From an uncultured Granulosicoccaceae bacterium (lineage in GTDB: Bacteria > Pseudomonadota > Gammaproteobacteria > Granulosicoccales > Granulosicoccaceae), in the NCBI GenBank assembly GCA_937998875.1, contig CALLBO010000025.1, forward strand, positions 1-64,000: a stretch of DNA of 64,000 bases. The letters are read 5' to 3'. How positions within the stretch are numbered: the stretch's first letter is position 1; each line of letters begins with the position of its first letter. The notes under the pieces are model-generated. The model saw only the letters and a list, made by a program, of their open reading frames with translations. It did no database searches and was not told the origin of the DNA. Shown here one piece after another: positions 1-64,000 of the stretch. Position numbers and translations under genes: made by a program.

Positions 1-1
1 G

Positions 2-130
2 GATGATGCGACCCAGGCTGCTTTGATCCGTGGCGGTGATGAGACGCTCGACACGCTGGAGTATGCTGATAACATTCGCGCATTCGAAGACAGAATTACT
101 GACGGCATGCGGGTCAGCGTTATTAAATAA
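2..130 (+). CDS. C-terminal fragment of an unidentified protein
   Basis: The window opens inside an open frame that reads 42 codons to a TAA stop at 128-130. The visible tail is polar and mixed in charge, with an acidic stretch (residues GGDETLDTLEYAD) and a basic end (MRVSVIK). There is no membrane segment or familiar motif. I do not recognise the family from this much sequence, and the start lies outside the window. It runs towards the lectin-fold gene on the opposite strand. No clear terminator is visible between them. Confidence 0.5.
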   Translation, partial: DDATQAALIRGGDETLDTLEYADNIRAFEDRITDGMRVSVIK

Positions 131-207
131 CTTATCAAAAAATAAAGCGGAGCAACTGAATTGGATATCAGGCAACTGGAGTGCTACGTTGCCGTCGCTG
201 AGGAACT

Positions 208-744
208 TTACTGTCGGATAACCCATTGTTTAAAGCCAGGTGAGAGATCTGCACACGGTGCAAAAATCAGGTGACGCGACTGAAAGGGACCTGCCTCAAT
301 GATAGGTTCTGCAACCGCGACGCACTTTGAATCATCAGTAGCAATTCGGAATTCCATACTATCCGAGTCATAGATGAACTGTTGGGTAACCTCTCCATCA
401 ATACAGTCGAGCAGGCCGAACGGAACATCGGTGTCTTCAGGGTTGTTAAGTGTCATGCACTTACCCTTAAATTCTACAGATTGGATCATGCCGGAAGTCT
501 CATTAAAAGAGAATTGTGTGTCGCCACCACCGGGCTTACAGGAATGGGAATGCAACTTATCGCTAAAGCCTCTGCCTTGTGTATCGATGCACCAGCCAAG
601 TTTCGCTTCTTCATTGAGGTTGTCAGCTAGATAAATAACGGTACCTTTAGTCTGAATGTCCGGTGCTTCTGCTGTGGTTATTAGTGGCGCTAAGAACAGT
701 AGTGACGCTGCAAGCGTTGCGAATTTTGGTTTACGTTGAATCAT
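208..744 (-). CDS. secreted ricin-B-like (beta-trefoil) protein
   Basis: The product is about 178 residues. I chose the ATG at 744 rather than the in-frame ATG at 756 because GGAG lies six bases before it and the product then begins with a textbook signal peptide (MIQRKPKF, a hydrophobic core, cleavage near TTAEA). The mature part has paired cysteines (GWCIDTQG, HSCKPGG, GKCMTL, LDCIDG, SKCVAV, APCADL) and ends in QWVIRQ, the QxW signature of ricin-type beta-trefoils. This suggests a periplasmic or extracellular glycan-binding protein. The adjacent metallopeptidase gene on the same strand also carries this fold. The sugar ligand cannot be read from the sequence. Another small beta-trefoil family is possible. 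Confidence 0.7.
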   Translation of the reverse strand: MIQRKPKFATLAASLLFLAPLITTAEAPDIQTKGTVIYLADNLNEEAKLGWCIDTQGRGFSDKLHSHSCKPGGGDTQFSFNETSGMIQSVEFKGKCMTLNNPEDTDVPFGLLDCIDGEVTQQFIYDSDSMEFRIATDDSKCVAVAEPIIEAGPFQSRHLIFAPCADLSPGFKQWVIRQ

Positions 745-783
745 ATTGCTCTCCATCTATAATTTGATCATGACCACTAAGAT

Positions 784-809
784 GATGATATCTAAGGTTA
801 GATATTATC
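784..809. promoter_or_regulatory. imperfect palindrome upstream of the lectin gene
   Basis: The arms ATATCTAA and TTAGATAT flank a GG centre. The match extends outward as GAT/ATC after one mismatched pair, giving 11 of 12 symmetric positions. It lies about 40-65 bp upstream of the chosen start at 744 in AT-rich DNA, a sensible place for an operator. No regulator can be named. Confidence 0.35.
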
Positions 810-1105
810 TTTTAGTTTTCTGCATAAGAAAAGATGCTTATAGCTATCACGAAACACGAGCTAATACATTTCTATAAAAGTTCTAATACCTCGGCAATTT
901 TAGCTCGATTATTGCGTCAGTCTTGAGAATGTGAACGAATACCAACGATACCGCTCTTGCTGTTCTCACTGATGCGAATAATGACGTCATCCTCAAAATA
1001 AAAAACGGGGAAAGCGATTCGACTCTGCATCGCGATCTCAAGTTCCGCTAAGGCCACTGACGCTTTGCTTTATGTTCGCTGAGGCAAAGCCTGCTGCTAC
1101 AAGCA
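810..1105. other. intergenic DNA between the two lectin-fold genes
   Basis: There is no credible gene here. Near the end of the metallopeptidase gene, GCTTTGC at 1062-1068 and GCAAAGC at 1084-1090 form a 7-bp stem with a 15-base loop. It has no T-run on the minus strand, so I do not call it a terminator. Confidence 0.4.
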
Positions 1106-2293
1106 CTACCGGACCTCCTCTATTCTCCAAAACTGCCCGGTGTAATCAGCCTTTTCCGTCAAAGTAATCCGGTTGTTGGCACCGTCGTTAATCACATCCA
1201 GGCATCTGTTCTGCAGCGATTGATTGCAGATCCGATAGAACCCATTTCCTGCGTCCAGGATGCTCCATTGGACGTTATGATCTGCGCCTTCTTTGTAAAG
1301 CCGGATACTACCGTCTCTGCTGCCCAGCACCTCACCGGTCCCTTTCCAGCTTGTGCTAAGCACATAGCTGTTCTCCTGCTGCCAAAATACACGCCATTTC
1401 TGGCCTGAGTAGTTTCCGGAATCTGCAAGAATTGGCTTATTGTTGTTTACACCATCGTTGATTATGTCGAGCGATCGCCCCTCTCCCTGCCAGCGATTGG
1501 TTAGCCGATAGAATGTCGATGCATTGAAGAGATCAGCCGCCACCGGAACGCCTTCATCGACTGGTTGAGTTTGTGTTGGCGGAAGTTTTACAACTGGCTC
1601 GATCTTGCGATTAATGTCGCCTTGCCAGGTACTGCGCACCGCAGCGAATCCCTGCGTGTCGTGGCTTTGCAATTCGCTCCTGTTAAAGGGGTAGAAGTCA
1701 TTCTTGCCAAAGTATGCTTCTGTCAGTTCAGCGAAGTATTCCCGACTGTTAGTTGCTGCATAAGCTTTCCTTTTTGTTTTGCCGGTACCTGTAAAGTAGT
1801 CGACCCTATCGTATCGGCCGGAGGCCATAGCGTTGCTATAAGCGCGCTCAATGTCTTGATGGTCATACCCCAATATCTGATGGTGATAGGCGTGACTCAG
1901 TTCATGCAGCACCACGTATGGCTGATTGGTAGCTGTCCGGTCGATGAACGTTGTAACATTGCCTATGTCTACGGAACGCTCTTTCTCGGGGATGTAGCCG
2001 TTGTTTACCAGCCAATTACGACTTGGATGATACTGCGCGCGGGGCGATTTGTTCCAGTCCATGAAGAACGGAACAGTTTTGACGAAAGCTTTTGCCGAAG
2101 GACTCATGTCCATTTGATCAATTTCCTGCAATTTGCTATTCAGCAGATCAATGGCTTGCCGGGTCTTTGTTGCGTCTTTGCTAACTGCCCGATTCTGAAC
2201 GTATACACGCCAGCCCTGGATCTCGTGCAGGGTGTATCCACTCGGAGCTTGCCCAAATGCAGCGGACGCGATGAGCGCTTGTAGAAAGAGCAT
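1106..2293 (-). CDS. secreted HExxH metallopeptidase with C-terminal ricin-type lectin domain
   Basis: This is a probable extracellular zinc peptidase. HELSH (His130, Glu131, His134) supplies two zinc ligands and the catalytic Glu, and the later helix EYFAELTEAYFG carries a likely third, Glu, ligand as in gluzincins. Residues about 265-395 form a ricin-like domain with GQKWRVF and GQFWRIEE as QxW-type motifs, so the enzyme may be targeted to glycans. From the first ATG (2293) the hydrophobic leader has no basic n-region and no ribosome-binding site. Seven codons upstream, an ATC at 2314-2312 sits seven bases after AGAGGA and would give a normal leader beginning (M)KYCIQLMLFL. The true start may therefore be a non-standard codon or a mutated ATG. 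The substrate is unknown. Confidence 0.75.
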   Translation of the reverse strand: MLFLQALIASAAFGQAPSGYTLHEIQGWRVYVQNRAVSKDATKTRQAIDLLNSKLQEIDQMDMSPSAKAFVKTVPFFMDWNKSPRAQYHPSRNWLVNNGYIPEKERSVDIGNVTTFIDRTATNQPYVVLHELSHAYHHQILGYDHQDIERAYSNAMASGRYDRVDYFTGTGKTKRKAYAATNSREYFAELTEAYFGKNDFYPFNRSELQSHDTQGFAAVRSTWQGDINRKIEPVVKLPPTQTQPVDEGVPVAADLFNASTFYRLTNRWQGEGRSLDIINDGVNNNKPILADSGNYSGQKWRVFWQQENSYVLSTSWKGTGEVLGSRDGSIRLYKEGADHNVQWSILDAGNGFYRICNQSLQNRCLDVINDGANNRITLTEKADYTGQFWRIEEVR

Positions 2294-2360
2294 CAGCTGA
2301 ATGCAGTATTTGATGGTCTTTTCCTCTTGGTCTTGGATCGCGTTGTACGTACCTGACCTT

Positions 2361-3440
2361 CTATAGCTGATCCGTTGTGACTTCTATGGGCAGGTTTTCT
2401 TTAAGAAAAATTTCTATCCTGATCCGCTCTTGTGTAACGTTATACGGAACCGCATCAACCGTAGAGCGCATGAGTCTAACTGCACTTCTCACAACATGAC
2501 CTTTATCCTGGGAGATCAGTGCAGTAAACAGGTTACTTTGTAAAGCAGCCCTTGAAGTTGGTGTTAGTTCGTGGGCAATAACTACAAGATTCATCGTTTC
2601 CGTACTTAAAGATTTAATCAGTCCCTTGTTACTGGAGGCAGTGGAATAAACACCTCGAATATCCGGCCAACTTGTTAAAGCATCTGGGAGAACTTTGTCT
2701 GCAAGTGTTTTATAGTCATTTGTTTCAACGGTAGGTAATACCTCAAACTCGGGAAACTGCTGTTCCATCACCTGATCAAATCCCTGACGTCGTTCGAGGT
2801 GATCACGTGCAAGGCGTGAGCTGGTCAATACCAGTATTTTTCCACTATTCTCTGCTGCGAAGCTGCCCATCAATTTCGCAGCAGTCTGGCCTGCCGCATT
2901 GTTATCTATACCAACAAAGTGGTTGCGTGGAGAACTGGGCAGGTCTGTAAGCAATGCGACCACGGCTATTCCACGCTCGCGTGTGCGTGCAACGGCATCT
3001 CTGACGGTTGGTGTCTCCGGGGCAACCACCGCTACACCATCGATTTTTTCGGGCGGCAGATTATCAAGTGCGGCGGCAATTTCTGTTGAATCTAAATACG
3101 AAACACGCAGGGTTTCAATATGAGTTCGCTCATTGATCAACGATTTAGCCTGTGATGAGATCTCCTGTTGCATTTCATCAATAAACTCTTCATCGGTATC
3201 TGGCAGCAGAAAAACAAATCGGTAAATACGTTGTCTGGCAAGATTCGCAGCGGCGGTATCGCGGATGTAGCCCAGCTCTTTAACCGCTTCATGCACACGC
3301 CGCACAGTAACGCTGCGCACACCAGGGCGCTCGTTAAGAACTCTGTCAACGGTCGCGAGGCTGACACCCGCATGACGTGCAATGTCGTTGATGGTTGGCT
3401 TTACGCGCTCGACAAGTTTAACTTTACCTCTATTCGGCAT
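2361..3440 (-). CDS. LacI/GalR-family transcriptional regulator
   Basis: The N-terminus has the LacI helix-turn-helix and hinge (PTINDIARHAGVSLATVDRV, then ERPGVRSVTVRRV and LGYIRD). It is followed by a periplasmic-binding-protein-like effector domain of about 290 residues. At 359 aa it is normal to slightly long for the family. It starts three bases after the kinase stop, so it is the last gene of the importer/kinase operon. Its most likely job is repression of that operon, with the transported sugar, polyol or its product as inducer. The effector is inferred from context only. The site of action would be the SBP promoter region near 11.0-11.15 kb. Confidence 0.9.
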   Translation of the reverse strand: MPNRGKVKLVERVKPTINDIARHAGVSLATVDRVLNERPGVRSVTVRRVHEAVKELGYIRDTAAANLARQRIYRFVFLLPDTDEEFIDEMQQEISSQAKSLINERTHIETLRVSYLDSTEIAAALDNLPPEKIDGVAVVAPETPTVRDAVARTRERGIAVVALLTDLPSSPRNHFVGIDNNAAGQTAAKLMGSFAAENSGKILVLTSSRLARDHLERRQGFDQVMEQQFPEFEVLPTVETNDYKTLADKVLPDALTSWPDIRGVYSTASSNKGLIKSLSTETMNLVVIAHELTPTSRAALQSNLFTALISQDKGHVVRSAVRLMRSTVDAVPYNVTQERIRIEIFLKENLPIEVTTDQL

Positions 3441-3443
3441 GAG

Positions 3444-5072
3444 TTAGTCTTTAACAAGACCTTCAAAAACCACAGCAACTGCTTCTGCTCCCGGATCGTT
3501 GTGACCGAGCAGGTTTTCTTCAGGCACGTAGGACGCACGGCCTGCTTTTGCGCGCGTAATATTTGCCGTTTGATCAGCACCTTTTCTGGCAGCAGCTGCG
3601 GCTTTATCAATACCTGCAGGCAACGCCTCTAATGCGGGTTGAAGCGCATCTATCATTGTGCGATCACCGGCCGCAGCGCCACCTACCTGACTGACGCGAT
3701 CCAGACCTTCCGAAAGTGCCTTTTGGATTGGCAGTCCGCGTGCACAGGCATCACCGGTTGCATTGAAAAAGATCGCCAGTATCACACCAGATGAACCACC
3801 CATGGTTTGACTTAACTCATTGCCGAGTGCAGGCATTAACTGTGTGAGGTCTGCAAGTGGCATTTTGTCCAGACTGGTTTGTAGTGACCGGGCCGCAGTG
3901 GCGAGTGTACTGCCTGTGTCACCGTCACCTGATTTGGCATCCAGTTCGTTAAGGCGAGTCTCGGATGAAATCAACAGATCGCAGATCGATGAAATGGTTT
4001 TACGTGTTTCTGCATCCTCTGAAGCTATTGGCTCTACAGGAGCAAGACCATCCGGCAGGCTTTCAATTTTGATCGAACCCACCGCCTGCATCCCCGGCCA
4101 GGCAGCGAGCGGCACCGGTTCTTTGAGTGCCGCAAGCTGTTGCTTATCGACCTTAAGCACTGAAACTGACAAGCCATGCATGTCAAGCGCGGTCATCAGC
4201 GGAGCCGGACCGATAATAAACTCAACGTTAAAGTCCGAGTTGATCAGCTCGTTGGCCAGTATTGACATCTCCAATGGCGTGGTAGCACCGAGATTGTTTA
4301 ACAGCGCGACAATACTATGGTTGCTATCGTGACCACTGCAATGTGGTGCCAGTTTATCCATCACCCTGCGCATGGCCACGCGGGCATTTTCAAACTTAAT
4401 CTGCTCAACTCCTGCTTCGCCATGAATACCAAGCCCAAGCTCTGCATTACCCTTTGCAATACGATCCTCTTTGGTGGATCCGGGAACCGTGCAAGTATCG
4501 AGTGACATGCCGATAGATGACACATTGTCAATCACTTTGCGTGCTGCCTCAGTTACTTCATCGAGTGATTTACCTGCCTCGGCTGCAGAACCTGCTATTT
4601 TGTGAACAAACAAAGTGCCTGCGAGACCACGGGCCTGCGGCAGGTCCGGTAGCGCGATGTCATCATCGACTACGACCATTTCTACCTTGCGCCCAAGTGC
4701 ACGTGCACGTTCTACAGCAAGGCCAAAGTTCAAACGATCACCAGTATAGTTTTTAACAATCAGCAGACAGCCTGCGTCTCCGGTGACTGCAAGAATTCCG
4801 GCCAGTACTGCATCGACCGACGGTGAGGCAAATACTTCACCACAAACCGCAGCTGTTAGCATGCCCTTACCGACAAATCCCGCGTGTGCGGGCTCATGAC
4901 CTGATCCCCCTCCGGATATTAACGCCACCTTTGATTTATCCCAGTCGCTGCGATAAACCACTTTTATATGCGGGTATCCGTCGAGCCTTACGAGTGCATC
5001 ACCAGAGGTATGTAACAGCCCGTCTATAGCTTCAGTGACCAGGTTTTCTTTGGCATTGATAAATTGAGTCAT
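3444..5072 (-). CDS. fused DhaK-DhaL kinase (dihydroxyacetone or related ketose kinase)
   Basis: This is an ATP-dependent single-chain kinase of 542 aa. Residues 1-330 are the DhaK domain, with GGGSGHEPAHAGFVGKGML for substrate and phosphate binding and a conserved His in GLGIHGEAG, the type of His that binds the ketone covalently. Residues about 350-540 are the DhaL domain, with LDAKSGDGDTGSTLA holding Mg-ATP aspartates, GGSSGVILAIFF and GDRTMIDAL. Because both domains are fused, it should use ATP rather than the PTS. The start overlaps the upstream ATPase by ATGA, with GGAGC six bases before. Family relatives phosphorylate dihydroxyacetone or the tetruloses D-/L-erythrulose. With an importer in the same operon, an imported triose or polyol-derived ketose is the likely substrate. 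Confidence 0.9.
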   Translation of the reverse strand: MTQFINAKENLVTEAIDGLLHTSGDALVRLDGYPHIKVVYRSDWDKSKVALISGGGSGHEPAHAGFVGKGMLTAAVCGEVFASPSVDAVLAGILAVTGDAGCLLIVKNYTGDRLNFGLAVERARALGRKVEMVVVDDDIALPDLPQARGLAGTLFVHKIAGSAAEAGKSLDEVTEAARKVIDNVSSIGMSLDTCTVPGSTKEDRIAKGNAELGLGIHGEAGVEQIKFENARVAMRRVMDKLAPHCSGHDSNHSIVALLNNLGATTPLEMSILANELINSDFNVEFIIGPAPLMTALDMHGLSVSVLKVDKQQLAALKEPVPLAAWPGMQAVGSIKIESLPDGLAPVEPIASEDAETRKTISSICDLLISSETRLNELDAKSGDGDTGSTLATAARSLQTSLDKMPLADLTQLMPALGNELSQTMGGSSGVILAIFFNATGDACARGLPIQKALSEGLDRVSQVGGAAAGDRTMIDALQPALEALPAGIDKAAAAARKGADQTANITRAKAGRASYVPEENLLGHNDPGAEAVAVVFEGLVKD

Positions 5073-6076
5073 GAATTGCTCCCCACTATTCGATTGCCGC
5101 TGTGGTCGAACCAGAGCGGATTTACTGGTTGGATCTTTACGGTGGTGCCGGCAGCGTATGGATTGCCCGCCGGACTTAACACGGTGATGTTGTGGCCTTG
5201 TAAATCCAGGTGAAGACGGGTTTGATCTCCAAGGTGTTCAACCCGTTTGACCGACGCTTCCTGCCCCACGCCATACTCGACATGCTCTGGACGCAAACCA
5301 ATTGTTGCTGCACTTGCTGAACCAGAACCAAAGAGGTCGGCCGGTAGTATGTTGATACGCGGCAGCCCCAGGCGACTGGCCACATAGATGCTGTCCGGAT
5401 CTTCGTAGATCTCTCTGGGTGTTCCGAACTGAACCAGCCTACCTTCCTGGAGCACGCCAACATGGGTTGCCATGGTCATCGCTTCTATCTGATCATGGGT
5501 AACGTAGAGCAATGTAGCGCCAAGCTCAGAATGGATGCGTTTAAGTTCAATTCGTAAATCCGCACGGAGTCTCGCATCAAGCGAACTTAATGGTTCATCC
5601 ATCAGGAAGATAGCCGGATCACGCACCAGGGCACGTCCAATAGAGACCCTTTGCATTTCACCACCCGAGAGTTCGGTCGCCCTGTTGTCAAGCTTTGAAC
5701 TGATATGAAGCTTCTCGGCGACTTCAGCTACTTTCCTCTCAATGTCTTCTTTAGATGTTTTTAAAATCGGGGAGCGCAGCGGGAATGCCAGGTTATTTTT
5801 AACGGTTAAGTGCGGGTACAACGAGTACTGTTGAAACACCATGGCCACGTCGCGTTGTGCCGGTGTTTCATTTGTCACCACACGGTCATCGATACTGATT
5901 TCACCACTGTCCAGTTTATCCAGCCCGGAAATTAATCTTAATGTTGTCGTTTTTCCAGCACCGGTAGGCCCGAGTAGCACAACAAAGCTGCCGTTCGGGA
6001 TAGTCATGTTCATGTCGACCAGTGCTTTGGTACGACCGTATGATTTACACAGTTCTTTGAGTACAACTTCAGCCAT
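5069..6076 (-). CDS. sugar-type ABC transporter ATPase (second of two)
   Basis: This is a 335-aa ATPase of the MalK/UgpC group. It has Walker A (GPTGAGKTTT), Q-loop VFQQYSLYPHLT, signature LSGGEMQRVSIGRAL, Walker B IFLMDEPLSSLD, the switch His in YVTHDQIEAM, and a C-terminal TOBE-type domain from about residue 235. It energises import through the two downstream-encoded permease partners at the membrane. It overlaps the first ATPase by 8 bp and the kinase by 4 bp, so the three are probably translationally coupled. Two different ATPases next to each other suggest a heterodimer, as in the glycerol importers of rhizobia. Confidence 0.92.
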   Translation of the reverse strand: MAEVVLKELCKSYGRTKALVDMNMTIPNGSFVVLLGPTGAGKTTTLRLISGLDKLDSGEISIDDRVVTNETPAQRDVAMVFQQYSLYPHLTVKNNLAFPLRSPILKTSKEDIERKVAEVAEKLHISSKLDNRATELSGGEMQRVSIGRALVRDPAIFLMDEPLSSLDARLRADLRIELKRIHSELGATLLYVTHDQIEAMTMATHVGVLQEGRLVQFGTPREIYEDPDSIYVASRLGLPRINILPADLFGSGSASAATIGLRPEHVEYGVGQEASVKRVEHLGDQTRLHLDLQGHNITVLSPAGNPYAAGTTVKIQPVNPLWFDHSGNRIVGSNS

Positions 6077-7163
6077 TAGCGATCACCTCTTCATTCAGTG
6101 ATGAGCGCAATGCTCTGCCGTCACGGTTGAACAACGTTATGGTATCGCTATCAAACTCAAGTGCGACCGAGTCACCTACGCTCACCGGCATAGAGGCGTC
6201 AACGCGGGCTTTCAGATCACCGAGGTTACTCTGCAGAACAACGATCTGGGTGGTACCCAGATACTCGACTGCCATCACCTGAGCTCTGAAATCTCCATGA
6301 TCAGATAGTTTAATGTGTTCCGGTCGAACACCCAGGGTAAGCGCCCCGCCCGCCTCTTCGAGCTGAGCTGGTATGTGTACCTGATGATCACCCAGGGCCA
6401 CCTGTGTTTGACCACTGGCTACTTCACCATCAAATTCAAGAAAATTCATTGAGGGAGATCCGATGAAGTCTGCAACAAATCGGGTTGCGGGTTTGTCGTA
6501 GATGTCCTGCGGTGTGCCAAACTGTTCCACCACAGCATTGTTCATCACCACAATTTTGTCACCCATCTGCATCGCTTCGAGCTGATCGTGGGTGACATAT
6601 ACCGTTGTTGCATTCATCCGGTCATGCAAAGCACGCAGTTCTTCAGCCATATGCTCTCGAAATTCCGCATCAAGAGCACCGAGTGGTTCATCCATCATAA
6701 AGGCCTTCGGATCACGGACGATGGCACGCCCCAGTGCCACTCTTTGCCTATCTCCACCTGAGAGGCCGCCAACCGGCTTTTCAAGCATATCTTCAATACC
6801 GAGTATCTTTGCAACTTCTGCAACCTTTGCACGAACATCGCGACGCTTCATGCCCTGGCTGACTAAGGGATAACTAATATTACGCCGTACATTCATATGC
6901 GGGTATAGCGCAAACATCTGAAATACAAATGCAATGTCGCGTTGCGACGGGGGCCGCCGACTGATTTCCTCGCCGTCGAGATATATTTCACCCGAGGTCG
7001 GTAATTCCAGGCCTGCGATCATACGCAGCGTGGTCGTTTTGCCGCAGCCTGATGGCCCCAGCAGCATAAAAAATTCACCATCCGCTATGGTGAACGACGA
7101 CTCTTTAACGGCTGTGAAATCACCAAAGTCCTTACGCAGATTTTTTATGACAATCTCAGCCAC
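6069..7163 (-). CDS. sugar-type ABC transporter ATPase (first of two)
   Basis: This 364-aa ATPase has Walker A GPSGCGKTTT, Q-loop VFQMFALYPHM, signature GLSGGDRQRVALGRAI, Walker B AFMMDEPLGALD, switch His YVTHDQLEAMQ and a C-terminal TOBE region. The start is GTG at 7163. It reads directly out of the terminal repeat of the inverted-repeat element at 7165-7431, so its translation-initiation region is supplied by that element. The signature deviates slightly (SGGDRQR). It probably pairs with the neighbouring ATPase. Confidence 0.92.
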   Translation of the reverse strand: MAEIVIKNLRKDFGDFTAVKESSFTIADGEFFMLLGPSGCGKTTTLRMIAGLELPTSGEIYLDGEEISRRPPSQRDIAFVFQMFALYPHMNVRRNISYPLVSQGMKRRDVRAKVAEVAKILGIEDMLEKPVGGLSGGDRQRVALGRAIVRDPKAFMMDEPLGALDAEFREHMAEELRALHDRMNATTVYVTHDQLEAMQMGDKIVVMNNAVVEQFGTPQDIYDKPATRFVADFIGSPSMNFLEFDGEVASGQTQVALGDHQVHIPAQLEEAGGALTLGVRPEHIKLSDHGDFRAQVMAVEYLGTTQIVVLQSNLGDLKARVDASMPVSVGDSVALEFDSDTITLFNRDGRALRSSLNEEVIANG

Positions 7164-7164
7164 G

Positions 7165-7431
7165 GTGGTCCATCCAGTTAATAATTGCGGATTCAGCGTG
7201 ACTGTCTGTGTTCACAGCAGGGCGTAGTTTTAGAGACATAGTTGTTCTACGTCCTAAAAGTGCAACGAAGTCTGTGGGCGCAGACAGCCGCGCCCGAAGG
7301 GAGCCAATGAGCGGTTCAACATCATTGCTAAGATTCTTTCGAAACGAAAAGCACCCGCCGCCGTCGTGATGAGCACTGCTATGAAACCGCTCATTGGCTC
7401 TGAAGCAGTAATTATTAGCTGGATGGACCAC
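7165..7431. repeat. 267-bp element with terminal and nested inverted repeats (MITE-like)
   Basis: Positions 7165-7198 and 7398-7431 are inverted copies. The outer 24 bases match at 23 positions (they begin GTGGTCCATCCAG), and the next 10 match at 7. Inside, a perfect 16-bp inverted pair GAGCCAATGAGCGGTT lies at 7301-7316 and 7385-7400, the second copy abutting the right terminal repeat. The element exactly fills the space between the stop of the small membrane protein and the GTG of the first ATPase. No transposase is present. The minus strand stays open through it (91 codons), but codon content gives no sign of a real protein. A non-autonomous mobile element or a folded mRNA segment would both fit. 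Confidence 0.6.
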
Positions 7432-7626
7432 TTACTCTTGCTCCGGAAAATGGCTGACAATAATAAACATGACGGTGCCAATTAAGGTCACTATAAAAGA
7501 ATAGGTATAAGCCCATAACACATAGGGCTGCATCAGCATAAAAACACCGATGGCTATCAGTACTGTGGCAACCATCTCCCACGGGCCGCGTCTGAGCTTG
7601 AATAAGCCTTTAAAAAAGCGCGTCAT
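7432..7626 (-). CDS. small two-helix membrane protein of the importer operon
   Basis: It has 64 codons. After a short basic N-terminus (MTRFFKGLFKLRRG) it has two hydrophobic helices, about residues 17-36 and 40-58, and an acidic tail (HFPEQE). The start overlaps the upstream permease stop by ATGA, which makes it a genuine operon member. Small membrane proteins occupy the same position in related importers such as the rhizobial glycerol transporter, where their role is unclear. I cannot assign it to a named family. Confidence 0.75.
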   Translation of the reverse strand: MTRFFKGLFKLRRGPWEMVATVLIAIGVFMLMQPYVLWAYTYSFIVTLIGTVMFIIVSHFPEQE

Positions 7627-8561
7627 TTACGTACTGCTCCAAAGGTAATTCCTCGCAACAGATGTTTACGCAGCATCACCGTAAAAATCATCACAGGGAG
7701 TAGAAACAGGGTTGCACCGGCGGCAATTGCCGGCCAGTCGAGACCACCAACGCCAATGATCGTTGGAATAAACGGCGGTGCAGTTTGCGCCGTACCGGAG
7801 GTGAGCAGTACCGCAAACGCATATTCGTTCCAGGCAAAGATTAAACAGAATATGGCGGTAGAGGCGATACCCGTTGCAGCCTGTGGCAGAACCACTTTAT
7901 AAAAGGCCTGAAATCGTGTGTAGCCGTCTATTAGTGCGGCTTCCTCATACTCCCTGGGTATTTCATCTATAAAGCCTTTCAATAACCAGACGGCGAGAGA
8001 AATATTGACCGCGGTATAGAGCAGTATCATCCCCAGATGCGTGTCACTGAGGCCGAGTTTTCGATACATTAAAAAGATCGGTATCGCCACAGCAATAGGC
8101 GGCATCATTCGGGTAGAGAGAATAAAAAACAGCAGATCATCTGCCAGCGGGATCTTGAAACGCGAGAATGCATACGCCGCCAGCGTGCCGAGAAATATAC
8201 TCAGAAATGTCGACCCAAAACCGATGATTACTGAATTCAGAAATCTGCCGCCAAACTTCGATGGACCGGCGATCACCATGTCGCGGTTGCGAACAATTTC
8301 CTCTGCAAAATTCTCAGGCGGTGGCAGGCTGGCAAGCTTTTCAGGGCTTACTCTGGTACGAGTGGTAAAAAGATTAACGTAGCCTTCAAGCGATGGCTCA
8401 TAAAATACTTTTGGTGGATAGCTAATGCTGTCCGGTGGTGTTTTAAAACTCGTCATCATGATCCACAACAATGGAATCATGGTGATGACGGCGTAAAGAA
8501 TCACCAGGGTACCGGCGATCCACTTTTGCCTTGCAGAAGGTTCGGTGATCGAGTAACTCAT
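7623..8561 (-). CDS. ABC transporter permease, MalG type
   Basis: This 312-aa inner-membrane protein has about six hydrophobic helices. The EAA loop (EYEEAALIDGYTRFQAFYKV) couples to the ATPases. The sequence after the first helix (WIMMTSFKTPPD) is typical of the MalG side of carbohydrate importers. It overlaps the preceding permease by ATGA and the next gene by ATGA. The periplasmic loop at residues 65-95 (VSPEKLASLPPPENFAEE) is longer than in MalG, as in several polyol transporters. Confidence 0.9.
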   Translation of the reverse strand: MSYSITEPSARQKWIAGTLVILYAVITMIPLLWIMMTSFKTPPDSISYPPKVFYEPSLEGYVNLFTTRTRVSPEKLASLPPPENFAEEIVRNRDMVIAGPSKFGGRFLNSVIIGFGSTFLSIFLGTLAAYAFSRFKIPLADDLLFFILSTRMMPPIAVAIPIFLMYRKLGLSDTHLGMILLYTAVNISLAVWLLKGFIDEIPREYEEAALIDGYTRFQAFYKVVLPQAATGIASTAIFCLIFAWNEYAFAVLLTSGTAQTAPPFIPTIIGVGGLDWPAIAAGATLFLLPVMIFTVMLRKHLLRGITFGAVRK

Positions 8562-9505
8562 CGCTCTTTCACCTTATTTAGTGCCTTAACGTAAATTGAA
8601 GCAAGCCCGAACACTGTGACAAATAATATGATCGCAAAGGCACTGGAGTAACCGGTACGCCATTTCTCAAACGCCTCGCGTTTTAGATTTATTGATGCCA
8701 TCTCTGTTACTGAGCCCGGCCCTCCTCCGGTCAGCTGCACAACCAGATCAAACATTTTAAAATTTTCGATACCGCGAAACAAAACTGCCAACATCAGAAA
8801 CGGCAATACCATTGGAATAGTGATGGTAAAGAACTGGCGTAGTTTTGAAGCGCGATCAACCTCTGCAGCCTCATAGATGTAGTCTGGAATACTGCGCAGC
8901 CCTGCCAGACAAATCAGCATCACAAATGGCGTCCACATCCAGGTATCAACAATTACGATTGCCCACGGTGCCAGATCGACCGACCCGAGCATCTCGAAGC
9001 TTGACGGATCGGCACCGGTAAAAAAAGCAACGATATAGTTGAACAATCCAATTTGAGGTTGATATAAGAATGTCCAGAAGTTACCCACCACTGCCGGCGA
9101 TAACATCATGGGCAACACAATAATCGTGGTCCACATGTCGTTGCCTCGGAATTTTCGATTAATTAACCAGGCTAGTGCGAAACCCAGCAGAACCTGGAAG
9201 AACAGCGTCCAGAATAAAAAGTGCGCTGTCGCCTGCATCGACAACCAGATATCACTATCGCCCAGTATTCGCTCGTAATTCCGTATGCCAATGTATTTGA
9301 CTTCGCGGTTTATCCGGTTGGCTTTAAAATCAGTGAAACTGAGGTTGATGGTCCACAGCAACGGAAAGATGTTGATAGCGAGCAGTAAAAATATGGTAGG
9401 CCCGACAAACAGCCAGGCGATTGCCCGATCTGACAAGCCTCGTATTTTTCTGGCGACTCGCTTTGGGGTTTTGTTCGCAAGTTTATCTGCGGTGGTATCA
9501 GACAT
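8558..9505 (-). CDS. ABC transporter permease, MalF/UgpA type
   Basis: This 315-aa inner-membrane permease has a basic cytoplasmic N-terminus (KTPKRVARKIRGLSDRA), six predicted helices and the EAA loop (YIYEAAEVDRASKLRQFFTI). It forms the transmembrane channel with the MalG-type partner encoded next. It is separated from the binding-protein gene by 180 bp containing a strong stem-loop. Confidence 0.9.
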   Translation of the reverse strand: MSDTTADKLANKTPKRVARKIRGLSDRAIAWLFVGPTIFLLLAINIFPLLWTINLSFTDFKANRINREVKYIGIRNYERILGDSDIWLSMQATAHFLFWTLFFQVLLGFALAWLINRKFRGNDMWTTIIVLPMMLSPAVVGNFWTFLYQPQIGLFNYIVAFFTGADPSSFEMLGSVDLAPWAIVIVDTWMWTPFVMLICLAGLRSIPDYIYEAAEVDRASKLRQFFTITIPMVLPFLMLAVLFRGIENFKMFDLVVQLTGGGPGSVTEMASINLKREAFEKWRTGYSSAFAIILFVTVFGLASIYVKALNKVKER

Positions 9506-9622
9506 TCGCTAATCCATCGGCAAGGTTGTTTCGGCGCTGGTGCATTGGTGATTTGATGTTTATGACTGGCATAAAGATACCGCCAGCAAGATTAAGCTGG
9601 AGATTGACAACGGTAGGAATAT

Positions 9623-9653
9623 GGCTGGTGGCGGTATTAACCGGCCACCAGCC
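9623..9653 (-). promoter_or_regulatory. intercistronic stem-loop between binding protein and permease genes
   Basis: GGCTGGTGGC (9623-9632) pairs perfectly with GCCACCAGCC (9644-9653). GGT/ACC continues the stem around an ATTA loop with one bulged base, giving 13 bp in all. No T-run follows on the minus strand, so it is not a full intrinsic terminator. In ABC operons such hairpins often protect the upstream message and keep binding protein in excess over membrane parts. Confidence 0.6.
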
Positions 9654-9686
9654 GACTAGCTCGCGGACAGATTCCGGAACAGACTC

Positions 9687-11006
9687 TTAGAGTTTGCCTT
9701 CGTCTTCGAAAACTTCAGTCCAGTCTTCGATCAACTTGTCCAAAGCTTCCTGTGCCGTGCCCTGATCAGCAACAACATAGTCATGCACGCGTTTTTGCAT
9801 GGCCAGTAACAGCTCCGCATAGGCAGGTTCCTGCCAGAAGTCCTGCACATCCTCCATGGCCATTAAAAAGTCAGCAGCAAACGGAGCGCTGTCTTTAAAT
9901 GTGTCGCTGTTTAGTACGGAGTTGTGTGCAGAGTAGCCACCCATGCTCCACCACTTCGCCTGCACTTCAGGGTCTGCAAACCACTTGATGTACTCAAGCG
10001 ATGCGTCTTTCTTGTCTGAGTACGAGACGACGGAAATGCCCTGTCCACCCAGCGTTGAACCTGCCTGATTTTGTGGTGGGTTGACGAAGAAGTCTATCTT
10101 GTCTCCTCCGGTATCAGCGTCGGCGTAAAGTCCTGGGAAGAACGCAAACCAGTTCATCGCCATCGCAACCTGACCGGACTTGAATGCATCCAGACTTTCA
10201 CCCATGTAGGAGTTGGTGTAGCCCGGTGGAGTTGCCGTTTCGTAGAATTCTTTATAGAACTCCAGTGCTTCAACAGCTTCCGCAGAGTTTACAGCGCCTT
10301 CCATATCGTACTTACCGGGTGTGTTTTCATACTTGAATCCCCAGGGATACAAGGCACTTGTTGCGCCCATAGTGATACCTTCTGATCCGCGTTCAGTGAA
10401 GATCGCAGCACCGTAGACTGTCTTTCCATCAATCTCCCGGCCCTGGAAAAACTGTGCAATTTTAAGCATTTCTTTTTGTGTTTTTGGCTCGCCAAGCTCC
10501 TCTCCGGTAGCCTCTTTATAGGCAGCTTTTATGTCATCGCGCTCAAACCAGTCTTTGCGATAAAACCAGCCATTTGCATCACCCATGGCGGGTAGCGCAT
10601 AGTAGTTTGGCGTACCTTTCGGCCATGTGGAGTAAGCGTATACCGTAGCTGGCGCGAAATCGTCCATGCTGATGCCTTCGCTATCGAAGAAGTCATTCAG
10701 CTTTACGTAGTGCCCGTTTTCAGCTCCACCTCCAATCCATTGACTGTCACCGATTAAAAGGTCGCACAGCTTGCCACCCGAATTCAGCTCATTGAGCATA
10801 CGGTCTGCGAAGTTCGGCCACGGTACAAATTCAAAATTCATTGTGTGTCCGCTGGCGGACTCAAAGTCTTTACTTAGCTCGACAAGGGCGTTGGCAGGAT
10901 CCCATGCGGCCCAGCACAAAGTGAGGTCTTCAGCTTTTGTCGCGGCAGACATTGTTGCCGCAGCGAGAGACAAAACCCCGACAGACGCAATTTTCAGATG
11001 ATTCAT
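9687..11006 (-). CDS. carbohydrate-type ABC transporter periplasmic binding protein
   Basis: This 439-aa secreted binding protein is of the SBP_bac_1 type. The start at 11006 is fixed by GGAGGAAGA just before the ATG and by the signal peptide MNHLKIASVGVLSLAAATMSA (split here by description: basic n-region, hydrophobic core, cleavage after TKA). A longer upstream reading lacks these. The mature protein is rich in Trp and acidic residues (LCWAAWDPANALVELS), typical of sugar and polyol binders. It is the first gene of the importer, kinase and regulator operon. The ligand is unknown; glycerol, dihydroxyacetone, erythritol-like tetritols or a hexose are all possible. Confidence 0.9.
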   Translation of the reverse strand: MNHLKIASVGVLSLAAATMSAATKAEDLTLCWAAWDPANALVELSKDFESASGHTMNFEFVPWPNFADRMLNELNSGGKLCDLLIGDSQWIGGGAENGHYVKLNDFFDSEGISMDDFAPATVYAYSTWPKGTPNYYALPAMGDANGWFYRKDWFERDDIKAAYKEATGEELGEPKTQKEMLKIAQFFQGREIDGKTVYGAAIFTERGSEGITMGATSALYPWGFKYENTPGKYDMEGAVNSAEAVEALEFYKEFYETATPPGYTNSYMGESLDAFKSGQVAMAMNWFAFFPGLYADADTGGDKIDFFVNPPQNQAGSTLGGQGISVVSYSDKKDASLEYIKWFADPEVQAKWWSMGGYSAHNSVLNSDTFKDSAPFAADFLMAMEDVQDFWQEPAYAELLLAMQKRVHDYVVADQGTAQEALDKLIEDWTEVFEDEGKL

Positions 11007-11064
11007 TCTTCCTCCGGATAGGTGCAATAAGTTGTCTAGAGAACCGACCAATGGCTCTGACATC

Positions 11065-11110
11065 AGTCTAAATGATGAACGTACCTCAAGTCCAGAAAAA
11101 AGTTTAGACT
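11065..11110. promoter_or_regulatory. inverted repeat in the divergent promoter region
   Basis: AGTCTAAA (11065-11072) and TTTAGACT (11103-11110) are perfect inverted copies 30 bp apart. They lie between the importer operon start (11006, minus) and the MOSC gene (11211, plus), and could be half-sites or paired operators, for instance of the operon's LacI regulator. No CG-centred LacI palindrome was obvious. Confidence 0.3.
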
Positions 11111-11210
11111 CGTCCGTCAACCTTCGGCTGCAGGTCAGTCGCAAAGCGCCTCTCTGGCTATTGTGCGGGCAATGCCGGATACTACCGGCCCTGACAAATT
11201 AGGCTCGCTT

Positions 11211-11984
11211 ATGTCTGCAACAATAAATGCATTGACGCGATTTCCGGTTAAGGGACTGAGTGGTGAAGCACTTGAAAGAGTGCAGCTTGAAATCGGAGAG
11301 GGATTTCCGAATGACCGAAAATTCGGGTTTGCACGCCCAAACAGTGGCTTTGATGCCATAGATCCCAAACCTTTGCCGAAGTCGAAGTTTTACATGCTTG
11401 CACGTGACGCGAAGCTGGCAATGCTCCGGTCCGAGCTTAATGACACCACCAACCTGTTATCGTTATCCACACCTCACAAAGAGGGACAGTTTGATATCAG
11501 CACTGTCGATGGCAGACAGGACGCCAGCCTTTTCCTGAAGACCTACCTGGCTTTACCGGATGAAGAAACACCGACGCTGTATGAAGCATCACCGCATCGA
11601 TTCACGGACGTGTCTGTGGTTTCACCGGTGATGATGAATACCGTATCTATCATCAATGTCGATAGCGTTGCCGCCTTCTCAAAAGCTATCGGTCACGATG
11701 TTGATCCACGCAGATTTCGAGGCAATATCCACTTATCCGGTTTACCGGCATTTCACGAGCTTGAACTGGTTGATCGGAACATTCGCATCGGTACGGCGAT
11801 GTTGAAGATCGTCTCTCGAACAAAGCGTTGCCCGGCTACCGAAGTCGATCTCTCTACAGGTAACCGCGATCTAAAAGTACCAAAGCTCCTGCAGAAACAA
11901 TACGGTCACATGGACATGGGTGTGTACGCTGAGGTACTTAATGGTGGCTTGATCTCACAGGGCGATGAGGCAGTATTGTTATAA
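11211..11984 (+). CDS. MOSC-domain protein
   Basis: This is a cytosolic protein of about 257 aa. I start it at ATG 11211 (MSATINALTRFPVKGLSGEA), which is where MOSC N-terminal (MOSC_N) homology begins; the upstream frame is unlikely coding. The core shows the MOSC signature: RRFRGNIHL, then the conserved Cys in SRTKRCPATEVD, then a GVYAEVLNGG barrel strand. MOSC proteins bind or transfer sulfur or molybdenum-cofactor species. Some serve as amidoxime-reducing components with redox partners, but none is fused here. It is divergent from the sugar importer, with no obvious functional link. The reaction is unassigned. Confidence 0.85.
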   Translation: MSATINALTRFPVKGLSGEALERVQLEIGEGFPNDRKFGFARPNSGFDAIDPKPLPKSKFYMLARDAKLAMLRSELNDTTNLLSLSTPHKEGQFDISTVDGRQDASLFLKTYLALPDEETPTLYEASPHRFTDVSVVSPVMMNTVSIINVDSVAAFSKAIGHDVDPRRFRGNIHLSGLPAFHELELVDRNIRIGTAMLKIVSRTKRCPATEVDLSTGNRDLKVPKLLQKQYGHMDMGVYAEVLNGGLISQGDEAVLL

Positions 11985-12104
11985 GCACAATAACCGTTGA
12001 GCCTGGGTTTCCCGAACATGGAAATTACATATCAGAGTGAGGTCTTGTCTTGCCTCTGCGCTACATCGCATCACTGCTACGGAGCAAGCTCAGGATAACC
12101 ACAG

Positions 12105-13208
12105 CTAAGATTCCACCTGTATTGGCTGATAGTCACAATCAATGCCTGCGTAAGCAGGCCCGAATACAGATAACGCTTTGACAGACGTAAACTCTACCGG
12201 CGCGGGTAAAAGTACCACAGTGAGCGACTGTCCGGGATAGACGTCAGGGTTCGCAACCGGATGACCTGTGTCTGTATCAAAAAGACAAATCAGATCCGGT
12301 ATCGTCACACAGACTTCATCATTAATCCATCCAGCCAGATTCTCATTTTTTACCAAAACCCTGAAATTTTTATTGCTATAAAAATCTCTACCTTCGATTT
12401 CAATACTGCCCTTGGTAAAGCCGTCTATGGTTTGATATTTAACCGTGCTGGCTACACCGTTGAAGGCGACCAGACCGCCACCCGCTTCCGCAACTACAGC
12501 GGGTGTGTTGGTGTTGGAGAGAGATTTACGCCAGGTACGCCCTAAACTCAAAGATCTGGATATCGTACCCGGTATCAAAGCATTCCTTAGTACTCGCATC
12601 TCTAACGCGTGATCTATAGCGGCAATGTCATTTTTACTAACCAGACTTAGTGCTCGCACAAGTGACTCGGCCCGCTGATCGTCTTTTACATTGTCAAGTA
12701 CAAAGGTCTCACCAAATTCATTTGCTGCAAAAATCGGTGACGCAGGCAACCCCGCAAAGTAATACGTAGAGTGTGTGATTTCCGGTACCGCTCTTCCTGC
12801 GGGATCGGCGTCCAGAATATAGTGATCATTCATTGCCGCACAATAAAAAGCAACCGCCGTATTGGACCCTCCGAGCTCGCAAGCAGTAGTTGCATAAAAA
12901 TTTCTGCCTAGATACTTCTGAAACGAATCATAGGCATGCAATATTGGATGTTTGTCGCACCTTGGCAGTCCATGATACAAACTCTCTTCCTCTGCCCTTA
13001 TCGGAGAAACAGCGCCCAATAAGTATGGTGTACAGATTAACGCATCGTCCGGAACATCGTTGATGTCCACCAGATTAAAGACCTTACCCGCTGCAAGTGC
13101 TTCTCTAATTAGTGATTTACCTTCTTCCAAATCACCCCCACCACCAGCGCCGAGAATGACAGCACCATGAAGTATATCCAACAGGTCTTCTTCACTAAGT
13201 TTTTTCAT
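12105..13208 (-). CDS. DUF917-family protein
   Basis: The product is 367 aa. It begins with the family's glycine-rich loop (ILHGAVILGAGGGGDLEEG) and has ACELGGSNTAVAFY, PEITHSTYYFAG and AEAGGGLVAFNG. DUF917 proteins are relatives of hydantoinase/S-methyl-thiohydantoin desulfurase enzymes. Many are found next to nucleobase or hydantoin transport genes, and the activity of most is untested. It is the last gene of the PotABCD-like importer operon, six bases after a permease, so it most likely acts on the imported compound. It has no signal peptide, so it is cytosolic. Confidence 0.8.
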   Translation of the reverse strand: MKKLSEEDLLDILHGAVILGAGGGGDLEEGKSLIREALAAGKVFNLVDINDVPDDALICTPYLLGAVSPIRAEEESLYHGLPRCDKHPILHAYDSFQKYLGRNFYATTACELGGSNTAVAFYCAAMNDHYILDADPAGRAVPEITHSTYYFAGLPASPIFAANEFGETFVLDNVKDDQRAESLVRALSLVSKNDIAAIDHALEMRVLRNALIPGTISRSLSLGRTWRKSLSNTNTPAVVAEAGGGLVAFNGVASTVKYQTIDGFTKGSIEIEGRDFYSNKNFRVLVKNENLAGWINDEVCVTIPDLICLFDTDTGHPVANPDVYPGQSLTVVLLPAPVEFTSVKALSVFGPAYAGIDCDYQPIQVES

Positions 13209-13214
13209 AAACAG

Positions 13215-14009
13215 CTACGTGTCTTTTTGTGCACCGAGCAGTGTGAGTAAGTCGGTAGATCTCGCGATCAACAACAAAGCCATTACGGTGGTTGCAACGA
13301 AAAACATCGCCGCCGATGCAACAACCGGAGAATAACCGTACCGGACATTGTTAAATATTTTTATTGGCAGCGTCTCTACAACGAAGCCCGATATCATATT
13401 GGCAACGAGATATTCGTTAAAACTGATTATTGCAACCAGCACGAAACCGGTAATTAAATACGGCGTTATCAGTGGTAGTACGACTGTGGTAAACAATTTC
13501 CAGGGAGATGCCCCCATAATGGTTGCGGCTTCCACAACATCATCAGATAGACTGACAAAGCCCCGTGAAATAATTACCAACGGCAATGTCACGAAGAATA
13601 TTCCATGTGAAATCATGGTAGCCTCTATGCGTCCGTACCAACCTACTTCCGCCCAGAAAAGACTCGCGCCGAGTGCCAGTATGATCGGCGGCAACATGAA
13701 TGGCCCCAGCCCCAAAGCAAACGTGAATTGCGAGAATCTGCTTTTGAGTCTCCACAACACATAATTTATAACCAGCGCTAATGACACTGAAATGATCGCA
13801 GCGCACACTGCAATCAACAGCGACAAACCCATTGCCTTTAACCAGTCTGATTCCGTAAACAGAACATTGTACCAACGCAGAGAAAACTCACCGGGCGGGA
13901 AGGCAATTGTCTTTGAAGCGCCAATCGAGACGCCCGCTACAACAATAAATGGCATTATGATGGCTAAAAGCAATACCGCTAGATATACTCGACCACCAAT
14001 TCCGTTCAT
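13215..14009 (-). CDS. ABC transporter permease, PotC/YdcV type
   Basis: This 264-aa inner-membrane protein has about six helices. Its EAA loop is DVVEAATIMGASPWKLFTTVVLP. The N-terminal block (FPPGEFSLRWYNVLF) is the hallmark of the second permease in polyamine- and iron-type importers. It overlaps the first permease by ATGA, so the two are coupled. Confidence 0.9.
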   Translation of the reverse strand: MNGIGGRVYLAVLLLAIIMPFIVVAGVSIGASKTIAFPPGEFSLRWYNVLFTESDWLKAMGLSLLIAVCAAIISVSLALVINYVLWRLKSRFSQFTFALGLGPFMLPPIILALGASLFWAEVGWYGRIEATMISHGIFFVTLPLVIISRGFVSLSDDVVEAATIMGASPWKLFTTVVLPLITPYLITGFVLVAIISFNEYLVANMISGFVVETLPIKIFNNVRYGYSPVVASAAMFFVATTVMALLLIARSTDLLTLLGAQKDT

Positions 14010-14842
14010 GCGGTTCTCTTGCGTGATGCAAGCAGAGAAATCAATAATATTACACCGGTAATAATTAACATGATCACGGCCAATGCCGAACCGAGTGGCA
14101 GATTCGCGTCCCCCAGTGCTTTATCGCTAATCATCACTGTCATTGTCCAGTCCCTGGGTCTGCCCAGCATGATGGGCATAACAAATACACCAAGCAAGTA
14201 GACAAACATAGTAAGAGTCAGCGCAATGAGCGTCTGCATGAAGATAGGCAGCGTTACATACAAGGTAACCAAATGTGGTGCCGTACCGAGGGTTTGTGCC
14301 GCTTCTTCAATGCTTTTGTCCCGACCTGCCACTTGCGGATAAAGGATTAACGATACAACCGAAAAACCTAACATCACCAGGCCTATCATCATCGCACCAA
14401 AACTCGGAGACAGGGAACGCGGGTTATCCCAAAATCCTAACGCACCAAGCAAGCGAGGAATACCGGCACTCTCAGACAGCAAAATTAGCCAGGAAAAGCC
14501 CACAATAACTTCGCTAAGACACATCAGCGACAAAAGCACCAGTATCCAGAATAGCTGCCATTTTCGTGATAACTCTGCGATGGCGAGCATCGCGGTAAAA
14601 GCAAGAATAACGACTAACACGGCACCTAAAGCTGTGGTCCAAAGTGTTCGCAAAGTTACGTTCAGGTAGAAGCCGGAGAAGAACTTTTGATAGTTTTCCC
14701 ACGTGAAGGTTTCCTGATAGAACGCCATAGGATCGGCTTTATAAAAGCTGACAACTACCATAAAGGCAAGCGGCACCAAAAAGAAAACGCACAGTATTCC
14801 GAATGCTGTCATTCCAAGTACGCGTGGGACAAAAAGATTCAC
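14006..14842 (-). CDS. ABC transporter permease, PotB/YdcU type
   Basis: This 278-aa permease opens with a transmembrane helix and FTWENYQKFFSGFY, typical of PotB-like subunits. Its EAA-like loop is EEAAQTLGTAPHLVTLYVTLP. It overlaps the ATPase stop by ATGA and the next permease start by ATGA. It forms the heterodimeric channel with the following gene product. Confidence 0.9.
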   Translation of the reverse strand: MNLFVPRVLGMTAFGILCVFFLVPLAFMVVVSFYKADPMAFYQETFTWENYQKFFSGFYLNVTLRTLWTTALGAVLVVILAFTAMLAIAELSRKWQLFWILVLLSLMCLSEVIVGFSWLILLSESAGIPRLLGALGFWDNPRSLSPSFGAMMIGLVMLGFSVVSLILYPQVAGRDKSIEEAAQTLGTAPHLVTLYVTLPIFMQTLIALTLTMFVYLLGVFVMPIMLGRPRDWTMTVMISDKALGDANLPLGSALAVIMLIITGVILLISLLASRKRTA

Positions 14843-15930
14843 CCGGATTCACCAGGTAAAAACCACGCTTGCGACCAATCCCAACTGAGGCCAACCGTGT
14901 CTCCCACAGAAACCTCGTAGTCGTTGTTTTGCAGCATTGTTTGTTTAATCAAATGACCGTCGATATCTATATCATGTTCTATCAAAGCGCCAATGGTTCG
15001 TTGCATCACCACTGCGCCTTGCAGAAAAGCCCCTGAATTTCCACTTGAATTGCCCCTTGAATTGCCACTTGAATTGCCCGGTGGAAGCAAAGTGATAGTC
15101 TCAGGGCGTACGGTGAGCGTCTGAGTACCACGCAGATCAGTGCCGATAACTATAGATGAACCCAGGTTGTATTCTTTAAATCGGACCGCGCCGGATTCTA
15201 TAGTGACGTCAAACAAGTTATTGGCGCCAATAAATTCAGCCACAAATCTGCTGGAGGGTTGTTGATACACCTCTTTCGGTGATCCTGCCTGCTCTATCTT
15301 GCCATTGTTCAGAATAACAATACGATCCGCCAGTGCCATTGCTTCACTTTGATCATGGGTAACAAATATCGTCGTAACGCCAAGCTGTTTTTGAAGCTTC
15401 TTAACCTCTTGTTGCAAGTGATCACGTAAACCGGCATCTAGTGCGGAAAACGGTTCATCCATTAGAAATAGCCTCGGCTCAAGTGCCAGCGCACGTGCAA
15501 TAGCAACCCTTTGCTTCTGACCACCTGAAAGTGACGTGACTGCACGGGCTCCAAACCCGGTTAATCCCGTTAACTTCAGCAATTCTTCTACACGTGTTTT
15601 AGTTGTCTCAGCATCGACACCACGCATCTTCAAGCCATAGGCGATATTGCGGCTAACGTTCAGGTGGGGGAATAGCGCCAGCGATTGAAATACCATACCG
15701 ATATTGCGTTTATGACTGGCTAACCTGGTCAGAGATTCACCATCCAGTTGCAATTCTCCGGAATCGCTTTGTTCCAGACCGGCAATGATGCGTAAGAGCG
15801 TGGTTTTACCACAACCGGATGAGCCGAGCAGACAGATAAACTCGCCACTTTTAATACGCAGCGAGACGTCGTCAAGCGCTACGGTTTTGCCGAAGCGCTT
15901 GTCGACTTTAGAAATGACCAACTCAGACAT
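14839..15930 (-). CDS. ABC transporter ATPase, PotA type
   Basis: This 363-aa ATPase has Walker A GSSGCGKTTL, Q-loop VFQSLALFPHL, signature SLSGGQKQRVAIARAL, Walker B LFLMDEPFSALD, switch His FVTHDQSEAM and a C-terminal TOBE domain. Two oddities stand out. A low-complexity linker GNSSGNSRGNSSGNSG, from four 12-bp repeats, sits inside the TOBE region. The ATG has no ribosome-binding site and lies within a perfect hairpin (15924-15948), so translation may be weak or regulated relative to the upstream binding protein. Confidence 0.9.
   Translation of the reverse strand: MSELVISKVDKRFGKTVALDDVSLRIKSGEFICLLGSSGCGKTTLLRIIAGLEQSDSGELQLDGESLTRLASHKRNIGMVFQSLALFPHLNVSRNIAYGLKMRGVDAETTKTRVEELLKLTGLTGFGARAVTSLSGGQKQRVAIARALALEPRLFLMDEPFSALDAGLRDHLQQEVKKLQKQLGVTTIFVTHDQSEAMALADRIVILNNGKIEQAGSPKEVYQQPSSRFVAEFIGANNLFDVTIESGAVRFKEYNLGSSIVIGTDLRGTQTLTVRPETITLLPPGNSSGNSRGNSSGNSGAFLQGAVVMQRTIGALIEHDIDIDGHLIKQTMLQNNDYEVSVGDTVGLSWDWSQAWFLPGESG
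15032..15079 (-). repeat. 12-bp tandem repeat (4 copies) inside the PotA-type ATPase
   Basis: Four head-to-tail 12-base units close to CTTGAATTGCCC (plus strand) occupy 15032-15079 and encode GNSS, GNSR, GNSS and GNSG. The unit length keeps the frame, so copy number can change by slippage without destroying the ATPase. Confidence 0.85.
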
Positions 15931-15948
15931 ATTTTTTAAATATGTCTG
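15924..15948 (-). promoter_or_regulatory. perfect hairpin enclosing the ATPase start codon
   Basis: CAGACATATTT (15924-15934) and AAATATGTCTG (15938-15948) form a perfect 11-bp stem with a 3-base loop. In the minus-strand message the 3' arm contains the AUG of the PotA-type ATPase, and the binding-protein UAG lies only three bases upstream of the hairpin. It could limit ATPase translation, stabilise the binding-protein message, or both. Confidence 0.6.
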
Positions 15949-15951
15949 TGA

Positions 15952-17004
15952 CTATTGCGCGATCATTTCCTGGAACTTGGATTCTAACCAGTCTCCTTCA
16001 CGCAGATGGATTTCTGTTTGTGTCTTTACCGCTTCGATTTCGCTGCCGACCGCAGAAAATTCTTCATCGGTTAAGTCCATCGAGTCACGCGGTACAATTG
16101 GAAATATACCTAGCTTGCGAGCCATAAGTGCCTGTGTTTCCGGCTTGCTCATATAGTTTATGAACTTTTCAGTGGATTCTATTTTTTTGCTGTCACGGGT
16201 AACGACCCACGACGCATCAGAAACAATACCGCCTTCTTTCGGAAAGTTAGAAGCAATTGGCTTTCCATCCCAAATTGAGAGCATGGCAACATCGTGATAA
16301 TACAGCCCAGCGTTTAGTTCACCTGCTTCAAGCGCCTGCTGAAACTGACCTTCGTCCCGATACCAGAGACTGACCTGAGGCTTTAGTTCTGCAATTTTTG
16401 CAATCACCTTTTCCAGGCCTTCCCGAGTTTGCATAACCTCGTAACCACCGAAGAAGGTTTTCGCAGTGGCCTCGATCAACCCGGAGTTGGGATTTGTGAC
16501 AATGCCAAGCTTTTTATCCCATTTGTCTTCCCACAATTCAGCCCAGCTTGTTGGAGCCTCTTTTGAATAATCCGTGTTGGTTACAAAAGTAGTGTAAAAC
16601 GCGAGCGCACCAACACCAAAGGCTTTCCCGTCATCATCCAGTTTTACGTAGCCTTCTTTCAATTCTTTAGTATTAGGCAGTTTGCTGGTATCCAGCTTTG
16701 CCCAGAGACCGGCTGCATTACCACGATAAAGAACCTCATCTGCAACCAACGAAATATCAGTGGGGGCTTTCTTCGCACGGGCGGCAGCCATCAACTGAGT
16801 CATCCATGCCGAACTTGTGGGCTGGGCAATTGAGTTTACTTCGATTCCCGTTTCCTCCGTAAAGCCAGGATAAATTTCAGCTGCCAGAGTTTCTTCAAAA
16901 AACCCACCCCACGCACTGACATTAATTGACTCAGCGGCCTGTACGGTTGTTGCACTGACAGCAAACAGTAGGCTTAGTGCTGTTATACGAATATGTCTGA
17001 TCAT
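15952..17004 (-). CDS. periplasmic binding protein, PotD/iron-type (SBP_bac_6-like)
   Basis: This 350-aa secreted binding protein starts at ATG 17004, preceded by GAGGAG with seven-base spacing. The signal peptide MIRHIRITALSLLFAVSA runs to cleavage near VQA. The mature chain opens INVSAWGGFFEETLAAEIYPGF, as in spermidine/putrescine and related binders, and shares their SWAELWEDKW and GIFPIVPRDS regions. It is the first gene of the operon. With DUF917 as the last gene, the ligand may be a cyclic amide, nucleobase-like or amine compound, which is inference from context only. Confidence 0.9.
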   Translation of the reverse strand: MIRHIRITALSLLFAVSATTVQAAESINVSAWGGFFEETLAAEIYPGFTEETGIEVNSIAQPTSSAWMTQLMAAARAKKAPTDISLVADEVLYRGNAAGLWAKLDTSKLPNTKELKEGYVKLDDDGKAFGVGALAFYTTFVTNTDYSKEAPTSWAELWEDKWDKKLGIVTNPNSGLIEATAKTFFGGYEVMQTREGLEKVIAKIAELKPQVSLWYRDEGQFQQALEAGELNAGLYYHDVAMLSIWDGKPIASNFPKEGGIVSDASWVVTRDSKKIESTEKFINYMSKPETQALMARKLGIFPIVPRDSMDLTDEEFSAVGSEIEAVKTQTEIHLREGDWLESKFQEMIAQ

Positions 17005-17239
17005 TGGCTTGCTCCTCAAAGGTTTAAAAATGATACGGCCTTGCGGGCCGATAATGATGCCGGGCTTTCGATATGTTGTAGTTTTTCGCCATTATACGCA
17101 ATGGATTACCACTATTCATGCTTGCCTACGTCTTGAACCATATCGCAGGCAGGTTGGCAAATATTTTTGATGGTGGGCGTCGCGGGTGCAATAGACGCTT
17201 GCGTGAGTGCCTGCCGCTATCCTGTCTCCACCGTTGCCC

Positions 17240-17317
17240 CCGGTAGCCTTCTAGTTGACCGGTAGCATTCCAGTTGAACCGGCAGCGTTGCAGTTGACCG
17301 GTAGCGTTCCAGTTGAA
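17240..17317. repeat. four tandem 19-20-bp repeats in the intergenic region
   Basis: Four direct copies of a unit close to CCGGTAGCATTCCAGTTGAA lie at 17240-17258, 17259-17278, 17279-17297 and 17298-17317, with a few substitutions each. They sit between the PotD-like gene (start 17004, minus) and the GMC oxidoreductase (start 17517, plus). Rather than coding, they look like a minisatellite or an array of regulator-binding sites. The rest of 17005-17516 shows no gene. Confidence 0.75.
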
Positions 17318-17516
17318 AGGTTCGCGCTCAGTAGGAAATATTCCTACCGGATGTGTACCGGTCACTGTCAGCCATTATATTGATACAAGTTAACAGGGAT
17401 AGCACCATCCCACAGCTTTTTAGAGATGTTGCGTCGACAAAGCTGAAACCACAATTAACCCGATTGCATAATCGGATTTTTTGATAAATGCCGGTTGGAC
17501 GTTTACAGTGGAGCGC

Positions 17517-19217
17517 ATGGATACCTTTGACTACGTCATCATCGGCAGTGGTGCCGCCGGTGCCATTGTTGCCAACCGTTTGAGCAATGCGCTCAAAGAA
17601 TGCTCGATTTGTGTGCTTGAGGCTGGCCCTGCGATGTCGAACCTGTATTCCCGAATACCCGCCGCATTTTCAAAGAATCTTCAAAATAAGAATTTAATGT
17701 GGCAGTTCCAGTCTACTCCCACAGATCAACTTAACGGTCGATCAGTGTATTTACCCCAGGGTAAGCTGCAAGGTGGCTCAACATCGATCAACGGCCTGGT
17801 TTACAACCGCGGCCAGGCTGCAGACTACGACCATTGGCAATCACTCGGCAATGATGGCTGGGGGTATCGAGATGTGCTGCCGTACTTCAGGCGCTCTGAA
17901 AACCGGATCGCCACAGTAACAGTGCCAGATAATGATGCTGACTCTGGCACTGACGATACTGCCAATGACGATCCCGCCAAAGACGAGATTGAAGCCGAGT
18001 CATCTGGCTTGTCTCAATATCGCGGCAGCTACGGCCCGTTGCATGTGTCCGATCCGGACGTGCTGCATCCTGTTTGCGATGCGTTTATAGATACCGTTGC
18101 AGCGTATGGGGTGCCGATGCATAACGATTATAACGGCGCGTCGCAACGAGGGACTGGTTACTACCAGCGCACCATATTCAAAGGTAAGCGTGTCAGCACC
18201 GCTACAGCATTTATAGAACCGGTAAAAAATAATACTAACCTGACACTGCAATCCGAAGTGCAGGTCAAAAGAATCCTGTTTGAGAACAAGCGCGCAATAG
18301 GAGTTGAAACAGTTGGTGGTAGAAAGGTTTTTGCGAAGAGAGAGGTAATATGTAGTGCGGGTACTGTTAATACTACTCGAATCCTGCAGTTGTCCGGCAT
18401 CGGGCCAGGCTCGTTATTGCAGAACTTCGGTTTACCGGTTGTACATGAGCTGGCAGGTGTCGGTGAGAATTTTCAGGACCATTACTTCGTACGGGTTGCT
18501 GCACGAATGAAAACCGGCACCCCCTCGCTCAACCTGCAGTCACGTGGTTTAGGTCTGATTAAACAAGTGCTGCGGTGGCAATTAAGCAAACCAAGTATCC
18601 TTAGTTACAGTCCGTCGATCGCCTACGCGTTCCTGAACTCTTCAGATTTGAACGACGGGACACCCGACCTTCAGTTTGTGTTTACACCTGGCAGTTATAA
18701 ACCGGGAAAAGTCTATGTGCTTGATAATTTTGCGGCCGCAACCTGTGGGTTTACACAACAGCGACCTGAGAGTACCGGCTATATTCGTATCAGCGGTACC
18801 GATCCAAATGATGCACCAGTGGTCCAACCCAACTACCTTGAACACGAAACAGACCGCCTGACTGTGGTTAGGGGCCTGAAACTTTGCAGAACGTTTTTAC
18901 AGTCAGGTGATCTCGGTGACCTGTATGACACAGAAGAGGTGCCCGGTTCAGATGTACAGAGTGACGACCAGTTGTTGCAGTATGCACGCGAAACCGGGAA
19001 CACCGGCTACCACTTGTGCGGCACTTGTACCATGGGACCCCGGTCAAACCCAATGACAGTAGTGGGTCCGGATCTTAAAGTCCATGGGCTGGAAGGGCTC
19101 CGAGTAGTTGATGCTTCTGTGATGCCGCGAGTCACCTCGTCAAACACCTGTGCAGCATCTATGATGATCGGCGAAAAAGGGGCGGATATGATCATCGCTG
19201 ATTTTTCCACACGCTGA
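17517..19217 (+). CDS. GMC-family FAD oxidoreductase
   Basis: This flavoprotein of about 566 aa oxidises an alcohol or polyol by hydride transfer to FAD. I start at ATG 17517, right before the Rossmann motif (YVIIGSGAAGAIVANRL). Other GMC marks are LPQGKLQGGSTSINGLVYNRG, the second signature ICSAGTVNTTRILQLSGIG, the catalytic His in TGYHLCGTCTMG, and the C-terminal ASVMPRVTSSNTCAASMMIGE. An acidic insert (about residues 138-180, rich in Asp) is unusual and probably a surface loop. There is no signal peptide. It diverges from the PotD-like importer, so it may process the imported compound. Choline dehydrogenase-like enzymes are the nearest well-known relatives. Confidence 0.88.
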   Translation: MDTFDYVIIGSGAAGAIVANRLSNALKECSICVLEAGPAMSNLYSRIPAAFSKNLQNKNLMWQFQSTPTDQLNGRSVYLPQGKLQGGSTSINGLVYNRGQAADYDHWQSLGNDGWGYRDVLPYFRRSENRIATVTVPDNDADSGTDDTANDDPAKDEIEAESSGLSQYRGSYGPLHVSDPDVLHPVCDAFIDTVAAYGVPMHNDYNGASQRGTGYYQRTIFKGKRVSTATAFIEPVKNNTNLTLQSEVQVKRILFENKRAIGVETVGGRKVFAKREVICSAGTVNTTRILQLSGIGPGSLLQNFGLPVVHELAGVGENFQDHYFVRVAARMKTGTPSLNLQSRGLGLIKQVLRWQLSKPSILSYSPSIAYAFLNSSDLNDGTPDLQFVFTPGSYKPGKVYVLDNFAAATCGFTQQRPESTGYIRISGTDPNDAPVVQPNYLEHETDRLTVVRGLKLCRTFLQSGDLGDLYDTEEVPGSDVQSDDQLLQYARETGNTGYHLCGTCTMGPRSNPMTVVGPDLKVHGLEGLRVVDASVMPRVTSSNTCAASMMIGEKGADMIIADFSTR

Positions 19218-19579
19218 CACTAGAGCTGTTTGTTCGCAACCCAGGTTGTGCTCCTCTACCGCGTAAATCCAAAACAACGAAAGAGTGTGTCTTGGTGCGG
19301 CAATAACAGGTTTGTCAGCGAGACTAAATCAACACTTTTGTGTTTGCAGTTCGCAGACAGTACCTGAGCCCGCCATAAATTGGTATGGATTGTCAAAGAA
19401 AATGGCAGGCAGCGGCACATATACAAACAGATAAATAAAAACCCTTATAAAAACCTGGGCTGTGTAGCCCGTTCCATCGCATATATCTCTTCTAATGGGT
19501 ACCTTGTATTTTGTCTGGTTCGGCGAACCAACAACTGAGAGTTGCCGGCTCACCGAGTTAAGGGAAGGATTAGGCGGGA
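19218..19579. other. intergenic DNA between convergent genes
   Basis: The GMC gene (plus) and the S41-like gene (minus) converge here. The minus strand holds a 74-codon open frame with a hydrophobic stretch. It has no ribosome-binding site and I do not accept it. No clear terminator hairpin was found. Confidence 0.4.
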
Positions 19580-21028
19580 TTACATTGACAAAGCACTTTC
19601 CAATGCGGGATCTACTCCTGCGTCAATATCGGATAACCGGAATACAGGGACCTCAATCTCCGGTGTAAGCCCTACCCCTTCAAAGCTGACCCCTTGTGCA
19701 TCGAGATAGACCTCGTTGGAAAGTCCAACAAACCACCCATTGGGTAATGGCTTTTCAAGAATGTCTGACAATATGCCAGCGGTTCTCTCACCAATCAGGG
19801 TAACCTGTGGTAAGCGATGCATAGGAATAGCAAATATCTCTGCAGCACTTGCAGTATCCGCTCCGGTAATAACCGTTACCGGATTCAGGTAGGCACCTGT
19901 CGCAGGTGGCTCAAGCCAGGCCTGAACTGGTACAGATTGAAAATCCCGACTTCGTGCAGTCTTACTTAACGCCAGCTGGCGCTCGCTAACAAATCGCTGT
20001 GCGAAGTTCAGGCCTATCGCATCAAGGCCACCGCCATTAAAGCGAATGTCGATAATCAATCGTGACGTGTTGGCGAGATCAGCCATGGCAAGATTCATGG
20101 TTGAATCAGCGGCAGCGAGTTCCTCTGTCGCACTGGCATCAACTGAATCACCATCTGCATCCGTTACATACCCTGCCATGCCGGAAATAAACAGATAGCC
20201 GATGCTGCCGTTGTCGGCGGTGGCCCAGATTAAGGGTCCTTGCTCTGTGACCGAACCTTCATCCATTTTTGATACAATTATGTTTCTGAATTGATTGAAT
20301 ACATTGTCAACATAATCACCAGGGTCAGTGATTTCACTTTGCGCCCCAAAACCCTGCTCCAGTTCAACATTAGCGCCTCGCTCTACCGCAGGCGAATAGT
20401 CTTCATCATCACTGAATAAAAAGACGTGACCATCATCAATGGGCGACAAAAGATTGGCCAATAACTCAAACAACGCGTCATCATCCGTGGCTTCCCCAAC
20501 GTTTGGCAATTGGTTCTGGTATTGAGCAGCCCAGTCAACATTTCTTAAGCCAAAAAACGCATAGTATTCATCAAACGTCTGCCAGGTAAAATCAAACACG
20601 CCCTGTGCATCCCTGGCAACTGTCTGTTCACAACGCGCTGGTAAAGTATCCAGACGTTCAAGACGCCTTATAAATGCCTCTGCCGGTAGCGCCAAAGCCA
20701 GTTGATTACCTTGCAGGCTGTAGCTGGTTTGTGCGATCTCTTCTTCGGACAATCCAACCAGACCAGGGTCTGTAACGACTTCAAGGCAAGTGTTTTCCGT
20801 AATGGTATACCATGTGGTACGACTACCAGTGTATTCATAAACATTGCCGTAACCACGTTGCTCCCAAATCCCCTCAAGCTGCGCTAATGCGGCATCATCC
20901 AGTGTAGTCATGACTGGTTCGTCTGTAACCACTGCATTGCTTCCGTCACTCGAAGACGAGCAGCCGGCCAGCACTAAAACACTGGTCAAACAGGCCACCG
21001 ACAATGTTGCGTGTACTGAATATTTCAT
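19580..21028 (-). CDS. S41-peptidase-like lipoprotein
   Basis: This 482-aa lipoprotein has lipobox LVLAGC at Cys23, followed by a serine-rich linker, and should be anchored in the outer or inner membrane facing the periplasm. The C-terminal half has the tail-specific protease (S41) fold: SRLIIDIRFNGGGLDAIGLN, then VITGADTASAAEIFAIP with the nucleophile Ser in the usual place. The partner Lys normally found about 25 residues later (as in ..GEKTFGKG) is not there; the sequence reads IGERTAGILS, as in tricorn/IRBP-like variants. I see no PDZ domain. It starts as TAATG on the stop of the di-haem gene, so the two are coupled. Confidence 0.8.
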   Translation of the reverse strand: MKYSVHATLSVACLTSVLVLAGCSSSSDGSNAVVTDEPVMTTLDDAALAQLEGIWEQRGYGNVYEYTGSRTTWYTITENTCLEVVTDPGLVGLSEEEIAQTSYSLQGNQLALALPAEAFIRRLERLDTLPARCEQTVARDAQGVFDFTWQTFDEYYAFFGLRNVDWAAQYQNQLPNVGEATDDDALFELLANLLSPIDDGHVFLFSDDEDYSPAVERGANVELEQGFGAQSEITDPGDYVDNVFNQFRNIIVSKMDEGSVTEQGPLIWATADNGSIGYLFISGMAGYVTDADGDSVDASATEELAAADSTMNLAMADLANTSRLIIDIRFNGGGLDAIGLNFAQRFVSERQLALSKTARSRDFQSVPVQAWLEPPATGAYLNPVTVITGADTASAAEIFAIPMHRLPQVTLIGERTAGILSDILEKPLPNGWFVGLSNEVYLDAQGVSFEGVGLTPEIEVPVFRLSDIDAGVDPALESALSM

Positions 21029-23721
21029 TACTTTTCTCCTGTTTTCACGGCCACATCACCGCCATTAATTTGATCAATTCCCATGCGACGGCCGGACCCC
21101 GGCGGGACACACGTAAAAGTCATAGCGCCACCCGGCTGCATAGCCAGCTCTTTAATCTGTGCAACGCTATAAGATTCACCCTCTCTATCACTTTGAAAGG
21201 TATTGGTATCAGTCAGTAAAAATCCACGCTGTGCATTATCTACAACGCCTTTTGCGATCAGGTCGCACTCAGCGCGCGGTTGTGTTATCGCTGCTCTCTC
21301 CAGCAACAGATCAAGCCTTGCTGTGGTATCATTGCCGCTGTTGGACTTAAGTGTAATCTGCTGACCGACAATCGGTGCATGGTCACTATCCATCGCCATT
21401 ACAAACTCAACAACCTGCCGCCGTTTAAGTGCATTAGTTTGTGAATCCTGATCAAAGTTAAACACCGTGCCTTTAAAGAAATTATCGAGCGTATCCATAT
21501 TGCCATCATGCATAAAACCAAAGCCTTTTATCTGGTCTCCAAATTCTGTATCGCTACCTGAAAAACGACCACTGTTGCCAAACTTGCCTACCTTCTGATA
21601 CATGTTGCGTAAGTGCGGTACTTTGAACTCCTGAGAGATATCGTCACCCTCAACAGAGCTACCACCCGCGGTACCAAACTGCCCTTTTTCAGGATCAATA
21701 CTGTGGCAATCGTTGCAGGTAAATTGTTCACCCGTAGTGATATCCTGCATGTAGATTTGTTGACCCTGCGATTGAGACAGGGTTAATGAGTTATCCAATG
21801 CTCGTATTGGATTTGGTGGATACTGTATTTGCAACGCAAAATCTGCAAAGGCCGCCATTTCAGTATCGCTCAACAGAGAAGAGCGACCCAGCAACTGGGG
21901 GAATGCAATGTTGAACTCACGGAATGCAGCACGCTCAATGCTTTCACCCTCTTCGGCACTCGCTCCGGTACGATCTCCCCGCCAGTGCATAGGTCCCTGC
22001 TTTGCAAGGCCTCTGAGACTCTGTGTGGTCATGGGGCCCTTCAGCGGATGAAACGTTGCTGAGCCCTGCGGTGTAAGAGCAAGATTCACAAACCGATTCG
22101 GGTTTGGCACCACTTCTTCATCAGGATTACCAAGGTCCCACCCCAGACCATCTACATCAGCGAATACATGGCACGTGCTGCACGATGCATCTCCATGACT
22201 GGAGAGCTCGGTAGCGTTATATAAAAACGGACGCCCCGCTATTACCATTGCTGGCTCCGGGTTATACAAGGCTGTACTGGCAATCACAGCTTTAGCACTG
22301 GTATCTACCGTCGCAATACTGTTGTTAAAACGAGTCATTACATAGAGTCGACGTCGGGCCTCATCCAGCACTAACCCGGTGGGGCCACCAGCTCCCAGTG
22401 AGATCTGTGTTGTTTCAGAGACCTCAAAGCTATCGTTAGAAAGCTCAGAAGTATTATAAAACACTACTTTCTCTGACCCGAAACCCGCCACATACAATGT
22501 GCTGCCATCAGCTGTTACAGCCATACCGGTCGGTTGAGCGATAGCCTGACGGCGTTGCTCTTCAGTTGCACTTGCCTGTGAGTGATCGAGATGCTTGTTT
22601 AAGTTGACCGGCGTAACGTCATCATTGCTAATCACTGTAATTCTGTTTTGTGCGATGTTACCTCGCACCGTGGTGCCGCTGTTGCCTTCACCTTCAAATC
22701 GAATCAGATTATTAGCGTCCGTGTTACTAACATACACTGCACCGGTAACCGGATTTGTCACCATATTGAATAATGTGGTTCCCACACCGGAATACTGATT
22801 CACCACCGCAGGTTCATCAGTAGCACTGATAACAAATACGTCATGATCAGGCAGTGTGAATTTAACCAGGCTATCGTAGCTTGTATTATTCAGATCAGCA
22901 GCCTGCCCGTTGTCATCTCGCCAGTTGGTACCGTCAAACTGTAAAATTAATCCGGTATCCGGTTGGACTGACCCGTCACTACTTTGCACCGGGCCGGACT
23001 TTGCAATGCCGTTCTCGCCAACAGCGGTGGTCTGGTTGCCGGAATGCATTACCGCAGCATAAACTGATGCACCATCAGGACTAACTGCTAACGCTCTGGG
23101 TGTATCACCAAACATCGACAACACGGTAACTGGATCGCCGCCTATAGACTCCCCGGTGGCAGTTGCATCAAAAACCCAAACATCTGCACGGCCCACCGAC
23201 GGTGTGAATAACTGTGCGTCAATGGGTTGATCATCCGGACCATTCTGCCCCCGATGAGCGGTAGTGATGAACGCCAGAGATTTTTCGTTACCGGCAAATA
23301 CGATGTCACGTGGTTCATCACCCACTAATAAGGTATCAATCACGCGTGGTGGCTGCGCTGTCAGGTCAACGATGCTAATACTATCTGACAGATGGTTTAC
23401 CACCCAGGCTTGCGTGTTGCCATAAAGGGCTACGGCCACAGGCTCCATACCAACGGGCACAGAATATTCGGACTGTAATCCTCCATTGGTAATAGAGAAT
23501 ATATCCAAACTGCCATTCGGTGTATTTGTGGCAAACAGACGAGATCCATCGGCAGAAATAGCCAATGGTCTGACCTGCCCTGATTCAAACGTTGTGAATT
23601 CACCGTTAGCAGAGGCCGTGGGCTCTGCGGTATCAGAGCGCCCACTGTTTGATCCCGAGCCACCACAAGAAATCTGTGTAAGTGACAAACATACCGTCAG
23701 TAATGTGCTAGCTATCCGCAT
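21028..23721 (-). CDS. beta-propeller di-haem c-type cytochrome lipoprotein
   Basis: The product is 897 aa. The leader ends at ISC-GGSGS (Cys19), a probable lipoprotein site. Residues about 45-490 are a YVTN/SMP-30-like beta-propeller (blades such as RPLAISADGSRLFATN and GMAVTADGSTLYVAGF). Then come two c-type haem sites, CSTCH near residue 514 and CNDCH near 669, within a MauG/di-haem-peroxidase-like part (LRGLAKQGPMHWRGDR). Such propeller-cytochrome proteins are periplasmic electron-transfer or oxidase components; the substrate is unknown. It is the first gene of a two-gene operon with the S41-like lipoprotein. Confidence 0.82.
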   Translation of the reverse strand: MRIASTLLTVCLSLTQISCGGSGSNSGRSDTAEPTASANGEFTTFESGQVRPLAISADGSRLFATNTPNGSLDIFSITNGGLQSEYSVPVGMEPVAVALYGNTQAWVVNHLSDSISIVDLTAQPPRVIDTLLVGDEPRDIVFAGNEKSLAFITTAHRGQNGPDDQPIDAQLFTPSVGRADVWVFDATATGESIGGDPVTVLSMFGDTPRALAVSPDGASVYAAVMHSGNQTTAVGENGIAKSGPVQSSDGSVQPDTGLILQFDGTNWRDDNGQAADLNNTSYDSLVKFTLPDHDVFVISATDEPAVVNQYSGVGTTLFNMVTNPVTGAVYVSNTDANNLIRFEGEGNSGTTVRGNIAQNRITVISNDDVTPVNLNKHLDHSQASATEEQRRQAIAQPTGMAVTADGSTLYVAGFGSEKVVFYNTSELSNDSFEVSETTQISLGAGGPTGLVLDEARRRLYVMTRFNNSIATVDTSAKAVIASTALYNPEPAMVIAGRPFLYNATELSSHGDASCSTCHVFADVDGLGWDLGNPDEEVVPNPNRFVNLALTPQGSATFHPLKGPMTTQSLRGLAKQGPMHWRGDRTGASAEEGESIERAAFREFNIAFPQLLGRSSLLSDTEMAAFADFALQIQYPPNPIRALDNSLTLSQSQGQQIYMQDITTGEQFTCNDCHSIDPEKGQFGTAGGSSVEGDDISQEFKVPHLRNMYQKVGKFGNSGRFSGSDTEFGDQIKGFGFMHDGNMDTLDNFFKGTVFNFDQDSQTNALKRRQVVEFVMAMDSDHAPIVGQQITLKSNSGNDTTARLDLLLERAAITQPRAECDLIAKGVVDNAQRGFLLTDTNTFQSDREGESYSVAQIKELAMQPGGAMTFTCVPPGSGRRMGIDQINGGDVAVKTGEK

Positions 23722-24320
23722 GGTATCAATACCTTTGTGATGACACGCCTGAACCGCTGAAAACGGTCAAACCTCATAGGAGTAGAATGGTATATCTTCA
23801 GCCAATTCCAGGTGTAACAAAATGTACGCTTGTATATATTCGATTGCGATATTCCTGTCGAACCGCGCGCACGGAGTGTGAGCACCCATGTTCATCCACT
23901 TATACCGCAACTTTTGAAAATTGTTACCGGAATTAGCGATCACTGCTTTAGAACCAATCGGCTATTGAGGCCAACAAAAGCAGAGTCAGTCACTACATCA
24001 CTCGACTAATATCAGCCATTGGCAGTCGTGATCAATAGAGACGGTCGGGCGATTGAGCGGGGACGGTTTCGACTTGGGTCGGTGAGTCTTGCTAATCCGG
24101 CAGGTGGCAACTGACGGCTACGTTAGACAAATTACAAACGCGGAATGGTAAGCCGGGGGCAGATCATCTCCAAGCGCAAGTACCTTTGGTTGGATTAATC
24201 AAGCTATAGTACAAACGGCCATTTTTAAGACAGGATTGTCAAACTAACCAGACACTGTGTGGCTAAACTTATCCTTATCAGATTTGCATTCAGGGTGTTT
24301 CTCGCAAGAGAACGGGAAAT
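23722..24320. other. intergenic DNA upstream of the cytochrome operon
   Basis: About 600 bp with no credible gene on either strand. It must hold the promoter of the cytochrome/S41-like pair and the 3' end of the EAL-protein transcript. I found no strong palindrome, terminator or repeat. Confidence 0.4.
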
Positions 24321-26519
24321 CTATGCGGCAAGCCTTTGACCTTGATAGTCACTTGATAGATACCACTCGATAATTTCCTGTGCAGGAGCCGGTTTACAGA
24401 CCCCATAGCCTTGCACATAGTTGCAGCCGTATTGCTTTAACATGTCCAGCACAACCGCATCTTCAACACCTTCCGCAGTGACAACGCAGCCGAGGTTGTG
24501 GCCCAGTTCTATCATTGAGCGTAACAGCACCGCATCACGGTCCTCATTTTCGGTGTCCATAACGAAAGACCGATCTATCTTCAAGTTGCTCACGGGAAAA
24601 CGACGCAGATAAGTGAACGATGATAAACCTGTTCCAAAATCGTCGATGGCAATCGGTATATCGAGTTGTTGAAATTTTTCCATGGTTTGCAGTGCTTTTA
24701 CGGGATCCTCCATTACAGCATTTTCTGTTAGTTCGAGCTCGAGCAGACCCCGGTCAAAATCGCCTTCTTTAACAAGCTCTTCGATAAGGTGCGTCAAGGC
24801 TTCGCTGGATAGATTTACCGGAGAAAGGTTTATAGCGATAGGAATATGAAACCCCGCCTCCTTCCATAAACGTGACTGGGTTTCCGCGCTACGCAGAACC
24901 CACATAGTAAGTTTATCTATTAAACCGGATTTTTCCGCCCAACTAACGAATTCCATCGGTGAGACAAAGCCGTACGTCGGGTGAGTCCATCGAGCTAATG
25001 CTTCAACCCCGACAAATGTCCCGGCCTGAATGTCAACTTTGGGTTGATACACCAACGTTAACTCATCTTCCTCTATCGCGCTTCGTAAGCCGGCAAGTAA
25101 TGTTAACTGCCTTACGCTGTGAGAATCATTTGCTGCCTGATAGTAGGAAATTCTGGTGTTGTTCTTCTTTGCCTGAGACAGCGCAATATCAGCTAAGCGA
25201 ACCAGCTCCGGTCCAGTCTTCGAATCAAACGGAAAAAAGGACATACCAATTCTGGTTTGCATGTTTAGAGGTATATCGCCTAACTGCTTCTGTGCTTCAA
25301 TGCAATCCTGTATCTTGTTCGCCACGCGGCACGCGTTAGCCCGATCATGCTCACAAGGGCATATAACACAGAATACGTCGCTACTCATTCGAATAACACT
25401 ATAAAACTCTGAAGAAATACTTTTTAAACGATCGGCGACCTCAACTAAGAGTTGATCACCCAGCTCGTAACCGAGCGTGTCGTTTACATAACGAAATCTC
25501 ACCAGATCAACCAATATCACCGCAAAACCATTCTTCATGTCGTCGGTCTCTGCGATACGTTTATGAAGTACCTCGTCAAGCCCTATTCGATTCTGGAGTC
25601 CTGTTAGTGGGTCATGGGTACTGCGATATTGCAATTCGCGAGCAGCTTTGATGGTTTGCTTACTATATTTTTTTAGGCCGTATGTTACTCCCCAAATAGC
25701 GAGCCAAAGCACACTGAGACCAACAATTAGTAACTTCGGTACTAATAGTTTGGAAATTGACCCAGAATGACTATCTGACGTGATCATTACTGAGACCCAG
25801 GTATTATCGGAGACAGGTAACGACGACCGCAGCAATCCTTTGCCATTATGCATCAGCATGTCTCGCTCTATTTCACCAGTCGACAACTCACTGCCATCAA
25901 TAGACGCGAGAAACTCCTCTACCAACGCAGGATCTTTACCCAGAAGTTGAAAAGAACTATCAATTTTCTGACTGTTTCTATCGTGAAAAATAACCAGATC
26001 TACTTCTTTTGCCATCTCCGCATAAGATTCAAGTGTACTTGCTGTAGATAACCTACCTGGATCTCTGGAATTTTGTTTATGTAGCTCGATTGCGAGTAAG
26101 GCTGCAGCCTCACCACGCAATGAGTCCTCTGACATAGCCAAATCATGAGCGCCATGGAATAAAACTATTGAAAAGATTCCCAATACGATTACCACAATGG
26201 CCGCTGCGAACATCACAATTTTGTTTTGTATTTTTCTGATCACGGACATATCTCCATCGTCCGTTTCAGAGATTAACCTTTCTGACTCGACAGTAGATAT
26301 ATCACATACCGCGTAAGCCGGACACACACTGGCAGCCGAAGAGATAAGGTTTACTACACCGAAGATAACAAGCAGTAGATTTAGTAAAGGTACACCAATG
26401 ACATCCGACGCCAAAATACCAATCGCAATGCAGGTCAGTCCGAGGGCAATCCTGATCAGGCGATCAACTGAGCCCATGTTCCGGTACTTACCTAAAAACA
26501 TTTTTAACACCTGCATCAC
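24321..26519 (-). CDS. membrane DUF2892-GGDEF(degenerate)-EAL protein, predicted c-di-GMP phosphodiesterase
   Basis: The product is 732 aa. Residues about 10-75 are a DUF2892 membrane module (MGSVDRLIRIALGLTCIAIG ... CPAYAVCDIST). A transmembrane helix at about 98-118, a periplasmic sensor region and a second helix near 250-270 follow. Then comes a GGDEF fold (STHDPLTGLQNR, LVDLVRFRYVNDTLGYELGD) whose active site reads RMSSDVF instead of GGDEF, so cyclase activity is unlikely. The EAL domain keeps EALARW, LELTENAVMED, IDDFGTGLSSF, LKIDRSFV and TAEGVED, so it should hydrolyse cyclic di-GMP. Fusion of DUF2892, normally a stand-alone or rhodanese-linked module, to a signalling enzyme is unusual. 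Confidence 0.88.
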   Translation of the reverse strand: MMQVLKMFLGKYRNMGSVDRLIRIALGLTCIAIGILASDVIGVPLLNLLLVIFGVVNLISSAASVCPAYAVCDISTVESERLISETDDGDMSVIRKIQNKIVMFAAAIVVIVLGIFSIVLFHGAHDLAMSEDSLRGEAAALLAIELHKQNSRDPGRLSTASTLESYAEMAKEVDLVIFHDRNSQKIDSSFQLLGKDPALVEEFLASIDGSELSTGEIERDMLMHNGKGLLRSSLPVSDNTWVSVMITSDSHSGSISKLLVPKLLIVGLSVLWLAIWGVTYGLKKYSKQTIKAARELQYRSTHDPLTGLQNRIGLDEVLHKRIAETDDMKNGFAVILVDLVRFRYVNDTLGYELGDQLLVEVADRLKSISSEFYSVIRMSSDVFCVICPCEHDRANACRVANKIQDCIEAQKQLGDIPLNMQTRIGMSFFPFDSKTGPELVRLADIALSQAKKNNTRISYYQAANDSHSVRQLTLLAGLRSAIEEDELTLVYQPKVDIQAGTFVGVEALARWTHPTYGFVSPMEFVSWAEKSGLIDKLTMWVLRSAETQSRLWKEAGFHIPIAINLSPVNLSSEALTHLIEELVKEGDFDRGLLELELTENAVMEDPVKALQTMEKFQQLDIPIAIDDFGTGLSSFTYLRRFPVSNLKIDRSFVMDTENEDRDAVLLRSMIELGHNLGCVVTAEGVEDAVVLDMLKQYGCNYVQGYGVCKPAPAQEIIEWYLSSDYQGQRLAA

Positions 26520-27095
26520 TGTCTCTATTCAGGTAACGTCTAATGCCTGACTAATCAACTCATCAGGGCCTACACTGGAAAACAGCCTTCCAGTCAATCA
26601 CAATGAACTAAGGCTGGGTTGCCTATTCGTTTGCAAAGAGAGGGTTGGTTATGAGGATCAGCTGGTATTCCAATCACGACTGGCTTCCGGGCCTTTAAAT
26701 ATGAATTTCGCTGATTTCTCCCCTCCACATAATTAGCGACCGTCCATCAGGAAAATATATGCTGTAATATCTTCTATACGCGGTGATAAATATGAGGCCA
26801 CTGTATAATTTCATCGACTATGTATATGGGGCTATAAGGAGCATCAGAGAAGGTGGTCAATCGACATAGAGGAACAGTTCCATCTCCAATAGGAAGTGCT
26901 TCACGCTAAACATCGTGTTGTATATAAACAATGTGTACTGGGCGTACCGACGTAGGTGGCACCCTCACTTAACCGGTCGTGCCAACAAGATAGCGGTGGC
27001 TATTGCCACGAATAGCCCTACCCAAACATTCACCGAACTTAACGCCTGTGAACTGATAGGCAAACAGTCGTTGGCGTTTTTGCCAGGTCAAGCAA
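26520..27095. other. intergenic DNA downstream of the decarboxylase pseudogene
   Basis: No credible complete gene. On the minus strand a 41-codon open stretch (26965-27087) ends in a hydrophobic helix followed by ARPVK, like the tail of a membrane transporter. This could be a relic, but it is too short to call. Confidence 0.3.
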
Positions 27096-28567
27096 TCACG
27101 TAGTCCTTTGTTCGATCATTTCCATACTCTTCTGTATCCACCCGAACACCTGCTCGCAGCGAGATTCGTCTATTAACCTGAAAAGGTTAGCCAACTTTTC
27201 CTCAGTTATATTGGGATTCAGTAATACCAGTCGTAACGCAAGCTTTCCCTGAACAGTGCAGCTAGAGACATGAGCATGGCCTGAGGCATTGATCTTTTCA
27301 AACAGAGACTGGCTAGCATGGTCACCGTCAGTACAGCGAAAGGTCACGATCGACAGTTGCGATTCAGAAACCACCTCGATCCCCGTCATATAGACAAGTC
27401 GATCTTTTGCCTGAAGAGTAAGATTCAGCACTGGGTCAAGAAGTTGCCTGAATACACTGACCCCATGAAAATGCAGTGGGACCCACATCTCGAGGCCACG
27501 GAACAGACGAGTAAGTTCGGGGCCCGGTAGACAAAAAGCAGGCAGCGTGTCACCTTTACTCACATCTCGCATATATCCGCCCCACTTCGAGTATTGTTGA
27601 TCCAGCCGGCTGCGATCTGCTACCAGCAACGCTCTAATCTCAAAAGGCATAAACAGACTTTTATGCGGATCAACCACAATGGAGTCAGCTTTCTCTATTC
27701 CTGCCATGAGTTTCTTGCCGCGCTCAGTTAAAGCGAAAAATCCTCCAAAGGCAGCGTCGATATGAAACCAGGCACCATATTCTGTTGCAAGCTGTGCACA
27801 TTGCTCTAGATCATCTACTGCCCTGTGTCTGTACTGCCTGCAGTAGCGACGATTAAAACAGGCTGCAGCCCGAGAGACTGGTCTTCAGCGATCGATTGCT
27901 CCAACTCCGCCATATCCATACTGTGTTGTTCGTTTAATCCAACAATGCGCATATGATTTGCAGGGATACCCGCCAATCTGCAACCTTTTATAACCGAATG
28001 ATGTGTATTCTCAGACACATAAACAGTTCCGCTCTGATTATTGTCTTCCAGGTGATCCCGGGCTGCAACGATAGCGGTATAGTTTGATAAGGTCGCACCG
28101 GAAAGCAACATACCCCCTCCCGCGGCACCTATACCGAACAACGACAACATCCAGTCAATCACACTTTTTTCCAATGCTACTGCTCCAGGGCAAATTGACC
28201 ATTGTCCGGTAAATCTGTTTAACAAAGAACCAAGGTAACGGGCTACGGCTGCTGTGTGCTGCCCGGATCCCGGGATATATGAAAGTTGTTTTCCAGAGGC
28301 TGTCTCAATACAAGATTCGCAAGCTCTCTCTACAGTTTCAAGTAACCTGGATAGATCAGAGTTAGATGCCCCCTGAGTGCGCTCGGGAGGTAGCTTTAGG
28401 AGATCTGTAATTTCGGTATCACTCAAAGCGGGATAATGTTCGGGGGAAATTTTTTGTTTCAATTCAAAATCTGCAACGAATTGATTAACCGCTAACTGTA
28501 GCTGCTCAAGCTGAACAGAACCTAATTTCAGTGAGTTAAATGCTAACCGTCGTAAACTCTTATCCAT
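27096..28567 (-). pseudogene. group II PLP-dependent decarboxylase, broken by a one-base frameshift
   Basis: Two adjacent minus-strand frames together make one aromatic/acidic amino-acid decarboxylase-like protein of about 490 aa. The first part runs from ATG 28567 (SD AGGGA) through the PLP region to VATAGSTDTGQ-stop. The second continues in another frame as VDDLEQCAQLATEYGAWFHI, then DAAFGG, then DPHKSLFMPF with the PLP-binding Lys. The break is at 27820-27823, where the message reads ACAGGGCAGTAG. One more G would restore TGAVDDLEQ, the usual family sequence. Either one G has been lost from a G-run or there is a sequencing error. All conserved residues are otherwise intact, so the lesion is young. 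Confidence 0.85.
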
Positions 28568-28756
28568 ATTTCTTTCCCTGTCTCTATAAGGTGAAGCCAA
28601 TCGTTATTGTAGAGAAACACCAATCCGAAAATAGAAACACTAAGGCCTGTTCCACTTAGCTGAAATATTCCTGATCAGCACGGATTGGTTAGGGATAAAG
28701 AATACAGATAAAGCGCTATGAATACTGGTACTAAGGTTTATGCCAGAAGGGTAAAA

Positions 28757-29107
28757 TTACCGTGAGTAATTTATTTCAAGCAGCTGCCTCAGCAATTCCA
28801 TCTCATCCTCAAGAGCATCGGCATTCTCCAGCTCTCGTTGTACAACTGTATGGCGCAATACTTCCGTAGCTGCCGTGAGAATCTCCTCATTCTGACACAA
28901 CGGTTTTAACAGAGGCCATCGAGAAACCGCAAATGTACGTAAAGCCCTATAGTTGCTATAGGCAGGTACTTTGTAGTCGTATGCGATGGTTAATACGCTC
29001 AAAAATTCATTCCATGCATCACCGGAAATATGCGCCGCATCTACAACATCCAAAAAGAGTTTTTTCCGTATCTCATTCCACTCTCCCTGCAGATTTGAAT
29101 CAGTCAT
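28757..29107 (-). CDS. small hypothetical protein coupled to the SF1 helicase
   Basis: The product is 116 aa from ATG 29107, which lies inside the last codons of the helicase gene (8-bp overlap), so it is almost certainly co-translated. It is predicted helical, with a Trp/Leu-rich first half (GEWNEIRKKLFLDVVDAAH, SRWPLLKPLC) and an acidic C-terminal helix (LENADALEDEMELLRQLLE). No known domain is recognised. The tight linkage suggests a partner, regulator or antitoxin-like role for the helicase. That is inference. Confidence 0.75.
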   Translation of the reverse strand: MTDSNLQGEWNEIRKKLFLDVVDAAHISGDAWNEFLSVLTIAYDYKVPAYSNYRALRTFAVSRWPLLKPLCQNEEILTAATEVLRHTVVQRELENADALEDEMELLRQLLEINYSR

Positions 29108-32015
29108 TTTCGCCATGGCCGGCTAAGGCAGGGTGTTGCAATATATTTTGAATGATTCGTTCCGGGTCTACTGCCCATTCACTGAACGATACCGGAATTA
29201 TACTAAGGCCTGTTCGCGACAACATGGCGTACGACTCGATAGTGAGTGGCTTTTTGTTGTTGGCTTGCGGGAATCCGATAAGATCGACACCGAGCTGACC
29301 GTTCTCTGTATTTAGCAGTATGTCTATTCTTATGTCACCAATCTTCACGCCGTGATCGACAGAATCAATGCGTCGGGCCCGGGTGATCTGCTCACACAGC
29401 GTGATAACATCATCGTTGCCAACTCCTGCACCACTAGCCATCACTCCTGTATTCTCTTTATGCTCTAACAACAACCATTGTATATATTGTCCAAAAAGCG
29501 AGTGCGGATCAAAGCGATCAGGATCACGCGACAAAAAAAGAACATGTTTTCGTCTAGCGCGTGTAATACTGACATTCATAACATCATTTCGTGACAAAAA
29601 AGCAATTGAGCCACCCGGTGAATGGTTATCTACTACTGAAGACATCAATACAATGTCTCGTTCCTCTCCCTGCAACTCATGAGCAGTACCCACCAACAGA
29701 CGACATCGATCACAGTCCACTTTACTGAACAATTTATTGATTTGTTTCTGCAGATGGTCGCATTGCGCACGATATGGGGACAGTACAGCGATCGACGCAG
29801 TATGTTCATCATTCGATTCGAGCAGATCTTTGAGATAAGCCACGACCACTTGCGCCTCCACAGGATTGTGACCATTTTTATGTTGGCGACCTTGTTTCAC
29901 CTGAATGCACTCAAGCGGCTCTTTGATATGCCGGTGCGTAACATGCGTGAGTAACTTGAGCTGGCTTTGATAAAATGTTCTATTACTAAACTCAATAATA
30001 GCCGGTGCGCTTCTAAAATGTTCATCCAGAAATTGACTGGCGTTTGAGGACTGCAAATTTGCATTCGCCCAATCTAAAAGGCTGCTTTGTCTGAAGCCGG
30101 GTAGTGTTACACGATTTTCCATCGAAGATGAATACCGTTGCATATACTGGTGCTCAGTGGCTATAGGCAGAAATGAAACGTGGCGTAATTGCTCGGTGTC
30201 TCCAAGAATTACAGCCCTCCTGGCTCTTTGTAATGCGGGTAGGCCACTTGCCATATCTGCCTGCGATGCTTCATCAACAATTACAAGATCAAATAGAGAA
30301 CATTCAAACGGTAGCAAATGACTCAGTTCTGATAAAGTTGTTACCCAGACAGGCATCGTAGCCAAAAGTTGCGGGTAATTTATCTTTTGCTGCAATTGCC
30401 GTTGCCTGAACTCCCTTGCAGTAAAACTGTCAGCAAGATCTGACAAGACACGGCGATCCTTTTTAAGCACCAGTCTGGTTCGGTATTGAATCTTTAGCTG
30501 TATCGCCTCGCGAACAAGGTCATCGCGCTCACGCAGCAGTTCTGCTCGCGCTGTAAGCAGGCGATTCAGATTGGTAAAGTTGCTGCTGGATAAAGGTGAT
30601 TGAATGATGGCACTCGTGAAACGCGCCCAAAGCAAATATGCCATTTGCATCGGCGATTTTTGGCCTTGGGCTGAAGCTGTTAATTGATCAAAATGACGCT
30701 CAAGCCAACCCATCTGTCGGTCTAATTGTGTGAGACGTGAACGGTTTTTGTTTATCGCTCTCTTTAGCGCTGTTAAAGGACTGTCTGACAGTAAACACTG
30801 TGCGACACGCGTGTGCTGCCTGGTGAAATTAACTGCACCGGATTGAACTGTTGACTGCAGCCGGCGCTTTAGCGTTTGCCGATCAGCTCGGCTACCACCA
30901 TTAACCATCGCGCCACCGAGCCAGACCTGTTCATCCAGAAACCGGATAATTACATCTACCGCTGCTGGATTTCGCGCGCAGATTAGAACAGTTCCTCCTG
31001 ACGCAACTGTGTTTGCCGCTATCATCGCGAGCGTATGAGTTTTACCGCAGCCAGGTGGACCAAAGACTACACTTAGATCATGTTGTTGCGAGGCTCTTAC
31101 TGCGCGCATCTGCGCCGGGGAAAGAGCACCAATAGTACGGTTGAATTTACTATGGTTGCCGATTGCGATGTTTTTCGTTCTTGTATGCCCACCTGATAAC
31201 TGCCTGACAGGTGGCGAGAATTGATCTGTCGCCTGCATTTGACCCAGCTCATGCAGGATACCCATGGACTGTTTAGACCGACGAGTGAGCAACACCACGG
31301 CACTGCAATATAAAATCAATGCGCCTTCTGTAGCATCTGCTGTATCCGCAGCCTCTACTGGTTCGTCCCTTTCTTTGTTGCGTACGGGGAGTTCTGTACA
31401 AAAGGGAAAGATTTCGAACCCGCTAAATTGCATTGCCGGAATGGCCGATACCAGATAGCTTTCAATCAAAGCAATGGCAGATTTATTCAGCGGACCAGTA
31501 TCTACTATCTTTTGCAGCTCAAGGCCAACCTCGGAAGCTTTGTCGCTATCTGCGATGACACGATCCAATAAAGCGCGATTGACCATTAAGCTTGCGTCGC
31601 TACCGTCACCTTCTACTGTTAAATCTGCGTCTTCCCAGGGCTCAAGCTCTGTCAGAAACAGGGGAGATATTTCAACCTTGCTAACATTCTCAACCGCGTG
31701 ATACTGAAGCGGAAAAACACCGTATACCAGTGATGTGCCGCGCAAATGTCGCTGCAACAGGTCATTGAGCTTCTTTAAGGATTCACGGTTTAAAATTGGT
31801 CGGGCTGAAAGGCGGCTCGCGACACCTTCAAGGTCACACTCAAACGTGGCCAGGATACGTCCGCCACCCAGTGTCACTGATCCAGTGTTAGAAAACTCCC
31901 ACGCAAAACACGCGTGCAGGTAACTGACAATCGGGATCGGGTGTTTAGAGCCCGGCAGTCCCTTGGTAGTAGTGGACCGGTCTTTAAGTAACATGCTCAG
32001 TTTTTCTACTACCAA
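29100..32015 (-). CDS. SF1 helicase (Upf1/Dna2-like) with degraded C-terminal nuclease-like domain
   Basis: The product is 971 aa. The first ~310 residues are an unassigned N-terminal region. Walker A is VFGPPGCGKTHTLAMIAAN near residue 318. About 250 residues later come motif II LVIVDEASQADMASGLPAL and motif III VILGDTEQLRHVSF. Motifs V/VI are GTAHELQGEERDIVLMSS and NVSITRARRKHVLFLSRD. Together these define the UvrD/Upf1-like SF1 helicases. Residues about 870-965 look like a DUF559/Vsr-type endonuclease fold (IGDIRIDILL, QLGVDLIGF, then a helix ending SFSEWAVDPERIIQNIL). The usual Glu-x-Asp-Gly is VDLIG, so the active site may be lost. Helicases of this build occur in defence and repair loci. 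It overlaps the small gene downstream. Confidence 0.85.
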   Translation of the reverse strand: MVVEKLSMLLKDRSTTTKGLPGSKHPIPIVSYLHACFAWEFSNTGSVTLGGGRILATFECDLEGVASRLSARPILNRESLKKLNDLLQRHLRGTSLVYGVFPLQYHAVENVSKVEISPLFLTELEPWEDADLTVEGDGSDASLMVNRALLDRVIADSDKASEVGLELQKIVDTGPLNKSAIALIESYLVSAIPAMQFSGFEIFPFCTELPVRNKERDEPVEAADTADATEGALILYCSAVVLLTRRSKQSMGILHELGQMQATDQFSPPVRQLSGGHTRTKNIAIGNHSKFNRTIGALSPAQMRAVRASQQHDLSVVFGPPGCGKTHTLAMIAANTVASGGTVLICARNPAAVDVIIRFLDEQVWLGGAMVNGGSRADRQTLKRRLQSTVQSGAVNFTRQHTRVAQCLLSDSPLTALKRAINKNRSRLTQLDRQMGWLERHFDQLTASAQGQKSPMQMAYLLWARFTSAIIQSPLSSSNFTNLNRLLTARAELLRERDDLVREAIQLKIQYRTRLVLKKDRRVLSDLADSFTAREFRQRQLQQKINYPQLLATMPVWVTTLSELSHLLPFECSLFDLVIVDEASQADMASGLPALQRARRAVILGDTEQLRHVSFLPIATEHQYMQRYSSSMENRVTLPGFRQSSLLDWANANLQSSNASQFLDEHFRSAPAIIEFSNRTFYQSQLKLLTHVTHRHIKEPLECIQVKQGRQHKNGHNPVEAQVVVAYLKDLLESNDEHTASIAVLSPYRAQCDHLQKQINKLFSKVDCDRCRLLVGTAHELQGEERDIVLMSSVVDNHSPGGSIAFLSRNDVMNVSITRARRKHVLFLSRDPDRFDPHSLFGQYIQWLLLEHKENTGVMASGAGVGNDDVITLCEQITRARRIDSVDHGVKIGDIRIDILLNTENGQLGVDLIGFPQANNKKPLTIESYAMLSRTGLSIIPVSFSEWAVDPERIIQNILQHPALAGHGEND

Positions 32016-32392
32016 CTTTCATCCACAAAACGGACCGGGTAAAAAATTCAATACCATACACGAACTGGGTGGCTGATGAGGCTACGTTCAGAATAGCTTT
32101 CTACCTCACAATCGTCACGACGGTTTAAAAATACACCTGCTGTTTGAATTCAACTCTAACTAAGTACCAATGTGAGTCTCGCGGGATCTGCAATGCTATC
32201 TGGGCCCTTGATCAAATAGTGCCGCTGTACGACGGTACATTGGAAGGCGATGTGTACGGGTAGAAACCATACAATGCCAACTATCTTCCGCCGTTTCGTA
32301 TAAGTACATTGCCATCGGTACAGCTCATTTTATGGTGACTGTTCCATTTTGTGACCACACAAAAACGGGCCACCAATCAGGCCTTGTCTCCA
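32016..32392. other. intergenic DNA upstream of the helicase gene
   Basis: It contains the helicase promoter and the 3' flank of the sulfatase gene. No gene, repeat or clear hairpin terminator was found. Confidence 0.4.
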
Positions 32393-33904
32393 CTAGTGCT
32401 CTGGAGTATCCCCGATAGCCGCCATTTTTTCGTTCAGTATTTGAGTCATTTTCTCCACTACATCCTTATAAGCTGGATCATCAAACACATTGAACAACTC
32501 TAATGGGTCTTCCTCACAGTCAAACAACTCCCACTCCCGATCTTCCCCGCCATGGTTGGTACCCGGCAATTCATAACCTTCGTTATACCAGTAAATCAGT
32601 TTATAGCGCTGGTTGCGAATACCGTAGTGAGCGTAGGCGTTATGATCCGGATCGCGGTGCATCCAGTAACGATGATAGGCAACATCAGGCCAGTTATCTG
32701 TAACGGTGCCATTGAGCAGCGGTCGGAAACTCCTGCCTTGCATATAATCGGGAATGCATTGTCCTGCGAAATCAAGAAATGTCGCCGCGAAATCCACGTT
32801 ACAAATAACATTCTTGCAGACTTTTCCCTGTTTTATTTCTTTAGGATACCGCACGAGAAAAGGCATCTGAAAAGATTCCTCATACATAAAGCGTTTGTCA
32901 AACCATCCATGCTCTCCCAGAAAGAATCCCTGATCTGATGTATAGATAACGATGGTGTTTTCAGTAAGATTATTCTCATCCAGATAATCCAGCACCCTAC
33001 CTACACTTTCATCTATAGAGGCAATGGTTCTAAGGTAGCGCTTCATATACCGTTGATACTTAAAGCGACTCAATTCTTCGTTACTCTTAAAGGTGAAAAC
33101 CTCACCTGTGTCTTTATCTATCAGCCGCAATTCGGACACATCTTCAGGGTTTGGGATTTTGCGATCAGTGCTACCGTGCATCATTCTTTCACCCACTTCA
33201 AATCCACCTTCAGCCTGCACCAACCCGAGATCTGCATATTTCATATCATCCTTGATTCGCATTTTTGCTTCAGATGCGGCCTTAGCTCGATTTTTGTAAT
33301 CGTCGTTAAAGGTGTCAGGAATGGCTACATCTTCCTGATATAGATCACGGTTCTTAGGGTGTGGCTCCCAGTTCCTGTGTGGCGCTTTGTGGTGACACAT
33401 CAGAAAAAACGGTTTTGACTGATCGCGTTTGTCGAGCCAGTTTAGGCTTTTATCTGTGATGACATCCGTTGCATATCCGGGTACCTCTATCTTTACCCCC
33501 ATCTCAATCATATAAGGATCAAAATACTCGCCCTGACCCGGTAACACAGACCAATAATCAAACCCGGTTGGCTCGTGATGTTTTCCTTCACCAAGATGCC
33601 ACTTACCGACAATCGCCGTTTGATAACCCCCGGTACGAAGGTGCTTGGCCACGTTAGGCAACCTATTGTCGATATGTGTTTCAAGAGTGGTAACCCTATT
33701 TACGTGGTTATAGGTGCCAGTGAGAATAGCTGCGCGACTCGGCGTGCATATGGAGTTAGTGACGTAACAATGATCAAACCGCATTCCCTCCTTTGCCAAT
33801 CGATCAATTTGGGGGGTGTGGTTTATCCCCCAGCCGTAGCTACTGATCGCTTTCGATGCGTGATCATCCGCCATGATAAATACAATGTTAGGCCGACTAC
33901 TCAT
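32393..33904 (-). CDS. type I sulfatase
   Basis: This 503-aa S1-family arylsulfatase-fold enzyme hydrolyses sulfate esters, most likely on a carbohydrate. The formylglycine site is CTPSRAAILTG, with Cys53 as the residue to be converted. Metal ligands are Asp13-Asp14 (MADD) near the N-terminus and the later TSDQGFFLGEHGW. GKWHLGEGKH supplies the active-site Lys/His. No signal peptide is visible, so a cytosolic location, or a lipoprotein partner, has to be considered. The formylglycine-generating enzyme is not in the window. The start codon overlaps the stop of the upstream gene (ATGA), so both are coupled. Confidence 0.92.
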   Translation of the reverse strand: MSSRPNIVFIMADDHASKAISSYGWGINHTPQIDRLAKEGMRFDHCYVTNSICTPSRAAILTGTYNHVNRVTTLETHIDNRLPNVAKHLRTGGYQTAIVGKWHLGEGKHHEPTGFDYWSVLPGQGEYFDPYMIEMGVKIEVPGYATDVITDKSLNWLDKRDQSKPFFLMCHHKAPHRNWEPHPKNRDLYQEDVAIPDTFNDDYKNRAKAASEAKMRIKDDMKYADLGLVQAEGGFEVGERMMHGSTDRKIPNPEDVSELRLIDKDTGEVFTFKSNEELSRFKYQRYMKRYLRTIASIDESVGRVLDYLDENNLTENTIVIYTSDQGFFLGEHGWFDKRFMYEESFQMPFLVRYPKEIKQGKVCKNVICNVDFAATFLDFAGQCIPDYMQGRSFRPLLNGTVTDNWPDVAYHRYWMHRDPDHNAYAHYGIRNQRYKLIYWYNEGYELPGTNHGGEDREWELFDCEEDPLELFNVFDDPAYKDVVEKMTQILNEKMAAIGDTPEH

Positions 33905-34683
33905 GCGGGCTGTATCTGCTTAAGGCGAGCAGTCTCCCGCCCCTTATCTCCAATATCCCTGACAGATTTGCGATAAGTACGACGCAGGTGACTTTTTAAG
34001 TGAGGTGTTACCTCAGCATCAGGAATACTTTTTAACTGACAAAACAGTGCCAGTGCATAAGTGGCTTCCACTTCCGATAGATAAGCATCACGCTGAGCGT
34101 AGGGGTTATAGCAGCTGCCGCAACCGCCTCGAAAATTATAGGCGCTATTGGCAAACATAAATCCGAACCCAAGAAATATCGCCAGCAGCTCAGTAGCCTG
34201 AGGCCAGTAATCGATACCACCTGGAGGTGGTGACTTCGCCATCCGCCCCATGTGATGCGATAGAATGTGGGCATAGGTGGCAATCATCCCTTCGGGATTG
34301 TTGATCTGTTGCGGGTTGTACGGGATGATCAGTCGTTGATCGTCTTCAACTGATTCGTCCGTAACGCCTTCAGGTCCGCGCAATGCGCCCTGAATCTGAA
34401 CTTGCTGAGATTCGATTAACTGACACATGCTCTGGTCCTGCACCAGTGTTGGCCAGTGACTGATACCTGCATAGACCTTGACGCGATCAAAAATGATTTC
34501 CGCCATACCGTGAACACTGTTTACCGTGCCCGGAAAATACTCGTTAGTCGGACGTACCAGGACGGTATCAGAGTAAAACAAGTTAGCATCAAAATTCTCC
34601 AGCGCCCAGCCAAAGGCTTCGAAAATCCATTCAGATGAGGCGGAGTCAACGACAGGTTGTTTGTTTAACAGGCCGAAAACCAT
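33901..34683 (-). CDS. degenerate metallopeptidase-like protein coupled to the sulfatase
   Basis: The product is 260 aa and cytosolic by sequence. The centre reads ATYAHILSHHMGRM where a zinc peptidase of the HExxH type would have HExxH; the catalytic Glu is replaced by Ile. It is followed by TELLAIFLGFGFMFANSAYNF, which in HExxH relatives carries the third ligand, then a Cys pair (GGCGSCYNP) and YLSEVEATYALALFC. I read it as a relative of a predicted peptidase family that lost catalysis and may retain metal binding. Exact function is unknown. It is translated together with the sulfatase, so a chaperone or partner role is worth considering. Confidence 0.6.
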   Translation of the reverse strand: MVFGLLNKQPVVDSASSEWIFEAFGWALENFDANLFYSDTVLVRPTNEYFPGTVNSVHGMAEIIFDRVKVYAGISHWPTLVQDQSMCQLIESQQVQIQGALRGPEGVTDESVEDDQRLIIPYNPQQINNPEGMIATYAHILSHHMGRMAKSPPPGGIDYWPQATELLAIFLGFGFMFANSAYNFRGGCGSCYNPYAQRDAYLSEVEATYALALFCQLKSIPDAEVTPHLKSHLRRTYRKSVRDIGDKGRETARLKQIQPA

Positions 34684-35048
34684 AAAATGATCTGGAAATA
34701 GCGAGAAGTAACGCCATCATATCAACATCCTGCTCAGTTAGTCCGTTTGTCATTCAACGAACAGCTATCCGTCATGACGCATAGCATTGTACTACTAAGA
34801 CTATAGACCCGCACCCAGTTCTCAAGCGATTAACTATTACTGGCTATAGATGCCGGCCAACTTTTGATTTATCTGAACATGCAACTACGGCTTTTAGGGT
34901 TTTGGCGTGCCCGGATAGTCAACTCCACAACAACAGTACCGATAAGACCAGGGGCACAGAACACGACCAGTGAAGTAAAAACAGCCTCGGTAGCAACACA
35001 ATCAAAAGTGATTATGCGTTGCGGCTCGTTTGGCAGAACTCAAATCAG
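34684..35048. other. intergenic DNA between the coupled pair and the anti-sigma gene
   Basis: This stretch holds the promoter of the minus-strand pair and the 3' flank of the anti-sigma gene. No gene, palindrome or terminator was recognised. Confidence 0.4.
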
Positions 35049-35885
35049 TCAGCTAGTTGTAAAGAGGTTGCTTGCCACGTGATTTATCAAGGCATTCAGT
35101 TGTTGCTCTGGTAGCTCGCCTACTACAACCACGGCATGATCTCCGTCTTGCCAATACGCAAACTGCATATCTGCATGTATTCCGGATATCACTTCTTTTT
35201 CAGCCGCATCCTTTGACGCCAGTATACAAACAGCGACAGGCCGAGAGCTTTCGGGCAGATATACTAACTGAATTATTGGCTGTTCTTGATACTCCAACGA
35301 CTGCTCACGCATAAGTTTCATACCAAATGCAGTCAGATCAGGTACAGCGACGAGTCGACCAAGCTTCTCAGAAAGCTCAGCTGAAACAGAATTAGTCACA
35401 AGGGGTTGGCTGTCGCCAACCGTTTCACGGCCATATAGCCGATGATAATCTGCCACTAATCGAACCCACTCAGGCAGACTGGAATCTGGCTGGCTTAGAG
35501 TGATGTCTGGATTTGCTGATTGAAAACTGGAACCCAGAAACCCACCGCCAATCAGACCAAAAAATAGAGTCGCTGCCAGCACATATCTATTTGGTCTGCT
35601 TGTTCGAATCGGTGGGGGGGCCAGCTGATTCCCCTTGTTGTTCGGCGCCTCAGAATCGGGTAATTCATACTCATTCACATAGCGATTCATCTCATCTGAT
35701 GACTCGCTTATTTCTAAGGCAGCGGCGTTTTTGAGCCAGCCATCTGTCAACTCGAGCTGCCTCAGGAATTCCGCTGCTGACTGATCCTTCTCTATCAGTT
35801 CCATAACCTGTCGATTTTCCTCAGGTGTGGAGTGACCGTCTGCATAGCTAATCAAAAGCGCTTCATGTGGGTGATTTTCAATCAT
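35049..35885 (-). CDS. membrane anti-sigma factor
   Basis: The product is 278 aa and lies two bases after its sigma factor. The first ~95 residues are cytosolic and acidic, with a short helical anti-sigma-like segment (HEALLISYADGHSTPEENRQ). One transmembrane helix at about 103-124 (YVLAATLFFGLIGGGFLG) and a periplasmic domain of about 150 residues follow. There is no zinc-binding HxxxCxxC, so this is not a ZAS-type anti-sigma factor. The role is inferred from position and layout: it would hold the sigma factor until a signal at the envelope arrives. Confidence 0.75.
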   Translation of the reverse strand: MIENHPHEALLISYADGHSTPEENRQVMELIEKDQSAAEFLRQLELTDGWLKNAAALEISESSDEMNRYVNEYELPDSEAPNNKGNQLAPPPIRTSRPNRYVLAATLFFGLIGGGFLGSSFQSANPDITLSQPDSSLPEWVRLVADYHRLYGRETVGDSQPLVTNSVSAELSEKLGRLVAVPDLTAFGMKLMREQSLEYQEQPIIQLVYLPESSRPVAVCILASKDAAEKEVISGIHADMQFAYWQDGDHAVVVVGELPEQQLNALINHVASNLFTTS

Positions 35886-35887
35886 CG

Positions 35888-36406
35888 CTAGCCTCTTGCG
35901 ATTGCGTTTTGGCTTTGGCCGAATTCGGTCATTTTCTTCGATAAGCGGGCCCGTCCACGAGCGATCCGGCTCATAACTGTACCGACCGGCACATCCAGGA
36001 TGCTGGCAGCTTCCTGATAAGTATAGCCTTCTATATATACCAGCGTTATTACCTGCCTTTGATTGTCAGGCAGGTACCCTAATAGACTAAACACTTCTTC
36101 CCGAAATTTATTGCTTTCGGGAGAATCCGATGATGTTAGTTCTTCCCCGGCATCTACCAAACCCCGACCTTTCCTAACTCCTTCTGCACGTAAATGGTTG
36201 CGATTAATTGAACTCATGACGGTAAATGCCCAGCGATCAAAATCACTGCCTGGCTGAAACTGCATCCATCGATCCAGAATTCTCATACAGGCAGCCTGCA
36301 GAAGATCATCTGCATCGGCCTCGGAGCGAGTCAGGTTACCGGCATAGCGTCTAAGACGCGGCAACAAGTCAACTAAATCACTTTTAAACTGCTTAGTTGC
36401 ATTCAT
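35888..36406 (-). CDS. ECF-type RNA polymerase sigma factor
   Basis: This 172-aa sigma factor of the extracytoplasmic-function group has region 2 with ADADDLLQAACMRIL and region 4 with YTYQEAASILDVPVGTVMSR (promoter -35 recognition helix-turn-helix). It lacks regions 1 and 3, as expected. It is followed immediately by its anti-sigma gene. It is divergent from a DUF4399 gene that may be a target. The inverted repeat in its 5' region suggests autoregulation. Confidence 0.92.
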   Translation of the reverse strand: MNATKQFKSDLVDLLPRLRRYAGNLTRSEADADDLLQAACMRILDRWMQFQPGSDFDRWAFTVMSSINRNHLRAEGVRKGRGLVDAGEELTSSDSPESNKFREEVFSLLGYLPDNQRQVITLVYIEGYTYQEAASILDVPVGTVMSRIARGRARLSKKMTEFGQSQNAIARG

Positions 36407-36418
36407 AAGCTTACTGTA

Positions 36419-36441
36419 ACAACAAATGTACTTCTTGTTGT
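36419..36441. promoter_or_regulatory. inverted repeat upstream of the ECF sigma gene
   Basis: ACAACAA (36419-36425) and TTGTTGT (36435-36441) are perfect inverted copies separated by nine bases, just before the sigma gene start at 36406. It may be an operator or a 5'-UTR hairpin. No factor can be named. Confidence 0.35.
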
Positions 36442-36479
36442 GGATGAAAAATCCACTTCAGAAAATTTTTTTTAATTCC

Positions 36480-36506
36480 GGGGAATAAAACAACTGGTCT
36501 GTGTGT
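36480..36506 (+). promoter_or_regulatory. possible ECF-type promoter for the DUF4399 gene
   Basis: GGGGAATAAA followed at short distance by GGTCTGTGTGTT resembles the GGAA-type -35 and GTCT-type -10 elements read by many ECF factors. It lies about 85-110 bp upstream of the start at 36588. Spacing is not canonical, so confidence is low. Confidence 0.25.
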
Positions 36507-36587
36507 TTAGGGTTGTAACAGTGAGTCAGACATTGATCGCACTGTAGAGTTTCTACCCATCATTTTAACTACACAGCGGGAAAATTA

Positions 36588-37025
36588 ATGTTTGACAACA
36601 AAAAATTTATGCTATTGGGCATTGTACTTTCACTGTCACATCTGATAACACTAAATGCCTACGCGCTGGACCGATCACCGGCCCCTGCCGACGCTCATGT
36701 CTATTTTGTCGCCCCTGTTAACGGAGCTACTGTAACTAGCCCCGTAACAGTTGTATTTGGACTCAAAGGCATGGGTGTCGCACCCGCAGGTGTTGATAAA
36801 GAAGATACCGGACACCATCACCTGATTATAAATGCCCCACTACCGGATCCCGGTCTGCCAATACCGGCTGACGACAATCACCAGCATTTCGGTAAAGGTC
36901 AAACGGAAACAACTATTGAGTTGCCTCCCGGTAAACATACACTGCAGCTGTTATTGGGAAATTTTATTCATGTACCACATGCTGACCCAGTGGCGTCTGA
37001 CGTAATTGAGATCACGGTCGAATAA
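36588..37025 (+). CDS. periplasmic DUF4399 protein
   Basis: The product is 145 aa with a signal peptide (MFDNKKFMLLGIVLSLSHLI, cleavage near AYALD). The mature part is the DUF4399 fold, with VYFVAPVNGATVTSPVTVVF and the His-rich block TGHHHLIINAPLP then DDNHQHFGKGQTE, ending in GKHTLQLLLGNFIHVPH. The histidines suggest metal binding. The function of the family is unknown. It diverges from the ECF sigma gene and is followed by a good terminator. Confidence 0.85.
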   Translation: MFDNKKFMLLGIVLSLSHLITLNAYALDRSPAPADAHVYFVAPVNGATVTSPVTVVFGLKGMGVAPAGVDKEDTGHHHLIINAPLPDPGLPIPADDNHQHFGKGQTETTIELPPGKHTLQLLLGNFIHVPHADPVASDVIEITVE

Positions 37026-37061
37026 AGCAAGCACAGATCTCCAAGCTGCAACGGCAACAAA

Positions 37062-37085
37062 AAAGGCCGCTCGAAGGCGGCCTTT
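37062..37085. terminator. intrinsic terminator, bidirectional
   Basis: AAAGGCCGC and GCGGCCTTT flank a short TCGAAG loop, with A-run upstream and T-run downstream. It sits between two convergent genes (stops at 37025 and 37113) and can serve both. Confidence 0.8.
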
Positions 37086-37112
37086 CAATGATTCCAGTGC
37101 TCGAGTGTGGCT

Positions 37113-37739
37113 TTACTCGAACCGATTATCACACTCAATTAAATCTATACAAGCAATGGCTTCTTGAAAAGAAATTGCCACTCCGTTTTCGGTGGGCGTA
37201 TTGTAGAGAAATTCTCCCTCAAAATCTCGCTGATCCACAATCATAAATATCTTTTGTGTTCCACCCTGCGGATCTGCGACGAAAGTAGTGCAAGAGTTAG
37301 AGAAGTTGATTGTAGCAGGAATGCCGGCAGAGCCTTCTAATGCTTGATTGAATTCATCTTCAAACGGACAATCAGGCACTAAACAGGCAGCAAACTCATC
37401 TCGGAAAGTTTGTCCAACTTCAGTGCCTATACCACCGTTATTGGTCGAAACATACAGCGACCCTTTTGTCAGGTTCATCGCATACATTCCGAAGCTACTG
37501 AAAGATTTATCACGAAGCATTCCCCACTCTTTAACAGTTTCACCTTCATCATTCAAGATAGCGATGTTTCTGATGGTTCTATTCGAGGTAAGGGTGACGT
37601 TGCAAAACTCGTCAAATTCATATTCGATAACCTCGCTTTTGTCATTTTCACCGCCGGAATGTCCTTCCTTATGATGAGCGTAACCCGGCGCAGCGACGGC
37701 TACTGAGATTATTAGACTGATAGTGGTTTTTTTTAACAT
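37113..37739 (-). CDS. secreted protein of unknown function
   Basis: The product is 208 aa from ATG 37739, chosen because GGA lies six bases upstream and the product starts with a signal peptide (MLKKTTISLIISVAVAAPG, cleavage before HHKEGH). The mature chain begins with a His-rich patch (HHKEGHSGGENDK) and has six cysteines in the later part (EFCNV, AACLVPDCPF, NSCTTF, AIACIDLIECD), probably forming disulfides. No family is recognised. It converges with the DUF4399 gene, also periplasmic and His-rich, so both may bind metal. Confidence 0.7.
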   Translation of the reverse strand: MLKKTTISLIISVAVAAPGYAHHKEGHSGGENDKSEVIEYEFDEFCNVTLTSNRTIRNIAILNDEGETVKEWGMLRDKSFSSFGMYAMNLTKGSLYVSTNNGGIGTEVGQTFRDEFAACLVPDCPFEDEFNQALEGSAGIPATINFSNSCTTFVADPQGGTQKIFMIVDQRDFEGEFLYNTPTENGVAISFQEAIACIDLIECDNRFE

Positions 37740-37870
37740 GAGATATCCAAAAATTAGGGTAAACACTAGCTATCGCTCACGTTTAAATGCGTAAGCAATG
37801 TTGCTTTTTACCCTTTTGAACATGTGATGGCAAGTAGCAACCAGTTACCAGCCAATAGTCAAGGTCGAAC

Positions 37871-37900
37871 AATGCGCGCCTCTACTCAAAGACGCGCATT
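37871..37900. terminator. possible weak terminator hairpin
   Basis: AATGCGCG and CGCGCATT form an 8-bp stem with a 14-base loop just after the monooxygenase stop (37928). It has no clear T-run, so it may only be a 3'-end stabiliser. Confidence 0.3.
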
Positions 37901-37927
37901 GGTGAACGTTGACAAGACAATTAGCAA

Positions 37928-39742
37928 TTAGCTCTTGTGATGGGACTCCTGCAGCGCATACACAGGGGTGTCGATCCCTTCCATTCTTGCTTTCAGTTGC
38001 AGGCTTAAATATATCGAGTAGTGGCGTGACTGATGGAGATTGCCGCCGTGAAACCAGAGCCCTTCTTGCTGAGTTGGTTTCCACATATTTCTAAGTTCAC
38101 CTTCCCAGGGACCCGGATCTTTAATCGTGTCGGACCCCAGGCCCCAGACCTTACCTACTTTATCTGCCACTTCCTGACTTATCAGCTGGGCTGCCCAACC
38201 ATTCATTGACCCATAACCTGTTGCCATGACGATGAGATCGGCCTCCAAACTACTGCCATCACTGAATTCAACCCCGGTTGCTGTGATACGTTCTACCTCA
38301 ACACCGGATTTAAGCTTAATGTCACCGTTAGCTACAAGTTCAGAGGCACCAACATCAATATAATAACCCGAACCGCGACGCAAATATTTGCAAAACAAGC
38401 CTGATCCATCTTCTCCGAAGTCGAGCATAAACCCTGCTTTCTCAAGACGATCGTATAAATCTTTATCCCGCTCTTTCATTTCGGCATAAACGGGTACTTG
38501 CAGTGATGGCAACACCCGGTAAGGCAATGAGGCGAATATCATGTCAGCCATTTCAGTGGTCACGCCATTAGCCAATGCGTCTTCACTGTATAAACCACCC
38601 AGCGCAAGATCCATCAAAGTATCGGATTTGGCAATATGTGTGGAGCTTCGCTGCACCATCGTGACATTTGCACCGTTCTCCCATAGATCTGCACAGATAT
38701 CATGTGACGAATTATTTGCACCGATCACTACGCATTTTTTGCCTTTATACTTTTCTCCTCCTGGATGTTTACTTGAGTGATGTATATCTCCCTTAAAATC
38801 ATCGATCCCTTCAAAGTCCGGAATATTGGGTACAGCAGACATGCCGGTAGCCAGGACCAACTGGTTCGGCTTTAGTGTTACCTGCTTACCGTCACGTACG
38901 ACGTTAACCGTCCATGTGCCACTGGCTTCGTCATAACTTGCGTTTTCACATGATGTAGAAGACCAGTAGTTCAATTCCATGACTTTGGTGTACATTTCTA
39001 ACCAGTCGCCCAACTTATCTTTCGGTGCAAAAACAGGCCAATGATCGGGAAACTTCAAATAAGGAAGATGGTCGTACCAAACCGGGTCATGCAAACACAG
39101 GGATTTATAACGGTTACGCCAGCTATCACCAGGCCGGCTGTTTTTTTCAACGATAATAGTCGGCACACCGAGTCGCTTTAACCGTGCACCAAGCCCGATT
39201 CCACCTTGCCCACCTCCAATAATCACACAGTAGGGCTGGGTGTCATACCCGAGTGAAGCTTCCTCTTCCTGTTTTCGTTCAAGCCAATTTTTACGTGCTT
39301 TCTCAGCACCATGTACAACACCGACATCACGAGTACGACCAGACCTTTCTTCGTGCCCTTTAAGTGACTTTATGGTTGTAAGCAACGTCCAGCAGCCCGC
39401 ATCGTTCAATCTTATGTGTCCTTCACACGTCGCCACCGTTGTTTCAAACGTTAACCAACCCTCGGTAATGCCATCGGCTTCAGTTGCATCCCCCACTAAC
39501 TGCCAGTTACTGGATTTAACATGTGCTTTGGTGGCATCCAGCATAGAAATAATCTCTGCATGGCCTTCCATCGTTTTTAAGTTCCAGGTAAACGATACAA
39601 AATCACGCCAAAATCCATTCGGATCAAACAGTGCCGCTACACTATCGGAATCACTTTTATCAAGTGCCGATGAAAACTCAACCAACCACTGTTGAATGCG
39701 CTCCGTAGCTGGATTAATTGCTTCTGCAGTATTATCTGACAC
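37928..39742 (-). CDS. flavin-containing (FMO-type) monooxygenase with N-terminal NTF2-like domain
   Basis: The product is 604 aa from GTG 39742 with GAGGGAAA upstream. Residues about 10-130 resemble an NTF2/SnoaL-type fold (RIQQWLVEFSSALDKSD, DPNGFWRDFVSF). Then come the FAD motif VIIGGGQGGIGLGARL, the FMO/Baeyer-Villiger fingerprint-like FKGDIHHSSKH, the NADPH motif CVVIGANNSSHDICADL and the second dinucleotide strand LIVMATGYGSM. It would oxygenate a soft nucleophile (N, S) or a ketone using NADPH and O2 in the cytosol. The substrate is unknown. FMO proteins with this front domain are widespread in bacteria. Confidence 0.88.
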   Translation of the reverse strand: MSDNTAEAINPATERIQQWLVEFSSALDKSDSDSVAALFDPNGFWRDFVSFTWNLKTMEGHAEIISMLDATKAHVKSSNWQLVGDATEADGITEGWLTFETTVATCEGHIRLNDAGCWTLLTTIKSLKGHEERSGRTRDVGVVHGAEKARKNWLERKQEEEASLGYDTQPYCVIIGGGQGGIGLGARLKRLGVPTIIVEKNSRPGDSWRNRYKSLCLHDPVWYDHLPYLKFPDHWPVFAPKDKLGDWLEMYTKVMELNYWSSTSCENASYDEASGTWTVNVVRDGKQVTLKPNQLVLATGMSAVPNIPDFEGIDDFKGDIHHSSKHPGGEKYKGKKCVVIGANNSSHDICADLWENGANVTMVQRSSTHIAKSDTLMDLALGGLYSEDALANGVTTEMADMIFASLPYRVLPSLQVPVYAEMKERDKDLYDRLEKAGFMLDFGEDGSGLFCKYLRRGSGYYIDVGASELVANGDIKLKSGVEVERITATGVEFSDGSSLEADLIVMATGYGSMNGWAAQLISQEVADKVGKVWGLGSDTIKDPGPWEGELRNMWKPTQQEGLWFHGGNLHQSRHYSIYLSLQLKARMEGIDTPVYALQESHHKS

Positions 39743-40599
39743 TTCGTTTCCCTCTCTCGGTTGTGTTGTTATTAATCAATTACTCAATACAAATAATTCC
39801 TAACATATATGCGGGACTCTGGATTACGGTTGATGCTCTATACGCTATGAGCTACGGACAGTTTGCTGAAGCCTGTGACGCTGGTAGCACTGTCTGTTTA
39901 GACACCCAGCATCACACTACACCAGGCAGAGCTTCCACTCAACCCGGAATCAGGTTCAACAGACATATCAAATGGCGGACAGTACTCTTACGATAAAACG
40001 TAAATGTTTTGATGAATTCTTTGACATTGTCCGTCATTGCCACGGGCTCGGGAACTTGCTTTTTCACAGTATTCTAACTCCTGCCACGCCCTCACGCAGC
40101 ACTCTGGTTTTGCGCCTATTGAAATGACTGAGAGCCAGCTGTCGATAAAACATTGCCTATTCGGACTGGGCATACCACAACGAATACAAAGAGACGGTAC
40201 CAACGGGTTTTCAACCAGATGTTTCGGCACTTTACCCAGTGACACCGGAACTCAGGCGTCGTATGTACTGGTAGTTGAGCGATCTGACCGTGGCTCAAAA
40301 ATGCTATCGCCGGCGTTATTGTCTCAATGGGACTCTCGCCTGCTGATAAAACGCATAAACGGGTTTTGGGAGATCAAGCCGTAACCAGGATTTGTTCCGC
40401 CATTCGCGAAAAGCAAGCTGGTGATGGCGCTGGAAATTCTGGTTCGAGATCACGTCACCTATCTATCATCATGTTTCTCATTGTGTCAGAATCACGATGT
40501 GTGTTAAGGGTTCAGTAGCCTGAATTTCCTTAGGTGCAGGATGCAGCAGCCACACAGTAGTGAATCAAGGAACCTGTACCAATACTATCGAGCGATTTA
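39743..40599. other. long intergenic region, possibly decayed
   Basis: About 860 bp without an acceptable gene. On the plus strand 40022-40383 is open and encodes a stretch (TESQLSIKHCLFGLGIPQRI and LVVERSDRGSK) that loosely recalls the end of a LysR effector domain. It has no start, no N-terminal half and odd composition. Confidence 0.35.
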
Positions 40600-40914
40600 A
40601 TGAAAACTACTTTCCCGGTTGTAAATACAGACCCCAATGTAACGCGCCAGGTTTTGGCAGATCATCCCGATTTAATGGTAGTGGCCTTTAACTTCGCAGA
40701 AGCGGGAGCTGAAGGCGCCCTACACAAGCACCCGCATGTTCAATCAACCTTTGTAAAGTCCGGACGATATATTTTTACTGTTGAAGGGATGCAAACTGAA
40801 GTTGGCCCTGGTGATAGCTTTGTTGTTCCTACTAACACTGAACATGGATGCGTGTGCCTTGAGCCAGGCACATTGATCGATTCTTTTACACCACGAAGAG
40901 ATGACTTTCTCTAA
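40600..40914 (+). CDS. small cupin-domain protein
   Basis: This 104-aa single-domain cupin has first motif GALHKHPHVQSTFVKSG with metal-binding His residues, and second motif PGDSFVVPTNTEHGC with the last His. The fold binds a divalent metal and small carboxylates or sugars; such short cupins may be isomerases, dioxygenases or sensors. It is cytosolic and stands alone, with no operon partner. Confidence 0.85.
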   Translation: MKTTFPVVNTDPNVTRQVLADHPDLMVVAFNFAEAGAEGALHKHPHVQSTFVKSGRYIFTVEGMQTEVGPGDSFVVPTNTEHGCVCLEPGTLIDSFTPRRDDFL

Positions 40915-41450
40915 AGACAAATCGGGTGCCATAGTCACTGCGCATTTATTCGTGCGCAGATATTGATTTCATGTAACACCGGTAAGATGCTACGGATAGA
41001 CTTCCGTTGACATAAACCAACACCAACTGGTGATTTGATTCATCAGAACAGCTCCCGTTTAAAAACCCACCACACCCACCGCCTTGTTGATTTTTTTTGC
41101 CATACCCACCCTGACCAGGCTCGGAAAGATCCATAATTTTCGGGAATTACCGGTGGTTGAGCTGGTGATCGGGATTTGACTTTTTCGTCACCACTATAAC
41201 CAACGAATATAGAAATATTGTTATCTGCATTACTCAATGCTTATAGAGATGAACCGCGGGAGGAATCCATCAAAAGCTACTGAATGTAGGCCTTGAGAGA
41301 ATTTAAGAACGTTCATACGATGCCGCTATTTACGAATGTTTCTGGTGAAAGCATCTCCGAATGAGAAGTGTGCGAGATAAAGTGAGTTACATCAGAGATC
41401 TATAACCGGCAGTTGGAATTACGGAAGGGATGTAGAGACGGTACTCTTAC
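40915..41450. other. intergenic DNA, no accepted gene
   Basis: Two short minus-strand open frames (ending at 41043 and 40946) overlap in different phases. One reads a Gly-rich stretch (GGYGKKNQQGGGCGGF). Neither has a convincing start signal. The region must hold the promoter of the two-gene unit at 41451. Confidence 0.35.
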
Positions 41451-41966
41451 ATGGCACAAGTTGACAACTACACAGCTACAAGTCCGGCGATTTCCAACAA
41501 TGGATTTCTATTGTCTGTGGCGGTTTTTCCCGTACTGGTGGCCGGACTACTCACCCTGGTGATCAAAGCGTTCGTCCCTTTTTCAACTATTGATGCTGAT
41601 ACACAGTTTGCCTCGATCTCCAGTCCAAAGCATAACAGTTCTGTCTCCCGACAATATGTAGTGAGTGGAACCACAAAACAGAGCTTTGGAGACAAACATT
41701 TGTTTTTGGTTGAGGAGACCAGCGGGATCATCTATCCAAAGGTTTCCGTCCCATCGGAAGCTGGCCCCTGGTCGGCTAACCTGTACACCGGGGCACCTGT
41801 TGGTAACAACTTTCGGATCGTCTTGCTGGCCATAAACACAGCTGACAAAACCATATTCAAAGAATGGCTTAACAACGGCGAGCAGACAGGAGAGTATCCC
41901 GGCTTAACCAATACTGAATCGATGCAAGAACTGACGGCTGTAACTGTGCAGGTGTTAGATGAGTAA
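41451..41966 (+). CDS. membrane-anchored protein of unknown function, coupled to an acyltransferase
   Basis: The product is 171 aa with a single N-terminal transmembrane helix (FLLSVAVFPVLVAGLLTLVI, about residues 19-38) and a periplasmic domain of about 125 residues. This begins ISSPKHNSSVSRQYVVSGTT, reminiscent of immunoglobulin-like beta domains, and contains PWSANLYTGAPVGNNFRIVL. The last codons overlap the acyltransferase start by 8 bp, so both are made together. It is possibly a partner that presents or recognises the acceptor polymer. Confidence 0.65.
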   Translation: MAQVDNYTATSPAISNNGFLLSVAVFPVLVAGLLTLVIKAFVPFSTIDADTQFASISSPKHNSSVSRQYVVSGTTKQSFGDKHLFLVEETSGIIYPKVSVPSEAGPWSANLYTGAPVGNNFRIVLLAINTADKTIFKEWLNNGEQTGEYPGLTNTESMQELTAVTVQVLDE

Positions 41967-43131
41967 TTCCAAGCCACAACAACGGCTAAATACCGACACG
42001 CGAATGCACTGGCTCGACGGGGCACGTCTGGCCGCTGCGTTTTGTATTATCGGCCTACACTCATCGGCCGATCAATGGGGGCAGGCATTTAGGCATGCAT
42101 TACCAGGTGAAAGAGTTTTCCCGGTTATGATGCGCACTGTTTCAGAAGTTGCCAGTACAGAGTACTTTATTCTGGTATCGCTGTTTTTGTTAGCCGTTCG
42201 AATGTCCAGGAATGAATTATCCTACTCTGCCAATATAAAACAGCAAGTCCGGAGGTTGCTGGTTCCTTTTCTGGTATGGACGATATTCTATGCATTTTTT
42301 AGATTGTACAAAGCGTACCATCTGGACTACACCAGCTCCATGTGGAGTGAAATTACGCAGTGGCAGAATTGGGTGTACTACCTGACACTCGGGTGGTCGA
42401 ACTATCACATGCATTTTCTGCCGACACTTTTTGTTCTGATTTTATTTTATCCTATCTATAAGCTGGCTATACGTGCCCCGATGATCGGACTCGCTGTAAT
42501 CCCACTTATTTACCTCAATAATATGTTTGGTGGTTTCATCTGGCGCACTTTTGACGACATCATGGTCATTGAATCATGGATGCGAGTCGCAAAGTTGTTA
42601 ACGTATACCGGATACGGATTCGCAGCCTATGCGTTGTACGGGATCTGGCAAACTAAGCTGGATAAGGAAACATCAAAAAGTCTCTTCGGTTTAGCATTAC
42701 TGGCGCTCGTCATAGGGTTTTTAGTCAAGCTGGTTCACGCGACGGAAGTTATTCAAACCGGCAATTTCGGCATAAGAAGTGGCGCTGTATACATGGGTCA
42801 TTTCCTGTTTCCCTGTTTTATGGTGATGGCCTTCATGGGAACCCAGCATTTCCGATGGCCGGAAAAACTATCCCAATGGTCGAAATACTCCTTTGGCATG
42901 TATTTAATGCACCCGGCATTTCTGTACATGATTGAAGTTATCCTGCACGGGAATACTCTTTCACCAACCGCACTCGTGTTAGTGAAGTTTAGTTTCGCAG
43001 TAACAATGTCAGTGTGTATGTCAGTTGCCTTCGAGCGAAGCCGTTGGCTGGCCTGGACAATCGGGTTGGGCAAAATCCCTTACATCGAAACCAGTAACAA
43101 ACAACAGAAGACGGTTGCCGTAACCGGTTAG
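41959..43131 (+). CDS. acyltransferase family 3 membrane protein
   Basis: The product is 390 aa with about ten transmembrane helices. It opens with the family's signature LDGARLAAAFCIIGLHSSAD, with the catalytic-type His, and has RRLLVPFLVWTIFYAFFRLY and YSFGMYLMHPAFLYMIE near the end. These enzymes move acetyl or other acyl groups across the membrane onto surface polysaccharide, peptidoglycan or lipid. The acceptor is unknown. A bidirectional terminator follows about 120 bp downstream. Confidence 0.9.
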   Translation: MSNSKPQQRLNTDTRMHWLDGARLAAAFCIIGLHSSADQWGQAFRHALPGERVFPVMMRTVSEVASTEYFILVSLFLLAVRMSRNELSYSANIKQQVRRLLVPFLVWTIFYAFFRLYKAYHLDYTSSMWSEITQWQNWVYYLTLGWSNYHMHFLPTLFVLILFYPIYKLAIRAPMIGLAVIPLIYLNNMFGGFIWRTFDDIMVIESWMRVAKLLTYTGYGFAAYALYGIWQTKLDKETSKSLFGLALLALVIGFLVKLVHATEVIQTGNFGIRSGAVYMGHFLFPCFMVMAFMGTQHFRWPEKLSQWSKYSFGMYLMHPAFLYMIEVILHGNTLSPTALVLVKFSFAVTMSVCMSVAFERSRWLAWTIGLGKIPYIETSNKQQKTVAVTG

Positions 43132-43250
43132 TCCGAGATCACTCCCACAACACTTCGCCGTACTTATTCATTTTAACCATGCTGGAGAAACGCCGTGTTC
43201 AGGCGGTTTTACAGATAGCGACAAATCCAACTTACACTGTCAAAAATATA

Positions 43251-43280
43251 GGGCGCTCCATGCTGAAGCGCCCACTTTTT
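43251..43280. terminator. intrinsic terminator between convergent units
   Basis: GGGCGCT (43251-43257) pairs with AGCGCCC (43267-43273), followed by A-CTTTTT and preceded by AAAAATATA. It can end the acyltransferase transcript and, on the other strand, the binding-protein relic. Confidence 0.75.
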
Positions 43281-43295
43281 CACAGCGCAACCGAT

Positions 43296-43631
43296 CTACT
43301 TCAACAACACATCCAGTGGAACAGGCTCACGGATTGTAAAACTGCCAATCACCCCCGGCTTACCGTTTGATATTTCGACAATCTGCATCTCTGCTGTATT
43401 CTGATGATGAATCTCATCTGAGAAACTGCGCGGCCCGAAGGCAGTCGGCTCATCGGTCATTTTCTCAAGCTCCGCAGTCACAGCAGACGCTTCAACCGAT
43501 CCCGCACGTTCAACAGCTTTTGCCCAAAGGTGGATCAGAAGATACCCCGGATAAGCGTATGTGCTAGATAGGCCAGCACCCGTTGCCGCCTCAAAGAAAT
43601 CACGGAATTCATTAACAGCACGGCGTGTAGA
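43296..43631 (-). pseudogene. C-terminal remnant of a branched-chain-amino-acid-type binding protein
   Basis: The minus-strand frame is open from just after a TGA at 43632-43634 to a TAG at 43296. It encodes about 110 residues (VNEFRDFFEAATGAG, YPGYLLIHLWAKAVERAGSV, ELEKMTDEP, EMQIVEISNGKPGVIGSF) that match the C-terminal lobe of LivJ-type periplasmic binding proteins. The N-terminal ~280 residues and signal peptide are gone, and no partner permease or ATPase is nearby. This is therefore a truncated relic whose own terminator survives. Confidence 0.75.
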
Positions 43632-43634
43632 TCA

Positions 43635-44159
43635 CATAAGGCTCCGATACAAGCCGGAAACCCGATTTGGCAGACCTGCCATTCGAGCGGTGATCGAGCC
43701 TATTTACAGATCCGGATTTCGTGTCACAATTTTTTATATTGTAGGTACGTTCCCGCCCTCCAGTGCCGCTAGAAGCCGCACCGATGCACAAAAAGTGAGG
43801 TGCAAACGGTTTCCTGTGGCACTAACGGCCCGCCAACACAAGCATCCAGTCGCTATTCTAAAGCGGCCTGCGAATCAGTTCCCCCTGTTGAATCGCTTCA
43901 CACCACTTTATTCATTAAAGCTAAGTGCTTTGCGGAGCGATATATCCATTACGCCCGGAACTATTCTGAATTCCAGAAATTGAGATAGTTGTACTGTCAA
44001 CTACGGTCACACCAACATGTGACTGTGCGCGACTAGTCAGCCAACCATGAACCTGTCTGACTTATCCGTTAAACCTCCGGTACCAGAGTGCCTCGTTACT
44101 TAAATAGCGTAGCACCAGAATTTGCTGTTATGCAGTGTCTGCAATAAAAACCAGGACGT
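43635..44159. other. decayed or non-coding DNA before the giant gene
   Basis: No gene is accepted; a plus-strand open frame (to 43983) has no recognisable content and overlaps the relic antisense. The end of this stretch holds the leader of the giant gene, with AGGA four bases before the ATG at 44160. Confidence 0.4.
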
Positions 44160-47100
44160 ATGAAGAGCAAAGCAAACGGGACTAAAACTTCAAAGCGCCG
44201 CTCGGTGGTCGTCGAGCCTTTGGAGCCCCGCGTCTTATACTCTTCGGATATTGTGCCGGCATCAATTGCTGACGCTGAGCATACGACCGACATCCCTGAA
44301 ACTTCGTTTGTGCTGCCCTTCCTGCAGCCAGAAGCATCATCTGCTTCGAACAAAGAACCAGTGCTTACTGTGCGTGTGCTCCATGAAGAGCACACGCTTA
44401 ATAGAGAGCAACATCTCGATAAGATAAAAGACTCTGGCGAAACGGAAGTAGGAACTACTCAGACCGAGGCCGACGTTTCTGCCTTCGAAGATAACTCTAG
44501 TACTCAGCAAGTAAAAGAGATCATCTTTGTTGATGCCGGGGTACCGGACGCAGACATTTTAATAAACGACTTACTGGCTTCTCGCGATACGTCATCGGTG
44601 GTGGTCATTAAGCTGACTGCAGATATTGACGAAAGCGGGCTTGAGCAGGTTTCCGCCGTACTTCAAAACTACAACGATCTTGAATCACTCCACTTTGTGA
44701 CGCATGGCACCGACGGTTCTGTCCAACTGGGCGACATGTGGTTAACAACCGAGACGCTTGGCGACCACACCAATGAAGTTGCAAGCTGGAGTGAATCTCT
44801 CGCTGACGATGCAGATATACTTTTCTATGGCTGTGACCTTGCAAACACTGAAGAAGGACAGTCTTTCGTCGATTTGCTTAGCGCTCTGACACTCGCGGAT
44901 GTTGCGGCCAGTGATGACGCAACCGGACATAAGTCGTTAGGTGGCGACTGGGAGCTGGAATACACCGTTGGTAACGTCGAAACCGATATCGCGTTTTCCA
45001 TGCAAGTACAACAAAACTGGTCAGCGACGCTGCAAGCCGTCACCGTTACGACATTCAACGATGTTGTTAATGGTGATACTTCAAGTATCACAAACCTCAT
45101 CAGCAATGATGGGGGTGATGGAATCTCGCTTCGCGAAGCGATTATTGCAGCAAACAGTAATTCTATTGCCGATACGATTATCCTCTCTGAAGGCACTTAT
45201 GCATTAACACTGACTGGTGGAGATGCAACGACTGGTGATCTTGATATTTTAAACACAGTTGAGATTGTAGGTGCAGCAAACGGTTCAACGATTATCGACG
45301 GTTCGGCGTTGAACGATCGCATTTTCCACGTCAACACCAACAGCCTGACACTACGTAATCTGACCGTGACCGGGGGAGATACTGCGGACCCAGCCGGCGG
45401 TGGTGGAATTCTGGTTGGTGGTGGAAGCGCAGCAGTGTTTGATTCAGTTGTCGTTACAGGAAACAGCGCCACAACAGGTGGCGGGATCCGCGCGTCCAGC
45501 AGCATCGATGTCACCAATTCCACATTCAGCGCCAACACTGCAACTGTTGACGGTGCCGGTATCGCGTTAACCGGTGGCAGTTCAACTTTCGACAACGTAA
45601 CCATCTCTGGCAACAACGCGACCGCTGATGGTGGCGGTCTTTATGTATCTTCCAGTGCTGGCGGGCATACATTTACTAACATCACGATCTCGGGTAATAG
45701 TGCAAACAACGGCGGTGGAGTTGCTACTGACGGCGGTCCAGCCAACTTTAACCATGCAACTGTCACGGACAATACTGCAACCAACAACGGGGGCGGTATA
45801 TCCCGCTCTTCGGGTGTAGTAAATCTCGCATCGTCAATTATTGCCGATAACACTGCAACGTCTGCAACCGAGATATCCGGAACCATCACATCCAGTGGCT
45901 TTAATATCATCGGTGATGGCCCTGGTGATTCAACAGGAGGCACGGGGTACGACGCGAGCGATCTTCTCAATCAAACCGGGCTTTCATTGGGAGCACTGGC
46001 TGACAACGGTGGGCCCGTTCAGACCCATGAACTACAAACGGGTAGTGTCGGAATCGACGAGACTGGATCTCCTACACCAGATACTGACGGGCGAGGTTAT
46101 TACCGCGTCGACAGCAATGCCGATATAGGAGCTTACGAAAGTGGTGCTCTATCGAATCTGGAGCAGGATCTGGTTGCTCATTTCGAGTTCGAAGAAGGCA
46201 GCGGACTGGACGCAGTTGATTCTGCATTGGGAAACACCGGGAACATCATTAATGCTGGTGAATGGACGAATGACAGCGCTATTGGTAGTTTAGCTTTAGA
46301 CCTCTCTAACGACTCAGTCAATAATAATACGCACATCAACGTTCCTGACAATCCGCAGTATGACTTTGGGACTGGCGAGTTTACCGTTTCACTTTGGTAC
46401 AACATGGCCCTACCGAGCGAGACCGTTCGATTGTTCGGCAACCTCACCTCTTCAATCGGTGATAGCGGGTTTGCACTCCGCGCATTAACTACCGGTGAGT
46501 TTTCCTTTGAGCGTAACGATGGGCTTGGCTCGCAGTACGGGTCCGGTGCTGCAACCATGGATGGCAACTGGCATCAGCTAACCGTAGTCGTAGAATCCGA
46601 TGGTTCTGTCGTTTTTTACAACGACGGTGTGGACACGACTACTTCGTTTACGGCCAGCAATGTTAACGTGAATACGAGTAGTTCGCTGCTGATAGGCGCG
46701 ATCGATAACATTGCCGGAGACTTCGAAGGCAAGCTGGATGATGTGCGACTTTACTCAAGGGCACTCAATGCATCGGAAGCCAGCCAGCTGGCTGCAGGCG
46801 AATCGCAAACCACGAACAGCCCAGCTACCATTGACCTCGACGCCAACGATTCCAGCGGTGCAACCGGCACCGGGTACAACACAATATTTACAGTTGGTGG
46901 TTTAGCGGTTCCTGTTGCCGATTCAGACGCAGTCATTACCGATCCCGATACATTCAACCACTCGACAATGACCATTACTCTTGTCGGTTACAACCCAGGT
47001 GAAGATCTACTTATCGCAGATACCTCAGGGACTTCACTGACATTTAACTTCGATACAATTACCGGCGAAGCAACCCTGTTTGATTTTGGCAGCCCGACGC

Positions 47101-50100
47101 TTGCCGATTTTGAACAGGTGCTCAGCACAATCAGCTACCTGAATTCTTCATCCACACCGGAAATGACTGACAAGACGATTCAGTTTCACTTTGGTGGGGA
47201 TGTAGCTGAGACGACCGTGCAAATGGCAACGCCAGCGGTAGATCCGGCTCCGACTAATCTATCCAGTGGCATCGAACTGAACACGGATGGTGGTGATGAT
47301 GCGTACTTTATCGCTAGTGATGGGGGTGCGATTGTTGGCGGCCTCGAACAACTATCGTACGAAGTCACTTTCGCGACTACTGAAACTCAGAACATAACAC
47401 TCTTATCATACCGGTCTCCAACAGATACCGGCGCTAACGACGATGCGATTAGAATTCAAATACACACTGATGGAAAACTGAATGTTGCAATTAACGGAAT
47501 TGGTGTTAGCTACACGGCATTTGATTTTAATCAGTTAAGAGATGGAGAGATTCATAGTGTTGCGACAACGTGGGATAACTCAAGCGGACATTTTGCAGCC
47601 TACGTTGACGGAGTGCAGGTATTATCCGACACGGCACATGCAACCGGGGAGATTATACGAACTGGCGGTACACTGGTAATCGGACAGGAACAAGACTCTG
47701 TCTCAGGTGGATTTACTACAGCCGCTGCTACCAGTGCGACTTTTTACGACATCCGCGTGTGGGATGAAGTCCGCACGGAATCCGAAATTGCACTGAACCA
47801 TCAGCAGAAAATCGACCCTGCAAATCTTCCCGGTGGTCTGATCGCCAACTGGCAAATGGATGGCTTTGATACAGCCCATCAAATCGTTGATATCGTCGGT
47901 GGCAATAACCTGGGCATTGGACACGTTGGCCAAACACCGATCAACTCATGGACAAACCAGGTTGGCGGCGTAACCGCAACGGGCAATACACTTACCTATG
48001 TCGACAACGGAGCACCGGAAGAATGGGGTTCTCAAATCAACTCGGCCAATGTTTCAACATTGGGCTACACCGACGACTACACGATCCGATTCACGCTCGA
48101 CAATACAACCAACTACTCGTGGATAGTAGGATTGGGATCGACCGAAACGGGAACAAGCCTCACTGATCCAGAGTATGCGATTTTTGTGGACTATTTAGGC
48201 GATACTAATGATGTTGATATCAAACACAATGGGGTAACAGTTGGTAGGTACGATATCAACTTTGAACCCGGTGGTGAATTCGGATTCTACGTCAACGGTA
48301 CCACGCTTGCGTACCAGTACGACGGGGTGACGTTTGCAACCGACACGATCCCTGCGAGTACCGACTGGTATGTCGACACGGGGTTCTACGTCAGAACATC
48401 AGACTCAACATACAACAATCAAGACGACTATTCGTTATCAAACTTTCATATCATTTCCGGAAACAGCGCCGCTGCTGCGGGGTTCACCGAAAGCACTCCG
48501 GTTGATGATCTAAACATTGACGAACACACCAGTAACGGAACTACGGTTGGGTACGTCGTTCCGACGGACCCTGACTTAAGTAACGACATTATTGAGGATG
48601 GTCTTTTTACCCACGCTGGAGTGACAAGTTTAACCAACTACACAACGGGCGAAACAATTGGTGGCGCTGGTGGCAGCTGGCTTGTTACCAGCGGCAACGT
48701 TGACCTGGAAGGTGCCTGGGCAGGCACACCGCTTGGTGGAACAGCATTGGGTCTTGACGGATCCACTCCGGGAGAGATTACACAACAGAACATTCCAACT
48801 GTTGCCGGAACGCAGTATCAGGTTGTGTTCGCGCTGACAGGGCACTTTTCGGGACCACCAACAGCTGACCTTAACGTGAGCATTGACGGTGCCTCGGAAA
48901 ACTTCAACATAACAATGCCGGACAACTGGTCATCCACGAACTTACTGTGGGAGCATCGTTCTTTTAACTTTATTGCGGATTCGTCAACTGCCGACTTAAC
49001 CTTCAGTTCACTAAGCCCGTCAGGGAGCACAGGGCCAGTAATAGGTGATGTGCAGGTCATTGAGATCCCGCCTGCGATCAGCACGATTCTAAGTAGTGAC
49101 CCTGCACTTACCTACGACGCGGCTTCAGGCAAATTCTATAGACTGGTCGGTGCCGCAGAGTCCTGGACCGACGCCCAATCTATCGCCATTGGTGACCTCA
49201 TTAACGGTGTCACTGGTAACCTGGCAACTGTTCGCTCGGCAAGTGAAGGTTCAGCACTTCAACAACTCATGCAGGACAACGGTGTATCCGGGGCCTGGAT
49301 TGGTGCAAGCGACAACACCAATGAAGGTATATGGACCTGGCAGGATGGCAGTGGTGAAGTTTTTTACAATGGCGCAAGTGTACCAGGAATGTACGAAAAC
49401 TTCGGGGTTGCCGAACCGAGCGGTGGGGTCACTGAAAACTATGCCGAGTTGGTTGCCGTAGACGGCACTTTTAATGATCTTGGCAACACTGATACCCGCT
49501 CCTATATCATCGAATGGGACGCCAATGAAATCCTTTCCAGTTATACCTTTGATCTCGTGGATGATGCGAACGGTCGCTTTGCGATTGACACGAATACCGG
49601 AGAGATTACGGTTACAGCCTCACAGCTCAACCACGAAGCCAGTGACACGCACAACATAAGAATCGAAGTAACTGACGCCGCGGGCAACACCTATGACGAA
49701 TTGATGACCATTGTTGTCAATGACCTCAATGATTCACCTGTTATTACAGGGCAAGACCTGACTCTCGGCGCAGTGGCACAAACTGACACCAATCCACCTG
49801 GAATCACGGTAGCCGATATGCTGCTCAGCGGTGCAGCTGATGCGATAACAGATGAAGACGTCGATGCAGTCGAGGGTATCGCCGTTGTTGCAGCCAACAA
49901 CACAAACGGCTCCTGGCAATACTCGCTTGATGGTGGTTCGATTTGGAATGGCATGCCTGCGACATCGACGTCCAGTGCTCTGCTGCTGGATGAATCCGCA
50001 ATGATTCGTTTCGTACCTAACGCTACCTTCAGCGGTTCTGAAGCCATGGCATTTTTTGCCTGGGACCAAACGGATGGCCGGTCTAGCGGCGACTCCGGCA

Positions 50101-53100
50101 TAGACACCTTCCCCGAACGCACAAGCGACAGCGGTTCGATGAGTTCAACTGCAGATATTGCAACAATTGAAGTTAGCTCTGGCATAAACAACGCCCCGAG
50201 TTTTGGCACTGAAGGTTACGGCATCTTGTCACAGGGCGTAGGCGGCTATAACCAGAATGCAGACTCATGGGTTTTGTCGAATGGAAGCGTTCTGATCACT
50301 CCCTACGACACGAGTTTTAATTCAACAATCGCGAAACTGAATCCGGATGGATCACTGGACACGGGCTTTGCCAACGCCGGCTACTTTGACAGCGTTGGCA
50401 TTGGCTATATCGGGAGCATTGTTGAACAGCCGGATGGGAAGATTCTTGTCGGTGGCCAGGCGGGTGGCGATATCGCCGTTGCACGGTTTAATGCCAACGG
50501 CACCGTGGACACAGGCTTTGGGACGGCCGGTTTGGCAACGTATGACATTGGCGGGTCCGATAGAGTATTTGAGATTGCCCTTCAAACTGATGGAAAAATC
50601 GTAGCTGCAGGTCGTGGAGCCGGTGATTCAGTTATTCTGCGTCTGAATGTTGACGGCTCACTAGATACAACATTTGATACAGACGGTATCCGTACGTTTG
50701 CACTTGGTAGCTCAAACGAAGCATTCACTGACGTACAGATTCAAAGTGATGGCAACATCGTTCTGGTAAGTAACACGTCGTCAGCGATCATCCGCTTGTT
50801 GACTGACGGTAGCCTGGACTCTTCGTTCGACACTGACGGAACGTTGAATCTTGCCAACAACGTCAGCGCAGTGCACATACAGGCGGATGGAAAACTCGTT
50901 GTTACGGGAACCTCTGGTAGCGATCTTATGATCAGCCGATTCGATACGGATGGCAGCCCTGATACCACTTTCGGCTCTGGCGGTACAACAACGTGGTTAG
51001 GCTCAAGCTTGTTATCCGCAACAGGTATTGACCTCATTCAACAGTCAGACGGGATGTTTGTTGTGGCTGCTAACGTTGACAACAACGGACCTTCCTGGGC
51101 GGCTATTCGATTTGATAGCAATGGATTATTAGATACTTCGTTCGGAACAAGCGGTGCCTGGTTAATGCCTGGCAGTGACGACATTAGCGAAGTCAATTCT
51201 GTTTCGCTTTACAACGACGGCGGTACTGAAAAAATCATACTGAGTGGCTATAGCACGTTAGCAACTTTCGCAGACGCTACAATCGTGCGGTTAAATCCGG
51301 ACGGAACCCTCGACACCAGCATCCACTCTGGAAAGGTGGACGAAAGCCCAACCTTTGTTGAAGGCGGTAGCCCAGTTGTTTTGGATAGTGACGTATTTAT
51401 CTTCGACCCTGACCTGCTTGGTAACTCCGTTACCTACGACGGAACCAGCCTGACACTGGTTCGCAATGGTGGAACAAATGCAGAAGATGTATTCAGTGAA
51501 AGTGGACTGCTCGGCCCGCTGACTGAAGGCAGTGCAATCATATTCGACGGTGCCAACATAGGCACGGTGACAACGAACAATAGTGGAACTCTTCGTCTTG
51601 ATTTTTCGGGTGCTCTTTCCAACCCGGATAATATTTCCGGCGCCATGTCTTCGATTGCCTACAGCAACAGTAGCGATACTCCTCCGGCGAACGTCCAATT
51701 AGACTGGACATTCGATGACGGTAACACCGGTGCTCAGGGTGCTGGTGGTGCACTGCAGGCAACGGCGAGTTTGCTTGTCACTATTACACCTGTCAACGAT
51801 GCACCTGTGGTGATAGCGCCAGGTAGCGCGTTTAATTTCACCGAACAAGGCAGCTTGAACATTCACGGTGCCGGCCTGTTCAGCGTAGCCGATGCGGACG
51901 ATAACGGCGGCACCCTGACAGCGACGTTTTCAGTTGGTGAAGGACGTGTGCTTATCAATACGGGGGATTCGGGAGTCACCGTGCTTTCCGGCAACCGATT
52001 CACTTCGGGCAACAGCACAGATACTGTGACTTTCTCGGGAAACAAAGCTCAGCTGAATGCCCTGCTTTCCGGTTCTGGCACAGGCACGATTACCTACCTT
52101 CACAACCAAACCACCTCCAGCGATGTTCCGTCCGGTAGCACCACAATCACATTAACTGTGAACGATCGCGGTAATACCGGGATCGACCCTGGAGCTACGG
52201 CAGATGGAGTAAGTGAAGAAGGATCGGCTACGCAAACGATCAATATTACGTCCGTCAATGATGCTTCTGAATTCCTTGGTGCAGAGCTGATTACCAATGC
52301 CGATTTCTCAGCAGGGTTCACGGATTGGACCACGACCGGACAAACAACTGTGCTAGGCAACGAAGCCAGATTCGGCTCGGGTAACGTTGCTGGACCTCAC
52401 TCTTTGTCACAAACAGTTGCCACCAAAGCAGGAGAAACCTATCTGTTGGAGTTTGATCACCGGGATGATACCGGTTCGTGGAATCAGCAATTACAAGTAA
52501 CGGTTGACGGTGGTGGGAACCTGTTGCAAACAGGGCAGATTCTCTCAGACGTAGGCGACACAACTTCTGTCAAGTACCGCTTCACGTTTGTTGCGGACTC
52601 GGCAAACGCGACACTGACCTTTACAGATACTTCCGATGATCCCGGATCACAAAGTGCCGAATCCGGCGGTGTCGATGGCTACATTGGCAACATTTCTGTA
52701 CGCCAAACCAGCGGCGAACTAAACACAGTATCGTTCACCGAAGGTAGCACACCGGTGAGCCTCTACAACAACCTTGAGATCTTTGATGCAGAACTAACAG
52801 ACACGGATAACTTTAGCGGCGCTACGTTAACGTTGCAGAGAAGCGGCGGTGCTAACGTCGAAGACATCTTCAGTGCGACAGGCAATCTGAGCTTTGTCGG
52901 CACAACAACCGGAAATATAGAGCTGACCTCTGTCGGAGTCGTTGGCACCTACTCAAACACCGGAGGCATATTGACGCTCATGTTTACCACGAGCTCAACT
53001 ATTAACCTCCATGAAATCATTCAGTCAATCCAATATTCAAACAACAGCGACATACCTCCCGCCAACGTGCCAATTGACTGGACATTCGATGACGGTAACA

Positions 53101-56100
53101 CCGGTGCTCAGGGTGCTGGTGGTGCATTGCAGGCAACGGCGAGTTCGCTTGTCAGCATTACATCGGTCAACGATGCACCGCTTGTTGCTGCCAATACCGG
53201 TGCATCCACAACCATCGGAGGGACGGTTGTAATCACGGCAGCGTTGCTAAATGAAGCAGACCCGGACGATGACGGTGCCGAATTAACGTACGCGGTTACC
53301 AGTACGGCTCAAGGGCAGGTTGAATCATTAAGCAACCCGGGCGTTCCGGCATTGAGTTTCACACAAGCCGATATTGACGCCGGAGATATTGTGTTTGTTC
53401 ACGATGGGCTCTCGGGCCAGGCCGGATCATTTGATTTTGAACTGTCCGATGGTGGCGAAGATGGAGCCGGGGTAGAAGCGGGAACATTCTTCGTTTCGAT
53501 TGGTGGTGCTACCTCCGATAGTTACTCTACCGACGAAGATACGGTACTTAGCGTCAACGCAACTTCTGGCTTACTCACCAATGATGGTTCAGGTGGAACC
53601 GGCAATGTGGCAGGGAATGTCGTTGTTGGATTTGATGCCTCGCAGGATACCGGTGATGCAACCGAGTGGAATAGCAGTATCGGTTCGGTAGACCTATTGG
53701 CAGGTACGGGTGTTACGTTGACCAACAACCCAACGAATCCCCCGACCGGAATTACTACAGTGTTTGATCTGAACGGTTCTGGCGGACTCACGTCCCCTGC
53801 TCTGGATTCGTTTGCAGAGATTGATTCAACGCAATCAGCAACGCTGGAAACCTGGATTCAATTCGACTCATTGTCAGGGACACAGGTCATTTTTGACACC
53901 GGACAATCTGTCGATGGTGGTAGCCCGTCGACAGGTGGCATAGTGCTCGCGTTGGTTAATGGTAGTCTCCGCCTTACAGTAGCCGATAATGGTGGCAGTA
54001 CCATTGCGACTCAAACTGCACCCTTCACACCTAATACCTGGCATCATATTGCGCTGACAGTCGACATGGATGCGGCACCTCCATCTGTCGACGTTTGGAT
54101 AGACGGAAATCAATACTTTAGCCGTCAACTTGCAACGTTAACCAACTGGGGCGATGGCGCGTTCGGTCTGGGTACAAACAACGGCTCTACTCCTGGTAAC
54201 TACTCAGGTTCCGTCTCAGGCGAGATCGCTCATTTCCGAATTCACGATGAAGTATTGTCCTCTGCAGACATCACTTCAAATTTTGCCAACCCGGGGAGCA
54301 CTGGTGTCTCCACGCCGTATGTTGCAAGTACTAATGTTACGGGAATGCTCGGTAACGTGGTTGTATACACGGACGGCAGCTTCACTTACAACCCAAATGG
54401 TCAGTTCGAATATCTGGCACCCGGGCAGACAGCCACCGATACCTTCGTGTACACCTACGATGACGGGCTCGGCAATCAGGATACTGCGACTGTCACAATG
54501 ACGATTAACGGTGTCAACGATGCACCGATAATCGATCTCGATTCGAATAACAGCAGTGGTGGCACAGGCCTGTCATACAACGGCTCGTTCACCGAAAACG
54601 GTGGTCCGGTCAACATCACTGATATCGACGCGATCCTTACTGATGTTGATAACACGAACCTGAACAGCATTCAGGTGCAGATTGTCAATCGGCTCGACGG
54701 TAATGACGAACAACTGTGGGCAAACCCTGGGGTCACCGGGTTAACAGTTAACTACGACTTTGGCGCAGGCATTCTAACGATTTCCGGATCGGCCACAGTA
54801 GCTGAGTACGAACAGGTTCTACGTACCGCGACTTATGACAACTGGTCTGATAACCCTGACACGACACAGCGAACACTGAATGTAATCGCATCCGATTCAG
54901 CGTCCAATAGCCTGGTAGCGCAATCAAGAATTAATGTTACTTCTGTTAATGATGCACCGGTGTTCATAACCATACCTGATGCAAGTGGCCAAACCGTTGA
55001 TTCCAACGCACCGGGAACCACTAGTGCCACAACAGCAGACATAGACGGCGACGGTACGCCGGATCTGGTCACCACTGCTGCGAGTTCCGGTGAAATCATA
55101 TGGTACCAGGGGGACGGAGCTGGAAACTTTGGTACCGGCACTGTGGTTGCGTCAGCGTTGGTCGAACCGATGGATGTAGTTACGGCAGATCTTGATGGTG
55201 ACGGGGATATGGATATCGTCGCGGCCGACTACAACACAACCCAGGGCAATCTTGTCATCCTGACCAACGATGGCAGCGGCAACTTCTCAAAAACAACCCT
55301 TGAGACAGTATCGAACGGAATAGTACAAGTTGAAACGGGTGACATTGATGGCGACGGGGACATCGATATCGCAGCAAACTTCTGGTTTACCAGTGAAACC
55401 GTATGGTACGACAATATTGGTGGAAACAACTGGGTGAAGAATGTTGTTGGCACTGGCGGCGGTGGAACTTCGGTCGAGCTTGCCGATGTTAACAACGACG
55501 GCGAAATGGACATCATCTCGACCTACCGAAATACCAGTGAAGTAGTCTGGTATGAAAATGATGGAGGGGCTGCCAGCTTTACCGCCCACGCCAATACGGT
55601 ACCAGGTGCCTTTGACTCTGTTGCAGCAGATCTGGATGGCGATGGAGATGTCGACCTGGGCTACATCGGTTTGTCAGGAGCCCTCGGCTGGCTGGAAAAC
55701 GATGGAGCAGCAACTCCCGGCTTTACAGATAATCAGCTTGGAACAGATTTTGGCAAGCCCGCAAGAATATCTGCAAGCGATATCGATGGCGACGGTGATC
55801 AGGACTTACTGGTTGCATTCTCTGCCAGTATTGTCAGTCCCAGTCCTGCCTACGACGATCGGTTTGTTATCTTCACAAACGACGGCACTGGTAGTTTTGC
55901 CGAAGAGATATTTGATAACGGTACTAACCCCACATCAATCACAGCAACCGATCTGGACAATGATGGGGATTTGGAGATTCTGACGACCGACTCAGGAACC
56001 TCTGATGTCATTGTTCACGAGAACCTTGGCAATGGAGAATTTGCCCGAGCACAGACATTCGAAGATTTAGCAACGACTCTCAGCCCGATTGTGATTGATG

Positions 56101-59100
56101 ATGCAGATGCCGGAACCGCCCCCCTGCAAGTCCTGGTAACAGTTACCTCCGGCACTGTTGATTTCAGTTCGACAAGCGGGTTGACCTTTACCACCGGCAA
56201 TGGCACCGATGACAACCTGGCGATCTTTACCGGATCACTGGCAGACATCAACGCGGCTTTCAACATCCTCCAATTCAATCCGCTTGCCGATTTTAACGGC
56301 GAAGCATTGCTTCAGATTACTGTTGACGACCAGGGCAATACCGGCAACGGCGGTGCCATGATCGCACAGGAGACACTTTACATTGATGTCTTGCCTGTTA
56401 ACGATGCTCCCGATGGTACAGACAATACGATAGTCACGGCAGAAGACGGAGCTCACTCGTTCGGCCCGGGGACATTCGGATTAACCGACATTGAACCAGA
56501 CAGCTTCCAATCCGTGATCATTACATCAATACCCGGCAGTGGAACGTTAGCGCTTAGCGGGGTAGCGGTGATAGCCGGTCAGGAAATTACTGCAGCAGAA
56601 ATGTCCGGCTTACTGTACACCGCTGCCGCTGATGTAAATGGTAACGGGGTAGATAGTTTTACCTTCCAGGTACGTGACGATGGTGGTACCGATAACGGCG
56701 GATTCGACACCGACCAGACGCCGAACACAATGACTATCAGCATTGTCGCGGTTAACGATACACCGACTGCTACAGCACCTGCAACATTAACCTCGACCGA
56801 GCAGATAGCACTGGATCTTGATGGCGCCGGGTTCGCTGTTGGCGACATTGATAGTGGAACAGCAAATATAGAAGTGGTCCTGAATGTCACCGAAGGTGTC
56901 CTTTCAATCGGTATGGGCAACTCTGGTGTCAGTGTTTCTAACAGCGGTAGCTCAACAGCTACATTGACTGGCACTGTTGGGCAGATCAACAACTTGTTAA
57001 GCGGCTCAACGTCTGGTTCCGTTCAGTACCACAATACCCTGGACAACCCATCCGCTTCAGCAACGCTCACCATGACGGTGAATGATCTCGGTAACTCGGG
57101 TTCTGATCCTGGTTTAACCGGCGATGCGACTTCCGAAGAAGTTTCGACAACAACTACGATCAATATCACACCCGTCAATGATGCACCGGTTATTGATCTC
57201 GATGCGGACGACAGCACGACAACAGGAATTGAGTATCGGGGTACGTTTGTCGAGGGAACCGGGCCTGTCAATATTGTCGACAACGACTCCAGCATCATTG
57301 ACCCGGATAACACAACGTTATCTGCGTTAGTTGTAACTATAACCAACTTACTCGACGGCTCTAATGAGTCGCTGTCTGTGACAGTGCCTGATGGAAGCTG
57401 GGTGCAGAGTTACAACCCTGTCAATGGCAGACTGATGATTGCACCGGGAAGTGCCCCGCATGCCGACTGGGAAACGGTAATCGAGTCTATTCAATATAAC
57501 AATACGAGTGTATCGCCTGATTTAACCGAACGAGTGATCAACTTTACGGGCACCGATGGCACAGACGTAAACTCACCGGTTGCTGTATCACGCATTGCGA
57601 TAACAGCAAACCAGGCACCGGTGCTGTTGACCACCTCCCCCTTTGCTGTCAACCATACAGAAAACAACGGCCAGGTGGGTATTGACACACTGATCAGTAT
57701 CAGCGATGTAGATAGCACCATACTGACTTCGGCATCCGTTTCTATCACAACTAACTACACTCCTGGTCAGGACACTCTGGTGTTTACAAACCAGCCCGGA
57801 CTATCCGGCTCATTTAATACTGCAGCAGGTGTTTTGACAATAACCGGAAACGCCAGCGTTGCAGATTATCAGGCCGCTCTGCGCACAATCACGTTCGATA
57901 ATTCAAGTGAATCACCGAACACTGCGACCCGCCAGATTGAGTGGTCAGTTACCGATGCGAGCAACAACAGCAGCAACCTGTTGACTCGCGACCTGAATGT
58001 TACTGCCGTCAACGATGCACCGGTATTGGATCCAACGGGCACTATGTCGCTGACTACCATCTCAGAAAACGACACAAACCCAGGCGGCGACACCATTGAG
58101 TCACTAATTACCAGTGCCGGTGGAGATAGAATCACCGATGTAGACTCGGTACCCGTTGAGGGCATCGCACTCACCTACGTAGACACGGCCAATGGCAGTT
58201 GGCAATACAAAGCCAATGCAGGCAGTACATGGACAGCTGTAGCTCCCGTTGGGCCTTCCAATGCAGTACTACTTGCCACTGATAGTCTCATCCGGTTTAT
58301 TCCAAATACCAACTACTCAGGTACAGCGACATTTAGTTTTTATGCGTGGGATCAAACCAGTGGATCGGTTGGACAGCTGGTTGACCCAAATCCCGGGGGA
58401 GGAACGACTGCCTTTAGCAACGTCGCTGAAACTGGCACCATCACGGTTCTGAACGTAAACATGGCCCCCGAATCGGATACCTCTGCCGGGTTTGGAGTAG
58501 AAGATACCGTTGTCGCATTTTCAATTTCGGGCTCTGATCCGGACGGGAATGTTGACAGCTTTCGTATCATTAATATTCCTGCCAATGGAAGTCTGTACAC
58601 AGACGCAGGCCTCACCTCGCCAGTTACCGCTAATACAATCTTGAGTACTACCGGTACCAACACACTTGACCTGTGGTTCTCCCCAACCACCGATTGGCAC
58701 GGTGTCACTTCCTTTGACTTTACCGCGATTGACAATGAAGGGTTGGAAGATGCCACCGCTGGCACCAGAACATTAAGCATAGGATCGGTCAATGACAGAC
58801 CAGACAATCTCGTACCTGTTGCAAGAACTGCAGTGGAAGAAACTGCCACCGTATTCACTGGCATAACAATCAGCGACGTCGATGCCGCGAGCGGTAACTT
58901 AACAACTCAGTTACAAGTTACAAACGGAACATTAAATGTGTCGCCATCAGGTTCGGCAACGATAAGCGCAGGCACCAATGGCACTGAAAATGTGACAATA
59001 CAGGGTACAGTTGCCGACATCAACGCGACCCTGGCTGCACTTATTTACACAGGTAATACGAATGTGGCCGGAGCAGCGGCCGATACACTGACCGTTACCA

Positions 59101-62100
59101 CCAACGACCTGGGAAACACCGGTAGCGGTGGGCCACAATCGGCTGTTGACGTTATTCAGATTAACATCACAGCCGTTAATGACGCTCCGGTACTCTCCAC
59201 AATTGAAGCACTGCCCACTGCTTACACAGAAGGCAATGCACCGGTTATTGTGACTGGAAACCTGTCTCCGGGTGATGTTGACGACACTCATATCGAATCG
59301 GCTTCCATTGCTATCACCGGTAATTTCGCGGGTATTGAAGATGTACTCAGCTTTACCGATCAACTCGGCATATCTGGTATCTACGACTCTGCCACCGGAA
59401 TACTCTCGCTGACAGGTCCCGCAACGCTCACGGACTATCAAACAGCACTACAGACAATTGTCTATGAAAATACCAGTGACAATCCGTCTGTGCAGACACG
59501 TACAATCAGTTTCACGGTTAACGACGGCGATCTGGACAGTAACCTGCTAAGCCGGAACATCAATTTTACAGCAACCAATGATGCACCGGTTCTGGCAACT
59601 ATCGAAGCGCTGCCTGCTTCCTATACGGAAGGCAATGCGCCGGTTATTGTCACTGGAAACTTGTCTGCCAGTGATGTTGATGACACGCATATAGAGTCGG
59701 CGACTATCGCTATTACCGGCGGTTTCATCAATGGCGAAGATGTACTCGGATTCAACAATCAACTCGGTATATCAGGAATCTATGATGCATCGACTGGTGT
59801 TCTCTCGCTAAACGGATCTGCGACACTGATTGATTATCAGACTGCATTACAGACCATAGTCTATGAAAATACCAGTGATAATCCATCTGATCAGTCGCGT
59901 ACCGTGAGCTTCACGGTTAACGATGGAGATCTCAATAGTGGTACGTTGAGCCGTGATATCGATTTTACAGCAACCAATGATGCACCGGTTCTTTCCACTA
60001 TCGAAGCGCTGCCCGTGTATTTCACTGAAAACGGTCAAGCAATCAATGTGACTGAAAATATATCAGTTACTGATGTTGACAGCACTTTACTGCAGAGCGC
60101 CACTGTTTCCATCTCAGGTAACTTTGCGGCCACAGAAGACGTACTTGCTTTCACTGATACACCAGCCATTGCAGGTAGCTACGATGCCACCACTGGTATC
60201 TTGACGTTATCCGGTAACGCATCTTTAGCACAATATCAAAGCGCGCTGCAAAACGTGACCTATCAGAACATCAGCGACGACCCGTCCGATGCATCGCGTG
60301 CGATCGAATTCATTGTCAATGACGGCGCTCTCGATAGCACACCGCTCTACCGTAATGTGATTATCAGCCCGGAAAACGATGCTCCTGTGCTGTCTGCAAT
60401 TGAAACCACACCGATTCTATTCAACGAAAATAGTCTTGCCGTTGGCCTGACTTCTACCATCGAGTTAACTGATCTTGATGACACGACCATCGAGTCCGCT
60501 ACTATTGCAATAACTTCTGGTTACTCTCCAGGTGATGATTGGCTGACCTTCATAGATCAATCCGGCATTACCGGAAATTTCGACTCGACAAACGGTGTGT
60601 TGACACTGAGCGGAGCTTCCAGCCTACTGAATTATGAAAACGCGTTACGGACTATTGGCTTTGCGAACGGCAGCGACGATCCGAGCACCGTTAACCGGAT
60701 TATCGAATTCACCGTCAATGATTCGCTTGCCCAAAGCAATACGGTAACACGTGAGATTGTTGTCTCTGCTTCTAATGATGCACCGGTCATCACCAACCTT
60801 GAACCAACGGATCTGTCATTCGAAGAAAACGCCGTGGCATTGCAAGTTACATCAACACTTTCGGTCACAGATCCTGATGATAGTCTGCTCGAATCAGCTA
60901 CCGTGGCTATCTCCGATAATTATGTAGCGACCCGGGATTCACTGGTTTTTGCTGACCAACCCGGAATTACCGGCACTTTCGATTCTCTGACCGGTACGCT
61001 ACATCTCAGTGGTGTTGCGACTGTCGCAGACTATCAAAACGCTCTGCGATCTGTAGCATTCTTAAACGCCGGCGATGACCCGTCTACGCTGCCTCGCACC
61101 ATTGATTTTACCGTCAATGACGGCGACAACAGCAGTAATATCGGTTCTCGAATAATAAATGTACTCGCCGTTAACGATAACCCGGTTCTGCTTTCAATTG
61201 AGTCTGCTCCGCTGAATTTTATCGAAAATCAGGATCCGTTACCTGTTACTGACTCGCTCAGCGTTGTAGATACAGATAACGCCACACTTGAAGGCGCTAC
61301 CGTTTCACTGTCTCAGAACTTTGCACCCAATCAGGATGCGTTGTCTTTTACTCCAACTGGCAACATCACCGGATCATTTGATACAACTACCGGAAGCCTG
61401 ACACTGACCGGTACAGCATCAGTTAATGATTATCAGACAGTGCTTCGCTCTGTCACGTACCACAACAGCAGTGAAAACCCCTCTACTCTGCCGCGCTCTA
61501 TCGAGATCAGTGTGCGTGATCTAAGTGCTGAAAGTGTGGTGGTTTCACGCATAGTCAATGTCACAGGCGTGAATGACGCCCCGGCGGGCACTGACAAAGA
61601 TATCGAGCTTCTTGAAGATACCGACTATCCACTTACCGTGGCTGACTTCGGGTTTTCCGATCCGCTCGATAACCACAACTTTTCAGGGATACTGATAGAA
61701 GAACTCCCGGCACACGGTGAGCTTCTGCTGAATGGAGATGAGGTCGTCACCGGTCAGTTTGTTAGCGTTGATGACATTACTGCTGGCAATCTTATATTCT
61801 CACCGGAACCTGATGCCAATGGAATATCCTACGACAACCTGAATTTCAAAGTGATTGATGACGGCGGCGATCAGAATGACAGTATCGATGTGTCCATTTT
61901 CGCCAATCAGATCGATTTTGATGTTATCAATGTTAACGATCCCCCTGCGGGCTCTGACTCCACCGTCACCACTCAAGAAGATACTGTTCATGTATTCTCA
62001 CGTGCTGACTTCGGCTATAGCGATGTCAAAGATGGTAATCAGTTTGTTGCGATTACTGTCAGCACAATACCTGATAGCGGCTCTCTTACATTGGATAACA

Positions 62101-63650
62101 ACCCGGTAACCGCCGAGCAAGTCATCAACATAGCTGAAATTGATACCGGACTGCTTCGCTATACCCCCCCGCAAGACGTGAACGGTCTGGGTTATAACGG
62201 GTTTTCATTTAATGTGCATGACAATGGGGGTACCGACAACGGGGGTGACTTTATCGATCAGCTGGCGAACTATATCAACTTCGATGTGCCCGGTGTCAAT
62301 GACCCTCCGCTACTGATTACCGAGCTCACTAGCTTCGATGAGGGTAGCGAAAACGTCATCACAACCGATATGTTATCCGCGACCGATGCAGATGACCTTG
62401 CGCCGGACGACCTGACTTTCACCATAAATTCTTTACCGGGCAACGGTAGCCTCACCCTGGATGGCGTACCAGTGACTGTCGGCACCACATTAACGTTGAC
62501 TCACTTGCTGCAGGATCGTTTGCAATACACCCACGACGGCTCTGAGACATCAGCCGATACGTTTAACATACAGGTCAGTGACGGTGGTGAGGACGGTTCA
62601 ATGCCTGTGGCTGGCACGTTCAATCTGATTATCAATGAAGTCATCGATCCGGCTCCTGTCATTGACGATGAATCCGTGTTGCTGGCATACGGGCAGACTT
62701 TCGACTCCGAACAGGGAGACAAGCTGGATTCCGGAGACAATGCCCTTGCCGCACAGGTAATTGCAGAGAACTCCCGGCTCATTGTTTCTATCGAAACTCA
62801 ACCGACAAGCGGCACAGTCTCCATTAACAGTGATGGTACTTTCTCATACCAACACAATGGAAGTTCAATACTCAACGATAGCTTTCAGTACCGAGTGACC
62901 AATGAAGACGGGATCTATGCTATTGCCACGGTCAAAGTCACTATTGAACCTCCGTTCGGAAATGCTTTCGATAGTACAAATTCTGACAGTTTTTCAATCA
63001 GCACCGGTAGTACTTCCATGGGTACTGACAATAACAATACAGAAAATGGAGAGTCCTCCCATGTAGAGGAAGCAAACGAGATAGAATCTGCGAACACCAT
63101 ACCCTTTGAGTTCGAGTATCTATATACCACGGATGCATCCACCGACTCACCGGAGGAAACCGGTCTCGCAGATGTTGAAACAATCGGAAACGATGAAATC
63201 GTAGATACACTAAAACAGCCATTTCGAGACCTGCTGGCTGAACTCGATGTCAGAAAGCACAATACGGTAAACTACACTTCGATTAGCGACGATGATGTTT
63301 CTACCTCAGTCACCGATATCGAATTTTTCATAGAACTCGACTCTGTACGCTTACACAACGTCGTTAATAACGAAAATTTTGTCAATGGACTAGATCAACT
63401 CGAGCAAAACCTGAGCGAAGACGAAGAATCCGAACTCAGAAGATACCGTCTGGCTACCGATATAACAATTGGCGCGTCAGTGAGTGTCACTGCCGGCTTG
63501 CTTACCTGGGCACTCAGGGGCGGCGCATTGTTTGCCAGCGTCATGGCATCCAGCCCGCTTTGGGGCAGCGCCGATCCCTATCGCGTACTCAATATAAAAG
63601 CAAACCGGGAGCAAGACGGCCCTGATAACGTTGAAGAAATGTTTCGCTGA
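44160..63650 (+). CDS. giant surface protein: LEPR N-terminus, DUF4347, mixed adhesin and propeller domains, C-terminal membrane anchor
   Basis: This 6,496-codon gene has an uninterrupted frame. In order: LEPRVLYSS (residues 21-29, no Sec signal); DUF4347 (about 120-290); a right-handed beta-helix with a CSLREA-like start (about 295-660); LamG-like domains (about 670-875, 1037-1225, 3180-3380) with other beta-sandwich and DUF642-like parts between; a C-type-lectin-like domain (about 1650-1787, without its cysteines); a cadherin domain; seven Delta-60 repeats (about 2014-2388); a seven-blade FG-GAP propeller with DxDxDG calcium loops (about 3603-3968); many VNDAP-ended cadherin-like modules; six exact 133-aa repeats (5011-5808); a polar spacer; and a transmembrane segment (about 6434-6470, TWALRGGALFASVMASSPLW) with a short tail. 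I found only one cysteine (225). It is probably a membrane-anchored calcium-stiffened adhesin. No type I secretion genes or RTX C-terminus are seen. Confidence 0.9.
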   Translation: MKSKANGTKTSKRRSVVVEPLEPRVLYSSDIVPASIADAEHTTDIPETSFVLPFLQPEASSASNKEPVLTVRVLHEEHTLNREQHLDKIKDSGETEVGTTQTEADVSAFEDNSSTQQVKEIIFVDAGVPDADILINDLLASRDTSSVVVIKLTADIDESGLEQVSAVLQNYNDLESLHFVTHGTDGSVQLGDMWLTTETLGDHTNEVASWSESLADDADILFYGCDLANTEEGQSFVDLLSALTLADVAASDDATGHKSLGGDWELEYTVGNVETDIAFSMQVQQNWSATLQAVTVTTFNDVVNGDTSSITNLISNDGGDGISLREAIIAANSNSIADTIILSEGTYALTLTGGDATTGDLDILNTVEIVGAANGSTIIDGSALNDRIFHVNTNSLTLRNLTVTGGDTADPAGGGGILVGGGSAAVFDSVVVTGNSATTGGGIRASSSIDVTNSTFSANTATVDGAGIALTGGSSTFDNVTISGNNATADGGGLYVSSSAGGHTFTNITISGNSANNGGGVATDGGPANFNHATVTDNTATNNGGGISRSSGVVNLASSIIADNTATSATEISGTITSSGFNIIGDGPGDSTGGTGYDASDLLNQTGLSLGALADNGGPVQTHELQTGSVGIDETGSPTPDTDGRGYYRVDSNADIGAYESGALSNLEQDLVAHFEFEEGSGLDAVDSALGNTGNIINAGEWTNDSAIGSLALDLSNDSVNNNTHINVPDNPQYDFGTGEFTVSLWYNMALPSETVRLFGNLTSSIGDSGFALRALTTGEFSFERNDGLGSQYGSGAATMDGNWHQLTVVVESDGSVVFYNDGVDTTTSFTASNVNVNTSSSLLIGAIDNIAGDFEGKLDDVRLYSRALNASEASQLAAGESQTTNSPATIDLDANDSSGATGTGYNTIFTVGGLAVPVADSDAVITDPDTFNHSTMTITLVGYNPGEDLLIADTSGTSLTFNFDTITGEATLFDFGSPTLADFEQVLSTISYLNSSSTPEMTDKTIQFHFGGDVAETTVQMATPAVDPAPTNLSSGIELNTDGGDDAYFIASDGGAIVGGLEQLSYEVTFATTETQNITLLSYRSPTDTGANDDAIRIQIHTDGKLNVAINGIGVSYTAFDFNQLRDGEIHSVATTWDNSSGHFAAYVDGVQVLSDTAHATGEIIRTGGTLVIGQEQDSVSGGFTTAAATSATFYDIRVWDEVRTESEIALNHQQKIDPANLPGGLIANWQMDGFDTAHQIVDIVGGNNLGIGHVGQTPINSWTNQVGGVTATGNTLTYVDNGAPEEWGSQINSANVSTLGYTDDYTIRFTLDNTTNYSWIVGLGSTETGTSLTDPEYAIFVDYLGDTNDVDIKHNGVTVGRYDINFEPGGEFGFYVNGTTLAYQYDGVTFATDTIPASTDWYVDTGFYVRTSDSTYNNQDDYSLSNFHIISGNSAAAAGFTESTPVDDLNIDEHTSNGTTVGYVVPTDPDLSNDIIEDGLFTHAGVTSLTNYTTGETIGGAGGSWLVTSGNVDLEGAWAGTPLGGTALGLDGSTPGEITQQNIPTVAGTQYQVVFALTGHFSGPPTADLNVSIDGASENFNITMPDNWSSTNLLWEHRSFNFIADSSTADLTFSSLSPSGSTGPVIGDVQVIEIPPAISTILSSDPALTYDAASGKFYRLVGAAESWTDAQSIAIGDLINGVTGNLATVRSASEGSALQQLMQDNGVSGAWIGASDNTNEGIWTWQDGSGEVFYNGASVPGMYENFGVAEPSGGVTENYAELVAVDGTFNDLGNTDTRSYIIEWDANEILSSYTFDLVDDANGRFAIDTNTGEITVTASQLNHEASDTHNIRIEVTDAAGNTYDELMTIVVNDLNDSPVITGQDLTLGAVAQTDTNPPGITVADMLLSGAADAITDEDVDAVEGIAVVAANNTNGSWQYSLDGGSIWNGMPATSTSSALLLDESAMIRFVPNATFSGSEAMAFFAWDQTDGRSSGDSGIDTFPERTSDSGSMSSTADIATIEVSSGINNAPSFGTEGYGILSQGVGGYNQNADSWVLSNGSVLITPYDTSFNSTIAKLNPDGSLDTGFANAGYFDSVGIGYIGSIVEQPDGKILVGGQAGGDIAVARFNANGTVDTGFGTAGLATYDIGGSDRVFEIALQTDGKIVAAGRGAGDSVILRLNVDGSLDTTFDTDGIRTFALGSSNEAFTDVQIQSDGNIVLVSNTSSAIIRLLTDGSLDSSFDTDGTLNLANNVSAVHIQADGKLVVTGTSGSDLMISRFDTDGSPDTTFGSGGTTTWLGSSLLSATGIDLIQQSDGMFVVAANVDNNGPSWAAIRFDSNGLLDTSFGTSGAWLMPGSDDISEVNSVSLYNDGGTEKIILSGYSTLATFADATIVRLNPDGTLDTSIHSGKVDESPTFVEGGSPVVLDSDVFIFDPDLLGNSVTYDGTSLTLVRNGGTNAEDVFSESGLLGPLTEGSAIIFDGANIGTVTTNNSGTLRLDFSGALSNPDNISGAMSSIAYSNSSDTPPANVQLDWTFDDGNTGAQGAGGALQATASLLVTITPVNDAPVVIAPGSAFNFTEQGSLNIHGAGLFSVADADDNGGTLTATFSVGEGRVLINTGDSGVTVLSGNRFTSGNSTDTVTFSGNKAQLNALLSGSGTGTITYLHNQTTSSDVPSGSTTITLTVNDRGNTGIDPGATADGVSEEGSATQTINITSVNDASEFLGAELITNADFSAGFTDWTTTGQTTVLGNEARFGSGNVAGPHSLSQTVATKAGETYLLEFDHRDDTGSWNQQLQVTVDGGGNLLQTGQILSDVGDTTSVKYRFTFVADSANATLTFTDTSDDPGSQSAESGGVDGYIGNISVRQTSGELNTVSFTEGSTPVSLYNNLEIFDAELTDTDNFSGATLTLQRSGGANVEDIFSATGNLSFVGTTTGNIELTSVGVVGTYSNTGGILTLMFTTSSTINLHEIIQSIQYSNNSDIPPANVPIDWTFDDGNTGAQGAGGALQATASSLVSITSVNDAPLVAANTGASTTIGGTVVITAALLNEADPDDDGAELTYAVTSTAQGQVESLSNPGVPALSFTQADIDAGDIVFVHDGLSGQAGSFDFELSDGGEDGAGVEAGTFFVSIGGATSDSYSTDEDTVLSVNATSGLLTNDGSGGTGNVAGNVVVGFDASQDTGDATEWNSSIGSVDLLAGTGVTLTNNPTNPPTGITTVFDLNGSGGLTSPALDSFAEIDSTQSATLETWIQFDSLSGTQVIFDTGQSVDGGSPSTGGIVLALVNGSLRLTVADNGGSTIATQTAPFTPNTWHHIALTVDMDAAPPSVDVWIDGNQYFSRQLATLTNWGDGAFGLGTNNGSTPGNYSGSVSGEIAHFRIHDEVLSSADITSNFANPGSTGVSTPYVASTNVTGMLGNVVVYTDGSFTYNPNGQFEYLAPGQTATDTFVYTYDDGLGNQDTATVTMTINGVNDAPIIDLDSNNSSGGTGLSYNGSFTENGGPVNITDIDAILTDVDNTNLNSIQVQIVNRLDGNDEQLWANPGVTGLTVNYDFGAGILTISGSATVAEYEQVLRTATYDNWSDNPDTTQRTLNVIASDSASNSLVAQSRINVTSVNDAPVFITIPDASGQTVDSNAPGTTSATTADIDGDGTPDLVTTAASSGEIIWYQGDGAGNFGTGTVVASALVEPMDVVTADLDGDGDMDIVAADYNTTQGNLVILTNDGSGNFSKTTLETVSNGIVQVETGDIDGDGDIDIAANFWFTSETVWYDNIGGNNWVKNVVGTGGGGTSVELADVNNDGEMDIISTYRNTSEVVWYENDGGAASFTAHANTVPGAFDSVAADLDGDGDVDLGYIGLSGALGWLENDGAATPGFTDNQLGTDFGKPARISASDIDGDGDQDLLVAFSASIVSPSPAYDDRFVIFTNDGTGSFAEEIFDNGTNPTSITATDLDNDGDLEILTTDSGTSDVIVHENLGNGEFARAQTFEDLATTLSPIVIDDADAGTAPLQVLVTVTSGTVDFSSTSGLTFTTGNGTDDNLAIFTGSLADINAAFNILQFNPLADFNGEALLQITVDDQGNTGNGGAMIAQETLYIDVLPVNDAPDGTDNTIVTAEDGAHSFGPGTFGLTDIEPDSFQSVIITSIPGSGTLALSGVAVIAGQEITAAEMSGLLYTAAADVNGNGVDSFTFQVRDDGGTDNGGFDTDQTPNTMTISIVAVNDTPTATAPATLTSTEQIALDLDGAGFAVGDIDSGTANIEVVLNVTEGVLSIGMGNSGVSVSNSGSSTATLTGTVGQINNLLSGSTSGSVQYHNTLDNPSASATLTMTVNDLGNSGSDPGLTGDATSEEVSTTTTINITPVNDAPVIDLDADDSTTTGIEYRGTFVEGTGPVNIVDNDSSIIDPDNTTLSALVVTITNLLDGSNESLSVTVPDGSWVQSYNPVNGRLMIAPGSAPHADWETVIESIQYNNTSVSPDLTERVINFTGTDGTDVNSPVAVSRIAITANQAPVLLTTSPFAVNHTENNGQVGIDTLISISDVDSTILTSASVSITTNYTPGQDTLVFTNQPGLSGSFNTAAGVLTITGNASVADYQAALRTITFDNSSESPNTATRQIEWSVTDASNNSSNLLTRDLNVTAVNDAPVLDPTGTMSLTTISENDTNPGGDTIESLITSAGGDRITDVDSVPVEGIALTYVDTANGSWQYKANAGSTWTAVAPVGPSNAVLLATDSLIRFIPNTNYSGTATFSFYAWDQTSGSVGQLVDPNPGGGTTAFSNVAETGTITVLNVNMAPESDTSAGFGVEDTVVAFSISGSDPDGNVDSFRIINIPANGSLYTDAGLTSPVTANTILSTTGTNTLDLWFSPTTDWHGVTSFDFTAIDNEGLEDATAGTRTLSIGSVNDRPDNLVPVARTAVEETATVFTGITISDVDAASGNLTTQLQVTNGTLNVSPSGSATISAGTNGTENVTIQGTVADINATLAALIYTGNTNVAGAAADTLTVTTNDLGNTGSGGPQSAVDVIQINITAVNDAPVLSTIEALPTAYTEGNAPVIVTGNLSPGDVDDTHIESASIAITGNFAGIEDVLSFTDQLGISGIYDSATGILSLTGPATLTDYQTALQTIVYENTSDNPSVQTRTISFTVNDGDLDSNLLSRNINFTATNDAPVLATIEALPASYTEGNAPVIVTGNLSASDVDDTHIESATIAITGGFINGEDVLGFNNQLGISGIYDASTGVLSLNGSATLIDYQTALQTIVYENTSDNPSDQSRTVSFTVNDGDLNSGTLSRDIDFTATNDAPVLSTIEALPVYFTENGQAINVTENISVTDVDSTLLQSATVSISGNFAATEDVLAFTDTPAIAGSYDATTGILTLSGNASLAQYQSALQNVTYQNISDDPSDASRAIEFIVNDGALDSTPLYRNVIISPENDAPVLSAIETTPILFNENSLAVGLTSTIELTDLDDTTIESATIAITSGYSPGDDWLTFIDQSGITGNFDSTNGVLTLSGASSLLNYENALRTIGFANGSDDPSTVNRIIEFTVNDSLAQSNTVTREIVVSASNDAPVITNLEPTDLSFEENAVALQVTSTLSVTDPDDSLLESATVAISDNYVATRDSLVFADQPGITGTFDSLTGTLHLSGVATVADYQNALRSVAFLNAGDDPSTLPRTIDFTVNDGDNSSNIGSRIINVLAVNDNPVLLSIESAPLNFIENQDPLPVTDSLSVVDTDNATLEGATVSLSQNFAPNQDALSFTPTGNITGSFDTTTGSLTLTGTASVNDYQTVLRSVTYHNSSENPSTLPRSIEISVRDLSAESVVVSRIVNVTGVNDAPAGTDKDIELLEDTDYPLTVADFGFSDPLDNHNFSGILIEELPAHGELLLNGDEVVTGQFVSVDDITAGNLIFSPEPDANGISYDNLNFKVIDDGGDQNDSIDVSIFANQIDFDVINVNDPPAGSDSTVTTQEDTVHVFSRADFGYSDVKDGNQFVAITVSTIPDSGSLTLDNNPVTAEQVINIAEIDTGLLRYTPPQDVNGLGYNGFSFNVHDNGGTDNGGDFIDQLANYINFDVPGVNDPPLLITELTSFDEGSENVITTDMLSATDADDLAPDDLTFTINSLPGNGSLTLDGVPVTVGTTLTLTHLLQDRLQYTHDGSETSADTFNIQVSDGGEDGSMPVAGTFNLIINEVIDPAPVIDDESVLLAYGQTFDSEQGDKLDSGDNALAAQVIAENSRLIVSIETQPTSGTVSINSDGTFSYQHNGSSILNDSFQYRVTNEDGIYAIATVKVTIEPPFGNAFDSTNSDSFSISTGSTSMGTDNNNTENGESSHVEEANEIESANTIPFEFEYLYTTDASTDSPEETGLADVETIGNDEIVDTLKQPFRDLLAELDVRKHNTVNYTSISDDDVSTSVTDIEFFIELDSVRLHNVVNNENFVNGLDQLEQNLSEDEESELRRYRLATDITIGASVSVTAGLLTWALRGGALFASVMASSPLWGSADPYRVLNIKANREQDGPDNVEEMFR
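44520..45032 (+). other. DUF4347 domain with caspase/CHAT-like His-Cys motifs (within the giant gene)
   Basis: The domain opens IIFVDAGVPDADILIN. SLHFVTHGTDG places His182 before Gly after a hydrophobic strand, and ADILFYGCDLANTEEG places Cys225 after the next hydrophobic strand. It ends at GGDWELEY and ATLQAV. HG on one strand end and Cys on the next is the layout of clan CD peptidases (caspase, CHAT). DUF4347 is a known family without, to my knowledge, a proven activity. The peptidase reading is my inference. Confidence 0.6.
50200..51330 (+). repeat. seven Delta-60-type repeats (within the giant gene)
   Basis: The marker SLDTxFxxxG recurs seven times (for example DGSLDTGFANAGY, NGTVDTGFGTAGL, DGSLDTTFDTDGI, DGSPDTTFGSGGT), each followed by a strand such as EQPDGKILVGG. 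Seven copies fit a closed beta-propeller. Confidence 0.75.
51702..53145 (+). repeat. two near-identical 70-bp DNA copies 1.37 kb apart (within the giant gene)
   Basis: Positions 51702-51771 and 53076-53145 match over 70 bases with a single C/T difference. Both encode DWTFDDGNTGAQGAGGALQATAS. The protein around them is much more diverged, so this block was copied or converted recently. Confidence 0.85.
54966..56065 (+). repeat. seven-bladed FG-GAP propeller with calcium loops (within the giant gene)
   Basis: The calcium-loop motif recurs seven times in order: ADIDGDGTPD, ADLDGDGDMD, GDIDGDGDID, ADVNNDGEMD, ADLDGDGDVD, SDIDGDGDQD, TDLDNDGDLE. Seven blades with DxDxDG loops match integrin-alpha-like FG-GAP propellers used in ligand binding. 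Confidence 0.8.
59190..61583 (+). repeat. six tandem cadherin-like modules of exactly 399 bp (within the giant gene)
   Basis: Module starts fall at 59190, 59589, 59988, 60387, 60786 and 61185, with the next domain at 61584, so the period is exactly 399 bp (133 aa) six times. Each module starts VLxxIE or similar, has SATVAIS and YQxALRxVxYxN blocks and ends NDAP or NDNP. Copies 1 and 2 are the most alike. A less exact relative of 134 aa lies at 57621-58022. Confidence 0.9.
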
Positions 63651-64000
63651 GCAAGTAGTCAGTTAAAAGGTACCCCACATCTCGGGATCTGCACCGGAGC
63701 TGTGATCGCATCGTGAACCGTGATCTCAGCCTGTGTCAGAAGTTTCAACCTTGCATTGAACCCTGGACGATGAGAGTCGCGGAACGATTCATGTGTACAA
63801 ACATGCAAAGAGTGGTTAGGGAAACGACAGCACAACCTTGCTCCTGTACCAGGCATTGTTTGTTGGAGTATTAGCCGGAATCATGCTTGTTTGGTTCTGG
63901 TAAACACCTGACACGCCAAGGTTTGTATTTTTGGTGATGATCGGAAACTAACTACAGTAGGCCAATGGATAAGTGTGAAGGCTCTTCGTTTGGGAGAGGC
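63651..64000. other. downstream flank of the giant gene, no gene seen
   Basis: The last 350 bp hold no credible open frame. A minus-strand frame (63659-63856) lacks a start signal and recognisable content. No terminator hairpin was recognised before the window ends. Confidence 0.35.

What the first reader, a model, noticed from the sequence alone, without database searches (positions are those of the whole stretch)
28757..32015. SF1 helicase with degraded nuclease tail, coupled to a small unknown protein
The 971-aa protein combines an unassigned N-terminal third, an Upf1/Dna2-like helicase core, and a DUF559/Vsr-like tail lacking the usual Glu-x-Asp-Gly. It overlaps an 8-bp-coupled 116-aa helical protein with no known family. 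Two-gene helicase-plus-small-protein units of this kind are typical of poorly described defence or repair systems.
Basis: partly seen in the sequence, partly recalled or inferred. Interest (0 to 1): 0.62.

Follow-up and report, generated by a model that had tools for sequence, protein, structure and literature searches.

The report
Helicase operon with dedicated small partner
In a few marine Granulosicoccus-type bacteria, a DNA/RNA-unwinding enzyme related to known anti-phage proteins is made together with a small helical protein found nowhere else; it is a real but rare accessory gene pair, probably involved in defence, and its function is untested.

Summary
On the minus strand, a 971-aa SF1 (Upf1/IGHMBP2-like) helicase (29100-32015) overlaps a small all-helical gene (28757-29107 or 28757-29116). 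The host is a Granulosicoccaceae gammaproteobacterium. Exactly 4 of 48 genomes of its order carry the helicase, and all 4 carry the small gene directly downstream. The stop/start overlap is kept: ATGANTGA, 8 nt, in three and GTGA, 4 nt, in one. Both genes are under equal purifying selection (dN/dS 0.118 and 0.117). The small protein was found nowhere else among the 369 class-level and 398 phylum-level genomes, plasmids, phages or viral contigs sampled. More distant helicases (Shewanella, other gammas, Gastranaerophilales, Actinomycetota) lack it: 0 of 11 loci read. The N-terminal third contains a divergent DUF4011-like segment. The tail is an MTES_1575 nuclease domain whose E-x-D-G has become a conserved D-x-(I/V)-G, so it is altered rather than decaying. 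The architecture (DUF4011-like, SF1 helicase, MTES_1575) is that of the anti-phage proteins Hhe and ProA at about half length. The four pairs sit in four different places; no specific defence gene was found around them. A defence role is plausible from kinship and patchiness, but unproven. I rate it a new variant of a known kind.

The parts
29100..32015 (-). SF1 (Upf1/IGHMBP2-like) helicase gene, 971 aa, TTG start (homologues begin near residue 27-30, 'YLHACFA.E')
31551..31766 (-). DUF4011-like segment of the N-terminal third (residues ~84-155)
   Evidence: profile-profile match P=3.1e-4, score 34.4 against at most 14.4 for 100 column-permuted and 11.2 for reversed controls
29526..31130 (-). 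helicase core (residues 296-830) with all SF1 motifs
   Evidence: AAA_11/AAA_12; invariant columns
31038..31061 (-). Walker A / motif I GPPGCGKT (residues 319-326)
30261..30275 (-). Walker B / motif II DEASQ (residues 581-585)
29136..29408 (-). MTES_1575-like (Vsr/DUF559 fold) tail, residues ~870-960
   Evidence: E=0.0047 here; relative L022 scores 41.9 bits over the 38.2 cut-off; dN/dS 0.07
29271..29288 (-). variant active-site motif VDLIGF in place of E-x-D-G; the first acidic residue D898 (29322-29324) is kept
   Evidence: alignment
29100..29107 (-). conserved 8-nt stop/start overlap (ATGACTGA), translational coupling inferred
   Evidence: ATGANTGA in three genomes, GTGA in the fourth
28757..29107 (-). 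small helical partner gene, 116 aa (ORF extends to 29116, 119 aa); conserved YRxLRxFAVxRWP helix

Best explanation
The two genes form one translationally coupled accessory operon. The large protein is a compact relative of the Hhe/ProA anti-phage helicases: a DUF4011-like N-terminal segment, an Upf1-type SF1 translocase core with all ATPase motifs intact, and an MTES_1575 (PD-(D/E)xK-like) tail whose catalytic Glu-x-Asp has been replaced by a conserved Asp-x-Ile/Val. The small acidic helical protein is a clade-specific dedicated subunit, probably bound to the helicase stoichiometrically through its conserved YRxLRxFAVxRWP helix. The most likely role is defence against phage or other mobile DNA. 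The helicase loads on and moves along an abnormal nucleic-acid end or structure; the tail supplies weak cleavage or only DNA binding; the small protein regulates or targets the complex. Shown: conserved pairing, overlap, purifying selection, domain make-up. Inferred: physical complex, substrate, defence role.
For: Pair present together 4/4 and never apart in 48 genomes of the order. Overlap conserved. Equal dN/dS 0.118/0.117. The four pair-helicases form one clade with 100/100 support, so a single gain of the small gene suffices. Helicase and tail of relatives align colinearly to anti-phage ProA (E=4.7e-54) and Hhe (1.2e-32), and the window helicase hits PADLOC MkoC, MkoA, PDC-S37 and Hhe. DUF4011-like N-terminus. 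Patchy: 4 of 48 in the order; 6 of 369 in a class sample; four different contexts, one next to a transposase and one near a VapBC-type pair.
Against: No specific defence gene recognised around any of the four pairs. No close homologue on plasmids or in viral contigs for the helicase, and none at all for the small protein on plasmids, phages or viral contigs. NCBIfam and PADLOC scores are far below the curated cut-offs for Hhe and ProA, and part of the match is generic helicase core. G035 and G057 diverge about as much at the pair (76-78% identity) as at the unrelated SppA gene (70%), so recent transfer is not shown between those two. No complex was modelled; the small-protein fold is low confidence.
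Confidence: 0.45

Rival explanations
1. Accessory DNA-repair or nucleic-acid stress helicase (IGHMBP2/Dna2-like), with the small protein as a loading or fidelity factor; not defence.
For: Contexts are ordinary metabolic genes. IGHMBP2-family NCBIfam and PDB matches. A distant relative (G190) is followed at 19 bp by the stress gene TelA.
Against: Very patchy presence even among close relatives (4 of 48), which is unusual for repair housekeeping. Nearest architectural matches are anti-phage proteins.
Confidence: 0.25
2. The tail nuclease is inactive and the small protein has taken over or controls the effector step: sensor helicase plus small effector or inhibitor, as in Hachiman HamB/HamA.
For: E-x-D-G lost in the tail. 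In Hachiman a helicase sensor restrains a partner effector (PMC12278908).
Against: Shewanella and other relatives carry the same D-x-(I/V)-G tail without any small gene, so the small protein is not needed to make up for the altered tail. It has no recognisable nuclease motif and is all-helical. Hachiman's helicase is SF2.
Confidence: 0.12
3. The small gene is a split-off domain that is fused to the C-terminus in other family members.
For: G036, G151, G190 and G290 carry a helical C-terminal extension of about 170-215 aa after the tail, the position of the small gene.
Against: Profile-profile comparison gives probability 0.3%. Lengths differ, and Shewanella members have neither.
Confidence: 0.05
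4. Chance neighbours: the small gene is a hitch-hiker with no functional link.
For: Only four instances, one clade. In G029 the small gene carries an in-frame TGA.
Against: 4/4 linkage in four different contexts, conserved overlap, equal constraint.
Confidence: 0.05

Closest known systems
Hhe (DUF4011-helicase-Vsr/MTES_1575 anti-phage protein; NF042953, PDLC02194) and ProA (NF058533)
   Same: Colinear match over helicase and tail in relatives; DUF4011-like segment N-terminal to the helicase.
   Different: About half the length (900-1,000 against about 1,800-1,900 aa); far below the curated cut-offs; tail lacks E-x-D-G; clade-specific small partner gene.
Mokosh MkoA/MkoC (Upf1-like defence helicases)
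   Same: Best PADLOC match by helicase core, E=3.8e-50.
   Different: Match confined to the helicase core. MkoC's PLD nuclease and MkoB's kinase (from general knowledge) are not seen; tail is MTES_1575-like.
IGHMBP2/Upf1/Sen1 helicases (TIGR00376)
   Same: SF1 core and motif set.
   Different: 128 bits against a cut-off of 349; different N-terminus; nuclease-fold tail.
Hachiman HamAB
   Same: Two-gene helicase plus partner organisation (analogy only; PMC12278908).
   Different: HamB is SF2; HamA is a nuclease; the small protein here is a short helical orphan.

Membership tests
Hhe / ProA | curated NCBIfam score cut-off (2000 / 1500 bits) | tested here: not met
   79 and 110 bits; relatives 77-193 bits
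Hhe / ProA | DUF4011 domain | tested here: inconclusive
   Pfam scan below threshold (one of nine N-termini at E=0.074), but profile-profile match 34.4 against control maximum 14.4
Hhe / ProA | SF1 helicase followed by Vsr/MTES_1575 domain | tested here: met
   colinear match through the tail in L016, L022 and G190; MTES_1575 above cut-off in L022, subthreshold elsewhere
MTES_1575 nuclease | E-x-D-G catalytic motif | tested here: not met
   VDLIG in the window; conserved D-x-(I/V)-G in gammas; canonical only in L019/L022
Mokosh | PLD nuclease (type II) or kinase partner (type I) | tested here: not met
   no PLD in the helicase; the only coupled neighbour is the orphan small protein; no kinase in the scanned neighbours' PADLOC hits
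SF1 Upf1-like helicase superfamily | motifs I, II, III, V, VI and AAA_11/AAA_12 | tested here: met
phage-defence system | reduces phage infection | not testable with these tools
   needs experiment
phage-defence system | located in defence islands | tested here: not met
   no specific defence gene around 4 pairs (one generic HTH hit)

The most novel reading that the evidence does not exclude
A previously undescribed two-component anti-phage or anti-plasmid system: a half-size DUF4011-like SF1 helicase with a reprogrammed (non-E-x-D-G) PD-(D/E)xK tail that works only with a new family of small helical adaptor proteins.
Probability: 0.3. Interest if true: 0.6.

Novelty: new variant of a known kind. 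Interest (0 to 1): 0.42.

Why it matters
It identifies a compact, mostly solitary branch of the Hhe/ProA-type helicases spread over Gammaproteobacteria, Melainabacteria and Actinomycetota, with a conserved change in the nuclease motif. In one clade the helicase has gained an obligate small partner of an unknown family. The pair is small enough to clone and test, and comparing it with the solitary Shewanella proteins would show directly what the partner adds.

Tried and rejected
(1) Small protein as the detached C-terminal extension of G036/G151/G190/G290: hhalign probability 0.3%. (2) Mobile-element boundaries in the window: only chance-level repeats. (3) Clean empty site via the SppA flank of G057: SppA homologues in five relatives have unrelated upstream genes, a synteny breakpoint, so no empty site shown; the PLP-decarboxylase flank of the window is absent from the relatives searched. 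(4) Foldseek with the N-terminal and small-protein models: nothing significant; models only 60 pLDDT. (5) Viral and plasmid relatives: only generic helicase matches, none for the small protein. (6) Three weak class-level hits to the small profile (E 0.003-0.009) discarded: stops inside or 29-35-residue fragments.

Full report
OBSERVATION. Both genes lie on the minus strand. The helicase ORF is 29100-32015 (971 aa, TTG), and the small ORF is 28757-29116 (119 aa; 116 aa from the second ATG). Pfam finds AAA_12 (E=5.7e-31) and AAA_11 (6.3e-23), and a weak MTES_1575 tail (E=0.0047, below cut-off). PDB sequence relatives are IGHMBP2/SMUBP-2, Sen1, Dna2 and Upf1. The small protein has no family in Pfam, PADLOC, NCBIfam or the PDB and is modelled as six helices at low confidence (pLDDT 61).

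DISTRIBUTION. The window is part of a 5.2 Mb draft genome. Its relatives carrying the pair are titled Granulosicoccus and Granulosicoccaceae. Of 57 relatives searched, only G000, G035 and G029 have a helicase at about 40% identity, and the same three have the small protein (42-45% in the two relatives). Extending to all 48 held genomes of the order adds G057, a 7.8 Mb single-contig genome, which has both genes adjacent. The other newly added genomes have neither. The small protein is absent from the other 368 genomes of a class-level sample (three sub-threshold fragments ignored), the other 397 of a phylum-level sample, plasmids, phages and IMG/VR contigs.

COUPLING AND SELECTION. The overlap is ATGACTGA, ATGAATGA and ATGAGTGA (8 nt) in G000, G035 and G057, and GTGA (4 nt) in G029. 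The conserved position supports the second ATG (29107) as the real start. Between G035 and G057, dN/dS is 0.118 for the helicase, 0.117 for the small gene and 0.07 for the tail; nearly all other comparisons are saturated at synonymous sites. A maximum-likelihood tree makes the four pair-helicases one clade (100/100), consistent with one gain of the small gene. In G029 the small gene has one in-frame TGA, either a recent nonsense change or a draft-assembly error.

WIDER FAMILY. A genome-collection scan and class sampling gave distant helicases (29-38% identity) in four Shewanella species, other gammaproteobacteria (G036, G151, G190, G290, G518), Gastranaerophilales and Actinomycetota. None of the loci read has a small-protein homologue; the downstream gene is convergent, unrelated or absent. 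G190 is followed at 19 bp by TelA. So the two-gene unit is a feature of one clade, not of the helicase family.

DOMAIN MAKE-UP. Aligning 15 family members shows that the tail motif is E-x-D-G in Gastranaerophilales, where MTES_1575 scores above its cut-off (41.9 against 38.2). In Granulosicoccaceae, Shewanella and the other gammas it is (I/V/L)-D-(L/F)-(I/V)-G-(F/Y); G035 and G057 depart from it with IDSMD and IDFMD. The preceding Asp (D898) is conserved. This is a conserved substitution, not random decay; whether it is catalytic cannot be told. The N-terminal third gave no Pfam hit alone, but one of nine N-termini hit DUF4011 at E=0.074. I therefore collected DUF4011 domains from relatives and compared profiles. 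The family N-terminus aligns at residues 84-155 with score 34.4 (P=3.1e-4), against a maximum of 14.4 for 100 column-permuted controls and 11.2 for the reversed profile. The Granulosicoccaceae N-termini alone are not significant (P=0.09), so the assignment rests on the wider family. Helicase and tail together align colinearly to anti-phage ProA (E=4.7e-54 for Shewanella) and Hhe (1.2e-32). The protein is thus a half-length relative of those systems, far below their membership cut-offs.

CONTEXT. The four pairs lie in four different places: beside a frame-broken PLP decarboxylase and a sulfatase (window); between a glyoxalase and a dioxygenase near a PIN-domain toxin pair (G035); after a transposase (G029); and between what look like TamA and SppA genes (G057; names by my reading of the sequence). 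Of 45 proteins scanned, 44 of them neighbours, only the helicase and one generic HTH protein hit PADLOC at E<1e-10. I could not show an empty site.

INTERPRETATION. Shown: a conserved, translationally overlapping, purifying-selected pair with an intact SF1 motor. Inferred: the small protein binds the helicase; the complex processes nucleic acid; the role is defence. Kinship and patchiness favour defence; lack of islands and of mobile-element copies weakens it. I put defence-type function at about 0.45, repair/stress at 0.25, and the rest on variants. The small protein cannot be explained as compensating for the altered tail, because Shewanella homologues share the altered tail and lack it. A sensor-effector mechanism of the Hachiman kind (PMC12278908) is an analogy only.

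Noticed in passing
window 27096-28600 (-): PLP-dependent decarboxylase split into two ORFs (27815-28600 and 27096-27707) matching successive parts of Pyridoxal_deC: a frameshift or nonsense break, or an assembly error.
   Followed up: partly
window 44160-63650 (+): A single 6,496-aa ORF, a giant repetitive cadherin-like/adhesin-type protein, fills the right third of the window.
   Followed up: no
L040 7462-11967 (G190): Helicase relative with a ~215-aa helical C-terminal extension, followed at 19 bp by a TelA (toxic anion resistance) gene; the extension also occurs in G036, G151 and G290 and has no Pfam family.
   Followed up: partly
L013 2163-11777 (G041): A defence cluster: GmrSD-type endonuclease, MkoC-like Upf1 helicase and an AbiP2 reverse transcriptase within about 10 kb.
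   Followed up: partly
G000:C72:7721-8125 and most Granulosicoccaceae: A ~700-aa DUF4011 protein is present in nearly all members of the family, apparently core; in P. aeruginosa a DUF4011 core gene flanks defence hotspot cDHS1 (PMC10250203).
   Followed up: no
L011 4076-4078 (G029): In-frame TGA inside the small partner gene, where homologues keep reading to conserved residues.
   Followed up: partly
L010 892-1736 (G035): PIN-domain toxin with a probable antitoxin gene lies about 1.8 kb upstream of the pair.
   Followed up: no
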